A DNA stretch of 64,000 nt from Blepharisma japonicum (taxonomy: Eukaryota; Ciliophora; Heterotrichea; Heterotrichida; Blepharismidae). The stretch is taken from positions 496,001 through 560,000 of the forward strand of contig CATKHK010000012.1 of assembly GCA_949751835.1 (NCBI GenBank), in the 5' to 3' direction. Below the pieces are notes generated by a model. That model searched no databases, had not been told where the DNA came from, and saw only the letters and a program-made list of their open reading frames with translations. The first letter of the stretch is position 1, and each line of letters starts with the position of its first letter. Positions 1 to 64,000 of this stretch are shown here, piece after piece. The translations under genes and the position numbers were made by a program.

Positions 1-289
1 AAAATTCGAAAGATACATAAGACCAACTGGTATGAGATTTACCAAAGCTCACGTCACACATCCAGAACTCAATACAACATTCTACCTCGACATAATTGGT
101 GTTAAGAAAAACCCTCAATCTAGCTTATACACAAGCTTAGGAGTCATCACAAAAGGAGCAGTTATCGAAGTCAACGTCGCAGACTTAGGACTTGTGACAC
201 AAGGTGGAAAAGTTGTATGGGGAAAATACGCCCAGGTTACAAATAACCCAGAAAATGATGGATGCATTAATGCGGTATTATTAGTCTAA
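1..289 (+). CDS. NSA2: Ribosome biogenesis protein NSA2, C-terminal part (5' end outside window)
   Basis: The frame is open from base 2 and ends at a TAA. The visible residues match the C-terminus of NSA2 (TINP1), a nucleolar factor of the eS8-like fold needed to mature the 60S ribosomal subunit. Seen: the segment [11 protein letters not shown] at the window edge, [20 protein letters not shown], and the ending [20 protein letters not shown], which is nearly invariant in eukaryotic NSA2. An internal ATG at base 32 is not the start, because family-conserved sequence lies upstream of it. About 95 residues of a roughly 260-residue family are present. The gene meets the next one tail-to-tail with only 21 nt between stops. 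Identification is from recognised family sequence and is firm. Confidence 0.95.
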
Positions 290-310
290 GAATTTTTAGT
301 TAAGCTGAAT

Positions 311-2671
311 CTAAAGATCTGACTTGTAGTCTTTTTCGTTTTGTTTTGGAGCTTTGTTTGGCTTTTTGTGGGAATCTTCAGTGTGTGAAAAATCGTAAAT
401 CCCTTTTGGTTTTTGTAAGCTCAAACTTATGAGTTTTTCTAGCTGTTTTTCGATTTTTTCAAGCTTTTCTTTAACTTCAGCAACTTTAAAGGCAGGGGGT
501 TCCCATAGGTTTTTGGATTTTTGCACTTTAATTTTTTCATTAAGCCAAGCTTTGGTGTTCTCTATCATATCCCAACAAGTTTTAAACTCATCTTCTGAGA
601 TCCATAAATTTGTGACTTTGACTGTGATCATTTTTTCTTCATTTTTGTCAATTTCTCCAAAGGCTTTTTCAATGATTTCTTTTCTATTAATATACTCAGA
701 TTCTCGCTCCAAAGCTTCAGATATTTCTTGATGCAAGTTGTGGGAGTAGTGGAAAATTTCAGTGGAATTTTCTTTGGCGTAATTTTTATCTTCCATTCAT
801 TCATGTGCTTTTGTTAATAGTCCTAAAAATTTTTCTCTTTCTTCTTGTGTTGTTACGTTAATAAATGCTTGGTCATTTAGTTTTTCTTTATAGAGATATA
901 GTGTGCTTTCTAGCTCACTTTTAGCTTTGATAAGGTCTGTGACTTCTTTTTCTCTTTGTCTGAACATTTCTAAATGAGAAATCATCAGATTTACATCAGC
1001 TAGTTTCAGTATTTTTGGAAGCTCTAGCTCAATTTCTGTTTGATTAAGCTTGATACTCTTTTTTTCAACCAAAACTTGTCCATCACTGGTAGTTTTCTTA
1101 TTTTCACCATCAAATTGTGCATAGCTTTCGTATAAAAATGGTAACCCATTTAGATCAACGACAAAGCCAAATAGTAATGCTATTTCTTTTCCAACTGCTT
1201 TGGCAACATCAGCTACATCTATATGATAGCTTGTAACTTCAACTACTTTATTTGAATAATGAGCTTCAAGAACCACCCTGACATCTTCACTCTGTATAAA
1301 TGCAAGCTTCTCCATCGACCCCAAAATCGTTTTTTTGCTAAAAATTTTTTTTTCCATATAAAATTCTTTGTCTACTTCTGAATAAAATTTCGCGAACACA
1401 TCAAAAGGAATTAAATCAGAAAATCTAATAGGTTTGACTTGCATAGTTGACGTATAATTTGCAGCAAAAATAGCAGCACCATGTGCGATCGCTTCATCAG
1501 GGTTTAAATTATACTTAAGTTCTACTTTAAGATTTTTCTTCAAAATTTCTTGAATATTAGGAATTCTGCTAGCCCCGCCTATCATTTCAAAGCTATCAAT
1601 TTCTTCTATCTGTAGCCCTGCGTCATTTAGAGCTTTTTTAACAGGCTCAATAAATCTTTCTTGATAAGGCTCTAAAATTTTGTCAATAGCGTCTCTATTT
1701 ACTGTCCCTTTCAATGTTTTTCCATCAATTAAACTTTCTACTACTAGTGATGCAGTCATCCCTGAGCTTAATTTCTTTTTGGCTTCTCTAGCTTGCTGAT
1801 ATAGCTTAAGCATTGCTTTTTCTGAATTTCTTACCTTGACACCGCTTTCTTTTTCATATTCGTCTGCTAATGATTCTGTAATAAATCCATCAATTAAATT
1901 TCCACCTAAAAATCTGTCAGCTGAATGTGATAGAATTTCGACGGTTTCTATAGGCTTATTGTCTTTTTTTGAAAAAAAATATCTAGCGATTGATATTTGG
2001 AGATAGGAAGCGCCAAGATTGTAAAATAGCACATGATAAGGTTTTTCATCATTTCTATCAATAGCGTAGTAGAGCGAAGCTGCAGTATTTTCATTGATAA
2101 CAGAAAGCACGTTGAGCCCAGCTGCATATGCTGCGTATATCATAGAAAGTCTTTGATTTCGTGTCCAGAAGCTAGGGACTGTGATCGTGCAATCTCTTAT
2201 AGTGCTTTCTGCAAAGCTTTCAGAGATCTTTTTTATATATTCAAAAATCATTACAATTGGCTCTTCACTGTAGAGTGTAAAATCATTGATGCGATAGTTT
2301 ACACCTTTCCTAGAGTCGTCTTCGAAAAGATCTAGATGTTGATATGAGGATAAAAAATACTCAAGAGTTTGCGTATTGTTAAAAGGAACTGCAAAGAGCA
2401 ATTTAGGATAAACTATGGTGCTGTTTGGCTTCTTTAGCTGCTCTTTTATGGCATTTTCACCAAAAACTCGGCCTGATTCTGTAAATGCGATTGCAGATGG
2501 AATAAATCTTTTAGAGAGCTCGTTTTCCACGATGGAAAATTTTTTGCCTGACTTAATGAGGGAAACCTAGGTAGATTTTACTTTGAAGCTTTCAGAGCCG
2601 AAGTCAATCCCAATGACGCCGCCTGATGCCAAAGAGGCAAATAGGCATAAAATAAGACCTACAATTTTCAT
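311..2671 (-). CDS. HYOU1: ER-lumenal Hsp70 family chaperone, GRP170/HYOU1 (Lhs1) type
   Basis: 781 residues from complement(join(311..2566,2582..2671)). Exon 1 encodes a hydrophobic signal peptide (start MKIVGLILCLFAS) followed by GVIGIDFGSES, the first ATP-binding strand of Hsp70. A 15-nt intron (2567-2581, GTAAAATCTACCTAG) then joins to VSLIKSGKKFSIVENE. The ATPase part continues with TVPSFWTRNQR and NENTAASLYYAIDR, then IGGASRIPNIQE near residue 340, followed by a substrate-binding part and a long charged helical C-terminus. One in-frame TGA near residue 620 (AHE-W-MED) is read as Trp. The protein ends KSDL, an ER-retrieval tetrapeptide variant. The signal peptide plus KSDL place it in the ER lumen as a large Hsp110/GRP170-like chaperone or exchange factor; the exact subclass is inferred. 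Confidence 0.88.
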
Positions 2672-2819
2672 AATAAATAAAATGAAAATTGGTTTATTTA
2701 TAAATTGGTTTCTGAATAATATTGTAGTGATAAAGTGTATTACAATTTCACTTCTTTTAAATAGTAAAGCTCTTATAAAATTCTCAAATAAATCTGTTAT
2801 AGAAATCGTAAACTAAATT

Positions 2820-3518
2820 TTATCTAAGGCTATAAGGAAACTCTTCTTGAGCAACGTATTCTCTTGTAACAGAATCAGGGGTAACTACCAGCAATCTTTC
2901 GCATCCTCCAGATCCTCCATCTCTAGCCATTGCCAATGCAAGTCCTCTCTTAACAAAATCTTTGCATTCTTCTTGAGTCATATCTGGTCTATAGTTTGCA
3001 TCAACATATCCATAAATATAAGTGCTTCCACTCCCCATCAATGCATAAGATTGATTAACCAAAGTTCCTCCTATGGATGCTTCAAAGAGCTGGCAGCCAT
3101 TCACCGGATCCCAGCCTCCCACTATAAAAGCCCCTTCAATAAAGGCTTTATTCTGATATAAAAGTTCTTGCAATAGTCTAGCAGCAGTCAAGACAAGTGG
3201 AAGCTTCCCTTCATTCAATGCATGCTGAGACAGATAATATCTTACATATCTTGCCAAAGCTTGAGTATGAGATGAAACTCCAGTACGCAAACAGAAGATT
3301 TTTTCATGGAGGCACTCAATTTTGTCAGAAATTCTTGACGCTACATAGACACCCATTGTTGTTCTCGTATCAGCACCAAACACGATCCCTCCATTATAAA
3401 CAGCAGCCATAACTGAAGTTCCCATCCTTTCTTGGCCCATTCCATTGACGTCGTGATTTAGAAATATCCCAGCCTTGCTCAGATCTGAAGCAGCCTGTTC
3501 TGTTGCAAAGTTTTCCAT
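2820..3518 (-). CDS. PSMB6: 20S proteasome subunit beta1 (PSMB6-like, caspase-like catalytic subunit)
   Basis: 232 residues, no intron. A 33-residue propeptide ends in Gly33, followed by Thr34 (RMGTSVMAAVY), which becomes the catalytic Thr1 after self-cleavage. Counting from it, Asp17 (GADTRTT), Arg19 and Lys33 (ISDKI) all fall at the expected catalytic positions. GSGSTYIYGYVDANYR and ALAMARDGGSGG are strongly beta1-like, as in PSMB6/Pre3. It hydrolyses after acidic residues in the 26S proteasome. The gene sits between the ER chaperone and an AGC kinase, with 19 nt to the stop of the latter. Nothing is missing and the length is normal. Confidence 0.95.
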   Translation of the reverse strand: MENFATEQAASDLSKAGIFLNHDVNGMGQERMGTSVMAAVYNGGIVFGADTRTTMGVYVASRISDKIECLHEKIFCLRTGVSSHTQALARYVRYYLSQHALNEGKLPLVLTAARLLQELLYQNKAFIEGAFIVGGWDPVNGCQLFEASIGGTLVNQSYALMGSGSTYIYGYVDANYRPDMTQEECKDFVKRGLALAMARDGGSGGCERLLVVTPDSVTREYVAQEEFPYSLR

Positions 3519-3537
3519 TTTATAAATATTTAATTAA

Positions 3538-4638
3538 TTATTCTTCAGTGCTTAAAATATCATCGTGCCCTATGTAGGTAAAATCTGGGTATGGATTTAT
3601 AAGCCCATCTTGAGATACTGTGGAATCACAAGATTCTACTATCGGCTCTGTCGTAAACTGTGGATCAAAATTCCTCAAATCTGTGCTGCTTGAAATTCTA
3701 GGCTTAAATGGAGGCTCTACTCGTTTCTTTGATAATGCTTCCCAGTCAAGCCCATTAAAAAACGGATGTTTTTTGATTTCTGCCATATCAGAAAGCCTTT
3801 TTTCTGGGACAATTTGTAATAGCTTCGTTAAAAAATCGCTGAGCTCGCTTGAAAAGTTTGGCTTCATTTCGACAGGCTTATTTAGCACATTTTTATACAT
3901 TTCGTTGCGGTTTTTGGAATAAAAAGGTGGAGCTCCTGAGATCATTTCATATAAAACAGCACCTAAGCTTCAGAAATCAACCTTTTTGTCGTGGCCTTGG
4001 TTTTTGAGGATTTCTGGAGCTAGATATTCTGGTGTCCCACAAAATGTGAATGCTTTAGGGTTTGACTCTGAGATTCCAAGCTTACTCAGCCCAAAATCAG
4101 TGATCTTTATGTGGCCATCGTCATCAATTAGTATATTTTCTGGCTTTAAATCTCGATAAATAACTCCAATATTATGCAAATACTCAAATGCCAATAAAAT
4201 TTCTGCTGCATAAAACTTCGCCCTTTCCTCAGTAAATTTTCCACTTTTTTTAAGGTGAAAGAAAAGTTCTCCACCTTTCATAAATTCCATGACCATATAC
4301 AATTTATCCTTTGTTTGAAATGAATATTTCAATTGGACAATAAAAGGGCAATTTGATTTTTGCATTATCCTTTTCTCATTCAATGTATGTGTGCGCTGCT
4401 TGCGAGCTTCTATAGCTTTTTTCTTTAAGATTTTCATTGCGTAGTAGTTTTCTGTGCCTTTTTTTATTACGAGGAGGACTTTCCCGAATGATCCTTTGCC
4501 TAGGACTTTAACGGCTTTAAAGTCGTCAGGGGTTAGCTGCGAGTTTGAAGAATATTGAGTCATTATGCTGCTTGGGTCACCTTTTGCTAATGGTTTTTTT
4601 GAGTGATCTTCTTTATCTGATGAAAAGCAGCATCCCAT
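3538..4638 (-). CDS. AGC-family Ser/Thr protein kinase, probable N-terminal acylation
   Basis: 366 residues, one frame with a TGA=Trp in VDF-W-SLGAVLYEM (kinase subdomain IX). The N-terminus MGCCFSSDKED has a Gly2 and Cys3/Cys4 of the kind used for myristoylation and palmitoylation, suggesting membrane anchoring. Kinase motifs: LGKGSFGKVLLV, YAMKILKKK (ATP Lys), YRDLKPENILID, ITDFGLSK, and TFCGTPEYLAPEIL (activation loop). The AGC tail has YPDFTYIG, a hydrophobic motif with a phospho-acceptor Thr near residue 354, as in S6K/SGK/AKT relatives. There is no PH domain. The closest class is S6K/SGK/AKT-like, and the exact orthologue cannot be settled by eye. Confidence 0.9.
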
Positions 4639-5040
4639 TTAAATGTGTCGAATATATTATATTAAAGCTGTTAACATTTAATGCAGATTACTGAGAAAAT
4701 TAAGTAATTAGCAAAATAGCATATTTAATAATCTAATGATATATCAAAAAAATGATTAGTTAACATACAATCTGTTTTATAATGGCCAATTCTAAGTCAA
4801 TTCATACAGACTGCCTTTGACTTACTACAAGGATTTGCATCGGTGTAAGTAATTAAACTAATAAGAGTGCTAGCATAAAAGCCTGCATCATTGATTAAGA
4901 TGTTGCTATTAGATTAAGTATTAAGTTTTTAGCGTTCTATCTTATTCTAAAGAACGATTTATCTACCTTTTTACTAGATGAAAAATCATATATCGTCATT
5001 TTGATATAATGGAGGGAATCCGAAAATTATGTGTGCTTCA
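4639..5040. other. Intergenic, AT-rich, no gene seen
   Basis: About 400 nt upstream of the AGC kinase start. Both strands are full of TAA/TAG in every frame and no family sequence, tRNA or repeat is recognised. It probably contains the kinase promoter and the 3' flank of the decayed coiled-coil gene that follows. Confidence 0.5.
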
Positions 5041-5044
5041 AGAT

Positions 5045-5787
5045 CTCGAGCTCTAATTCTTCAATGATTTTTAGTATGCTAATCCTGATACCCTTGCAAT
5101 CATTTCTTGAGCATTTCTATCTAATTTTGCAAGGTTCAAAAAATTCTGGAAATTTGTTATATTAAGCTCACCACATATCTTGTTTCTCTAAAGACTTATT
5201 GTTGAATTAAACAATGATGTTAAATATTCTCTTGGTATACTGTTGACTCTTTTCTCTTGTCTCAACTTGCACTTTCTTTTTCTTCTTGCATCAATTTGAG
5301 TTCTTTCTTAAGCTGACAATTGTCTTCTTTAAGAAATTGAGTACTCTTAAGCTTATGTTTTTTAGTTTCTAATATGCTTATTTTTAAATCGAAGTACAAA
5401 TGTAAGACTTTAAGGATTGATTATCACTTTGGATGGCTTGGTTCTAGAGTTTCATGCTTTGATATCGGTTTTGATAGCTTGATTCTGGAGCATATAGTTT
5501 TGATTATCAATTTGGATAACTTCAATTTCAAGCTTCATGTTTTGGCTATCAGTTTGAATGATTTAACTCTCGAACTTTGGGATTCGATAATCAGTTTGGA
5601 TATTTTGGTTCTTGAGATTCAGGTTTTGATTCTCGAGCTTCAGGCCCTGGAAATCGAGTTTTAATTCATTTATTTGTGCACACGATGCAATGTTCAAAGA
5701 TGACAAATCTTCAATTATATCTGATTTTGAAGTGTTTTGACAGCTTCTTTTAGGCTGGTTTGTGATTCTGTTGATTTTCTTCTTCAT
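5045..5787 (-). pseudogene. Decayed coiled-coil protein gene
   Basis: On the minus strand an ATG at 5787 opens MKKKINRITNQPKR and leads into heptad-rich sequence (INELKLDFQGLKLENQNLNL). The frame meets a TAA near 5561. The same coiled-coil style then continues in the same frame (IQTDSQNMKLEIEVIQIDNQ) to a second TAA near 5421. After a frame change it continues again (LETKKHKLKSTQFLKEDNC, then LKLMQEEKESASWDKRKES) until stops near 5235. No 15- or 16-nt GT..AG segment removes these breaks. The short DNA repeat around 'gtttggat...ttgattctcgagcttcag' echoes the heptads. I infer a host coiled-coil gene in decay; an expressed short N-terminal piece cannot be excluded. Confidence 0.45.
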
Positions 5788-5961
5788 TTTCAATGTCTGC
5801 CCTCATTTAGCTAATTTATTTTTTTAATCTCATTTAGCTGTGCCTTTTAAGACTAAATATCTTCTTTAGTATCTGTAAAGCTTCTTTTATAATCCTTAAT
5901 AATTTCCTAAAAGCCTTGACTTCTTAACTTTTTGTGCTACATCTTCCAAAACTTAGTAAAA

Positions 5962-6813
5962 ATGTATATTGGACCATGGCAAGAATATAAGCTTGCCCAA
6001 GTACTCAAGCTAAAAAACGATATCTATGAAGCCCCAGCTAATCAGCCTGCACGGTTAAATAACGAAACCTTATCCATCCACAATCAGAATTTAGTATTAA
6101 CAAATAGTTATAAAGAATCTCGGTCTTCATCACGGAGTTTCTCATCAGATGTCCAAAGACCGTTCCCAAGGTTTAACGTCGACACTTATTACGAACGTTG
6201 AAAAAAAGTTGAATTCTTGCTTGCGAAAAGTGAAACAAGCGAAATTCCGAAAAAACCACCAATTCCTAGTAATATTAACAGAAAAAGAAAGCCACAAAAT
6301 ATCCATAAACAAAGAGTCCAAAACATGAGAATGCTATATGGACTAGACAAAGAAATAAAATTACCTCCTATAAATAACCCAGATTTAAACACTACAACTA
6401 CAACAGATACAAGGAGTAAAGAAAGCAGAGAGAATCCTTTTAGTTTACCACCTATAGAGAATAGATCACCAGAAAAAAACGTGAAAACTATAAAAGAGGA
6501 TTATTTTGGATCAAAAGTTCCTGAATATTTACCAGATATTCACTCACGTATTGAAGAAATAAAAATTCAAGAAAAAAAACCTGTTTATAAAACTGAAATA
6601 ACGCCACCAACAGACGGGATTTCTCAATTCAACTCAGCTCGTCCTCCAATGGACGAGATTTCTCGATTCAGTTCAGTCCATCCTCACATAGGAGTTTCCC
6701 CAGAAATCGAAGACGACCTCAAATCTCAAGTTGATGGCCTTCTTCAATGGGTCGAAGAGCTTCCTGAAGAAGTTTCAACCGGCACTCCATACTCCTCTAC
6801 AATTAAACTGTAA
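5962..6813 (+). CDS. Unrecognised proline-rich, probably disordered protein
   Basis: 283 residues in one frame, with one TGA=Trp (YYER-W-KKVEF). The N-terminus MYIGPWQEYKLAQVLKL is the only segment that looks folded and conserved, predicted as an amphipathic helix. The remainder is low-complexity: Ser/Arg-rich (SRSSSRSFSS), then repeated Pro and Lys/Glu, including KKPPIPSNINRKRKPQ and two related stretches (DGISQFNSARPPMDE and DEISRFSSVHPH). The C-terminus is acidic. The start was chosen at 5962 because the sequence upstream is T-rich and does not resemble coding. It may be a ciliary or cytoskeletal adaptor, but nothing in the sequence proves this, so no function is assigned. Confidence 0.7.
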
Positions 6814-6841
6814 TTTATGATAAACAAGCTATATAATTATT

Positions 6842-7414
6842 TTATTCAGTTTTCAAAGCCTTCTCCACATTAAGACTTTTTAGCATTTCTGCTTGCTCTT
6901 TTGTAATAAATCGACCTTTTACCCTAATTCTAGAATCCGCCACTCTTTTCCTGCACTGATAAGTGACGATTTTTTTAAACGTCCTTTTCTTTCTTTTTTC
7001 CAAATACCTTTGGACCTTGAGTTTCCTTTCTTCAGCCGTGATCAATCCAATTTTCTTCGGTTCCTCTACAAATTGTGTTGGTTTTAGATTTTCTTCCATT
7101 TCAACAGGGAGTTGAAGTGATTCAGTAGGGGGAAAAAAACTCTCCGGATCTTGAAAAGGCATCCAGAATTCAGGATTTGGAGCCATTAGACATGATTCTA
7201 CTGACATTCTTAATATACTTTCATAGAGCCCGAAAAAGTCAGGGAGTGGGTTTCCCTGATTCGGTAATTCTGCGCTAGAAACATTGGCGTTTTCGGCATT
7301 CCCATTGTACGCTTGTGTAAGAAATTGGTTAAATTGGGGAAGACACAATGATGGGTCTTCTCCTGCATGTGTACATAAATTTTGAAAAGAATTTGGCATA
7401 TTTGGACCAGACAT
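6842..7414 (-). CDS. CCT-domain (CONSTANS/CO-like/TOC1) protein
   Basis: 190 residues, no intron. The C-terminal part carries a clear CCT motif: RKLKVQRYLEKRKKRTF, then KIVTYQCRKRVADSRIRVKG and RFITKEQ (about residues 128-172). In plants this basic motif of CONSTANS, TOC1 and relatives binds DNA or NF-Y subunits; CCT proteins also occur in some protists. The N-terminal 125 residues are rich in Asn, Pro and Phe and look disordered. No B-box or receiver domain is present. It is likely a nuclear regulatory protein. It is convergent with the upstream proline-rich gene, 28 nt between stops. Confidence 0.85.
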   Translation of the reverse strand: MSGPNMPNSFQNLCTHAGEDPSLCLPQFNQFLTQAYNGNAENANVSSAELPNQGNPLPDFFGLYESILRMSVESCLMAPNPEFWMPFQDPESFFPPTESLQLPVEMEENLKPTQFVEEPKKIGLITAEERKLKVQRYLEKRKKRTFKKIVTYQCRKRVADSRIRVKGRFITKEQAEMLKSLNVEKALKTE

Positions 7415-7999
7415 TTTCTAATATATTAGATGCAATGGCCATTAACTGAATATTTGGAAGGATCATAACGTGAAAATTTAATTAATATTTTAAAGCTGAA
7501 AAAGCTACTATTGGTGAATATTTTTATTGATTGGAAATATGAAGGGAAGAATAGAATAGGGATTTGATAGACACGTACTTTGTGGGGAAAATAAAAGATA
7601 GCTAAAGACAAGAAGGAAGCGTTTGGAAGCTAAAATTAAGAGGTTTTGAAGATAAGGGATCGTAGGTTTTAATAGGCTTCGAGATTTAAATTATGATGAG
7701 GTGGCCTATTAGTCATCCATTAATCGGCCATTTTATTTGGACTGACTGAAATGAATACCAGCTATGATCAAAATTAAAGTTAATGTGCTAGAAAATTTTA
7801 GATATAAATTTAGACAAATTCTTTGATTTTCTAAGATAATAAGTATTTCTGTACCAAAAAGCCTAAAAATCCTATTTACTTAAAATTTTTTACTACTAAT
7901 TTATCCTCATTTCATTATAAAATATACATCTTATTATTCAAGTTAATTAATTTAATTCACCAGCCCATCATAATTACTCAGCTTCTGCTTTTATTCATT
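7415..7999. other. Intergenic, 585 nt; a possible C/D-box RNA only
   Basis: No coding frame was supported. The stretch holds the upstream region of the CCT gene and the 3' flank of the CFAP97-like gene. A segment at about 7693-7749 has a C-box-like ATGATGA and a D-box-like CTGA about 43 nt apart, but no convincing terminal stem. See findings. Confidence 0.4.
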
Positions 8000-8569
8000 C
8001 TAAGCGCACAAAAATGACGAAGAAAGATGGTTTTTTCTCTTTTTCTCTGACGGAGACCCGCACTCTGAAATCGGATTTGCAGACTTATTTCTTTCTAAAT
8101 GTGGATGAGATCTTATTTCTTTATATTTTCTTGTATCATCATAATCATTCTTTCATCTTTCTAACGAAAAAGTTGATCTAATATTAATCAATCTTCTGGC
8201 AAGCCTTGTGTTTTCTTTTTTAATCCGCCTTTTTTCGCTGTGTCTATAGGGGTTATTTACTTTATCACTTATTAAAGGTAATGGTTTTCTTTCTGGATTA
8301 ATCGGATGATTATCATATCCTGCTTGAATTTCGACCAGCTTACAAGCCAGTTTTATATTTTCGTTCCTGACGTGTTTAACAAAAAACGTTTTGTCCTTGA
8401 CGTTAGGAGTTTTGTTTTTACAAGGAGCTGAATAATGAATATCTGAAACTTTATTATCGATTCGGTTGCTATGTGTTGTTACAATCTCATTCAGCATTTT
8501 TCTGTGTTTCACTAAAGATCGTTCCCAGTTTCTGAGCCGTATTAAATTGCTATCAATATATTCAGCCAT
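8000..8569 (-). CDS. CFAP97/hemingway-like protein
   Basis: 189 residues. The apparent end at 8153 is a TGA=Trp (SLER-W-KNDYDD), and the frame runs on to a TAG at 8000-8002. Two similar segments look like the CFAP97 (KIAA1430/hemingway) signature of a Lys/Arg-rich stretch followed by ENxxLxxRL: VRNENIKLACKLVEIQAGY and IKKENTRLARRLINIRSTF. CFAP97-family proteins are ciliary or axonemal factors, which suits a ciliate. The C-terminus is Ser/Lys-rich and disordered. The assignment rests on a short pattern and is moderate. Confidence 0.6.
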
Positions 8570-8609
8570 AACGATAATAGTTTACAAAAATTTATTAATT
8601 TTTCTTACA

Positions 8610-10622
8610 TTAAACTAAAGCCCAAACTTCTAGCTTCAATATATTAAAGAACTCAAATTTGCTTAAGACATCGTTATTGTATGTGCTGGATACACCGCTT
8701 GAGCCTTTCATAAGATCTCCATATATATAAAACCCAGATTTGCCACTAAATATAAATTACCCTGATCCCATAGAAATTCCTTCATGACTGGAAGACATGA
8801 AATATTCATTTTCCAATGTAGGTAAAAAACATTTGATTTTTTTGGTATTATGAAATGTAAATAAAAAACAGTCCCCATTTCCATAAAATTGATTGGATGG
8901 AGCCCATTTATCTGATGCTAAGCCTCCAAATATTTGCATATGCTGCGTTAAAACGACAATTATTGATGCTCCGACTTTTGATAGATTTCTATAAAATGCT
9001 GATAAAGATGTGCCATGAAGCTTAGGGGAGTATGCTAATTTTCATGAACGGATTTGGTACATCATAGGCAAGTTTAGCACAATTTGTTTTATCATACTTT
9101 CAGATAAAATTGAAGAAGGCTCAGAAAGATCAGGGAGAGAGACAAAAAGAAGTTCTTCTGGCTCATCCTCCTCGATAGGGATGTCTTCAAAACTGGCTTC
9201 AGATTTTCCTTTTGTCGGGGCATTAAGTGAGCTTTTTCTTGGATTGATGTGGATTTTTTCTGAATTAGAGCTCATGAGCGAAATATCAAGGCTTTTTTTA
9301 TGAGGGGTTGACCATGGCATAATTATTTCATCGTGATCAGAGTTGGGGATTTCCAATTCATCTTTGAAGGAATCGGCTGAGATTTGCTTTTGGATTGGCT
9401 CTTCCTCAGTTACGCTGATATCATATTTATATGAAGATGAAATCGGCTGATTTAGAGTAGGCTCTGTTAGGCTTTTCTTGATATCACTGTAAATTTTAGG
9501 AAGCTGTATATCCACATTATTTTTTGCTGATTTATCAGACTTTCCTTTATTAACTGCTTCCTCATTAGAGGTTGTCATTAGTTTTCTATTTTTAGTATCC
9601 TCCTCTGCTTTTTCTCTAGAAAACTTTTCTTCTTCTATTTTACTTAGATGCTTTGGTTTACTGATTTTTATACGATTTCAAACCTTGCTGTCTTCTTCAA
9701 TTTGTTGTATTGAATTATTTATATTATCTTCACAACCTTTTTCTCTCATATTTTTTGCCTCATTTTCTTCTTTATTTTGTTCTTCCTCTGGAGTAAGAAT
9801 TTTATTTGGCTCATTTTCATTGCTTCCCTTATTTGGCTCATTTACTCTAAATTCCTGATTTTCTGGAGACTCTTCATTAATTTCATAATATGGTACAAAA
9901 GTTTGATAATTATCTTCTATATTCTTATGAGCGCTGTGAGCATATGCAGTAACGGAATTAATTATCCTCAGAGCCTTTACTTTAAGTTCTGCATAATTCT
10001 TTTTAATTGGTAAAAGTTGAAAATTAACGCATCATTTAGGAGCATTTTTCTTATGAGTAACTTTGGTTTCTTTTCCTATTTTGGAAAGGAAAAACTGAAT
10101 AAAATGCATTGGAGGCTGATCTTCATCTAATGGAGGAAGCTCGTATTGGATTGCATTGAAAATATCCCAAAAACAAATAAAAGTCTGAGCATGTGAAGCA
10201 AGTATTAATTTTTTGGCTTTATTCTGAACGATTTCACAGTGAAGGTTATCAACTAAAACAGGGTTAAAGGCAAGCCTATTATTAAATACACAAAGCTGAC
10301 CTTTGATTTCTCCTTCAAAAGTGCAGTATAAGACATCGGTTGTAAAAATATTGTCATAATCATTCTGGGGTATTTTTCTTGCTAGATTTGACTCTTTTTT
10401 GATTGTGGGTGAAGGGTTACTTATTTTTATATTATCACAAGAATTTTGCTTGGACTCAGAGCTAAATTCTTTGTGCTTAACTTTTAAAACCATGTCTGGG
10501 TAAATTTCTGAAACATCAGAGAGGCGGTTTATTCGAAGTAGATAATAAACAGACATATCAAATCTCATTGCGATACTAATAAAAGTATCACCAGGCTGGA
10601 CTGTATAGTCATCAAACCCCAT
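8610..10622 (-). CDS. OXR1: OXR1/NCOA7-like protein: LysM, GRAM-like, TLDc
   Basis: 665 residues, complement(join(8610..8745,8761..10622)), with three or more TGA=Trp codons (APK-W-CVNF, SKV-W-NRIK, QIRS-W-KLAY). The N-terminal LysM repeat (YTVQPGDTFISIAMRFDMSV, residues 6-50) is followed by a GRAM-like region (DVLYCTFEGEIKGQLCVFN). After a long acidic, disordered linker comes a TLDc domain (from about residue 490): YSPKLHGTSLSAFYRN, MQIFGGLASDKW, FLFTF, then MGSG. A 15-nt intron (8746-8760, GTAATTTATATTTAG) joins this to GKSGFYIYGDLMKGSS and the ending LKLEVWALV. This is the metazoan OXR1/NCOA7 domain order. Family members protect against oxidative stress and bind the V-ATPase through TLDc, so a role in V-ATPase regulation is inferred. 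Confidence 0.9.
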
Positions 10623-10899
10623 ATCTATTTTTATTCATGGTGTGTAACGAAATTTTTAGATAGAAATGGGCAATAATAGATTTTTATGTGAAATTGTCTT
10701 TAATTTGCAAAAATATTGTTTTTATAAAGTTAAAACTTAAATTCCTGAATATTCTTAGATATTTTCAATCATTATTTGCAAAAATAAAAATTTTAAGTTT
10801 CTAAATCCCATAACAAATTCCAAAAATCCGTAATAATTTAGCAACAAAAATAACCCCAATCATATCCTCTATTAAATAAGGGTAATCTATAATAATAAA

Positions 10900-11155
10900 A
10901 TGTCAGATCAAGCAAGCGATCAGAGTGAAGAAGAAAGAAAAATTTTGGTAAGATACAAGTTAGCTTGGCAAAGAAAAATATGTTTCAGTGTCTAAATATA
11001 AAGGAAAGAAGCTGATAGACATCAGAGAGTATTATTACAAAGAAGGAGATCTAAAGCCTGGAAGAAAAGGAATTGCATTATCAGTAGAACAATGGAGAGA
11101 ATTAAAGAACCATATAAGCGATATTGACAATCTGATAGCCTTAGATGACGATTAG
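10900..11155 (+). CDS. SUB1: Transcriptional coactivator PC4/SUB1
   Basis: A 79-residue protein from join(10900..10947,10964..11155). Exon 1 gives an acidic N-terminus ([16 protein letters not shown]). A 16-nt intron (GTAAGATACAAGTTAG) follows. Exon 2 encodes the PC4 fold: [57 protein letters not shown]4/SUB1 binds single-stranded DNA as a dimer and acts in RNA polymerase II transcription and repair. Without the intron the ATG and the conserved core fall in different frames, which supports the splice. The small size and a Ser/acidic N-terminus are typical of the family. Confidence 0.92.
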
Positions 11156-11217
11156 CTCTAATTAAGTAAAAATTGCTTAATTTCTGCTTTATTTAAATTA
11201 TGTTAATATTTTCAATT

Positions 11218-12033
11218 ATGGGAAATACTCAAGCCAAGCATAATCTTTGGGTTGCTATAAGTGCAAATGATCCTATAGCAGTTCGAGACTTAGTTCAAAA
11301 GTATCCATTTCTCTTAAACGAGCCAATTTCTGATGATGGCAAAACAAATGCAGTTACAAGAGCTGCGTATCTAAATAGACCTCACATATTAGCAGAATTA
11401 GTATCTCTAGGTGTAAACTTAAATTGCACCACATCCACCAAAATTTCAGCATTAATGTGAGCAGCTACAAAGGGTCATTTAGATTCTATCAAATTTCTGC
11501 TTGAATATGGAGCTGACCCTAACCAAATTGATCCTAATGGACTTAATGCTCTAGATTATGCCGTTTTATATGGAAGGTACAATGCTGCTTATTTATTTTA
11601 CTCCAAAGGAATAAGGTGCAATAAAACAGCTGAGGATTTCCAGCAGCTTAAAGAAAGCTTACAGACCCTTTGGGTAGACTATTCAGGACTTATGGGGTCA
11701 TTAGCCTGCAATATCCCGCCAGAGGTCGCTCCACCTTTTACAGTCCCTCCGCCTAAGAAAGAACCAGTATTTATCGATCCTGTATCAGATCCTAACGAGA
11801 CCTGAAAAGACTGGGCTAAAAGAATAATTGATTTTGAAGAGCCGCCACTAGTAGAAAGAAATTCTTTACCCTATGAGCTGCAGCCTCAGAATACCAAAAT
11901 TGGGAGAATTAAAATATTATTGAGGATGGAAACAGATAAGCCTGAAGGGATTGAGAATGAAATTTCTGGGATGTCAGAAAGTAGAATTTCAAGCTCAGAT
12001 AATGAAACAAGAAGAGACTTAAAAATGGTGTAA
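11218..12033 (+). CDS. Ankyrin-repeat protein, possible N-myristoylation
   Basis: 271 residues from the ATG at 11218 (MGNTQAKHN). An in-frame ATG at 11200 would add six residues, but the later start yields a Gly2 myristoylation-type terminus. Ankyrin repeats cover about residues 10-135: NLWVAISANDPIAVRDLV, TRAAYLNRPHILAELVSLGV, ISALM-W-AATKGHLDSIKFL (TGA=Trp in the usual TPLxxA context) and NGLNALDYAVLYGRYNAA. The rest is a proline-rich linker and an acidic, Ser-rich tail (SRISSSDNETRRD). A protein-interaction scaffold is inferred and no specific partner is evident. Confidence 0.82.
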
Positions 12034-12124
12034 ATAAAGATTGATATTTAAAATCTTAATTTTATTTTTTGCTTAATTTTTATCAATGATTTATTATTTT
12101 AGATAATAAATGTTAGACAAAGAA

Positions 12125-13471
12125 TTAAGTACGATAAGGAGTCTTAGGAGTTCTAATAGGGGTTTGCACTTTAAGAGAATTTCCACTTGGCAGCCTGTGC
12201 TGAGAATGTCTAGATGCTGAAGATCTAGAAGCTGGGGTTTGGACCCTATAAAGTGGGATATCTTTTAAATCCAAATCATGCTTAACCACGATTTCTGTTA
12301 TATCTTTTTCCATTCTTCTAGTTAAACCGTTATTCCTTATATCAATCATCAGCAATGAGCAGCCAAGTGTAAGCACTCCTTTTAGCTTTTCTACACTGCT
12401 CAGCATTTCATCTCTTATAGCATCTTCAGCTTCATTATCCACTAATAAATTGCAGCTTATATCAAGCTCAAGTAAAGAGTCATTATTTGCCAATAAGTCA
12501 CACAATTTTTCACAAAATAGCGTTGACAAAGAATTTGAGCTCAAATTTAATGATCTGACCACCCCATTTTGCTGTAAATCGCTACAAAGTTTAGCTCCAG
12601 ATCTATCATCAAGTCTATTGTGCTTTAAATTCAAAATCTGTAAGGATCGATTATTTCTTAAAGCTTGGCCAATGCATCTGGATCCTTCATATTGTATTTG
12701 ATTATCACTTAAATTAAGCGATAGCAGGACATCTGAATGGAATAAATATTTAGCGATTCTTCTTGCTCCATGGTCACCAATTCTATTATGGGATAAATCA
12801 AGCTCTACAATGGTTTTATTATATAAAAATCCTTTTGTAAGCATTCTAACAAGCTCATCATCAATCAAATTACAAGGAAGTGACAACGAAACCAGACACT
12901 GAGAGCTTTTTATGCATTTTGTAATACTTGCAGCATCATTCATTCTCATCCCAAATAATGATCTGTCATATTCAGACCCCAAATGTTTTGCCCCATATGA
13001 AACTCTGAATTTCGTGATACATGGGACATTTTTGAATAAAATTCTTAAGTCTAAATGTGATGGGAGCTCTTCAATGTCAATATAAAAAATAAAGTTTCTT
13101 GTAGCCATAATAAGGCTTGCAAGCTCTTCTAAGTCATCTCCAGGATGCTTGCATAGGATTTCTTGCAGATAGGTTTCTATATAGGTCTGTTTCCAGGACC
13201 ACCCATGTTCATTGTGGCGTATATTTTTCCACTTGGACTCACAAGCCCGCTTTCAGTAACTTTCAATACTGATGTTTGGAGCTGTAATTTGCAGTGGGAG
13301 GGTAACTGAAACTTTATCTATTATTTTTTCGACTAATTTATAGCTTTTTAGCCCAGGTAAGCTTGGGTATAATGAAAAATTCGCTGATACAACTTCTGCG
13401 CTGATATCTACAAGAGATGATACTTCTTTACTGATGAAATAATCGCCACGATGGATTTTGTTTGCTAACAT
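12125..13471 (-). CDS. TCTE1: Dynein regulatory complex subunit 5 (TCTE1/DRC5), LRR protein
   Basis: 448 residues, start ATG at 13471 (MLANKIHRGDYF). A TGA at 13253-13255 is Trp (SIESY-W-KRACESKW), so the apparent N- and C-terminal halves are one gene. After a conserved N-terminal region comes a run of RNI-type leucine-rich repeats: VSLSLPCNLIDDELVRML, VELDLSHNRIGDHGARRI, LSLNLSDNQIQYEGSRCI, LQILNLKHNRLDDRSGAKL, RSLNLSSNSLST and LELDISCNLLVDNEAED. SYGAKHLGSEYDRSLFGMR resembles the equivalent TCTE1 segment. DRC5 is part of the nexin-dynein regulatory complex of motile cilia. The C-terminal 45 residues are Ser/Arg/Pro-rich. Confidence 0.85.
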
Positions 13472-13611
13472 TAAATTTATTAAAGGCAAAAATTAAAGAA
13501 AATAAGAGGATCGCTGGAATATATAGCATAGAAGATAGAGAAAGGCTAGAGTAATGATAATGAGTTTAATTATAAATTTTAAATGAAAAAGAATTATGGT
13601 TAGAATTCTGT

Positions 13612-13890
13612 TTATTCGTCCATAGCATCAGCAGGTAATGGCTCTTTTTTCCATTTTCTGATCTTTTTCTTCATGGTTACTTCATGGGATCGTCTTGATA
13701 TGATTTTCTTTGGCCCGTCCATGTTTATCTCAATATCATCTTCTAGATTGAGGCTATTAGCAATTCCTGATATCGCCTCTTTTAAATCTCTCTTTTCTTT
13801 TGTTTTTTCTTTCTTTTGGCTTGCTTTTTCTTCTTCTCTGATCAAAAATTTTACGTAGTTTTTCCTGCGAACAGGATCGTTCTTTTTCAT
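13612..13890 (-). CDS. Small highly basic protein, unknown
   Basis: 92 residues, no intron. It starts MKKNDPVRRKNYVKF, then has a Lys/Glu-rich helix (EEKASQKKEKTKEKRD), an amphipathic segment (LKEAISGIANSLNLE) and a basic end (RRSHEVTMKKKIRKWKKE). The composition resembles small nucleolar ribosome-biogenesis factors, but I do not recognise the family. It is listed because it has a proper start and stop, coding-like composition and its own flanks. Confidence 0.6.
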   Translation of the reverse strand: MKKNDPVRRKNYVKFLIREEEKASQKKEKTKEKRDLKEAISGIANSLNLEDDIEINMDGPKKIISRRSHEVTMKKKIRKWKKEPLPADAMDE

Positions 13891-14022
13891 TTTATTATTT
13901 TCAATATTTATTTAATAAAAAATTAGCTTTAATTAGAGAAATCTTTATGTATTTTTAAAAATAAAGACGAAAACAGTTAAAAAAATCGTAAAATATATAT
14001 AAAAATTTAATTAAAAATATTT

Positions 14023-14781
14023 TTACTTGAAAAATGAGCCATATTCAATGCTGTCATGAGTGTACCATAGCATAAAGTATATGCTTATTACAAGTTTAGC
14101 ATAATCTGGAGTATTTTCATACAAAATGTCATAAGAATTTCCAGTATCTGATATAGACAGCAAAATCAAGCTTAAAGTTGACACAATGATCCCGTTTTTT
14201 AAATAAATTCCTACCCCTGAGACTTCAATTTCTCTAACAGGGACATCCATACATAAGAATCCATCAATTACGTGTACAATAGCTGGTGTTGCCATCTTTG
14301 CTACCCCAATTAAAACTCCTAGCACAATTGAATATTGTGAATGCTCATCATATTTTTTAAGAGTTGAATGCATAGCAGACACTAATAAAATTGCTCTCCA
14401 AATAGCTTCTAAATTAAAAACTGTTGTACGAAAAGCTTTATTTTTAAAGGAATCATAAATTTCTCTAGGACTCAAAAGAGCGCATGCAATATAAATTACT
14501 ACAAATTCTGCAATAAGAATTGTAAAAGATCTATGAAGATCTGCCCCAAATATCAGGCTTGTTAGTAGGACTTCTCCAAATGATAAAAAAAATGTTACGA
14601 GAATACGCCTGATTTGGTGGGAATTTGGGTACCGCAAAACAAAGGTTATGATGTAATATATTGCGTGGCCTGGGAACAGTGATTCGATTGGAATCATAAA
14701 AAATTCTTCTTGGAAAATGCAGAGGAGGACTATAAATACTGAGATTGAGAAGTAGATTTCTGGCTTTTTCCCGCCTTCCAT
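14023..14781 (-). CDS. Multi-pass membrane protein, possibly TRIC-type cation channel
   Basis: 252 residues with about seven hydrophobic segments, starting IYFSISVFIVLLCIF and AIYYIITFVLRY, then VTFFLSFGEVLLTSLIF, FTILIAEFVVIYIACALL, WRAILLVSAMHSTLK, YSIVLGVLIGVAKMATPAIV and VSTLSLILLS. The number and spacing of helices, and a Gly/Ala-rich helix following a charged connector (SPREIYDSFKNKAF), recall TRIC intracellular K+ channels of the ER. The signature is weak and this is a suggestion only. Intact, with no intron seen. Confidence 0.55.
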   Translation of the reverse strand: MEGGKKPEIYFSISVFIVLLCIFQEEFFMIPIESLFPGHAIYYIITFVLRYPNSHQIRRILVTFFLSFGEVLLTSLIFGADLHRSFTILIAEFVVIYIACALLSPREIYDSFKNKAFRTTVFNLEAIWRAILLVSAMHSTLKKYDEHSQYSIVLGVLIGVAKMATPAIVHVIDGFLCMDVPVREIEVSGVGIYLKNGIIVSTLSLILLSISDTGNSYDILYENTPDYAKLVISIYFMLWYTHDSIEYGSFFK

Positions 14782-15227
14782 ATTTATATGGAATTAAATT
14801 ATAATTTCCAAAATTGACAATTTAAGAGAATCTTTGTATTAAAATTTTCCTTATTTTTTTCGTTTTCAAACTATATTTCATAGTCCAAGATAAAATGCAA
14901 TTTGCTAGACAAAACCCTAGATTAGAGGATTGATTAATTAAATAGCTATTAAAATCAGAATAAATTATAACGATCTTCTACTTATTAAGACTACATGAAA
15001 TATAAGTTGAAGAATTAGGCCAATTTAAATAATGATTTAAATTTAAGAAAGGAGTAAATATTATTTAGATTATCTTAAAAAGTCAAAATATTTCAGAAAA
15101 AGCTGGATTATGTTTAATATATTATGCACTATCTACTAATTAAAATTTTAATTCTAAAGTTTAAATTATATCTATTTAAGGTTATTAGAAAGTAAAGATA
15201 TATTGTTGAAAATTTGTATTCAAAAAG
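14782..15227. other. Intergenic, AT-rich, no gene seen
   Basis: About 450 nt between the start of the membrane-protein gene and the tRNA. All frames are closed quickly by TAA/TAG and no repeat or RNA is recognised. It should contain the promoter of the minus-strand membrane-protein gene. Confidence 0.5.
15222..15226 (-). terminator. RNA polymerase III T-tract after tRNA-Val
   Basis: A run of five T on the minus strand starts two bases beyond the tRNA acceptor stem's 3' end, as expected for a Pol III terminator. Confidence 0.7.
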
Positions 15228-15300
15228 TACAAGTGGTGGGGATTGAACCCACGACCTTCTGCGTGTGAGGCAGATGTGATAACCACTACACTACACTTGC
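15228..15300 (-). tRNA. tRNA-Val(CAC)
   Basis: 73 nt including the discriminator A, no intron. The minus strand reads acceptor GCAAGTG, D-arm TAGTGTAGTGGTTATCAC (A box), anticodon stem TCTGC/GCAGA with loop CTCACAC (anticodon CAC), and T-arm GTGGGTTCAATCCCCAC (B box), closing with CACTTGT. The D and anticodon arms closely follow eukaryotic tRNA-Val(CAC). The first acceptor pair is G1:U72 rather than Watson-Crick. CCA is not encoded. Confidence 0.95.
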
Positions 15301-15624
15301 GCTTATATTCAAAAATTCTCTTTTCAATAAATATGACTCTTCAGTAAGCTCCAAATTAACTTTTCCGCTCGCCATCTATAAATTTTGCATATAAAGAATT
15401 ATTAAGTTTCTTTATAATAATTATTAAATATTTATTTATGTCACTTTGCTATCATAAAAGCACAGAATAAGCTAAATAAGACTGCTTAGTTCTTTTCGAA
15501 TTAATAATTGCCAATAATTATTTAAAGCAAGACCAACCATTTAAATAATTTATACAATTTCTACTTTAAGATCCCCAATATTTTCTATTTAAATCTTTAT
15601 AACCTAATTATAATTTATTCTAAA
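15301..15624. other. Intergenic between tRNA and tousled-like kinase
   Basis: 324 nt, very AT-rich, with no frame or RNA supported. It serves as upstream flank to both the tRNA and the plus-strand kinase. Confidence 0.5.
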
Positions 15625-17580
15625 ATGCAAGATCCCTCTTCATTAAATCAAACTGAAATCGCAGAAAGTGTAGGTGCCTTTAGTCATCGAATTGTCAATC
15701 TTGAAGCTCGCTTTGTCGGTCCTCTTCCTTCGCTTCCTCCAAGCTCTCCTCCAACACAAAAACCTCAAATTTCTGACCAAACATCTATAGAAAAATTCCT
15801 CGACACAAGCTCTCAAAAAGCTCAAAAAGCACTTTTAACGAGCACGCCGAACTCCAAAATAGTTTCAGCTGACAGCTCTGCACAGAGTTCTCCTAATGAA
15901 CCGAAAAAACGAACAAGGGCAAGAGATGATGATTTGGCTCGTATTGACAAGAAAAAAGGGAACTTTAGCGGTACAAAAAGGCGCCAAATGGAGGACCCCG
16001 CTCTTGATTCTGATTGTTCTCAGAATATGATAATTGATAATCCAAACAGTGTATCAGAACCTTCAGATTTATTTAAAACTGATTTACCATCAGACATCAT
16101 GATGTCTTCACTTGTTAACTCCCTTAATCAAAAAATTGCAAAACTCCAACAAGAATTAAAAATATTCGAAATCTCACAAGCAGAAAACGATAAAAAACTC
16201 GCCAGCAAAGATGCAGTAGTTGAAAGCTTAAAGCATCAGCTAGAGAAAAAAGATGAGGAACTCAAAACACTTACAGAGGAACATCAAATTTTAACGATTT
16301 CTGCTGAAAAAGGGAAAAATGCACTAATTAAGTCACTTAGAGCGTATGAGGAAAAAAAGAGACAGGAATTAAAGGTGAAGCTGTTTAATGATTCTTATAG
16401 GCTTGGGAAGGTAGTTACTGTAAGGGAATCTGCGAAGTTTCAAGAGTATTGGGAAGATGGGAAAGAGATTACTGAGGTAAAAGCGAGGCTACCAATAATT
16501 GCGGCACAGAAAGAACAGCTGGATAAGATGAAAAAATCGAAAAAGATTGATGATGATATGGCTGCAACTTTGCCGTTGAAATTGACACTTCTTAATAGAG
16601 AAGAGGCTGAATTAAAAGAAAAATTAGAAAGGCTAGAAAGAGAGAAAAACGTCCACATCCAAGAATGTCGACGACTTAATGAAGAAGAATCTGCAAAATA
16701 CGCTAAAGAAACAGAAGACCACGAAGCTTGACCAGTCCTCCACAAGCGCTACCTCCTTCTTTCCCTCCTAGGAAAAGGCGGCTACAGTGAAGTCTACAAA
16801 GCTTACGATCTCCAAGAGCATCTATACCTCGCTATAAAATTCCACCAATTAAACCCCTTATGGGGCGAAGCCATAAAAGCCAATTACATCAAGCACGCTT
16901 TAAGAGAAAACCACATTCACAGAGAGCTTGACCATCCTAGAATAGTTAAGCATTTTGATACCTTAGAAATTGATAATAACTGTTTTTGCACTGTTTTAGA
17001 ATATTGCCCTGGCGATGATTTACATATGTATTTGAAAAAACACAAAACTTTGACAGAAAAAGAAGCAAAAAGTGTGATGGTGCAGATTTTTGGTGGGCTT
17101 AAATATTTGAATGAACAGAAAGAAAAAGTGATTCATTATGATTTGAAGCCACACAATATATTGTTGAATAATGGAAATGTAAAAATAACTGATTTTGGGC
17201 TAGCCAAAATTATGGAGCCTAGCAATAGTAATATAGAACTTACTAGTCAAGGTGTAGGGACTTATTGGTATCAGGCTCCTGAGTGCTTCCAAACTGGGCA
17301 TCTTCCACCTCTTATTTCTTCAAAAGTGGACATATGAAGTGCTGGAGTAATTTTTTTTGAATTATTGTATGGGCAAAGACCTTTCGGTCACAACATGGCA
17401 CAAGAAAAAGTCTTGAAAAACCAGGTTATAATTAATGCCACCAGTGTCGAATTTCCAAATAAGTCCGGGATTTCTAATGAATGCAAAGATTTTATCAGAA
17501 GGTGCTTAGAGTATGATCAAGACAGGAGGTGGGACATTATTGAAGCTTATAACTCGCCCTATTTTCAAGGAAAAAAATAA
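15625..17580 (+). CDS. TLK: Tousled-like kinase (TLK)
   Basis: 651 residues in one frame with TGA=Trp at two points (DHEA-W-PVLHKRY and SKVDI-W-SAGVIF). The N-terminal 150 residues are Ser/Pro-rich with basic patches ([11 protein letters not shown]). A long coiled coil follows (about 165-370). The kinase domain (about 375-640) has [60 protein letters not shown] (HYD in place of HRD, typical of TLK), [25 protein letters not shown] and GQRPFGHN. TLKs phosphorylate the histone chaperone ASF1 and act in chromatin assembly during replication. The domain order and length are normal for the family. Confidence 0.95.
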
Positions 17581-17603
17581 GGTTTATTGAACTAAAATTA
17601 AGT

Positions 17604-18566
17604 TTATTTAGTATGAGGAACATTTGGTGCCTGCATCGAAAAGCCCTCTTCAGCTTTTGAATCTGCTCCCCAATCTTTTAAGAAATTCGTAGGCATCACT
17701 TCTACCTTGGGCATAATTGTATGCTCATGATTAGTGCTGGATTCGAAATCAAAGTCCGAAGCTTTCCTATGCCCGCTAATTTCTTCACTTTTCTTTACTG
17801 GCAATAAGCTTTCATCTTTTACGTCTTGAGTATATGGTGGGGAGATCTGTAGGATTTCGTCTACGTAATAGTTATAGTCGTGGATTTTTTCGTCTCCTGG
17901 GACACCTACTAATTTACTTAGTTCTTTGAACTTGTTATTAATATCCTTGGCATTTATATTCATCAATGGTTTTATTGAGTCCACCCAGGAGTTAAATTCG
18001 TCCATGTAGCTTGAAGATTTGGTAGCCAAGTAGGCTTTATATGGACCAGTATCTTCATTTAATTGCGTTTTTATTGCAAAGGCGATATTTAATAACAGAT
18101 TTTGAACTGGTAGGGAATTTCCCTTTCAGTTGTATCGATCAAGCACTATAGCCCAAGAGACGACTTCAAGCTCATTTAAAGTCAATTCTTGTAGCACTTC
18201 ATTTAAAATTCTGAGCAATGGCTGAGAACTGAATTCCCCAGTCGATGACAAGTTGCTGGCAATTCTTCGAATTAATAATTGACTTTGCTGGGAAACGCCG
18301 CTGTTTATGAATGCGGCACGATTGTTATTGTATATGTCAATTAGCTCGCTTTGATGCTTCGGCTTATCAGAATTCTTTTCTTGTTTTATTGGAATATTCG
18401 AAAGAGTCTGGCTGTCTTTAGACTCTGACTCTGATTTAAGTTTCTTTTCTGGGAGTTTCGGAGGACGACCACGTTTGCCGCGTTTTTTGGGAAGTTGATC
18501 AGACATGAATCTGTTGTAAATATTATTAGGATGATAATCTAGACATTTTTGAGGAATAGTTGCCAT
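17604..18566 (-). CDS. AT-hook-containing nuclear protein, unknown
   Basis: 320 residues with a TGA=Trp (LDRYN-W-KGNSL) joining two open segments. Near the N-terminus KKRGKRGRPPKLPEKK is a canonical AT-hook core (RGRP with flanking basics), indicating minor-groove DNA binding. A helical region follows (SQQSQLLIRRIASNLSS, LLRILNEVLQELTLNELEVV). The C-terminal half is acidic with scattered aromatics (DYNYYVDEILQISPPY). No other domain was recognised, so a chromatin or transcription role is inferred from the AT-hook alone. Its stop is 23 nt from the tousled-like kinase stop (convergent). Confidence 0.75.
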
Positions 18567-18845
18567 TAAGAGAATTTTAGGAAAACCAAATTAATGAAAC
18601 CATGCAATATATTAATAGAGAAGTAGAGAAAAACATCAAGTAAATATATCATAATAATATAAATATAAAGAACTGAAATTCTACGAAATCATATTTAATA
18701 TCACTATCTTATTATTATAAATTTTCTATTAAAAAACATTAAAAATTGATTCTTAATGAAACTGTTTTATTTCCTCTTAAATTTTTGTTTATTTTTTTAC
18801 TCACAACAATTCTCCCACTGCCCATTGTTCAACTTATATAAAATT

Positions 18846-19700
18846 ATGTCGAATGAATGGAAAATGGAATGAGATCTAGATTCTCATCTTTTAGAAGAAG
18901 ATATTTTTGCTTCATTTCTTAACACTCAAGAACCAATATATGAGCTTATCCAACACTTTGAACCCCCTAAAGAAGATGAAGATGGGAATGAAGATGATCC
19001 TGAAAGCAAACGCATCAAAAGACTAGCAAAAAACCGAGTTTCAGCAAGAAATACACGTAAAAAGAAAAAACAAAATTTGCAATACTTAGAATCGCGTGTC
19101 GCAAGTTTAACTGAAGAAGTTGACAGCTTACGTCAAGAAGTCTGTGAAGAAGGTGATGAAAAAGTAAATGACCAAATGTCCCAACAATACAGATCAGATA
19201 AGCAGTCAATGTTTAACCAACTAAACAATCTCCTTCTTTCAGGCAGCCACGACGAACAAATAAAAGATATTTTAGAGACTTTACGCATCAAAATGGGTGC
19301 AAATGGTGTAGAACGTCAAGGCTACATAGAATACGTCATGCACCAAATAGCTGATATTTCTTTACCTGGGCAGCTAAAAACTTTATTAAGCATGTGCGCT
19401 GATAAAGACATGTCCTCATCGCTATTTTGAGATCAGTCCTTAGATACAACGGTTCTCACCCCAGAACAAAAAGAAAACATTGAAACCCACCTACAAAAAA
19501 TCACAAAGAAAAAAGAAGCGTATGACCGGTGTATTAATAATTTGAAAAGGATTAGAAAATGCTTATTAAGGCGAACTGGGCATCTACAAAATATAATTGA
19601 TTATATTTCATCAATGTTAACACCTAGACAAATAGCGGCTTTGCTAGTCAGACTAAATAGTTCAGATGAGTTATTAGATCCATTTGAAAACGATGAATAA
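18846..19700 (+). CDS. bZIP transcription factor
   Basis: 284 residues, start MSNEWKMEWDLD, with TGA=Trp in the leader (KME-W-DLD) and at SSLF-W-DQSL. The basic region KRIKRLAKNRVSARNTRKKK holds the bZIP signature NxxSARxxR and is followed by a leucine zipper (LQYLESRVASLTEEVDSL). An acidic patch precedes it (EDEDGNEDDPESK). The C-terminal half is helical (GQLKTLLSMCADKD, RRTGHLQNIIDYISSML), in the manner of plant TGA-type or other long bZIP factors, but this is not a clear match. Nuclear, dimeric DNA binding is expected. Confidence 0.88.
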
Positions 19701-19711
19701 ATGTAATTTTT

Positions 19712-20170
19712 TTAATTATTTAAAGCATTTGCCATAGCGTTAAGAGCTTCAATCTTCTTGTACTTGCAGTCCATCACAGTATTAGCTGTAGCGTCATTTG
19801 AGAAGTCGGTTTCCCAAGTAAGAAAAGTCTTATTAGTCAATGTTTCTTTGAAGACTCTTATTGTGTTGACATAAGAAGATGAGTGAGCTGCAGGGTCAGC
19901 GTGAATTAATTCGTATACAATAGTTCTCTTTATATCACTGATTTCTAAGATATTCACAGCCCATTGAGTGCCGTCTGTATAAGTCATATGAACTGTAGAA
20001 CCGACTTTTCCAGAATCGCCTTCAGACCAAGATACACTAGACACCCAATTAGGACAGAGGATATGGAATGATAAATTTCGAATATGAGCCCATACTTGAT
20101 CAACTGGAGAGTTGAAGACTGCTGATTCATATTGGTGACTTGCGGAGACAACTGAAGTTTCTGTAGCCAT
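19712..20170 (-). CDS. START-like/SRPBCC (polyketide cyclase-type) lipid-binding fold protein
   Basis: 152 residues, a single exon. Features of the Bet v1/SRPBCC fold: an N-terminal strand then SPVDQVWAHIRNLSFHI, SWSEGDSGKVGSTVHM, WAVNILEISDIKRTIVYELI, IRVFKETLTNKTFLTWETDF, and a long C-terminal helix (YKKIEALNAMANALNN). Such proteins form a hydrophobic cavity that binds small ligands. The ligand cannot be inferred. The size is normal for a stand-alone domain. The stop lies 11 nt from the bZIP gene's stop. Confidence 0.75.
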   Translation of the reverse strand: MATETSVVSASHQYESAVFNSPVDQVWAHIRNLSFHILCPNWVSSVSWSEGDSGKVGSTVHMTYTDGTQWAVNILEISDIKRTIVYELIHADPAAHSSSYVNTIRVFKETLTNKTFLTWETDFSNDATANTVMDCKYKKIEALNAMANALNN

Positions 20171-20503
20171 TTTTAATTATATAAAGATGATATGTCTGGG
20201 GTATTTATCAAATATAGAATTTTCTCGAATTACGCAATATGATAAGGCTGTATCAAAAATTAGAAGAAAAAGGATATTTATATGAAAAATATTTTAAAAT
20301 CAGCTAAAATATCCCAATAAAAACTGATTAATTTGCTATATACAATTTTTACATCCTATTAGTTTCTAAAGGTTAAATTGATAATTAATTACTTTACTCA
20401 TTGAATTTTAAATTTAAATAGTAATCTTCCTATAATTCTTATAGAAAATACTATTTAAATTACATAAAACGGATAATCATCTTAAATTATATCAAATATA
20501 AAA
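20171..20503. other. Intergenic divergent promoter region
   Basis: 333 nt between two divergent starts (the SRPBCC protein and AP-3 mu). Strongly AT-rich with no frame or RNA supported. It probably contains both promoters. Confidence 0.5.
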
Positions 20504-21751
20504 ATGATGCATAGTTTATTGATACTAAGCAACGCTGGGGACACACTAATAGAAAAACATTATCGAGACTCTCTCCGCAACGTCGTTGATCAATTTGTTG
20601 CAATAAAAGACCAAGTAAATTTAGTATCTCAAGTAAATGACTACATATGCATCAAAGTCCCTTTCAATGATTTGATATTTTTAGCTATTACCAAAGAAGA
20701 AACACAAGTTGCAGTCATAGTAGAAATGATTGAAATTCTAGTTGACGTTATCAAGGCAGGAATAGGAAAAGTTGACTCTGACAGCATTCGCGATCATTTC
20801 AGTGGGGTCTTATTATCAATGGAAGAACTTATAGAGTATGGCTGTCCTTTTACGACTCACCAGCACATATTAGCTCACTTTTTAAGAAAACCTGGATTTT
20901 TTGAGAGGTTTACTACTATAAAGCCACAAGGAGACACATATTTAGATGAAGCGATAAAAAATGAGCAGATGAATGAAAGTCCATGGAGACCTAGAAATTT
21001 ACGATACACTTTAAATGAAATTTTAATAGACGTTATTGAATATGTGAATATGACGATGGACAAACATTTTAACCCAATACGGCATGATATTGTGGGACAT
21101 ATTCAAGTTAATGCAAGCCTTACAGGTATGCCTGATTTGACTATGTATCTTCATGCCCCGCATCAATTTTTGCATTACACATTCCATCAAGCTGTGATAT
21201 CTCGACGCAAGAGATTTGAAGAGGAAGAAAAAGTGCTGGTTTTTACACCTCTGGATACAAAATTCATTGTATTTAAATATTGGATTAATGATTTGTGCCC
21301 ATCTTTGCCGTTTAAGATTACTCCAGCTATTTCTTTTGAAGAAGAAACGATGAAGCTTGATATTAAAGCTGAAAGTAAAATGATTTTAACAGAAAGAATG
21401 GTCATTGAAGAATTCAAAATTTATTTTATTTTACCAAAAGTATGTGGGAAGCCATCAATTGCGGTAAATACTGGGACTTTTGTAATGGACGGAAACAAAG
21501 GGATATGGAATATTGGGAGATTAATGCTTGACAGATTTTCTCAGCTCACTGGAAGAGTTCCAGTGCCTAAAGAAATTGTCCCAATTTTGCAAGAAACTGA
21601 AATGAGTTTAGAGGTCAATTTTATGATAGTAGGGTACAATCCAACAGGAACAAAAATAGAAAAAGTTTTATCAAGAGGGGAGTCTTATGCACCCTATAAA
21701 GGTGCAAGATGTGTTTTTCATTCAGGGAAATTCGAAGTGAGAATGAATTAA
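20504..21751 (+). CDS. AP3M: AP-3 adaptor complex mu subunit
   Basis: 415 residues, a single exon. The N-terminal longin-like domain begins MMHSLLILSNAGDTLIEKHY (the second Met is an equally good start). The mu homology domain starts at PWRPRNLRYTLNEILIDVIE and continues with GHIQVNASLTGMPDLTMYL, FHQAVISRRKRFEEEEKVL and VFTPLDTKFIVFKYWI. It ends with PYKGARCVFHSGKFEVRMN. The pattern LTGMPDL plus a short C-terminal strand is characteristic of AP-3 mu rather than AP-1 or AP-2. It recognises tyrosine-based cargo signals for traffic to lysosome-related compartments. Confidence 0.9.
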   Translation: MMHSLLILSNAGDTLIEKHYRDSLRNVVDQFVAIKDQVNLVSQVNDYICIKVPFNDLIFLAITKEETQVAVIVEMIEILVDVIKAGIGKVDSDSIRDHFSGVLLSMEELIEYGCPFTTHQHILAHFLRKPGFFERFTTIKPQGDTYLDEAIKNEQMNESPWRPRNLRYTLNEILIDVIEYVNMTMDKHFNPIRHDIVGHIQVNASLTGMPDLTMYLHAPHQFLHYTFHQAVISRRKRFEEEEKVLVFTPLDTKFIVFKYWINDLCPSLPFKITPAISFEEETMKLDIKAESKMILTERMVIEEFKIYFILPKVCGKPSIAVNTGTFVMDGNKGIWNIGRLMLDRFSQLTGRVPVPKEIVPILQETEMSLEVNFMIVGYNPTGTKIEKVLSRGESYAPYKGARCVFHSGKFEVRMN

Positions 21752-21935
21752 ATAAAAAATATTTTCTTAAATTAATCAATATTTTTAATCGAAATTATTA
21801 AATAATTAATCTATATCCCACAATATATTGTAAAATTCCCATTATTTTCACAATTTTTCTATTAAATCACATCTTACAACTGCAGTTTTTATAACAGCAT
21901 AAACAAAAATTCTTATCATTATTGGATAATATAAA

Positions 21936-22733
21936 ATGTTAAGAAGAGTGGCCACCTCATGTCTTCGCAGATATAGCACAGTTTCGCCTTATTATGAAGA
22001 ACATTATCAATACATAGGAAACCCTGATTTAGAAGAATTTCAGAAATTCATGCTGGGAGAACGCAAAAAATTAGTTCAAGACACCACAATTTTTAAGCCA
22101 AAAGAACAGATTGAGTTTAATAGGACTGGAGAGCTTCTTCTTTATGAAGCTGAACCATTCAGACTTAAAGATGTACTGGCTCCTTATCCTTATGCTGTTT
22201 GGAGCTGGTCAATGCCTTCATTCCTTTATATGTATTTTGCAAATCCATTTGGCTTGATGTGGCTCTATAATGATTTGTTTCTTTTAGCTGGGCTTTGGGG
22301 CTGGTACCCTCAGGTGGAATATGTTTTTAATCTCAGATATCATATCAATAGACTTTGGCTGCTAAGAGGTGGAAAAGTCCTAAAAGTGGAGCATTCAAAT
22401 GTGACAGGATATAGGTGGAAATCTTGGATTTTTATTGATGAAATTAACCTTTTGACAGAAGATAAAAAAAAACTAGAGCCTGAAAAAGGAATTAATGCTA
22501 AAATACTTGATGATAATCAGCAGCTGAAGGCAGAAACTCATATCCAAGTTGATAACTTTGTAGATGTAGGAAGAAACATGCAGAATCATATTTTAGTTCT
22601 CTGCAAAGATGGGCAGGTCCATAACCCTGAAATCTTAGATGCTGTGCTAAAAGGTTTTGAAGTTGATACCAGCAACTTCAGAATTAACACTCTTCACACT
22701 GAAAGATGGCTCGAGCCTAACACTAACTCATAA
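21936..22733 (+). CDS. Mitochondrial membrane protein, unknown
   Basis: 265 residues, a single exon. The N-terminus MLRRVATSCLRRYST is a typical mitochondrial presequence (Arg/Ser-rich amphipathic helix). A hydrophobic hairpin lies at about residues 85-130 (VWSWSMPSFLYMYFANPFG, LYNDLFLLAGLWGWYPQV). Downstream, LRYHINRLWLLRGGKVLKVE and a soluble C-terminal domain follow. It is probably an inner-membrane protein. I do not recognise a family, and a ciliate-specific respiratory-chain or assembly component is possible. Confidence 0.7.
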   Translation: MLRRVATSCLRRYSTVSPYYEEHYQYIGNPDLEEFQKFMLGERKKLVQDTTIFKPKEQIEFNRTGELLLYEAEPFRLKDVLAPYPYAVWSWSMPSFLYMYFANPFGLMWLYNDLFLLAGLWGWYPQVEYVFNLRYHINRLWLLRGGKVLKVEHSNVTGYRWKSWIFIDEINLLTEDKKKLEPEKGINAKILDDNQQLKAETHIQVDNFVDVGRNMQNHILVLCKDGQVHNPEILDAVLKGFEVDTSNFRINTLHTERWLEPNTNS

Positions 22734-22950
22734 TTGGGTTACACTTATAATCAGTCTTAAAATGGAAACTAAAAAACTTTCCCAATCATAATATCATTAA
22801 AATTTTTCTTATTCCACTACCACCAAACCTCCCCAAATATTTCCTTTCGTTTTTACAGTCTTTAATAATGTTTTATATCAATTTTTCATGCTAAAATTCA
22901 TTTTCTCTTCATTTTTTAAAAAATAACTTGCAATTATTAGGAACTAAATA

Positions 22951-23943
22951 ATGTTACCTATACGCTTGAGGGATTTTGAAGTAGTCCGAACTATTGGTAT
23001 TTTCTATCTAGGCACTGGGACATTTGCACGAGTAGCTTTGGTTCGTTCAAAAAATCAGCGAAATAGCCCTTACTATGCTCTTAAAATGATAAATAAAGAA
23101 ACCCTTGTAAAACTTAAACAAGTAGAGCACGCTAAAGCAGAAAAGCGAGTTTTAGCATCCCTGGACCATCCTTTTATAGTCAAACTGTAACCATAACGTA
23201 GCATAAGCTCATTCCAAGACTCTTCATGTCTGTATTTAACGCTGGAATATATACCTGGAGGGGAATTATTTACAAGGTTAAGGCTTTATCATCATTTTCC
23301 TAACGACGTAGCACTATTTTATGCGACAGAAATTCTATTAGCACTCTCTTATATGCATACAAGGGATATTGTATATAGAGATTTGAAGCCAGAAAATATT
23401 TTAATTGACCAACAAGGACATATAAAGATTGCGGATTTTGGGTTTTGTAAGATAATTCCTCAGGGGGAAAGAAGCTTTACACTGTGTGGGACGCCTGAAT
23501 ATTTGGCGCCTGAAATCATTAAGTCAGAAGGGCATGGAAAAGCAGTAGATTGGTGGGCTTTTGGAATTTTAGTTTATGAAATGCTCGTTGGAAACCCACC
23601 ATTTTATGACCAAAATCCATATAAAATCTACAAGAAAATAGTAAAAGGAGAATATGCGATGCCTGAGCTTATATCAAATAATGCTGCAGAATTAATCGCA
23701 AGGCTATTATGTATTAATCAAGACGAAAGATTAGGAAGCAATGGAGCGAGTGAAGAAATAAAAAGAATGAAGTGGTTTAGAGGAGTTGATTTTGCCATGG
23801 TGGTCAGAAAAGAAATTAGAGCACCCTGGATACCAAATTTATCAGGGCCTAATGACACATCGTCGTTTGCAAATTATCCTGATGATCCCGATTTCTTTCG
23901 GCCAGCATCATCGTCAGTTAATGAGCTTTTTCGTGATTTCTAA
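22951..23943 (+). CDS. PKA-like AGC protein kinase catalytic subunit
   Basis: 320 residues from join(22951..22996,23012..23186,23202..23943). Two 15-nt introns are defined by protein conservation. The first (GTATTTTCTATCTAG) interrupts the glycine loop, VRTIG|TGTFARVALV. The second (GTAACCATAACGTAG) lies in VKL|ISSFQD and would otherwise give a stop. Motifs: YALKMINKETLVKLKQVEH, EYIPGGELFTRLR, VYRDLKPENILIDQQGHIK, IADFGFCKI, TLCGTPEYLAPEII, AVDWWAFGILVYEML. The protein ends LFRDF, an FxxF terminus like that of PKA catalytic subunits, where it docks into the PIF pocket. It probably phosphorylates substrates under cAMP or cGMP control. A separate gene next door encodes a double cyclic-nucleotide-binding protein. 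Confidence 0.92.
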
Positions 23944-24043
23944 GAAAAGAATGTAAAATCTCAGTATATTAACTTGGAATCCTTAATATAATCAAAATTA
24001 TCCTGTGAAATATATATATTATACTATATTTCCTTATGGAAGG

Positions 24044-25546
24044 CTATTGTCTTGATGTCATTGGATAATAGATCGGCGAGTCACTTCTAAAATTCATATA
24101 ATATTTCAGCTCTCTTGGTGATATTGGAGCATGCCTTATGCTTGGCAATCCTGAACTTTTTGTGCCTTTTGTGCTTGTCTCTAAAAAGTCCAAATTCAAT
24201 TTTGGAGTATTTCTTATAGTTTTTGGAGTAATCCCTAATGAGTCTCTTTCAGTTAAAGATCTTCTGCTTTTTCTTGGGGATGATGGTATAGACCTCATCA
24301 ATTTTGGACTCAATTGGCTTTTAGAAATTTTGTCAAATGTAGGCACTTTTAGCAATCTTGGCGAATCATGATGAATTTTTTGAAAATAAGACGGACTCAG
24401 CGTTTTCAGATCATTAATAATTGAATTGTCTTTATGAGTTTCTATATCTTTTAATGGCTCAATCACCTTTGATTTTTGAATATTAATCCCAGCTACCCCT
24501 CCATAAGTGGTTTCTCTGCATTCTTCTTTGATTTTATTTTTTTTCATTATGTAGAAAATTGACTCTTCTTTTATTATTCTTCTTTTAAATTCTAATTTAC
24601 TTATTGTAAGTAAATCGACTTCACTGGAGTTACATGTACAAGTATAACTTCTTGGATTATTGTTTAATAATTCAGCATCACCAAACATTTCTCCTTTTGT
24701 TAATATTGCTACTTTGATTTTTTGTTGTCTTTTTATGCGATTTTTCAATTTACATAGAGATTTACTATTACTTGGTATTTGAATTTTATATGACCTTGTC
24801 AATTGAACTTCTCCTTCTCTTATAATATACGCACAGGCTGGTGGATCACCTTCGCTATATATAACTTGATTTCTGGTGAATTTTACCTGTGTGAAATAAT
24901 AACTTAAGTTTACTAAAGATTTAACAGTTCAGCTTGAAAATACAGGAAGTTTGGATAAAAAACTAACTAACTCGTCAAGTTTCTGCGCGGTTAGTTTTCC
25001 TAAAATTCTCAAATAAGGCTCTTTACTGAGCGTAGCAAAATGGCAGTCTTCTGTACAAATAATGCTTGCTGCTCTAGGTTGGTTTTTTAAAAGTGCGAGC
25101 TCACCAAATGCTGATCCAGCCTCCAATGTAGCAACTTCAATCAAAGTGTCTGCTTGTCCTGGACTAGATGTTGGGACTAATACTTTCACGACTCCTTGCA
25201 AAATGATATAAAAGGTGTCTCCATACTCTCCGGCGTTTATAACAAATTGGCCTTTTTTACTAAAATAGTAACCCATATATTGACAGCAATTTTTGTGTGC
25301 ATCTTCATTATATTCTTGTTTTATTTTTGTGAAAAAAGGTATATCTTTAGTGACAAACATCAAAGTTTTTAAAGTACTAAGTGTTCGTGAAGAAGGTGGA
25401 GAATTCAGAATTGATACTATATATGAGAGAGCATCAGGAGAACCCGGCGCATTTGCAATGATAAGATAAGGAACATTCAAGATTGGTTTTGGCTGCTCTT
25501 TAGGTGTGAAATTAAATGACCTATTTGTATTTTGTCTCACAAGCAT
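24044..25546 (-). CDS. Protein with two cyclic-nucleotide-binding domains
   Basis: 500 residues; a TGA=Trp (VFSS-W-TVKSL) joins the two halves. CNB-A (about 75-200) has KKGQFVINAGEYGDTFYIIL and the phosphate-binding cassette FGELALLKNQPRAAS with the key Arg. CNB-B (about 215-320) has YSEGDPPACAYIIREGEVQL and FGDAELLNNNPRSYTC. The C-terminal 180 residues are basic and Ser/Pro-rich (SSPRKSRRSLTERDS), probably disordered. There is no kinase or channel domain. It could act as a PKA regulatory-subunit analogue (no classical pseudosubstrate/RIIa dimerisation domain is seen) or another cAMP/cGMP sensor. It is convergent with the PKA-like kinase gene, 100 nt between stops. Confidence 0.85.
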
Positions 25547-25634
25547 TAAATTTTTTAATTGGTTATGAAAAATTCAAAATCCACAACTGAAACATGTTTT
25601 ATATAAAAATCATAAAAATCTTTATGATAATAAT

Positions 25635-26690
25635 TTATCTATTATTATTTCGGTTCTGCGAAGCTAAATTAATAATTCTTGATGTTGAATTTTCTTTTTT
25701 TTGTATTGGACTGGCTTTTTTTGTTTCTTCTCTGCTTTCGTTATTTTTCTGTGGTGAGGCTTTTATTTCTCTAGATCGATTGTGATTCCTATTGTTGTCC
25801 CGCGCTCTTTTTAGGATCACTCAGTCGTACACAAAGTCAGCTTGAAAATTTTCCCTTGCCATGATATCTCGGAAAAGCCTTTTCGAATAATTGTAATCTG
25901 GTTTTTCGTCAAATTTCAATGATTTACAATAACTCAAATATGCAGAAATTTCAGACGGAAATGGAGCGCAAAGAGCTTCTACAGGCGTGCTCATTTTCCT
26001 TTCCATAATATTCTGATATTTCTCTCTTTTGTTATTTCCTTGTAATCCCTGCCAAGGTAAAGCACCTTTTAGCAAATATATGAGGACATATGCTAAACCT
26101 TCCAAATCATCTCTTCTTGACTGCTCAAAGCCTAAATGAGTATAAATTGATGCATATCTTGCAGTTCCTGTAAGGCTTTTTCCTTCTTTATAAGCTATAT
26201 GACAATTTGCTTTGCTATCCCAATATTTTTTACTTAACCCAAAATCAATAATAAATACTTGATTTGCCTTTTTATCCAATCCGATTAAAAAATTGTCAGG
26301 CTTAATATCTCTATGCAAAAATTTTTTCCCATGCAGATACTCTACTCTAGAAATCATCTGCTCTGCAAGCATAGACACTGTTTTCAAGGATAAAGCTCCG
26401 CCACAATACTTCAATAAATCTTCAAGAGAAGGCCCTAATAAATCAATGACAATCACATTATAATCGCCTTCTACGCCTTGCCAATGAATATTTGGAATTC
26501 CTGGGCCACCTTGGAATATTCGATATAATCTTGATTCATATAATAACTGTGGATGCCTTGTATGAATATTTTCTAATTTTATTGCGACTTCTTCATTTGT
26601 CTGGGTATTGGTGCCTAGATAAATTTCCCCAAATGACCCGCTTCCGATTTTCCGACCAACTCTATATTTAGTCCCAACACGTAGCTCCAT
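25635..26690 (-). CDS. CSNK1: Casein kinase 1 (delta/epsilon-like)
   Basis: 351 residues; TGA=Trp at FVYD-W-VILKRA links the kinase domain to a basic tail. Seen: [27 protein letters not shown] (Lys38 as in CK1 delta), [46 protein letters not shown] (the CK1 TARYAS segment) and ALPWQGLQG. The tail (about 290-351) is Arg/Asn/Lys-rich and short compared with metazoan delta/epsilon. CK1 acts in many pathways including DNA repair and ciliary signalling, and the pathway here cannot be inferred. Confidence 0.95.
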
Positions 26691-26774
26691 TTAAAAGATT
26701 TTATATGGTCTGGCTGAAATATTTTAAATTAATTTTTTGATATAGGAAATACAATTCAATAACTGTTAGTAAAA

Positions 26775-27122
26775 ATGTCACTCAAGTCTAAAGATAACAA
26801 CTTTGTAGCTGAAGATAGAAATTGGAGATCATATATATTGAATGAGCTCAATGGAGCTAAACAGTGGGAAGAAGACTGGGGTTTCTTAACTTCTGGCAAT
26901 GCACTATCTAATGATACTACTGATGACAAGATTAGAAAATTGGAAGCTGTAATATTTATGTAGAGAATGGAAGAATTGAAACAAGAACCACTGAGGACGA
27001 CTTCTGCAACTTATGGAAGAGGCAGTAATTTGGAAAAATATATGGTCACTGAATATAATATCACCAAAAGCAAAGAACTGAGAGCCTGTGATAGAAAACC
27101 TAAAAAGGATAGAAAAAGCTAA
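26775..27122 (+). CDS. C20orf85/CIMIP1-like ciliary microtubule inner protein
   Basis: 110 residues, join(26775..26948,26964..27122). Exon 1 has NNFVAEDRNWRSYILNEL and AKQWEEDWGFLTSG, the signature of the C20orf85 (LLC1/CIMIP1) family: NFV, W, then W..WGFL. A 15-nt intron (GTAATATTTATGTAG) joins KLEA to RMEELKQEPLRTTSATYG, removing an in-frame TAG. The C-terminus is basic (DRKPKKDRKS). Family members are small proteins bound inside axonemal doublet microtubules. The family match is by short motif, moderate. Confidence 0.68.
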
Positions 27123-27300
27123 ATAGTTATCATGGATAATAAGCTTTAAAGAATTTTTTTATAATTGATATTTATCGCAAATTAGCTTTAGTCATTTACA
27201 ACCAAAAATTTCTATTAGAAAATTCCATAAAATAACTAATAAGATACTAATTATATTATGGCATATTTGCTTATGCTAAACTCAACGTTAAATTTTGTAT

Positions 27301-27993
27301 TTAAATAGCCGTTCTACACATAGGACAAATGCACCTAATAATTATTCAATTTTTCAAACAAGTATGGTGATATGCATGATCACATGGCAAAACCACACAA
27401 ACAGAATTTAATCGGATCTGCTCTAAACAGATGGGACACGAATATTCTTTTCCAATTATTTTTGTATGTGGCTCTAATTTCTCTGTAGCTTCATAAATGT
27501 TTGGCTCTGAGTTTAAGTTATGGATATATGATCTTCTGATATTTTTGAAATTTGCTGCGATATAAATAATAAAACAAATAGCTTTAGCATACTCAATATT
27601 TACCAGAATAAATCCAACTATGCCTGGAGCTTTATCTAGAAGATGTAAATTGCTTGAAATTTCTATTACCATTATTGTTACTAACGCCAAACGGGCACTA
27701 CCTATAAATTACACTTCTAAAATCAGCTGAATCCCTCTTGTCATTGAAAACGATAGAGGAATATTAGCACAGTACTTATAAAGTCCTAGGATAAAGAAAA
27801 ACAAAAGCTCATAGCCATCTATAGCTGAATAAATAACTAGAAATAAATCAATGCCATATTTAGCAACAGAGCCTGTGATTGCTAGAGAAATTATGATAGC
27901 CACTATTTTAGCAATTGTGTATAGAATATAACATGTAATGATTATTCCTTTATGCTGCTCTAAGGTTCTGATGATATTTGCTTCTTCATTCAT
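27301..27993 (-). CDS. Membrane-anchored RING-H2 E3 ubiquitin ligase
   Basis: 225 residues, complement(join(27301..27697,27713..27993)). Start ATG at 27993 (MNEEANIIRTLEQHK). About four hydrophobic segments (IIITCYILYTIAKIVAIIIS, YELLFFFILGLY, VTIMVIEISSNL, AICFIIYIAANF) are followed by a C-terminal RING-H2 finger: CPICLEQIRLNSVCV, LPCDHAYHHTCLKN, then TGA=Trp, then CICPMCRTAI. All eight zinc ligands (C3H2C3) are present. The 15-nt intron GTAATTTATAGGTAG removes an in-frame TAA between ILEV and ARLALVT. It is a likely E3 ligase of an internal membrane. Confidence 0.85.
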
Positions 27994-28490
27994 CTTTATT
28001 TTACATATTTCTGATCTCTGCAATATGAAAATTATAACGATCAGAATAATGAAATAGTGAGATTTGGATTATTATTTATTTTTGGATTTTATAAATGACT
28101 TATAGTAAAGTTTTCGGAATATTGATGATCGGGAAATATTAAATCCAGAAAATAAAAAATGATAGATCTATTCTTGGAAAAATGATTAATAGAATTATGA
28201 ATAAAAGGCTTTATTATAAAAATGCTTCAATAAGTTTCTTTTTGCATTAAAAATCGTATTTTTGCAATATCTTTGTCTAAATGCCATAAATTTTCTTTTT
28301 GCTATTTTCATCACAATTAGCATACCCTTTTTATTTATTATTCTTCTTTAAATCTCTGGCAAAAATAACAGTTAAGCTTCCATTCCTTATTCTAGCTCTT
28401 TTCTTTTTCCATCATTCCTCAAAAATTCAAAATTTCTCTATTCTATTCCATTTCTGCCCTTTCTTGGATTTTCTGATTTTACTTATAATT

Positions 28491-29705
28491 ATGGACCAAC
28501 AAAAACTCCGGGATTACCTTTTTCGTATTTTTTCCTGTCTAAAATGGATCTTAATCCCATTTGGCATCTGTCTCGTAATATCTCGTAAAATTGAGCAAAC
28601 TGATATTCCTCCACAAGCAACTTTTACGTTTGAAGAGCATTGTAAATTTTATAATTATTCTTTTGAAAAATATACTGTGACGACTGATGATGATTATATT
28701 CTGTCATTATACCGAATTCCTGGTAAAAATCCAGGACCACCTGTTTTATTAATTCATGGACTAAGCAATTCAGCTAACTGCTTTATAGTAAACCAATGTG
28801 CCCATCCCCCAGCTTTTATTCTTGCAGACCAAAATTTTGATGTCTGGCTCGGAAATTGCAGAGGAAGCCATCTAAGCAGAGGTCATAAATATTTAAACGC
28901 CTCTATAGATGAACAGTACTGAGATTGATCATTTCCCGATATAATAGAATATGACCTCCCAGCCTTTGTAAATTTTGTAAAAAATTACACAGGATATGAA
29001 AAAATAGGAATGGTTGGACATAGTCAAGGTGGTGCAGCTATTTTATGAATGCTTGCTTATTACCCTGATATGAAAAATGATGTAGCTTTGGGAGTTTTAA
29101 TAGGAACTTCTGGAGGCATAATTACTTCAAAAAGCACATATATACAATTTTTATCATCGTCTTGGCTTCATTTTTTATGTGAAACTATAGGGATTAATGT
29201 TGTTTCTGACTGAAGCGATGATTTATTTTTTACTAAATTTTTTCAAGCTTTTCCACAAATTGCCATACTTTTTGCAAATGATTTATATGATGTCAAGCTA
29301 AATGACGGTCTGCCTGAGCATATGGGAACTTATTATCATAGGATGAGAGGCGGGACAAGCATAAAAAATTTAAAATTCTGACGCCAAGCTGTTGATAATC
29401 AATCAAAAGACCCAAAACTGTACGATTACGGGCCTGAGATAAATATGAAAAAATATGGAAATTCTGTGCCTCCAAGTATAAGCTTTATGGATATTGAAGC
29501 ACCTTTAGCTATAATTAACGGGAAATATGACCTTGCTGTGCCCCAAAAGGACTCACTTGTGCTGAAAGACTCAATAAGAAAAGAAAAATTAGCATTTTAT
29601 TATGACGAGTATCCTCATGATCATGGGGGTTTTATGTTTGCATGCAATATGACTTATTTTTATCAAGACGTTATACATCTGTTGAAAAAATACTTAAATC
29701 AATAA
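28491..29705 (+). CDS. Alpha/beta hydrolase, acid-lipase (LIPA/gastric lipase) type
   Basis: 404 residues. The start ATG at 28491 (MDQQKLRDYLFRIF) is preferred over an upstream Phe-rich in-frame stretch that looks untranslated. A hydrophobic N-terminal segment (LKWILIPFGICLVIS) acts as signal or anchor. The catalytic features are FEKYTVTTDDDYILSLYRIP (acid-lipase N-domain), VLLIHGLSNSANC (oxyanion strand), IGMVGHSQGGAA (nucleophile Ser near residue 178), INGKYDLAVP (catalytic Asp) and YPHDHGGFMFA (catalytic His). Several TGA codons are Trp, including two in QY-W-D-W-SFPD. It probably hydrolyses cholesteryl esters or triglycerides in a lysosomal or secretory compartment. Confidence 0.9.
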
Positions 29706-29830
29706 TTAAGTAAAATATATAAGAAGGAAAAACAATAATTTCTTAATATCTGCTGGCTTATTAAGAATCATGAAAGACTATAAGAAATTTATATTACCCA
29801 AATAATAATTCAAAAATTCTATTATTTTAT

Positions 29831-32800
29831 CTATTTTGTAACTAAATTCGACATGACACTCGAAATGAACATCGGAAACACAAAAATCATCACCATACAG
29901 CACAATGCACAACAAAGTGCAAGACAAATTTTCACCTTAAACTCAGGTCCACAGAGTTGGCTAATCATTTTAAGTGGATTCAGAGACCATTCAAACCTTC
30001 CTATCGGTGGCGGCAATTTCGGATCTACATTTGGCTCATTTCTTCCTTCCCCAACAGGACACGCCTGTGCTCTCATCTCTGGCACCAATTCAAAGCTAAT
30101 CAGTACTTTTCCTCCATCCTCAAACCCTCCCTCTTTTCCTCTTTTTTTACAATTCACCCAGAATTTTTCACTTTCCTCATTTAAAACTCTATTCTTCCAC
30201 CCTTCTGCTGGGCCTTTTTTCTTAATTCTTCTATTTTCTTCAATAGCTGCTATCGCTAAATCATTAAATTCAAAAGAAGTTTCTGCTATAAAATCATTTC
30301 TTGAAAAAATATCCCTATCCCATATTTGAATTGTGACGGTATTTTCGGGCTGGGGCAGAGAAATAGGAAATTTCATGCGTCAGTTTCAAGATCCTTTACC
30401 GCGCTGACAGCGGTAGTGGGTGTCTGTTTCTTTGTCTTTTTCTTGATTTATTCAAGCACGGACGAATAAGTCGCTTACACCTTCGAAGTCCATGTTTTCG
30501 ACGTCTTCACAGCGTCAGATAATAAGGCGAGCTTCAAATGTAGCTGGAGGACGAAGACTTATGTCGACTTGGTCAGGGATTACTGTGTTATAGTGGATTT
30601 CTACCCACATACGGACGTAACCTTGAGGTCGCCGGGAAGCTGCTAAGTAGAGAGCTCGAGTTTCGATTGGGACTTCTTTGAGGGATCGTCATGTTTTATT
30701 GAAAAATCGGTCTTCAATGTCAATGATGGTAGTACCGATTTTGGAGTCTGGGAAAACTTTATTATAATCCCACATAGACAATTTTAATAAAGACTGTCCT
30801 GGGATTGTAGTTTCGAAGTCATAGCATTTGTAAAACTTAGGATCGCATACATCTTCTTGGTGCTCCTCTCGGTTATTTATAACTCTTCCTCCTAATTTTA
30901 GCTTAAAGTAAGGATCTGACTTACTAAAAGCGTCTTTTTGTTCGAGGCTCATAGCGTCAATTATATAAACCCTTACCACACATTGAGTTTTCACCAATAA
31001 AGTCCTTGCAATAGTCTCAAAATCTGAATCTTCATCAGGAAAATCTTTATTTCCCATTAATCCTGTCAGATACCCAAACGGTTGCCACTTAGGTGGATAA
31101 TCAATAACCCTTATCAGTGCTTTAAATTTTCCTACACATTCCACAGTCGATTTTTGACCATCTTTTTCTTGATGTGTAGTATGTAATGTAGGCAATTCAT
31201 CAACACCTCGGCTTGCACCCTTTAAAATATCAAACTCTTCAAATGCCGACCGTTGAAATGCTGGCGTTTTTTCCAGTTCATCATGCAAATAATACCTATA
31301 ATGCTTTTTCCCATCATTTTGTTCACGATTATACCCTATACACAAATAATTATCAGGATTTGGTGGATAAATTTCTATCATTTTTTTTGACTTATTTTCT
31401 TTATATTGCGGGAAAATAACAATTGTGTTATTATTGACTGCATCTTCAATTGTAATAATTTTTTGGCTAAATTTGGTTAAATCTTCTTTGATTTCTATCT
31501 CAACTTCTTCTTGGCTGACATTTGAGTAGCCTTTTTGGGCTATATATTCGTCACTTCTAGTAGCTTTAATAGGGACTAAATGCTTAAAATCCTGTTTTAC
31601 TTCAGTTTCTGCATAATCACCAACTTCAAGAGCTTCAAATTTAGGTGGGACTAAGATTTCAGGTTGGGTTTTTGGAAATTTTGGCTCAATAGGAATTTTT
31701 TCTTCTTCAATTTCTGGGCGATTTTGGCTTAAATTGGTAGTTACCCTCATAAACTGCTCTAGCAGCAGCTGTGATTTCTGGCTTTTTTGAACAGAATATT
31801 TCCCTAGATCAATGCTAAAAGTACCGATAAGTGGCTGTGATAGACCTGCAAATAAATTGTCACAAACTGTACAAGTAAGCACTGGAGCGTATAATGGATC
31901 TTCTGGTATTTTGCATCGAAATGATAACGTAGAATTTATATTAGGGTCTGAGCCGCCTTCAAATGGCTGAGTTTGCAAAAATTTGACACCTTGGGATACT
32001 TCAGGTAATTCTAAAGAATTTAAATCAACTCGTACAAAAGCTTTTTTGACAGGCAAAAAGCCAACAGCAGGCTTTAAGCCTCGCAGTCCTAGAATATTTA
32101 TTTCAACTGTTTTGTCTACAAATTTTGGAGTGATATTGAATCTTGGAACTGACATTGGCCGAGCTAAGGTAAACGAGCAGAGGATAGCGCCTTTTTCCGA
32201 TTCTGGGGTGCCAAGATTTATGGGATATCATTTAGGCCTGGGGGCAATTTCGGTATTTAAGGAAGCGTCAGAGAGGTTAATTAATGTTCGTCCCATCATA
32301 TCGTCCTTTGAAATTACATCATAATCAAAAACTGAAAGTATCACCGGTGGTGCATCTTCAATTGAAGGTATCCTAATTTGCATTGGAAAAGTTTCATACC
32401 ACCTTGGGTTCAAAGTTTGTTCCCTTGGTTTATTTTTAGTACTAACTTCTACTCCTGCACAATAAATGACTAAATAAGGATCAGAAAGCCCAACCCCATC
32501 AGCAGCTGGCAAATCTCTAGCTTGAAAAACATGTGTCAGCAGCACCCAATCCTCCATTTTCGGCTTAATCAATTTTTGGTCCCAATGTCCAGTTCTCAGT
32601 TCATCATTATCATTATCAAATAGCCCAATATAAATCCTTACCCTTAAAAACCCTGCTTTTCAATTTTCTTTTACTTTTCCAATAGATTTATCAGGAATTA
32701 AAGATATCCATTCTGGCTGGGAATTTTTATTTGTACAGGATGATGGCTTTATCCTGGCATAGCAAATTCTTTTTTCTTCGTATATTAAATATATAAAAAC

Positions 32801-34144
32801 ATCAGGCAAATCTTTTTCAGCTAAATTTGGGATCATGCAGATTTGACGTTTTAGGGTTTCATATCAGTCAATTGAGGCAGATTCGGTCTGTTGAAGACTT
32901 GATATTGATTCTACACCAGATCAGCTTACAAGGACAGAATATTTGCCTTTTTTAAATGGTAAAGCGTTTCCACTGAGGATCTGGGCACGAATTTCGAATT
33001 CTTGGCCAACTTCAAATTTGTCTCGGATTTTTATTTGGATGTTAGGCTCAGAGATTCGCTGGGTTTTTTTGTACGTTTCTGATACACCGCCTTCGACCCA
33101 TTGACGAAGTAAAACTCGGCCTCTTCATGTTGATGCATGCTGAGGTACATGATTCATGAATTCAGCAGCTTCACCTTCAGCTAGTGGAGGTGCACCATAT
33201 ATATTGGCCCAAAAATAGTCTTTATAAAGTCCTCTTTTGATTTTATCAAAGCTAAATATCACACTTCCTACTAAATCATCTGCACTTGTGCTATCATAAT
33301 CTCAAAATGTCAATGACATTGTATTGGTAACAGATGGTACCAAAACTGGTAAATAAATTTCCTCATATCAATAAGCACTTAGTGTAGCTTTGTCTGCAAC
33401 TATTGTGCTTGTTTTGGATTCAGCCCCAGCAAATCTTGCTACACAGTATGCATCAAGAGTCCCTCCTGTATCCATGATAGGCAAACTTTCTGCTTTTAAT
33501 ATCTGAGTTATCAATTGTACTGTAACTGGTTTTACATGTGGAGGCAATAGCATTTCTTTATCTTTTATACTCATATCTTCTCTTACAGCTAAATCAACAG
33601 CTTTATCCTCTTCATAGAGAACAGAAACCCCAATTTTTAAATATCCTCTGACAACGTCAAAATTTTCATCTTCTGGGTTTGAAAGGACAACCCATCTATG
33701 AATTATTGCATGGTCTTTTTGTGAATATATATAAACCATATCAATTTCATGAACTCCTAATAAAGCATCCTTTCACAGTTTATTATGATCACGAACTTCT
33801 ATTGTGATTCTTTGATCCTTAAATTCTTCAGGCTGGATATTTTTTCCTTCAATAAAAATATGCTCTCCCCAATATACAATTGAAGAACCACCTACATCAT
33901 TAAGCGCCTTTGTGGATTTTTGTTGATTAAAAGCAGTAACTGCAATTACAGGATCAGATGTATCAGCATCGCCAGGAGGCATTAATGCACGCCCTTGCTC
34001 AATGAAAATATGAACCATGTAATCTCCTAATTTCATACGAATATTGCTTGACTGATTATCTTCATTTATATTATTATCAGGTTTTTCTTTTGCATTTGTG
34101 TCAGGCTGTTCTGGCTCTTTTTTCGCTGGAGATTTGTCTGACAT
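29831..34144 (-). CDS. Ferlin: multi-C2-domain, C-terminally anchored membrane protein
   Basis: 1437 residues, a single uninterrupted frame once the many TGA codons are read as Trp; every codon between 32573 and 33367 was checked and none is TAA or TAG. C2-type segments: VHIFIEQGRALMPPGDADTS (about 45), VQLITQILKAESLPIM (about 210), WVLLTHVFQARDLPAADGVG (about 530), VDKTVEINILGLRGLKP (about 675), VVRVYIIDAMSLEQKDAFSK (about 1055), and FEARLIIWRCEDVENMD (about 1207) with VTIQIWDRDIFSRNDF. ETDTHYRCQRGKGSWNWRMK is diagnostic of the ferlin C-terminal C2. A tail anchor follows (VKICLALCCALCCMVMIFVF, about 1403-1425). Ferlins are Ca2+-dependent membrane-fusion factors. A role in trichocyst-type or pigment-granule exocytosis or in wound repair is inferred. 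Confidence 0.93.
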
Positions 34145-34394
34145 GTTTTTATCGCCTTTTTTAAATTTAAATAAGAATTTAATTTTTCCTCATTTTTTAT
34201 AAAATTTAAAATAAATAAAGCTTTTCCTGTCACATTTCTGCCTCTATTTAATTTTATTCAACAAATAGTAACTTTTGAGGAAAATTTTACTTTTTAAGGG
34301 TTAAATCTTGAACTTTATAATAATTACACTTGGTCTCCACCTATTTTGTATAAAATATCAAACCTCAAAGCATATAATAAATATTTTGCATTTA

Positions 34395-36623
34395 TTATGA
34401 CCAAAATTCTTGATAAAGATGATCAAAATTAGGCAAATTTGCAGAAAGATGGGCTTCAGGGAATGAAAATAGTTTATCTCTATAGCTTGATCCAATCATA
34501 TATTTATCTGAAAAAACTGAGTCTGTCTTTGCTGACAATGATTGGTTGCTTGAGTTAAGCAATCTGCTGCTGCCTTCTTCTGAGTCATCACTAAAATCTT
34601 CATCATCAAGGACACTTAAATAAGATTGAGTTCTTGGCACAATGGCGTTTGGTACAATGGAATTCATTCTTTTACTATCAAATTCTCTTGGGGTTGGATG
34701 CCGAGTAGATATTTGTTGAAGATGGGTTTTTACATGTAAAAGCATGTTTTCATTACCTTTTCATAATTGCTCAGGAGATCTGAATGAAGCGCTTGAATTC
34801 AAAGGCGTCGCAGCTAATTTTCCATCTTTTCGTTTCTTCCGCTTTCCACATGATTTTTTTGCTTCTGATATTTTTAATACTTTTGTGGTCATTTTTTTCT
34901 TAATTCACTTTTCTCGCATTTTGCTAGGATTGTATTTTTCTGCTATTTTGTCACATGTTATTGCAGTGTGTCCTAGCTCATTGCATAAATAGCAATTTAT
35001 GCCTAATGGAATATATCGAGTTTTGTCATCTTTTTGGCATAAAGTTTGCAATAAAAGTGTCCTTTGAAAAGCGTCTGGTTTTAGTTTTATTAAGCTGTCA
35101 AGCTCTTCGCGGCTTAAGGTCATCATATCGCAGAATGCCACACAACGGGCACTTGCTGTTCTGACTTGCCGAGTAAAAAATCCAATTTCTCCAAAATAAG
35201 TATTATCTGACAGCTCTTTGAATACTGTGTTTGTTTTTTCATGATAAATTTCTACAATCCCAGATGTAATAAAATAAATTATAATTTCATTTTCTCCTTG
35301 TTTAAAAAGAATATCTTCAGGTGCAAAATTTTTTAACTGCAAAAGTTTGCTTATTTCATTAATTAGCTTTGTGCCGTATAACTGCTGAAAAATTGTGCAT
35401 ATTCGTAGCTGTTTTCCTCTGGTGACTCCTAATATATCTTCTCTAAGAGGAGTTGAGAGAATTTTTAAAACTTCCATTTCTTTAAGCTCAGAGTCAGCTT
35501 TTAAAGACCTCACATAATCCATGTAAGTCCTAACTTTATATTTAAGTAAACTAGGTAATTTCTTTGTTTTCATATAATTATTTAGATTTACTAAATATTC
35601 CATAAGTTTAGCTCTTTCCTCTGATTTTTCAACTACAGTTTGACTGATTCTACTTTCAATATATGAAAAAATCAGTACTCCTGTACTCATAATAATTATA
35701 CAAAACAATTTTTCAGAACTGTTATAAGGTAAAAAATCCCCATACCCAATGGTAAATAATGTGGTCGCTGCAAAATATAGAGCTTGAAAATAGTGCTGAA
35801 CTAAGTCAGTTGGGCCTCGCAAATCTGTGGACACTTTTATTCAGGTTTTAGGATCGTGAAAGGAATCCAGATATGAAAGATAATACCATCCGCATGCTGT
35901 ATAGTGGTTTACCAGTGCCCCAATCAAAAATAGTTTAAAGAATTTGAATCATTCGTCAGCCCGAGTATTTATGGCTAAGTTTGATATGTGATTAATTATT
36001 CCTTTCAATTTAAAATACCTTAGCAGTTGCAGAGTATGGATATATACAATAATCCTGCCATCTTCAAATAGCCCAAAATCATGAGACTGCTGAGCTTCAT
36101 CAGACTCTCTTTTAAAAATAACTTCAAATGGGAAGCAAGCAAATATATCATAAATCAGCCAAGTCCTAAGATACTTAATAGCAATTTCTCTCCTGTTACA
36201 AACTAAATGGCCGTTTTCATAGAAAGCTGTATTGAATTTTAGAAGCACCTCAAAGTAAAATAAAAAGTTTAGTAGTCCATTTACCTTTCTCCATTCTGCG
36301 TAATCAGGATCCTCAAAGCAGATAAGATAAGGAATCGTGAGAAGTTGCATTATAATAAAGAGCCCATGTATGGCATCAAAAATAATTTTGTAAATGCTTT
36401 CAGGATTTAATATGAATCGGGATTTTTTAGTAATTGTTCTTGAATAAGTAAATACATAATTTGCATTTTCCACAGTGGTTTGCCGTATTGGAAACCATTC
36501 ATCAACCTCTTTGTAATCCTCTGTTTTTGTGCTTTGATGAAATTTTTGGTATGTGATGTGATAGTCAATTAGCGAAGTATCGGAATATCTTCGTTTGATT
36601 ATTCTTTTCTTGGACTCATTCAT
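34395..36623 (-). CDS. Cyclic-nucleotide-gated (CNG/HCN/EAG-like) K+ channel with zinc knuckle
   Basis: 742 residues, one frame with TGA=Trp codons at ADE-W-FKFF and KMREK-W-IKKK. Transmembrane segments run from about residue 80 (IIFDAIHGLFIIMQLL) through VNGLLNFLFYFEVLLKFN and IVYIHTLQLLRYFKLKGI (S4, few basic residues) to a pore helix and selectivity filter TTLFTIGYGDFLP (near residue 290). A C-linker (KLMEYLVNLNNYMKTKKLP) follows, then a CNB domain (EDILFKQGENEIIIYFITSG, YFGEIGFFTRQVRTASARC, about 430-530). Just after, CYLCNELGHTAITC is a CCHC zinc knuckle. The C-terminus is disordered. GYGD predicts K+ selectivity. Confidence 0.9.
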
Positions 36624-37155
36624 TTATACATTTAATTAAAACTAATAGAAGGACAATTCAATAAATTATTTTTTTGGGAATAAAATTAACAGCAAGTTGA
36701 TAGAAGTGCAATTCAAAGCAGTTATTGGACAATTAATTTACCATTAAATTTTTTATGAAAAGGAGAGAATAAAAAAGAAGCACATTCTGTCAAAGTTTGA
36801 ATTCAATTGAAATAAAAAACGCCAAAAAGAACTGGAATTCAAGCAAAATTTAGAAGGAAAAGATAACGAAAAAGGTAAATTAAGAATATCTAGCATGATT
36901 ATAAACGAGCGGCTAAAAATAGTTGCGTCCATTTTGAAATCAAGTTAAATGATTATCCAAAATGGTTATAAATTAAAAAGTTTCGAGATTATACCCAGCA
37001 ATATAAGTTTTTGTTGATTTTTGTTAGAAAATTATGCATCAATTCAGCTGTTAAAATGATTTTTGGTTTCTATTTTTTTCTCCTTCTGGAATTTATAATT
37101 TAATTATTTATCGTATTTTAAAGATAAGTTATTTATATACACGAAAAAATTTTAT
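36624..37155. other. Intergenic, 532 nt, no gene seen
   Basis: AT-rich, with TAA/TAG frequent in all six frames. It lies upstream of the channel gene and downstream of the CDKL kinase gene. No RNA, repeat or conserved protein segment was recognised. Confidence 0.5.
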
Positions 37156-39031
<1,876 letters not shown>

Positions 39032-39616
39032 TTTAAAAATTGAGATTTTTGATTAGAAAATCAGTTTTTTGGGAGTTAAATTGCAGAGGGATGTATTAAG
39101 AAAACAAATTTGGGAATGACAGAATTTGTGGAAATTATAAAAATTAAGGGTCAGCATGCTACTTAATAGAAGATAGATTGATTATTAAGATTTGGACGAT
39201 TAAGATTTGGAAGATTAAATAAGAAATTGACTGTTTTTAAAGTGGAATATTCGGAATAAATCAGAAACAAATTTCTGAAAATTCAACTTATAGAAAGTTG
39301 GATAATGGAGAATATTTTTGGAATTTTATTAAAGAAATTAGTTATAAATGTTTTACTGAACTGAGCACTGATAATAAGCATTAATAAAATGTATAATGAT
39401 TATTAATTATTTCTTTCGTAAAAACTGCTTTACGATAATTGCTTCTTCACAATTTTATTTATTTTTAAAAAATCCTTTGATTTGAAATTAAATTATTTCC
39501 TGAATCTCTATTTAAAAATAAAATTGATTTTTCAGATTTTAAAGGAACTCTGTGTTATAATTTCTCTTCATTAATGAAAATTTGCGACTTCCTTCGAATT
39601 TCGAGTGGTATAATAA
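39032..39616. other. Intergenic divergent promoter region, 585 nt
   Basis: AT-rich spacer between the divergent CDKL and PPKL genes. A short imperfect direct repeat (attaagatttggacgattaa, then attaagatttggaagattaa near 39180-39215) is visible. No coding frame or RNA is supported. Confidence 0.5.
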
Positions 39617-41863
39617 ATGTCTACCAATCCTGGCATTGAAAATTTTGAAGTTCGTGGAGATATTCCTCAAGCCCGCTTTGGTGATTTCTAATCAGGTCAT
39701 ACAATAACACTAATTACAAAATCTAAAGCAATTTTATTTGGAGGCGCAACTGGAGATACAGGGAAATATTCGATCACTGGTGATACATATTGTCTTGATC
39801 TTGCTACAAGAGTTTGGACGAAGCTGGATCCTAATGGGTCAGTGCCATCTCCTAGGGCAGCTCATGCATCTTCTATAGTTGAAAATATGCAGCTTGTAGT
39901 CTATGGAGGCTCAACAGGTGGAGGAAGTCTTGCAAGTGATGATTTATATCTACTTGATCTTAGAAATGGGGAATCAGCTGCTAGCTGAATGATAGTCCCT
40001 GTTATAGGAACAACCCCTGGAAGACGATATGGCCACACTCTGCTATTTTCGAAGCCTCATTTACTGTTATTTGCTGGGAATACTGGCTCAGAAACAGTAA
40101 ACGATGTTTGGTGCTTAAATGTTGAAAGGTCTCCTTTTTCATGGCAGAAGATTGAAATAGTTGGCGATCAGCCTAATGCAAGAGTCTATCATTCGGCAGC
40201 TTTATGTGTAACTGGCTCAGCGTCTGGAATGATGATTATTTTTGGTGGAAGAACTGGAGATCAAAGTGCTTTGAATGACTCATGGGGCCTTAGACGACAT
40301 CGTGATGGCCGATGGGATTGGGTTCGTGCTCCTTATAAGCCTGGAGGAATTCTTCCAACACCTCGATATCAGCATACTTCTACCTTTTTAGACTCTGTTA
40401 TGATTGTAGTAGGAGGGAGAACAAATAGGGTAGGTGAAAGTGTAGCTCTCGAAGTATATGACACTGACAGCTCAGAATGGTATCGTTTTCCATCAATTTT
40501 ACGTTTTCGACACTCTTGCATCAGCTTAGATACTTTATTATATATTCATGGTGGTTTTGAGCATGATACTCCTAATATTCCTACATCAGTGATTACAAAG
40601 GTAGACACATCAAAGCTTTTTACTGGCTTCGATAATTTAGCTCCAAAAAATAATCAAAGAAGCTCCCCAAAACCTCAAGAATCCAGACCTTTGCCTCCAC
40701 CTCCAGACCAAGACCTCTCAAAAACTCGGCCTGGGATTATTCCTGTAATCACATCATCTACATCAGAAAGAGGCAACCCTTTGCATAATATTTTTATAAA
40801 CCATCTATTGCGCCCGACTGAATGAAACACCCCTGCAAACACAAGATTTAGCTTTAGAAAAGAACATATTTTAGCCCTTGCTGATGAATGTGAAAATATT
40901 ATAAAAAATCAGCCAATGGTGCTAAGATTAAGAGCTCCAATAAAAATTTTTGGAGACGTCCATGGACAGTATGCAGATCTAATGAGATTTTTTGACCTTT
41001 ATGGATGCCCTTCAGAGAAGAAAAAAGATGGTGGGGATATTGATGGGTTTGATTATTTATTTATAGGAGATTTTGTAGACCGAGGGTCTCATTCATTAGA
41101 AACAATTTGTCTATTAATGGCATTAAAATGCAAATATCCTAACCAAATCCATATGATTCGAGGAAATCATGAAGATAAATGGATAAACAACACCTTTGGG
41201 TTTGCAGAGGAATGCCAAATACGTATAAATGAAGATCCAAATGATCCGAGAAGTATTTTTGCCAGAATTAATAGACTTTTTGAGTATTTACCTCTTGCAG
41301 CTGTCATTGAAGAAAAAGTGATATGTCTGCATGGAGGGATTGGAAGTACATTAAGGACAATAGACCAAATTGAAGCGCTACCAAGGCCATTAGAAGTTGT
41401 GCATGAGGTTACTAATGACCAGGAACAGTTAGTTGTAGATATTTTGTGGAGTGATCCTACAGATTCTGACCAACAGTTAGGAATCCAACCTAATGTCATA
41501 AGAGATCCTAATGGGACTGGAAATATCGTAAAATTTGGTCCTGATATCGTAAAAGACTTTTTAAATGCTAATGGTTTATCAAAAATTGTAAGAGCTCATG
41601 AATGCGTTATGGACGGATTTGAAAGATTTGCAGGAGGAGATCTAATTACTGTATTTTCAGCAACTGATTATTGCGGGAGGCACAAAAATGCTGGAGCTGT
41701 GCTGTTTTTCAAGAAAAATTTTGAAATTAAGCCAAAATTAATATACCCTGTCGACAATCCTTATGGCTCAAATTGGATTGAAAGTGAAGATGCATTGAGA
41801 AAAAGACCACCAACACCTCCTAGATGGAGAATTAATGAACAAAGAAGAGTTTCTTATGATTAA
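39617..41863 (+). CDS. Kelch-domain PPP phosphatase (PPKL, BSU1-type)
   Basis: 743 residues, join(39617..39680,39696..41863). The 15-nt intron GTGATTTCTAATCAG (a GTG 5' site) joins PQARFG to HTITLITKSKAILFGG and removes an in-frame TAA. Kelch repeats occupy about residues 15-345 (AAHASSIVENMQLVVYGG, YHSAALCVTG, MMIIFGGRTGDQSALND, RYQHTSTFLDSVMIVVGG). After a Pro-rich linker the PPP catalytic domain (about 430-740) has KIFGDVHGQYADL, GDFVDRGSHS, MIRGNHEDKWIN, VICLHGGIGS, RAHECVMDGFERF and FSATDYCGRHKNAG, giving all metal and catalytic residues. PPKLs are found in plants (BSU1, BSL) and alveolates. The signalling partner here is unknown. Confidence 0.95.
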
Positions 41864-41930
41864 ATAACAGATAAAAATGATAAAAATTTTTCTTATTTAT
41901 AATTATTTTCATATAATTTATAACAAAAAT

Positions 41931-43250
41931 ATGCAAAGATGCTCAAACGAGAGATGCCAAGAACAGCCTATAGTATTTTGTCGCTGTAATAGCCAAGCTT
42001 TTTTATTCTGTGAAAATGACTATTTTAATCATACTCTAGAATGCCCTTGTGAAATTCATGACACTAAACGCCTTAATCCTATCAATTTAGAAGCTTTTAA
42101 CAGCCTCTCAAATAAAATAAAAGAAGTGATCGAAGAAGCTGAGCAAATTAAAGACAAATTTGCGATAGAAACTGGGAAAATTGTTCAAGAACACTCACAA
42201 ATTATAAAGAAAACTCTTAAAGCAAATGAAAGTCTGAAGAAAGAAATGAACTCTATCATAAATCAGTGTGAAAAAATTATTCAAAAATTAAGTGATCCGA
42301 TTATAAATAAAAACTTTTATAGTCCTTTGGAATATATACTGATAAATGACATATCCAAATCAGCACATATATTAAATGAAATCCAGCCTCCAAAAATCGT
42401 AGAAACTCAGACAGCTCAAGATTTATGAGAAAAAATTAAATTAAAGACTTCATTTTTCAGTTATTTATTGAACAATTATTCAACATATTCAATTTATGTT
42501 AGAGGGCAAAGCTGCCCTTTTTCAGTTGTAGGAGTTAACAAATTCAACGAATTTTCTTATACTTATGATACTATCGGTTACGAATCAAGGTTTCTATTTG
42601 TCAGTCCTCATGAAATTATGATAACTGGAGCCAAAAACCCCGAAAATGAGAACCAATGTTTACTTCTTGATATTAACAATGGCCAATTTTTATCGAAACC
42701 AAATTTAAATATTGGGAGATATTGGCATTCCTTCGCTCTTTTCAAAGGCTGCCCTGTTGTAATTGGAGGAAACTCTCAAAACGAAGCCTTAAGCTCAGTG
42801 GAGATATTAGAATTTGATAGCTGAAAAGCCATGCCTTCTATAAAAAATGCTAGATGGTCTGCTGGAGTATCATGCTTATTTGATAGGATTTTTCTATTTG
42901 GGGGAAATTGCCAAAAGTCAACTATTGAAGTTTTTTATGAAGACAAAAATGAGTGGGAAGAAATAGATATTGAGATTAGCTATAGAATTAGCCCAGGAGT
43001 TATAGGTCTTTATGGAGGTAATCTGCTGATTTTTGGAGGCAAGGTAAATGAACTTTTTTTGAAAGACGAGGTTTTTAAAGTTGATATGGCGTCAGGAAAA
43101 GTGTCAAAAATGAACTCTTTGCCATATTGCAGCAGTCACCCGTATGGTTGCTATTCTATCACTGATAATGACTTTTTGCAGTTTATCTTTACTCAAAAAT
43201 ATTCTGGTAGAATGACTTGGGGATTTGAAGAGGAAATAAATTTTACTTAG
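41931..43250 (+). CDS. K1: Cys/His module, coiled coil and Kelch propeller protein
   Basis: 439 residues. The start at 41931 gives MQRCSNERCQEQPIVFCRC, the family N-terminal Cys/His module (C-x4-C...C-x-C...C...H), ending near residue 48. A coiled coil follows (about 55-125). The family linker NFYSPLEYILINDIS and then kelch-type blades come next (LFVSPHEIMITGAKN, HSFALFKGCPVVIGGN, ARWSAGVSCLFDRIFLFGGN, SPGVIGLYGGNLLIFGGK). TGA=Trp at QDL-W-EKIK and FDS-W-KAMP. It is the first of four related Kelch genes, paired convergently with W1 but separated from it by duplicated 3' fragments. Function unknown; a scaffold or substrate-binding role is inferred from the propeller. Confidence 0.82.
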
Positions 43251-43312
43251 AATAATAGAATTATAATAATATTCGTACAAATATTATCTTAATGATGTGC
43301 TAATAAAGATAT

Positions 43313-43815
43313 TGCTCAGATGACCATAAAAATTCTTCAAAAAATCTACGAGATGTAGCTAGAGAGGAAATCTCTTGTATAGTAACGTTATCTGAACAAA
43401 TTTTCTGATTTGTAGCCAAAGTCAATGCTCTGGTAGCATCAGAATCTTGATCTCCTCAATGCTATTTTTTCTCTTTATTTTTCATATTTTACGTCCCGTC
43501 ATGGCTTCCTGAAGCTAGCAAACTTCCTTTATTAGACCATGAAATTGATTTAATCTCATTTCCATGTTCTCTTATCTTAAATAAGAATGCAATTTCGAAC
43601 TCTGTTGCGCTTTCTGGAATTTCATAGACGCTACATAGAGCGATGGATCCACCCTCAAGTCCTGCAGCTATAAAAAATCAATCCTCCAGCCATTTAATGC
43701 ATCTAATTTTTGAAGAAATTTCTATATCAGTGCTTTATATTTATATTATTTTTATAATCCCATATTTTGATATTTTTCAATGCTCCAAATGCAATATACT
43801 GATAAAAGCTAATCC
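43313..43815 (-). pseudogene. 3' fragment of a W-type (WD40) gene
   Basis: This region matches the 3' 500 nt of W1 (44445-44950) along its whole length in the same order and orientation. For example, 'gctcagatgaccataaaaa' occurs in both, and an Arg/Lys-Asn linker and WD40-blade sequence can be followed in both, at roughly 75-80% identity by eye. It has no 5' part of the gene and contains frame breaks. It ends abruptly at about 43815 where Kelch sequence begins, marking the duplication junction. Confidence 0.75.
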
Positions 43816-44442
43816 AAACAACAGCAGATGCCTAAGCAAACACAACAATTTTTCATATACTTGCGATACTATTGATCACCAATCAGGGTTTTTATTTGTC
43901 AGTCCTCATGAAATTATGATAACTGGGGCCAAAAACCATTAAAATAAGAAACAATGTTTACTTCTTGATATTAACAATGGCCAATTTTTATCGAAACCAA
44001 ATTTAAATATTGGGAGATATTGGCATTCCTTCATACTTTTCAAAGGATGCCCTGTTGTAATTGGAGGAAAATCTCGAAGCAATGCTTTAAGATCAGTGGA
44101 GATATTAGAATTTGATAGCTGAAAAGCCATGCCTTCTATAAAAAATGCTAGATGGTCTGCTGGAGTATCATGCTTATTTGATAGGATTTTTCTATTTGGG
44201 GGAAATTTCCAAAAGTCAGCTATCGAAGTTTTTTATGAAGACAAAAATGAGTGGGAAGAAATAGATATTGAGATTAGCAGTAGAATTAGCCCAGGAGTTA
44301 TAGGTCTTTATGGAGATAATCTGTTGATTTTTGGAGGCATGGCAAATGATGATTTTAAAGACGAAGTGATTAAAGCTGATTTGGACTCAGTGATTCAAGA
44401 ATAATGACTTGGGAATTTGAAGAGGAAATAAATTTTACTTAG
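43816..44442 (+). pseudogene. 3' half fragment of a K-type (Kelch) gene
   Basis: Nearly identical to the 3' half of K1: FLFVSPHEIMITGAKN, LLLDINNGQFLSKPNLNIGR, EILEFDS-W-KAMPSIKNAR, LFDRIFLFGGN and IEVFYEDKNEWEEIDIEIS all recur. It lacks the N-terminal module and coiled coil, has a TAA after AKNH, and a further stop after SVIQE. The homologous end overlaps the stop of W1 by a few bases (44435-44442). It is the product of the same internal tandem duplication as the preceding W fragment, and relatively recent judging from the high identity to K1. Confidence 0.8.
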
Positions 44443-46516
44443 GCTCAGATGACCATAAAAATTCTTCAAAATATAAAATAGGTGTAGCTAGAGAGTCATT
44501 CTCTTGCATAGTAGCATTATCTGAATGAGTTTCCTGATTTGTAGTTAAAATCAATTCTCTGATAATACTAGAGTCTTGGTCTTCCTCAAAACTATTTTTT
44601 CTCTTTATTTTTCACATTTTTACAGTCCCATCATAGCTTCCAGAAGCTAGCAAGCTTCCTTTGTCAGACCATGAAAGTGATTTTACCTCATATTCATGCC
44701 CAGGAATCTTAAATAAAATACTAATTTCAAACTCAGCATCGCTTTCTATTATTTCAATGACGCTAAGTACAGCTATGAATCCATTCTCAAGTCCTGCAGC
44801 TATAAGACATCAATGCACCAGTCATTTAATACATCTGATTTTTGAAGAAAATTCTATTTCAGAGCTTTTACATATTTTATTTGTTTTCAGGTGTCATATT
44901 TTGATGCTTTTTCATGCTCCAAATGCAATATACTGATCATAGCTAATCCAATCAATGCAATAGATATCTGAACCTCTATACTCTAATATTTTTTCTTTCT
45001 TTTCTACATCTATTACCTTAATTACTCCATTTCCAACCAAATAGCAGATGTACTTAGCTGATTGAGACCATAGTAAATCTAGAATTCAGCCGCCTTGAAA
45101 TTTTCTTTTATATACTTTTTTACTTGTTTCGATATCTCATATTTTGAAATCTTGATAAGTACTCCCAGTTGCAATTTTGTAGTCATTAGGACTTCACGAT
45201 ACAGCTAATATTTCTCCTTTATGATAATCTTGCTTTTCTATAAAAAGTGGATTTTCTTCATTAAATGGCTCCCATATAAGCATATGCCCCTCAAAGAATC
45301 CAGATGCAAGATATTTATCGTCATAAGACCAGCTTATGCTTCTAGCTATGCAAGAATCATCACTATAATAAAGTTCTTTAAGAATTTTTGGGGAATTTGA
45401 AGAATAAATTAAGATTTTGTAAGATTGAGAAGCTGCGATTCAAGACTCATTATGGGAGATAGACACACAATTAATTCTTAGAAGCTCAGACGGAATTGAT
45501 TTATTAAGCATATCGAAATTTATATCATCCACAAGGCAGCCTATAAATTGACTTTTAAAGACATCGCAATGGCTTAAATCTGCATTAGTAAAATTAGTCC
45601 TATAAAAAGCCCTATGAGATAAATTTGCACAAGGAATTTTTATACCAGAAAAATCTGCAAAATTAAATGAATAGTTTGATTTTACTAAGATTGAAAAAGC
45701 ATTGGAAGCTGATTGAATCATAGTGTCATGTTTTTTTGAAAGGTGCACAATGTTATACAGCAGTTCTTGGTTTTCTTTTGACAAGTTATTAGCTACATTA
45801 GATAAGATAATTTCTTTATCACAAAAATTTGTTTTATTGAAGTAATGGTCTTTAAGGTTATCACGAAGATCAGCTTCAGAATCCTTGAATTTTTCCAAAA
45901 AATTAAAAAAATTCAGAATTGTTTGGGAGTATAAATAATCAATGTTTAATAAAGTCTTTTCACTGAACAAAGTTTTATAATCGGAATTTTCGATTTCTTC
46001 ACAAATCTTGCTCTTTCAAGAATCGTCAGAAGTCATCAAAAATATTTCTTTTATATCATCAACGCTTTTGGACATCTTATCGACTTCTTCTTTTAACGTG
46101 TTTAGACTTTCTTCGTAAGATTGTCCGAATTGAGCCTCAAATGTAATTCCTGACCTATTTTTATAGCTATTTTCCGTAAAATATTCAGCTATTTGCCTTG
46201 CAAAATCAAAGTTTTTATCAATTTTGGTATAAAATTCATCGGTTTTTAATTTGAGTAGACTTTCAATTTTTAGCATATAGGATTCTTTTATAGTCTTGAA
46301 ATCATCTAAAATCTTATTTAAACATTCAACTTTTTCTCTTCAAATTTTTTGGTCATAAAAATTCACCCTTTGAGTTCCGTGATTTCGAACTGTTTTTAAG
46401 TGTCCAATTATATGAATTCTGCAATAAGATTTTGGTGGATTTGAGCAAATACATTCCACCATAGAAGGATTGCTACAATTTTCATATGAGCAAGATTCTA
46501 TAAAAGTGTCAGACAT
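44435..46516 (-). CDS. W1: Cys/His module, coiled coil, pentapeptide and WD40 protein
   Basis: 693 residues; every codon from 44438 to 45439 was checked and the frame is open apart from TGA=Trp. Start ATG 46516 gives the Cys/His module (ESCSYENCSNPSMVECIC, then a CRIHIIGHLK-like segment). A coiled coil covers about 50-165. Then come the family segment HYFNKTNFCDKEIIL and a pentapeptide-type stretch (IPCANLSHRAFYRTNFTNAD, LSHCDVFKSQF). The WD40 propeller (about 350-660) shows repeated WS/WD signatures: SWSYDDKYLASGFFEGHML, VSWSPNDYKIATGS, FKIWDIET, LSWSDKGSLLASGSYDGTVK. Function unknown. It is the partner of K1 in a convergent pair. Confidence 0.82.
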
Positions 46517-47029
46517 TATTTATGGAAAATATTGAAATTCAATCATAAAATAAATCGTTAATATTACTAAATATTTTAAACTTATCAGTTTACAAACCTC
46601 AGGTGGCCTTCTAAATAAAACAAATGTAGTAAAACTCGATGCTTAAAAATCAAAGATAAATCCATGACAGAAACTGAAAACTTTTTTTAAAAACTCAGAC
46701 GATTCATAAAGCTATTAAATAATAAAGACTGACTTTAGAGATGGAAACTTTCATAAATCAATGCAAAGAGTATAAAAAAAATAAGTGAGCCAGTTATGAG
46801 GAATATTGCAATTTAAATGTGCCTAAGCTATTTAAATGTAATTTAGAGCATATTTACAAATATATTACATATTCTATCTCTCTTTCCTACAATAATAATA
46901 ACGTTTTCTTATTCATAATTATCATAATATAGTTGTGATTTTGGATTAAAATGATGAATTTATTGAGCCAAATTTGATTGATCAACTTATTCTTGTAAAA
47001 ATAAATTTAATAAAAATATATACAAAAAA
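46517..47029. other. Intergenic between W1 and a Kelch remnant
   Basis: About 510 nt, AT-rich, upstream of W1. No frame is supported. The 3' part may be the decayed 5' end of the Kelch remnant that follows. Confidence 0.4.
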
Positions 47030-47460
47030 TTCAAACCAGAACTTCCCAGAAAACCACATCCAGCAGTTTCCTTATGAAATCCACAATACTGAATCTCTCA
47101 AGTCTATCAATTCCAAACTACAGCTTCTCTTAAATACAATAAAAGAAGTAAAGCAGAAGTTGGATAATAAACATAAATGATATGCAGAGATAAAATCATC
47201 TAAATTACTCCCAAATTATTGCAAAAAATCTACGAGACAATGAAAGCCTTGCTGGAAAAATGGGCTTTATCATCAATTAATGTAAAAAAATTATCCCAAA
47301 AAAGTGAACAATCATAAATAAAAATTTATAGTCTGTTAGAATATATGAAACTAGTCATTAATGAATTTCAACCTCCAAAAATTATAGAAACTAAAACCCA
47401 TCAAGATTTATGAGAAGCAATTATTGTGGAGATTTCATTTTTCAGCTATTATTAAGGTAG
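47030..47460 (+). pseudogene. 5' half fragment of a K-type (Kelch) gene
   Basis: Recognisable from NFPENHIQQFPYEIHNTE, which parallels the end of the Cys module in K1, through a coiled-coil part (LLLNTIKEVKQKLDNKHK) to the linker. At DNA level 'cctccaaaaattatagaaac...catcaagatttatgaga...tttcatttttcagctatt' matches 42390-42470 of K1. Several stops and frame changes separate these pieces and the Kelch half is absent. It is a decayed copy. Confidence 0.65.
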
Positions 47461-47729
47461 CAAGTAAAATTCATAAAATCTTTTAACACAAATTTATAAT
47501 TTTAACTTTCTTATCAAATTCAAATAAAGCGATAAGTTTAAATCCTTTAAAACGAAGATAGCTAATGAATAAAGAAAAAATGGATCAATAAAGCTATGAA
47601 GACTTTAAGAGAAATAAAAATTCTTCCCTATAAAATAATAATTTACAATCTAGGAATATTAAGAATGATAAGCTTCTATTTTTGAATCTTCTTTATAGCG
47701 CATTTTAAGTAATAAGATTTATAATTAAT

Positions 47730-49064
47730 ATGAGCTGCCTTGTAAAATGCAATGAGCAAATGTGTAAGAACAAGGAAGCAGAATTTTCCTGTATATGTGG
47801 AAACTTTGAATATTATTTCTGTTTTAATCATTATATCAGCCACTTAAAACAATGTAGCGAAGCAGATCATAAAACAATTCAAATCATGAGTGTCAACTCA
47901 AAAATCTGTGAAAAAATTGAAGACAAAGTTAATGTCGTTATAGAAGAGATAATTAGAATTAAAGAATTAGTTATTAAAGAAATAAATAAAGTAGAAGACT
48001 ACCACAAAAATGCCTGGGCAAAGGCCTCTAAGACGAAAAAAAATATAATCACTGAGCTTCAAGCAAACTTGGACACTTGTAATGTTTTAATCGAAAAAAT
48101 AAAAAAACCAATCTTAAAAAAAGACTATTATACTCAGTTAGAATATTTACTTATAAATAAAGATCCTTCATATTCTGATTCCATAATTGACCAAATAAAT
48201 CCTCCTATAATTCAAGAAATAGAACGAGATAAAAATATGTGGAAAAAAATATCATTTCAGAGTGCTGATTTTAGTCATCTTTTAAGTGCTTATAATACTT
48301 ATTGCTTCACTATCAGAAAAAATAATATCATAGCTTATTCTAATTGCATAGGAGATGAAAAAGAATTTAGGAATGATAATATTAATGAAAGCTCAAGATG
48401 CATGCTAATAAGTCCAAACGAAATTTTGATAACTGGAAGTTTAGAAAGTCCAACAATGTGCAGTATATTTGATATAGAAAAATTAACTATAAGAGAGCAA
48501 AATAAACTTAACCATCAAAGATTTTGGCATTGCTGCATATTTCTTAAAGGATTTCCGACTGTTATAGGAGGAAGATTTGATAGTGAAAATTTAAAAACTG
48601 TCGAAAGCTTTAAGTATGGCCATTGGGAAGATGCCCCTTCATTAAATTATCCAAGAAGTTCTCTGGCAGTTTCGTCATTATTTGGAAAAGTCTATGCTTG
48701 TGGTGGAAATAAAGATCATTTTTTTGAAGTATTTGATGAAGAAAAAAATAAATGGGAAGAAATTATGATCAGCAAGCCTCCAGATGCATATATAAGCCCA
48801 GGACTAATAGCACTATCTAAAGACGTCATTTTGATTTTCGGAGGCTCTGCATCAAAGGAATGCCCTTCAAATGAGGCTACCAAATTTTATTTGAAGAATA
48901 ATGAATCTGCAGGAATTATTAATTTGTGCAAAGCAGGGAAATTTTCTTGGGGGTCTTATATTAAAAAAGATGATGTTTTCATGTCAGCTGTGTATTTTGA
49001 GCAATTAAATGAGTTTATTGAATGGAGACTGATAGAAGAAATAATTTTTTCGGAGCAACAATAA
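47730..49064 (+). CDS. K2: Cys/His module, coiled coil and Kelch propeller protein
   Basis: 444 residues, a single frame with no internal TGA. N-terminal module: CLVKCNEQMCKNK, FSCICGNFEYYFCFNHYISH, then C and H. Coiled coil about 60-130 (KVNVVIEEIIRIKELVIKEI). Linker KKDYYTQLEYLLINKDPSYS. Kelch blades: SRCMLISPNEILITGSLES, FWHCCIFLKGFPTVIGGRFD, YPRSSLAVSSLFGKVYACGG, ISPGLIALSKDVILIFGGSA, and FSWGSYIKKDDVFMSAVYF. Very close to K3 in linker and coiled coil (KPI[IL]KKDYYTQLEYLL in both). Paired convergently with W2, 50 nt between stops. Confidence 0.85.
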   Translation: MSCLVKCNEQMCKNKEAEFSCICGNFEYYFCFNHYISHLKQCSEADHKTIQIMSVNSKICEKIEDKVNVVIEEIIRIKELVIKEINKVEDYHKNAWAKASKTKKNIITELQANLDTCNVLIEKIKKPILKKDYYTQLEYLLINKDPSYSDSIIDQINPPIIQEIERDKNMWKKISFQSADFSHLLSAYNTYCFTIRKNNIIAYSNCIGDEKEFRNDNINESSRCMLISPNEILITGSLESPTMCSIFDIEKLTIREQNKLNHQRFWHCCIFLKGFPTVIGGRFDSENLKTVESFKYGHWEDAPSLNYPRSSLAVSSLFGKVYACGGNKDHFFEVFDEEKNKWEEIMISKPPDAYISPGLIALSKDVILIFGGSASKECPSNEATKFYLKNNESAGIINLCKAGKFSWGSYIKKDDVFMSAVYFEQLNEFIEWRLIEEIIFSEQQ

Positions 49065-49114
49065 TAGCATATTAGATAAAAAGGCACTTCTTTAGAATAA
49101 ATATGATTTTTATT

Positions 49115-51163
49115 TTACGTATTAAGAATGATCAATTTTAGTTCTTCTGGCTCTGCCTTGATAAAGCTTGATGCTTCAGAACATCATAATAATTTTTCAT
49201 AATATGAAATTATTATAGTTGATTGAGACTCGCTTTCATTGTAACTTCTAATAGATTTCGTTTCTTCAGTATCTTGGTCTTTATTTTCAGAATTCTTTGC
49301 TTTTATTTGCCAAACTTTTAAAGTTCCGTCCCTACCTCCTGATGCTAGTAAATTATTTTTTTCTGACCAAGCTAAGCATTCAACGTTTTTACGATGGCAA
49401 CAAATATATAATTCAATATTAACTGAGAATGGATGACCTGAATACATATTTTCATAAATCTTTCATATCGTTATTGATCCTTCAGAATTCCCTACTGCTA
49501 AAAAGGATGATTTTTCATTTCAATTAAGAATTGTTATTTGTGCCTCAATTAGATTCGTAAAAATATACCTTTCATCATTCAAAAAATTTCAAATAGTAAT
49601 TTGTTGGTTTTTCCCAGCAGAAACTATATATTTTTCCTTAAAAATCCACTCCAATGAGTATACATCACGCTGAGAATACTTCGTAATAAGCTCATTAGTA
49701 GCTGAGTCACAAACACATATAAATTCGTTTCCATAATAATATGCTAAATATTTCCCTGAATAAGACCACACAAGCATTGCTGACCAATTTCCAAGATCTT
49801 CTTCGAAAAATATTTCGTTTGTTTCAAAATTTCAAACTTTTAATTCCCCAAAACTACTATATAATGCTATTCTATAATCATTTGGGGTTCAAGCAACTTT
49901 AATTATACCACGACTAAATTTAATCACATTTGTAGGGTTGACATCATTATCCCACGTATTTCAAATAAACACCCCCCCATTAAAGTCAGATGAAGCTATA
50001 AACTTATCATCATATGACCATGAAACTACTTGCAGACACAAATAAATTTTATTATAAGAAAATTCTTTTTTGAACTTCGAACTGTATGAGTCATATATTT
50101 TAATTTTGTGGCTTTGGCAAAATGCGACTCATGATCCATCATGAGAAAATTCTACTGAGTTTATTCTCTCTGCTTTATTTATGGATTCAAAATTTGAACT
50201 TTCGCTTGGCAAAATAGTGTCGCTTAAAGTTGTATTTAAAAACTGGGCACATAATAGATTGCAGTTTCTTAAATCTGAGCCGCTGAAATTAGTTTTATAA
50301 AATATTCCATATGATAAATTTGCTTGAGGTATGCAAATCCCTTTGAAATCTCTATTTTCAAAGCTGCATTTTGTTTTGACTAAAATTGATATGGCATTTG
50401 ACCCGGATTGAGCTAAATTTTTGTTTTCTTTTGTCATTTCTATAATAGTAAAAAGAGAATCTTCGCATTTTTGATTCAGATTTTCTGCTACTGCTTTAAG
50501 AATTTTTTCTTTATCACATAAATTTGTTTTATTAAAATATTCGTCTATAGGCTTGCTTGCATCAAAATTCTCTAAAAATCATAAAATTTTATATGCCAAT
50601 AACTCATCAAATTTTGGAAGTTTTCCATCTGCTATAAGCCTTCTGCAGTCTGAGTCCTTTTCTTTTTCACATATTTGATAAGCCCAAGCATTTTCTTTTG
50701 TGAGGATCCCAATATCTTCTATCCCATTAATTTCATCTGCTAATAATTTTAGTTTTTCTTTATATTTTGATAATATTTCTTCAAATGTTAATCTGAATCT
50801 TTTATAAAAATCCATATCTTGATCATTATCTAAATACTCCAATATATCTTCTACTTCTGAGATGCTAGATTCAATTGCAGTTAAAAATTTTTGTATTTTT
50901 GGGCTAATAAGCTTCATTTCTTTTTCCATTAGATTGCCTTTGAGTTCTTTAAAAGCACTTGCAAGACTCTCTAAATCTTCAATTCTTTTCCTTTCAATTT
51001 CCTCATCACTAAGAATTAGTAATTTTCTAACGTTATGCTCTTTAGTTATGCTTTTTAAATGTTCATACAGATGATCTAAACAAAAAGCAGGCGAGTTATC
51101 GGAACATAAGCATATGCAGAAAGGAGTGGTTTTACATTCTGGGGAAGAGCATCTAATTTCCAT
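49115..51163 (-). CDS. W2: Cys/His module, coiled coil, pentapeptide and WD40 protein
   Basis: 682 residues. The segments between the clearly open parts (49448-49588, 49778-50128, 50438-50578) were read codon by codon and contain only TGA=Trp. N-terminal module: IRCSSPECKTTPFCICLCSD, then FCLDHLYEHLK. Coiled coil about 55-165. Family segment NKTNLCDKEKILKAVAEN. Pentapeptide stretch IPQANLSYGIFYKTNFSGSD, LRNCNLLCAQF. WD40 blades: VVSWSYDDKFIASSDFNGG, VAWTPNDYRIALYS, LVWSYSGKYLAYYYGN, LAWSEKNNLLASGGRDGTLK. Close to W3 over the whole length. Function unknown. Confidence 0.85.
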
Positions 51164-51766
51164 ATATTTTATTTATAGATATTAACATTAAATGCGAATG
51201 ATAATTGCTTATTGAATATATGTCTTCAACAGAATGAATTGAATCTGAAAGATAATTTTTTTTAAATATTTATTTTGCAAACCTAATTGTATTAGTTCAT
51301 GCTATGTGCAAGCAATTTATTATTGCAAAATAATGAATAAAAATATCTGGAATATTTAAATTAAGGGGTGTAAATTAGCCTCTTCATTTTTAAGATTGCC
51401 AAACTTCAATAGTTATGGGGTTAAAATCCCATAACTGCGTGTATTTATCATGATGATTTTTCCATTAAGCGCTATATAAACATTGCAGTAGATTGAGCAA
51501 TCGAGATATTTTGATAGCTTTTGCTTGAACAAATTAAAACTATATTTAATTAAAGTATAAATATTGTGATGCCAGCTATTAGACTAGCATGATTCTACAA
51601 TAATATAATTGCTAAAACTGATTAAAATTCTGCTGACAAAAGATTTTTTGAGGGTTATGCTTTAAAGCGATAAGCTAATAATGATTAATAATTTGCAATC
51701 ATCATTTTTTTAACTATATCTTCAATAATTAAAAATTGCTGATATTAAAACTATTTATAATTAAAT
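51164..51766. other. Divergent promoter region between W2 and K3
   Basis: About 600 nt of AT-rich DNA between two divergent starts. No coding frame, RNA or decayed copy was recognised. It likely holds the promoters of both genes. Confidence 0.5.
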
Positions 51767-53086
51767 ATGAGCTATCTACCAGCGTGCGATGCTATATGAT
51801 GTCACAATAAAGCAAGCTATTTGTGTCTGTGCAATAAAGAAGAAAATTATTTATGCTGAAACCACTATATCGACCACATTACCAAATGCAGCTATAAAAA
51901 TCATGAAACAATGCAATTAGAAGGCACGAGTTCGGAAATCTATGATAAAATTCAAGACAAGCTTAATGTAATTATAGAAGAAACAAATAAAGTTAAGGAA
52001 CTAGTTAATGTGGAATTAGGAAAATTAGAAGATTACTATAGAAAAGCAAAGCTAAAAGCAACTAAGACTAAAAAAACATGTAACAGTGAGCTTCAGGCTA
52101 TAATTGATACTTGCGGTCTAATTTTTGAAAAAATGAAAAAACCAATCATTAAAAAAGATTATTATACTCAACTAGAATATTTACTTTTAAATAAAAACCC
52201 CACTTACTCAGATACTATTATAAACCAAATAGAGCCTCCTATAATTCAAGAAATTATTTGGGATAAAAATATGTGGAAAAACATAAGATTAAAAAGTCCT
52301 AGTTTTAGCCATCTTCTAAGTGCTTATAATACTTATGGCTTTACGTTTCGGGATGGTAATTTAATTTATAATGATTTTGTAGAAGGTGAAAAAACATTCA
52401 TCGACTCTGAACTCGATCCAAGTTCAAGATGCATGCTAATAGGTCCAAATTCGTTACTTATAACCGGAGGAATGCTATATCCAAAAAGATGCGAAGTTTT
52501 TGATATAGAAAAACAATGTCTAGTCCCACTAAATCAGCTTAACCATGAAAGATTTTGGCACTGCTGCACATTTATTAAAGGATTTCCAGCAGTTATAGGT
52601 GGGAGATTTAATAATGATTTCCTTACAACTGTTGAAATCTTAAAATATGGCAAATGGGAGGATATTCCTCCATTAAATTATGCCAGAAGTTCTTCATCAG
52701 CTTATGCACTATTTGGAAAAGTGTATGTTTGTGGAGGAAATAAAGAGCATTTCTGTGAAATATTTGATGAGGAAATTAACATATGAAAAGAATTGGTATT
52801 ATTTAAACGTCCAACAGCTCATATTAGCCCAGGATTAATAGGTCTTTATAAAGATGTTATTCTTATTTTTGGCGGCTATGTGAATAAGGATAGCCCATCG
52901 AATGAGGCGTTCAAATATTATATAAATGATAAAGAATTTATTGAAGTTTCTCCTTTTATTGATCCAGGGAAGTTTTCGTGGGGGTCTCATGTAATTAAAA
53001 ATCAAAAAATTTACTCAGGATTTCTTTTTGAGCGGAAGAATGGATTTCTTACATGGGAGCTGAATCAAGAAATTATTTTTGCTTAA
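51767..53086 (+). CDS. K3: Cys/His module, coiled coil and Kelch propeller protein
   Basis: 439 residues, start MSYLPACDAIWCHNKASYLC with three TGA=Trp codons (AI-W-CHN, LC-W-NHY, NI-W-KEL). The module continues LCNKEENYLC-W-NHYIDH. Coiled coil about 60-130. Linker KKDYYTQLEYLLLNKNPTYS. Kelch blades as in K2: SRCMLIGPNSLLITGGMLY, FWHCCTFIKGFPAVIGGRFN, YARSSSSAYALFGKVYVCGG, HISPGLIGLYKDVILIFGGY. The C-terminal strand is FLTWELNQEIIFA. Its 3' neighbour W3 is convergent with a 237-nt gap. Confidence 0.85.
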
Positions 53087-53323
53087 TGCTTGTATAGTTT
53101 ATCCTCTCTAATAGATATATCTTAGAATAAATAAGGAATGCTTAAGATAAATAGTTAATATAATCTTACTAATAAAAGCAAAATAAATTTCAAGTAATTG
53201 CACAGCATCTTTTCATTTATAACTGTTATGTATACTTAAATGTAAAAATATCTCCCTACTAGCATAGAGTTATATATTTTTAAAATTAATTTATGAACTT
53301 AAGCTTTCTAAAGTAAAATAAAT

Positions 53324-55375
53324 TTAATTTTCACTGTTTATGATTATAAATTTTTTTCCTTTTGGCTCTGCTTTAATAAAATGAGACGCTTTGGTACATC
53401 ACAATAGTTCTTCGTAAAATGAAATTTTGATTGAGTCAGCTTCATTTTCATTAAGATTTATGGTAGATTTGGCTTCTTCAGTATCTTGATCCTTCTTTTC
53501 GCTTTGATTTTTCTTTATTTTTCAAATCTTTAAAGTTCCATCCTTACCTCCTGATGCTAATAAATTATTTTTTTCTACCCAAGTTAAGCATTCAACATCA
53601 TCGTAATGGCAGCAAATAAAAAGTTTAAAATTCACTGAAAACGAAGTATCTGCATTTTGATTTTCTTTAATAGTTCACATTGCAATTGATCCTTCATAAT
53701 TTCCTGCTGATAAAAGTGATAATTTTTTATTTCATTTTAAAATTTTTATTTGTGATTCAATTATGCTAGAAAATACAAAAGTTTTTCCAGTAGAAAAATT
53801 TCATATAGTAATTTCTCGGCTTTTTCCTCCAAAGACTAGATAAGTTTCTCCGAAAATTCACTCCAATGAATGTATGTCGCTATGCTGATACTCTGCAATT
53901 AATTGATTGTTAGCTGAGTCACATACGTAGATACATTCATTTCCATAATAGTATGCTAAATATTTTCCAGAATAAGACCACAATAAAATTGTTGGCCAAA
54001 GACCTAAATTTTCTTGAAAGATTAATTCTTCTTTTTCAAAATTTCAAACTTTTATTATCCCAAAGTTACTATATGAAGCAATCCTATAATCATCTGGGGC
54101 CCATGTGACTTTAATTATATCATTATTATGAGATTCAATCTTTTTTATAGGTTTAAAATTATCACCCCAAGTATTTCAAATGAAAGTTATTCCATTTCAG
54201 TCAGATGAGGCTATATACTTATCATCATATGATCATGAAACTACTTGAAGGCATAAAAAAATATCTTCATCTGAAAGATCTTTTTTAAATCTTGAATTAT
54301 AAGAGTCATAAATCTTGATTTTTTTATTTTGGCACATTGCAATTCATGATCCATCATGAGAAAATTCTGCTGAGTTTATTCTGTCTATTGTATTTACTTG
54401 TTCATTAATTGGGCCAGTATTTGGCAAAATAGCTCCTTTTAAATTCACATTTAAAAATTGAGTGCATAATAAATTGCAATTGCTTAAATCTGAGTCACTG
54501 AAATTAGTTTTATAAAATATTCCATATGATAAATTAGCTTGGGGTATACATATTCCTTTAAAATCTCTGCTTTCAAAACTGCATTTTGCTTTAACTAAAA
54601 TTGACATAGCATTTGACCCATATTGGGCTAATGCTCTGTCTTTCTTTGTCATGTCTATAATATCAAAGAGAGCTTGTTCTCGTTTTTGGTTAAGATTTTC
54701 TGCCACTATGTTAAGAATTTTTTCTTTATCACAAAAATTAGTTACTTTAAAAAATTCAGCCATAGGGCTTTCATTCAAATTATCTAAAAATCATAAAATT
54801 GTATATGCATAAAGGTTGTCAAACTTTAAGGGCTTTGTTTCTTCCATCAGCTTTTTGTAATCTGAATCCTTTTCTTCTTCACATATATGATAAGACCAAG
54901 AATTTTCTGAAGTGAGTATTCCAATATCTTTTATTCCATTAATATCAGCTATTAGTGAATTTAATTCTTCTTGTGATTTGGATAATATTTGCTCATATGT
55001 CAAGTTAAAATCTTTTAAAAAATCTACTTGCTCATCAGATTTTAAACAATTCAATATTTTCTTGATCCGTAAGATGCTAGAATTAAGGCTTTCTAAAAAT
55101 TTATTAATTTTTGGCCTAAAAAACTTAGCTTCTTTTTCTAAAAGTTGATTTTTGGCAGATTCAAAAGCAGTTGAAAGACCGTTTAAATCATCAATTCTTT
55201 TCTCTGTAATTTCCTTCTGGCTAAGAATTATATATTTTTCAATAATATGCCTTCTTGTGTATTTTTCTATATGCTCACGCAGATGAATTTCACAAAATAC
55301 TGCTGGTTCATCAGAGCATGAGCATTTGTAGAAATAAGCGGCTTCACATCCAGAATGTAAACAGTCAATTTCCAT
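53324..55375 (-). CDS. W3: Cys/His module, coiled coil, pentapeptide and WD40 protein
   Basis: 683 residues. Codons 53327-54343 were read individually, with only TGA=Trp among stop-like triplets. Module: IDCLHSGCEAAYFYKCSCSD, AVFCEIHLREHIE. Coiled coil about 60-165. Family segment FFKVTNFCDKEKILNIVAE (about 207). Pentapeptide stretch IPQANLSYGIFYKTNFSDSD, LSNCNLLCTQFLN (about 280-312). WD40 blades: VSWSYDDKYIASSDWNG, VTWAPDDYRIASYS, LLWSYSGKYLAYYYGN, LTWVEKNNLLASGGKDGTLK. Nearly co-linear with W2. Confidence 0.85.
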
Positions 55376-55569
55376 ATATAATTTTTATGATTGAAATTAT
55401 AGATTAATTAACTAGTAGACTCTTATTATTCTAAATCGTCATTTTATATTTTCCCGATCCTAACTGATTGTGAAAAAAGCAATATTTTTATTAAAATTTG
55501 TAAGAATTATTGCATCTCGGTAATAAAAATCATTGGGATTTTTAAATGCAGGTATTTAATCTAAATAAA

Positions 55570-55905
55570 TAATAAATGCCAAGTTTTCGAATGCCATAAA
55601 GAGGCTGATATTGTTGAAAGTCTAAAAAAGAGACTATTTTTTATGTGAATCGCATTGTCTTGAGCAGGTAATGAAGTCTAATTCTGTTTTTAAAATAAAA
55701 TATTTAGCTCATATAAACCTAAACAGTTTATCTCTTTTGACATATAAAATTATAGAAATTAAAAATAGAACGATTGAAGATAGGAAAAATTTGGAAAAGA
55801 TATTGACATAATAATTGAAAAATATAAAAACAGCTGAAAATAGCTCTTAAAACTAAAGAAAAAATAGTAGCAGAAATGGATGTGCAATTCAAATGTTCAA
55901 TTTTA
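55570..55905 (+). pseudogene. 5' fragment of a K-type (Kelch) gene
   Basis: CQVFECHKEADIVESLKKRL at 55576 onward parallels the K4 start SCQISECLNNPEVYCKCSRN, including spacing to LFF. Further on, a Lys/Ile-rich coiled-coil stretch ends in VAEMDVQFKC, matching the K4 segment LAPELDAAIKAC. Stops and frame changes lie between, and the Kelch half is missing. A decayed copy, probably nearest to K4. Confidence 0.5.
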
Positions 55906-55949
55906 TTTTGGAAAGTTTCAAAACTATTTAAAATTTTTTTATTGTCATA

Positions 55950-56588
55950 AAATTAATATTGTTATAAAAACTATGCTCAAATTGGCCAGACAAGTCATTT
56001 CATCAAGAAAATCGTTAGGAAATTAAATATTTCAGACGTGCTGATGTCCAATCCCTTTTTTTCTTCTTCCAATAAGCAAGAATTAGTTGGAATGCTATTT
56101 TGCGTGACTATATTATTTTTCTTTCCAAAATATAATAGTTAAAATATAGACAAAATTCATCTCAAATTATATTATATTTTCAATTCCATTAATATCAGCT
56201 TTTAACCTTAGCATTTCTTCACTTAATCTTACCATTACTTCACTAATAGATTTCTCATTTAGTATCTATCAATTTTTTTTTCCTTTCTTCAGGCTAATCT
56301 CATTCAGTCTTCTGTAAAGCTTATCAAAATTTAACTACTTAAAATTTTCATTTTATGATTGAGTATTATATTTAATGACGTACAAGTCTCAGAAAATTGG
56401 TTTAAATCCTCAAAGGTGCTGATCTCATCGTTTTTTTGAATATCAATTTTTTGACAATGATAAGTTAAAGTTTCATAGTGACGGATATGATGGCTAAAAT
56501 GACCTTTAAAAAATGCTGAAGGAGATTGGCAAGTGCATTGAATTACAGGCAGATTTTGGTAGCTTTCGCTTGAACAAGTAAAATCCAT
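55950..56588 (-). pseudogene. 5' fragment of a W-type (WD40) gene
   Basis: The start FTCSSESYQNLPVIQCTCQS with a later KGHFSHHIRHYETLTYHC copies W4's FICSSQGCQNISVIQCSCKN and HINDHVRRFGTLTHRT. The coiled-coil start (FSETCTSLNIILNHKMKI) also matches W4 before a stop. The following 350 nt keep scattered W4-like DNA (for example 'tcatttcatcaagaaaat') but no long frame. The pentapeptide and WD40 parts are absent. A decayed close relative of W4. Confidence 0.7.
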
Positions 56589-56879
56589 CTTTCTATAAAT
56601 TATAAATTTATTATATAGACTATAGGCTTAGCAAAAACTCATTTAGTAAATAAAAATATTAAAACTGATTTATTCAATTGAAAATTATTTAGCTTTGAAT
56701 TTATAAAAGATATAGATTTAACTGGTGAGTGATTTTAAAACTCTTATTATACGATAAAACTCAAGCAGAAGTTGATAAGAGCATAATATTCGTTCAAATT
56801 CTAATCTAAAAATTCTCATTATATCTTTAATAACCGATATTTCATCTATCTTTGGGAACCAGAATAGTACTGCTTATAA

Positions 56880-57106
56880 ATTTTTCATTTGAGGCAAAGA
56901 GTTGAATTTTTTTCTAAGATTATTATGAATGTTTTAGATGCACTTGAAAGATTGTTTTAATCTTCAACACTTTTTCTCCAATAATTGATATATTTGTTAG
57001 TAACGCACCTTTTAAGGATGATATTTACAAAGATCTGCTGGTTTATCAGAACATGAGCATTTCGAAAAGAAGTGATAGTGCATGCAAACAAGACAGCTGA
57101 TTTCCA
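56880..57106 (-). pseudogene. 5' fragment of a W-type (WD40) gene, W3-like
   Basis: MEISCLVCMHYHFFSKCSCS followed by DKPADLCKYHP reproduces the W3 start (MEIDCLHSGCEAAYFYKCSC, SDEPAVFCEIHL) and then meets a TAA. DNA downstream keeps traces of the coiled-coil coding. It lies just 200 nt upstream of K4 in divergent orientation, the position of a W gene start in the other repeat units. Confidence 0.65.
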
Positions 57107-57305
57107 TATATATTTTATTTTATGAATTAAAACGATTTTGTAGATTCGTATTACCTCTACCAAAAAAATGCACTAATAAATTATTATTATTATCTTTGTT
57201 ATTAATAACAGTTCCAGCTAGTTCAGCCTTTTATTTAGTGTAAACAATCTGCTGTTATTCTAATTTTACAAAAATAATTCAGAAAATTAATTAAATATAA
57301 AATAT

Positions 57306-58631
57306 ATGGCTTCTTGCCAAATATCAGAATGTTTAAACAATCCTGAAGTATACTGCAAGTGCTCTAGGAATGATCTCTTTTTCTGCGAATTTCATTTCCC
57401 TGATCATTTAGTGTCTTGTAGCTACGATCATAAAATAAAACATCTAGTCCCAAAAAATCTAAATAACCTTTCTCAACTATTGGCTAAAATAGACGATGTT
57501 CGTAATGGAATAGCAAGAATTCAGGAAAAATTAGAAAATAGTATTCAAAAATGTGAGATCAAATTAAAGCAAGCACTTGAGCTTAAAAATAAATTAGCTC
57601 CCGAACTGGATGCAGCAATTAAAGCGTGTGATATTATTGAACAATTGGCTAATAAACCAATTTTTGAAAGAGAATATTACACTCCTTTGGAATATTTAAT
57701 TAAAACTAATGATGATGTTTGGGAGATTTTAGAACAAATTAAGCCTCCTAGAATGGAAAAGATAAAGCCATATGAAGATAAATGCAAAAAATGAAACTTT
57801 TATAGTACAACTGTCTGTCACTTGCTAAATAATTATAATTCTTATTGCATGTTTTTTGAAGAAACTAAAGAAGCAAATGTATTCTCCCTAAGCTATTTTG
57901 ACGGAGAAAATAGCGGTAATATAGATAGTGATAAATTTGAACCTCACTCAAGAATAATGCTAATAAGTCCTTATGAAGTATTAATGACTGGAGGATTTAA
58001 AAAGCCTAAGACATGCAGAATTATCAACCTAAAGAGTAAAACGATCTCAGAAGAGGCTGATTTGAATTGCGAAAGGCTATGACATTGCTGCGCCTTTATT
58101 AAAGGCTATCCTGCAGTAATTGGTGGAAGGTTTAAAGCACAAGGAACTAAAAGTGTTGAAATTTTAAAACATGAGAAGTGAAAAGAAATTGCTCCGCTTA
58201 ATTACCCTAGAAGCTCTCCTGCAGCTTCTACATTATTTGATAAGGTTTATGTATATGGAGGGGGTTTTGCAATCTTCGAAGTTTTCAATGAAAAGTTAAA
58301 AGCATGGCATGAATTAAAATGTAATATAGCTGAAACCCCAACAGTAAGTGTAGGCCTTATTAGTCTATACAATGATTTTATACTAGTTTTTGGAGGAGTT
58401 TTTAATGCTAAAATCCTTTACAATGATATTAAAAAAGCTGATCTTACCACTGGAAAAGTAACTCCTATCATCTCGCTAAAAAAAGAAGGGAAATTTTCAT
58501 ATGGAAATCATATAATCAGACGCAAATTTATAAAATCTTTCAATTCTTCAGAAATAATCGAATTTGAAATAAGACAAGAAATTAGCTTACTTAATCAAGA
58601 ATTTAAGCCTTCTTTTGCTTTATCGAATTAG
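57306..58631 (+). CDS. K4: Cys/His module, coiled coil and Kelch propeller protein
   Basis: 441 residues. N-terminal module: SCQISECLNNPEVYCKCSRN, DLFFCEFHFPDHLVSC. Coiled coil about 58-120. Linker EREYYTPLEYLIKTNDD. Kelch blades: SRIMLISPYEVLMTGGFKK, HCCAFIKGYPAVIGGRFK, YPRSSPAASTLFDKVYVYGG, VGLISLYNDFILVFGGVF. TGA=Trp codons at KCKK-W-NFY, ERL-W-HCC and HEK-W-KEI. The tail (EFKPSFALSN) extends past the other family members and overlaps the W4 gene's 3' end by 29 nt. The most divergent K member. Confidence 0.82.
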
Positions 58632-60534
58632 CTATAAGAAGCTGTGATGCTGGAGAAGCCCATAATAAGTCTTCAACTAATGATATTAATTTTGATCATA
58701 TAATTGATTCTTCGATTTTTTTCCTTGCATTTGAGTCATTATCGATTTTTCAAATTTTTAACGTACCATCAAAGCTGCCTGATACAAGTAATTGATCTGA
58801 CCAGGAAAGAGATGATACGGTTTTAGAATGGCCACAACATAGTAATTCTGGGTGATTTTCGATCAAAACAGAGTTATTTTGTCATAAGCTTCAGACTGTT
58901 ACTGACCCTCCAAAATTTCCAACAGCTAAAAGTTTTCACTTTTGGTTTCATTTTATTGCATTAATCTCATATGCTTCACCATTATGAAATGCAATAGGTC
59001 TTTCGGTAGACAAAAAATCCCAAATATAAATATATGCGTCTTTTCCTGCGAATGCCAGATAATTATCCCAATAAATTCATTCAAGTGCATATATATCGTT
59101 TATGGGCCATTCTTTTATATGCAATTCAGGCCTTATTAGGTAGGTAGAGTCTCATATATTAACACTTCCATTTCCAGAGTATGCAAGATATCGACCTGAG
59201 GGTGACCATGCCACTAGTGTTGGACAGAACTGAAGATTTTGTTGGAAAATATTACTCTCTTCATCATAATACGTTACTACTACATATTTTTCATCATTAC
59301 ACCAAGCAATTCTATAGTCATTTGGAGCTCATGAAATATTTGATATTCGCGCATTGCATACATGCAATTTTTTAACTAGGTTTCTAGATGATGGCTCTCA
59401 TATAAAAATATATCCCCGATAATCGCCTGATATTACAAATTTATCGTCATATGACCATGATGTAGTTTGAAGACATAAATATATTGTCTCATCTGTTAGA
59501 ATACCTACAATTTCTTTAGAGTGAATATCTCATATGTTGATTCTTAATGTTTGGGATACAGCAATATATTTCCCACTATGAGAAATTGATAAATCTTTTA
59601 TTTCATCAACCCATTGCTGGTTTATTTTTAAAGTTGGTAGATTGACATTATTGGATGTAATATTTAAAAATTGGGCTCTTGATATGTTGCAATGATCTAA
59701 GTCTGAGTCACTAAAATCTGTCTTATAAAATATCCCTCCAGATAAATTTGCATAAGGTATTTTAACATTTTTAAAATCCTTATTATTGAATGAGTAATTT
59801 GCCTTAACTAAAATAGACACAGAATTTGACGCAGCTAAGGCTAAATTTTCATTATTCCTTGTTTGAAAAATGATATTGCAGAGTAAATTTTGATGATTTT
59901 GAGTTAAAGTTTTAAAATTATTTAAAAGCTCTTCATCGTTGCATAAATTGATATTGTTATAAAAACTACACTCAAGTTGGTCAGGCAAGGTATTTTCATC
60001 AAGAGAATTGAGAAAATTTAATATTTCAGGAAAACTAACTTTTAAAGCTTTTTCTTCTTCTAATAGGTAAGAATTTGTTGATTCAGCAATCTGTACATTT
60101 TCAATTCCATAAATATCAGCTTCTAAGATTGCTATTTCCTCAGTTAATTTTTCTATAGCTTCAATACCAGATTTCTCATTTAATGTTAATTCCTGATTTA
60201 ATGCTTCTTTTGTTTTTTCAATAAAATTGTTTAGCTCAATCAATCTCCTGTAAAGCACATCTATACTTGATTCCATAATACCGGTTATTTTCTGATCAAG
60301 AGTTATTTTTAACAATTTACAAGTTTCAGAAAATTTGGTTAATTCTTGAATAATTCTAGACTTCGCCTCCTCGTTCTTATGATAGTCAAGTTTTTTAGTG
60401 CGATGAGTTAAAGTTCCGAAGCGGCGTACATGATCGTTAATATGAACTTTACAAATAAGTGTTGGAGGATTTTTGCAAGAACATTGAATTACAGAAATAT
60501 TTTGGCAGCCTTGGCTTGAACAAATAAAATTCAT
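58603..60534 (-). CDS. W4: Cys/His module, coiled coil, pentapeptide and WD40 protein
   Basis: 643 residues; codons 58606-59529 were read individually and only TGA=Trp interrupts. Module: FICSSQGCQNISVIQCSCKN, LICKVHINDHVR. Coiled coil about 55-165. Pentapeptide stretch IPYANLSGGIFYKTDFSDSD, LDHCNISRAQF (about 268-300). WD40 blades: TSWSYDDKFVISGDYRGYI, ISWAPNDYRIAW, VAWSPSGRYLAYSGNGSV, LSWSDQLLVSGSFDGTLKI. Its coding end overlaps that of K4 on the opposite strand. It has a slightly shorter C-terminus than W1-W3. Confidence 0.84.
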
Positions 60535-61012
60535 CTTTCTATAAATTTAATATTTATGCAATAGTTATAGAATTAGAAGATATTCTGCAATAGCGGTAAG
60601 AGAAGTAGTATATTTCTTTAAAGATTAATCCTTTAATGATGACTTAATGTTTATATGCTGTTATATTATTTATATAGCACAGGTGAAATTTGGAAACATC
60701 ATTGAACTAAAGAAATATTTGCTTCTGGCTCTAACTCAGCAAAAAGCAAATCCTACGATACTACAAAAATTATATAAGAGATATAAAATGATTACTCAGA
60801 ATGACCAAGCCTTGCATACAAATAATGAAGGAGGATAAATTCAAAAATTATCAGTGCAGCTTATGTAATTGGATACAGAAACAAAGAGGAAAGACCATAA
60901 AACTAGCAAAAAGAAATATTAAAAATATTATAATTTTTTAAGCATTGAATGTATTATTCTTTCTATATCTAAATCTTGATGATCATAATCAATTAATATA
61001 TAAACTCTTAGT
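60535..61012. other. Upstream of W4; short open frames, none assignable
   Basis: A plus-strand frame at 60647-60838 (starting MFICCYIIYIAQVKFGN, 63 codons) and a second overlapping one ending near 60942 (KNYQCSLCNWIQ) have coding-like Lys/Gln-rich composition but no recognised family and no splice joining them. They could be remnants of another gene. I do not annotate a CDS. Confidence 0.35.
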
Positions 61013-61276
61013 TTATAATACTTTTTTTTCATTATCAAATATAATAGCTAATCTTGTTATTGTATCTTCTAACCCTTTCGTTCCTTTAGTTTGGACTGTC
61101 TTACATAATTTTCGAAAATATTTATCATCTGAAACACATCTTCCATTATATACAAATAATCCCTGGAAATACAAAAGACTATCAATATAATTCCATGACA
61201 TTTCTGTCAGAATTTCTTCTCCTCCATCAAAATAGCCAGCATTTATTGGATAATCTCAGGTACTATTTGAATGCAT
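61013..61276 (-). CDS. Orphan small open frame, possibly a gene fragment
   Basis: 87 codons from an ATG at 61276 (MHSNSTWDYPINAGYFDGGE, where W is TGA). It continues EMSWNYIDSLLYFQGLFVYN, GRCVSDDKYFRKLCKTVQTK and GLEDTITRLAIIFDNEKK, ending in TAA. The composition is clearly protein-like (balanced aromatic and charged residues). I recognise no family, and upstream it is closed by a TAA. It might be the C-terminal piece of a larger lost gene. Confidence 0.4.
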
Positions 61277-61449
61277 TGATTGATAGACTTGACATGGATA
61301 CAAAGAAAATTAAGTGAAAAATCACCTAGAAAATCGTTCTCTTAGACATATAGCAAACAAATTTAGATTTGTCAGACTTATAAAACATTCTGGAAATTAA
61401 GTAATTTTTGGATTGGGCTTCACTCAGCAAATTTCGCAAGAAAAATATA

Positions 61450-62180
61450 ACACTATTAAAATTGCGCAATAATTTGGCATGGAGCCATTTCTCTACTCTC
61501 TTGTGTTTAAAATGAAAGGCGATACAGACTATTTTATAATTTCATCTACTATGAATTATGATTAATATTTGTATGGATAACTGTTGATTAAGAGACTCCA
61601 TAAGGCCATATAATTTCTTCAACTTTTTGTATATGTATTTTTTCATAATAAGAATTATATTGCTGTTTGCAAAGATAAAAACATCCAGATATGAAGTGCT
61701 GATAATAGAGAAATAGTTTCATGCCAAATGTTTGCGAACTTTTAAATAATGTGTTTTTTTTTGGAAATTTGAGAGCAAGGTTTTCTCCGAAAATTTACAT
61801 GCCCATACATACATCTTTTTTTTTGTGGGAGTAAATCAAACGATCTCTCAACTTAAAGAATGCAAAATCTGGATCCCTTTATTTTTATAATGGCAAGCAA
61901 TGAATGGCTAAAGAGATCATTAAAAATTTAGCAGATAAATTTTTCAGATAAATACTCTTTTTATAATCCAAAGCCCCCTAAATTGCATGCTGCAATTCTA
62001 TAATCATTTTCAAAAGAGACCATAAACAGTAGATATACTGTAAGGATTCCATCTTTATCATCAAATAATCATGACACTGTCTTAAAACTCTCATATACAG
62101 ATTTATGCATAAAATATAAAATTTTTGAGAATATGCATCTAAAAATCTAATTGTGTTACAGCAGGGTGCTCACTAAATTC
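61450..62180 (-). pseudogene. Strongly decayed W-type WD40 remnant
   Basis: The segment VSWLFDDKDGILTVYLLFMV, followed by SFENDYRIAACN, matches the W-family blades SWSYDDK...(W)xPNDYRIA in order and spacing (61980-62080). Other WD40-like traces downstream are in changing frames with many stops. It is the oldest-looking W copy in the window. Limits are approximate. Confidence 0.45.
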
Positions 62181-62434
62181 ATAAGAAAAATTGTGCTAAA
62201 TTACAAGTTTTCTGCCTTATTTGCTTGTTTGAATTTTCCATCAAGGAAGCATCTATCAAGCATCTGTTCGACGACAAATTCCATCTTCTCGTTGACTGAC
62301 TCGATTATCAGGGTTTTAGCTTTGTAATTTTACTTGATCACATTTATTGATCGATCCATCGAGAGACTAGGGTTTAGTGAAATCTGTTTATATGTTGAAA
62401 TAATAGATATATTTCAAGGATAATTGAAGGACTT

Positions 62435-62998
62435 CTAAATAGTTTCTAAATAATAGTAGATTTGAGCTGCTAAGCAAGTCGCCAGCTTATGAGAGTATAT
62501 GATGGATTTATTCCAGCCTATGGATCTCTTGGAGCTGGCTAGAGATTGCAAAAAATACTGGGCTAAGTCTGAAAATTTTTGTCGCGCGAAGGCTTTCACT
62601 ACTAGGTCTTCATCTTTAAATAGATGAATCAAGCTCTTAACTGAGGATAGTGTACTGCCATTTTTTAATATGTTTAGAATAGATTTGCTATAAGGGGTTT
62701 TATTTAGATAATAATATAAAACATTTGATTCCAGAAAATGCTTAAAATCATAATTTCTAATATTAAAAGATTTCAAGTTTTCTGCTTGCTTTTGTGACCT
62801 CCAAGTTATAGTTTTGCGACTTTTGCTTCAGAAAATTTTTCTTGATGAATTTAGTGAATACTTTGATAGCTGGCCCCCAATCAATTTTCAGGGTGTTGAG
62901 GGCTTGATAATTCTTTTCAAAGGTTTAGCTGATGAGTCTTCTGAAGCTAATAAATTACTGAAAGAAAATGTGCAGAAATATTTGCAGAAGTAGCATAT
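62435..62998 (-). pseudogene. Helical-repeat-like open stretch without a start codon
   Basis: The minus strand is open for about 185 codons (TGA=Trp) up to a TAG-free edge but contains no ATG. The end part reads VKSLIHLFKDEDLVVKAFAR, QKFSDLAQYFLQSLASSKRS and HKLATCLAAQIYYYLETI, amphipathic helices of an ARM/HEAT-like character. On the plus strand 62756-62993 there is a similar-looking frame (GVEGLIILFKGLADESSEAN, KLLKENVQKYLQ, TAG). The two helical motifs resemble each other, suggesting two fragments in inverted orientation. Which strand was coding over the shared part is unclear. Confidence 0.35.
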
Positions 62999-63058
62999 AT
63001 TATAAAGTATTAATAATCATCAACATTAATATTTAAAGGCATTAAAAATTACTTTTTA

Positions 63059-64000
63059 CTAATTATTTGTGATTATTTTAATTTCTTCAATCTCTTTTTT
63101 ATTCAAATCAAACTTGAAGTAGCCCTCTGCATTAATGTATATATATCCTTTATTATATGAACAATACACTTGATTAGGATCATGATTGATTGTTGAGTCA
63201 GCTATTCGTCTCCAATTGGTGTCACTTCCAATTTCGCTTTCATAAATTGATCCCTTTTTGCATTCAATCAAAAATAGTCTATCTGCATTTATCATTATTT
63301 TTTTTCTCTTCTCTGTAAATTGATAAGGAATTGTTGAGAAAGAATTGCGATCAATTGAATATCGCAAAAGATTATTATAAGTTCATCTAGAAATCAAAAT
63401 ATTTCCATTAAATATTATACTACTGCAAAGTCAATCAGCTTGTGGCATTCGAGCTAATTTAATTCATCGATTTTGATCCAAATCAAATCTAGTAGATAGA
63501 GTAAAATTACTATGTCCTTTTCCTCCAAAGCAATAGATACTATTGCTGAAATAGATACATGATGAGTTATAACATTTTTCTCCATATGGTAGCACTTCCA
63601 CCCCACTATTCACATCAATTAGCACTGTAATTCCAGATAAATTCCAATCACCAAAACAGAATAGTTTGCCATTTGGAAGCTGAGTTATGCAAGTGGCTCA
63701 GCTTAGTGGTTGTGGAGTCTCAAAGATTTTGACTTCTTCAGTTTCAGTTTCAGTATTATAAATTACTAAATCAGTTTGGCCGTTATCATATCTAAGATTA
63801 TAAAGAGATGTCTTTTGCCGATAAGCATTGAGATAATCTTTATAAGCTTGCAGTAGTGGTGGATTATTAAGAGTAGAATTGTTCTGATATGCTGAGCAAG
63901 TTGCTCTGAAATCCAGCTCTAATTCTGGATTGTTTGGTCTACTCAAGATCTCAGCTGTTTTATTTCTTAAGGTGTCTATATCTTCAAGTTTTCTGTTGAT
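63059..64000 (-). CDS. Kelch-type protein, C-terminal part (5' end outside window)
   Basis: 314 codons open to the window edge, with TGA=Trp at PLS-W-ATC and others. The N-terminal visible part is helical (KLEDIDTLRNKTAEILSR), then LVIYNTETETEEVKIFET. Kelch-like blades follow: ITQLPNGKLFCFGDWN, SSCIYFSNSIYCFGGKGHSN, RFDLDQNRWIKLARMPQADW, SSIIFNGNILISRWTYN and VYCSYNKGYIYINAEG. The signature of paired aromatics and GG after YCF is a Kelch blade. It does not share the K1-K4 linker or the C-terminal strands, so it is a distinct Kelch protein or a distant relative. Confidence 0.72.

Follow-up and report, generated by a model that had tools for sequence, protein, structure and literature searches.

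A locally expanding and partly decaying cluster of paired Kelch and WD40 genes in Blepharisma japonicum, probably encoding adaptor-type proteins

Introduction

In proteins of the TRIM (RBCC) type, a Cys/His module is followed by a helical region and then by a beta domain at the C-terminus that binds proteins, and their genes expand in local clusters. Together with the NLR clusters of plants, animal TRIM clusters provide the comparison for a repertoire of recognition proteins. Among WD40 proteins, the DCAFs are marked by the motif WDxR. For ciliates, the passages of a Tetrahymena study that deal with species-specific genes (LRR, WD40 and others) describe lineage-specific expansion with frequent tandem duplication, WD40 being one of the seven domains that are commonest in these genes (PMC6564038). 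Here we analyzed a 64,000-nucleotide stretch of Blepharisma japonicum DNA (the window), in which an initial annotation had noted four convergent Kelch/WD40 gene pairs and proposed a two-propeller system.

Results

The order K1> <W1 K2> <W2 K3> <W3 K4> <W4 is present in the sequence at 41931-60534. In all four pairs a Kelch gene (K) on the plus strand faces a WD40 gene (W) on the minus strand, and the gene lengths agree with those assigned initially. The full-length genes and two further Kelch genes of the window are as follows:

41931..43250, plus strand: K1, Cys/His module, helical region and Kelch propeller, 439 aa; alternative ATG at 41877
44435..46516, minus strand: W1, Cys/His module, helices, pentapeptide repeats and WD40 propeller, 693 aa
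47730..49064, plus strand: K2, 444 aa, 55.8% identical to K3
49115..51163, minus strand: W2, 682 aa, 59.7% identical to W3
51767..53086, plus strand: K3, 439 aa
53324..55375, minus strand: W3, 683 aa
57306..58631, plus strand: K4, 441 aa
58603..60534, minus strand: W4, 643 aa
39617-41863: Kelch-phosphatase gene, Kelch type unlike K1-K4
63059..64000, minus strand: further Kelch gene, of a type unlike K1-K4, with its frame still open where the window ends (313 aa visible), Kelch_6 E 6.4e-8

The 3' ends of K4 and W4 share an overlap of 29 nt. Neither of the two other Kelch genes has a convergent W partner within the window, and the one at 63059..64000 gave no tblastn match to K1-K4 at E 1. GC content is 0.26-0.32 in the bins from 42 to 64 kb, which hold the array, and 0.31-0.38 in the preceding bins.

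All eight K/W genes are intact once TGA is read as tryptophan. The standard genetic code was rejected, since TGA would break seven of them, K2 being the one gene without any TGA; the resemblance of the seven to pseudogenes under that code is an artefact. The eight genes contain 51 in-frame TGA codons, and the paralogue residues aligned to these are W in 103 of 151 cases, or in 39 of 87 when TGA-TGA comparisons are excluded. For Blepharisma stoltei, UGA=Trp and introns of 15/16 bp are stated in the relevant passages of the published account (PMC9942806).

Similarity within both families is not due to chance (tblastn E <= 2.3e-57 for K-K and <= 9.3e-81 for W-W). Kelch-type Pfam motifs above cut-off were detected in all four K proteins and WD40 (PF00400) in all four W proteins, likewise above cut-off (E 1.7e-16 to 1.6e-24). 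Foldseek searches with the low-confidence K model returned Krp1 (E 8.8e-10), designed Kelch-type proteins and Keap1 Kelch domains as best matches; the mean pLDDT of the K1 model is poor (58.8), and with Kelch targets the model reaches a TM-score of about 0.5 at most. The W model matched G-beta (E 3.3e-17) and WDR5 (E 1.2e-16), the mean pLDDT of W1 being moderate (69.2). In addition, pentapeptide repeats are present in the N-terminal parts of all four W proteins; three exceed the Pfam cut-off and W1 falls just short.

The initial description of K and W as two unlike propellers proved incomplete, as both carry a common N-terminal Cys/His module. Comparison of the K and W N-termini by hhalign yielded a probability of 94.6 and an E-value of 6.5e-8 over 52 columns, with the Cys/His positions aligned, and blastp detected similarity between K1 and W2 across residues 3-166 (E 4e-6). 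The Cys/His pattern occurs in 7/8 K/W proteins vs 0/41 other gene models (49 in all); by inspection, K2 departs from it by one extra residue. Judged from sequence, K and W open with the same module, which is followed by a helical region, and W adds the pentapeptide repeats. We take the Cys/His spacing to be compatible with B-box and AN1 fingers. No Pfam B-box, RING, AN1, BTB or F-box was found in K1-K4 at E 0.1 or, at E 1, in the first 335-345 residues of W1-W4 (complete lists in both cases), and the eight isolated K/W N-termini gave no match to these models even at E 10. The isolated W1 N-terminus matched C5HCH weakly, below cut-off (E 0.031). Given these Pfam results, it is the Cys/His pattern and the order of domains that lead us to read the module as a zinc finger, which would bind zinc. 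Two long helices appear in the predicted models (residues 53-87 and 90-120 of K1; 53-84 and 89-112 of W1), and PDB profile searches matched helical proteins weakly (best E 0.028 and best E 0.0021). The helical region probably dimerises the protein.

We next consider the history of the array. As initially claimed, K and W were duplicated together, which is seen in K2W2/K3W3, in the facing ends of K1 and W1 and, more weakly, in a K4W4-like remnant. The W2/W3 copies (49100-51176 and 53315-55388) match at 73.6% nt and the K2/K3 copies (47808-48967 and 51842-53001) at 71.6% nt. Within the first pair, 42539-43095 corresponds to 43837-44390 and 43314-43821 to 44443-44955. In the remnant, 55912-56089 corresponds to 59906-60080 and 56173-56631 to 60094-60576, and a K4-like fragment adjoins. 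These comparisons show about three block duplications, the evidence for the decayed K4W4-like pair being the weaker, and the copies may have arisen by unequal crossing-over. The alternating array could also be parsed into divergent W-K pairs, but the K-W block fits better, because K2/K3 and W2/W3 are closest relatives and because the tandem copy within the first pair crosses the convergent junction. This copy of two facing 3' ends is a scar that reveals the copying step; what was copied and eroded in this ciliate genome is a two-gene block rather than a single gene.

The intact genes are interspersed with six degenerate fragments of K or W:

43315..43816, minus strand: decayed W fragment from the C-terminal part, interrupted by stops and a change of frame; 62-71% aa to W1
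43832..44442, plus strand: decayed K fragment matching K1 residues 202-388 at 83% aa, followed by the final 12 residues; 90.7% nt over 557 bp
47052..47449, plus strand: decayed K fragment, N-terminal half, K1-like; no W fragment detected beside it
55608..55796, plus strand: decayed K fragment, N-terminal and K4-like, with 33% aa identity over 63 residues (E 5e-6)
55866..56588, minus strand: decayed W fragment resembling W4 over residues 1-225 (E 3e-20), with 70-76% nt to W4
57018..57107, minus strand: short fragment of a W N-terminus, matching W3 over residues 1-31 (E 3e-4)

Contrary to the initial statement, K and W are not always adjacent: in the first pair, the tail of a decayed W and the middle part of a decayed K separate K1 from W1. 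Likewise, a cluster that multiplies and decays was correctly recognized, but the eight full-length genes are intact and decay is confined to fragments.

Synonymous divergence (dS) is 0.83 (0.65-1.05) for K2/K3 and 0.63 (0.51-0.77) for W2/W3, with a confidence interval of -0.03 to 0.47 for the difference. The corresponding omega values are 0.39 and 0.43, pairwise estimates in which constraint on the two copies of a pair is not separable. By domain, omega is 0.42 for Kelch and 0.39 for WD40; evolution is fastest towards the N-terminus of W, where omega is 0.77 (CI 0.52-1.18). No region has an omega significantly above 1 in this two-sequence comparison, which has little power at single sites. The notion of a fast-evolving recognition family is not borne out by a dN/dS of about 0.4 and by propellers that evolve more slowly than the W N-terminal part. 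Deep K and W paralogues are only 30-36% identical, and 20-residue propeller segments of low identity occur in K2/K3 (201-220, 25%; 381-400, 30%) and W2/W3 (401-419, 30%).

Discussion

We consider it probable that the array is a locally expanding, partly decaying cluster whose products are adaptor-type proteins of TRIM-like architecture but lacking RING. It would have grown by local tandem expansion of a two-gene block whose members are partly related and converge in transcription. Each product starts with a Cys/His module that would be B-box-like or AN1-like, continues with a helical region and ends in a propeller whose probable role is to bind partner proteins, through Kelch in K and through pentapeptide repeats plus WD40 in W, and both may act as scaffold or substrate adaptor. 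The adaptor function is proposed by analogy, because the searches of viral contigs, prokaryote genomes and plasmids described below yielded no relative from beyond the window.

It had been argued that co-duplication suggests that the products work together. This does not follow, as copying of one two-gene block suffices; block copying alone gives order and orientation, and the array is therefore no proof of joint K-W function. K-W heteromers may form via the common N-terminal module, and a two-propeller K-W complex may exist. In the best surviving alternative, which we nevertheless regard as unlikely, such a complex is obligate: K and W heterodimerise via the common module, and the gene pair persists and is duplicated as one unit because both partners are required in matching form. 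The module and the recurring co-duplication would suit it, but the same module permits homodimers too. Among six pair slots (the four intact pairs, 43315/43832 and 55608/55866), both members are intact in four and decayed in two, with none mixed; calculated by hand, the p of these common fates is no better than 1/15, and deletions striking the whole block would be expected to produce them. K and W distance matrices correlate with r 0.98, a value equalled by 2/24 label permutations, and the mirror-tree correlation was rejected as interaction evidence because four pairs with a common duplication history cannot decide. The partnerless fragments 47052-47449 (K) and 57018-57107 (W) and the missing W of the two other Kelch genes also speak against an obligate complex. 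That K and W are matched partners in a heteromeric scaffold, the pair being the unit of inheritance and copying with specificity per pair, in other words a ciliate two-propeller recognition/adaptor system, appears slightly less likely still. Here two different propellers, encoded next to each other, carry one and the same N-terminal module, which offers a natural test of whether such adaptor proteins exchange their binding domains or pair up; should the pairs prove to be heteromers, they would represent a directly testable protein-pair system.

A little lower again we rate the idea that the propellers form a diversifying repertoire for recognition, be it of self/non-self, prey or symbionts. 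Tandem and decayed copies within one cluster, the low identity of deep paralogues and the divergent propeller segments would agree with it, but omega is well below 1 in Kelch and WD40 and highest at the W N-terminus, and PADLOC produced only partial matches, for 4/8 proteins (best E 2.4e-6, a HEAT/ARM model). Least probable is neutral tandem duplication only, with extra copies that lack a distinct function and head for loss: six decayed fragments filling the gaps between genes and a GC of 0.26-0.32 vs 0.31-0.38 in preceding bins would fit, but eight full-length frames remain open over 439-693 codons despite 30-60% mutual identity, and the pairwise dN/dS is about 0.4 for both K2/K3 and W2/W3.

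Wider searches detected no relatives in viral contigs (W and K profiles), no accepted relative in prokaryote genomes (W profile) and no match to W2 residues 202-354 in plasmids. A 40-residue, single-blade match of the W profile in Poritiphilus flavus (L001) was not taken as a relative. NCBIfam, searched with 6/8 proteins, gave a single match, a weak one far below cut-off (E 0.0012), between W4 and a pentapeptide family. W as a STAND/NACHT-WD40 receptor was rejected, as NACHT and NB-ARC are absent from the N-terminal 335-345 residues of W1-W4 (complete Pfam lists, E 1). Among the matches listed from the open-licence literature, titles and opening lines of abstracts point to no ciliate Kelch/WD40 array and to no description of a two-propeller recognition/adaptor system in ciliates.

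The favored reading, a cluster of TRIM-like adaptors, can be set against the described systems. K and W resemble TRIM (RBCC) proteins in domain order and local cluster expansion, but a RING-like C3HC4 pattern is found in 0/8 of them, Pfam detected neither RING (K1-K4; N-terminal parts of W1-W4) nor B-box, and the C-terminal domain is Kelch, or pentapeptide plus WD40. Like KLHL (BTB-BACK-Kelch) adaptors, K carries a C-terminal Kelch propeller, with structural matches to Krp1 and Keap1; unlike them, K1-K4 lack BTB and BACK (complete Pfam lists, E 0.1). W shares a G-beta/WDR5-like WD40 propeller with CRL4 receptors (DCAFs) and other WD40 scaffolds, but WDxR occurs in 0/4 W, which instead have the N-terminal Cys/His module and pentapeptide repeats. 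Finally, the array resembles the young tandem genes of Tetrahymena as an expansion of interaction-domain genes, and it differs from the relevant passages of that account, which are without a two-gene block (PMC6564038), in that one N-terminal module and two propeller types are here copied as a pair.

A common N-terminal module joined to two propeller kinds

All eight genes of the array, i.e. the plus-strand Kelch genes K1–K4 and the minus-strand WD40 genes W1–W4, have the lengths and orientations given in the initial annotation and are intact when TGA is read as tryptophan. Kelch-type motifs were detected by Pfam in all four K proteins and WD40 repeats in all four W proteins, in which pentapeptide repeats precede the WD40 part (three of four exceed Pfam's cut-off, W1 lies just under it). 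The predicted structure of W1 was moderate (mean pLDDT 69.2), and Foldseek matched this model to G-beta (E 3.3e-17) and WDR5 (E 1.2e-16). The K1 model was poor (mean pLDDT 58.8); its matches were Krp1, designed Kelch-type proteins and Keap1 (best E 8.8e-10).

Inspection revealed the pattern C-x4-C-x7-C-x-C-x7-C-x2-[HD]-x3-H within the first ~50 residues of all eight proteins, with one residue more within the K2 pattern (x8). A search with this pattern matched seven of the eight and none of the remaining 41 of the 49 gene models. Profile comparison of the N-terminal parts of K and W yielded a probability of 94.6 (E 6.5e-8, 52 columns). By blastp, K1 aligned with W2 at E 4e-6, the remaining K-W pairs being weaker, from 3e-5 down to nothing above chance. 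In the predicted models of K1 and W1, a helical region follows the module. B-box and AN1 zinc fingers exhibit similar Cys/His spacing; neither was assigned to the K/W proteins by Pfam. Of the "two unlike propellers" proposed initially, the two propeller kinds stand, but the N-terminal module is common to both, and K and W are better described as one N-terminal module joined to two propeller kinds.

Genetic code and gene models

The window sequence is eukaryotic, and in-frame TGA codons are bridged by long reading frames. Gene models were built with TGA as tryptophan and introns of 15–16 nt, both of which are reported for Blepharisma stoltei (PMC9942806) and suggest a Blepharisma-like ciliate as the source. 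This gave 49 models over the two strands (47 of them >80 aa), some of which are doubtful antisense frames. The array genes together contain 51 in-frame TGA codons, to which tryptophan was aligned in 103 of 151 paralogue residues; with TGA-versus-TGA comparisons excluded, tryptophan, coded by TGG, remained in 39 of 87. The reading of TGA as tryptophan is thus well supported at the array locus.

Surroundings of the array

Two further Kelch genes flank the array:

39617-41863 (+): Kelch-like N-terminal part and PP1-type phosphatase part in a single gene model, directly upstream of K1; two in-frame TGA, one predicted 15-nt intron
63059-64000 (-): Kelch gene of another type, open at the window end, 313 aa visible

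By eye, the former resembles the PPKL/BSU1 family; the latter had no tblastn match to K1–K4 at E 1. The intervening ~2.5 kb (60535-63058) hold one short gene model (61013-61276), which is unusual for the otherwise gene-dense window, and no K/W remnants at E 0.05. Beyond the array, the sole blastn self-match at E 1e-5 is inverted (4009-4215 versus 23317-23517, 71%) and joins two frames resembling protein kinases by eye.

Duplication history

The closest intact pairs are K2-K3 (55.8% aa identity) and W2-W3 (59.7%), all others ranging from 30 to 36%. Their synonymous distances, 0.83 (0.65–1.05) and 0.63 (0.51–0.77), respectively, do not differ significantly, as expected of one event. Partial copies lie between the intact genes, among them a tandem copy of both facing 3' ends in the K1-W1 gap:

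42539-43095, matching 43837-44390: tandem copy, K half, 90.7% identical
43314-43821, matching 44443-44955: tandem copy, W half, 80.8% identical
47052-47449: solitary K1-like fragment
57018-57107: solitary W fragment, 31 residues

Two 60-bp blocks of K1 (42659-42718 and 42839-42898) match the decayed K copy at 100% identity, whereas the W copy beside it mostly reaches 70–85%; an intact gene and its pseudogene may have undergone gene conversion here. In the W3-K4 gap, a K4-like fragment (E 5e-6) adjoins a W4-like fragment (E 3e-20); a third duplication event, represented by these fragments, is the least certain.

Selection on the propellers

The dN/dS ratios were 0.39 for K2/K3 and 0.43 for W2/W3, pairwise values that are silent on whether both copies are constrained. 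By region, values of 0.42 (Kelch), 0.39 (WD40), 0.25 (W pentapeptide part) and 0.34 (K N-terminus) were obtained, and the W N-terminus reached 0.77 (CI 0.52–1.18). Some short segments within the propellers are weakly conserved. A fast-evolving recognition family, as initially suggested, is not borne out for the propellers, the fast part lying elsewhere. The ratios thus argue against propellers that form a repertoire under rapid diversification, within a two-sequence comparison that is blind to single selected sites.

Does the gene order indicate pairing?

When a block of two convergent genes is copied in tandem, the alternating order and facing orientation of K and W arise without any need of selection for pairing. 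Among six pair slots, as we defined them, both members are intact in four and both decayed in two, with no mixed slot; independent loss would produce this with a probability of 1/15 (calculated by hand), but block deletions would lead to the same outcome. Between the distance matrices of K and W the correlation is r 0.98, a value equalled by 2 of 24 permutations. The Kelch genes at 39617-41863 and 63059-64000 have no convergent W and weigh little, because both are of other Kelch types. A putative K-W heteromer formed via the shared N-terminal module is a legitimate hypothesis, to which we assign a low probability.

Proposed function and known systems

From their architecture, the K/W proteins are most likely adaptors, in which the Cys/His module and helices would mediate dimerization or docking, while the propeller would bind a partner. 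Among the literature matches listed, nothing described such a K/W array in any ciliate; for young genes of Tetrahymena, PMC6564038 describes tandem duplication as frequent and WD40 as among the commonest domains. Of the defining features looked for, RING was found in none of the eight proteins, BTB in none of K1–K4, NACHT in none of the N-terminal parts of W1–W4 and WDxR in none of the four W proteins. The K/W architecture is like that of TRIM proteins minus the RING, and to KLHL or WD40 adaptors the likeness lies in the propeller.
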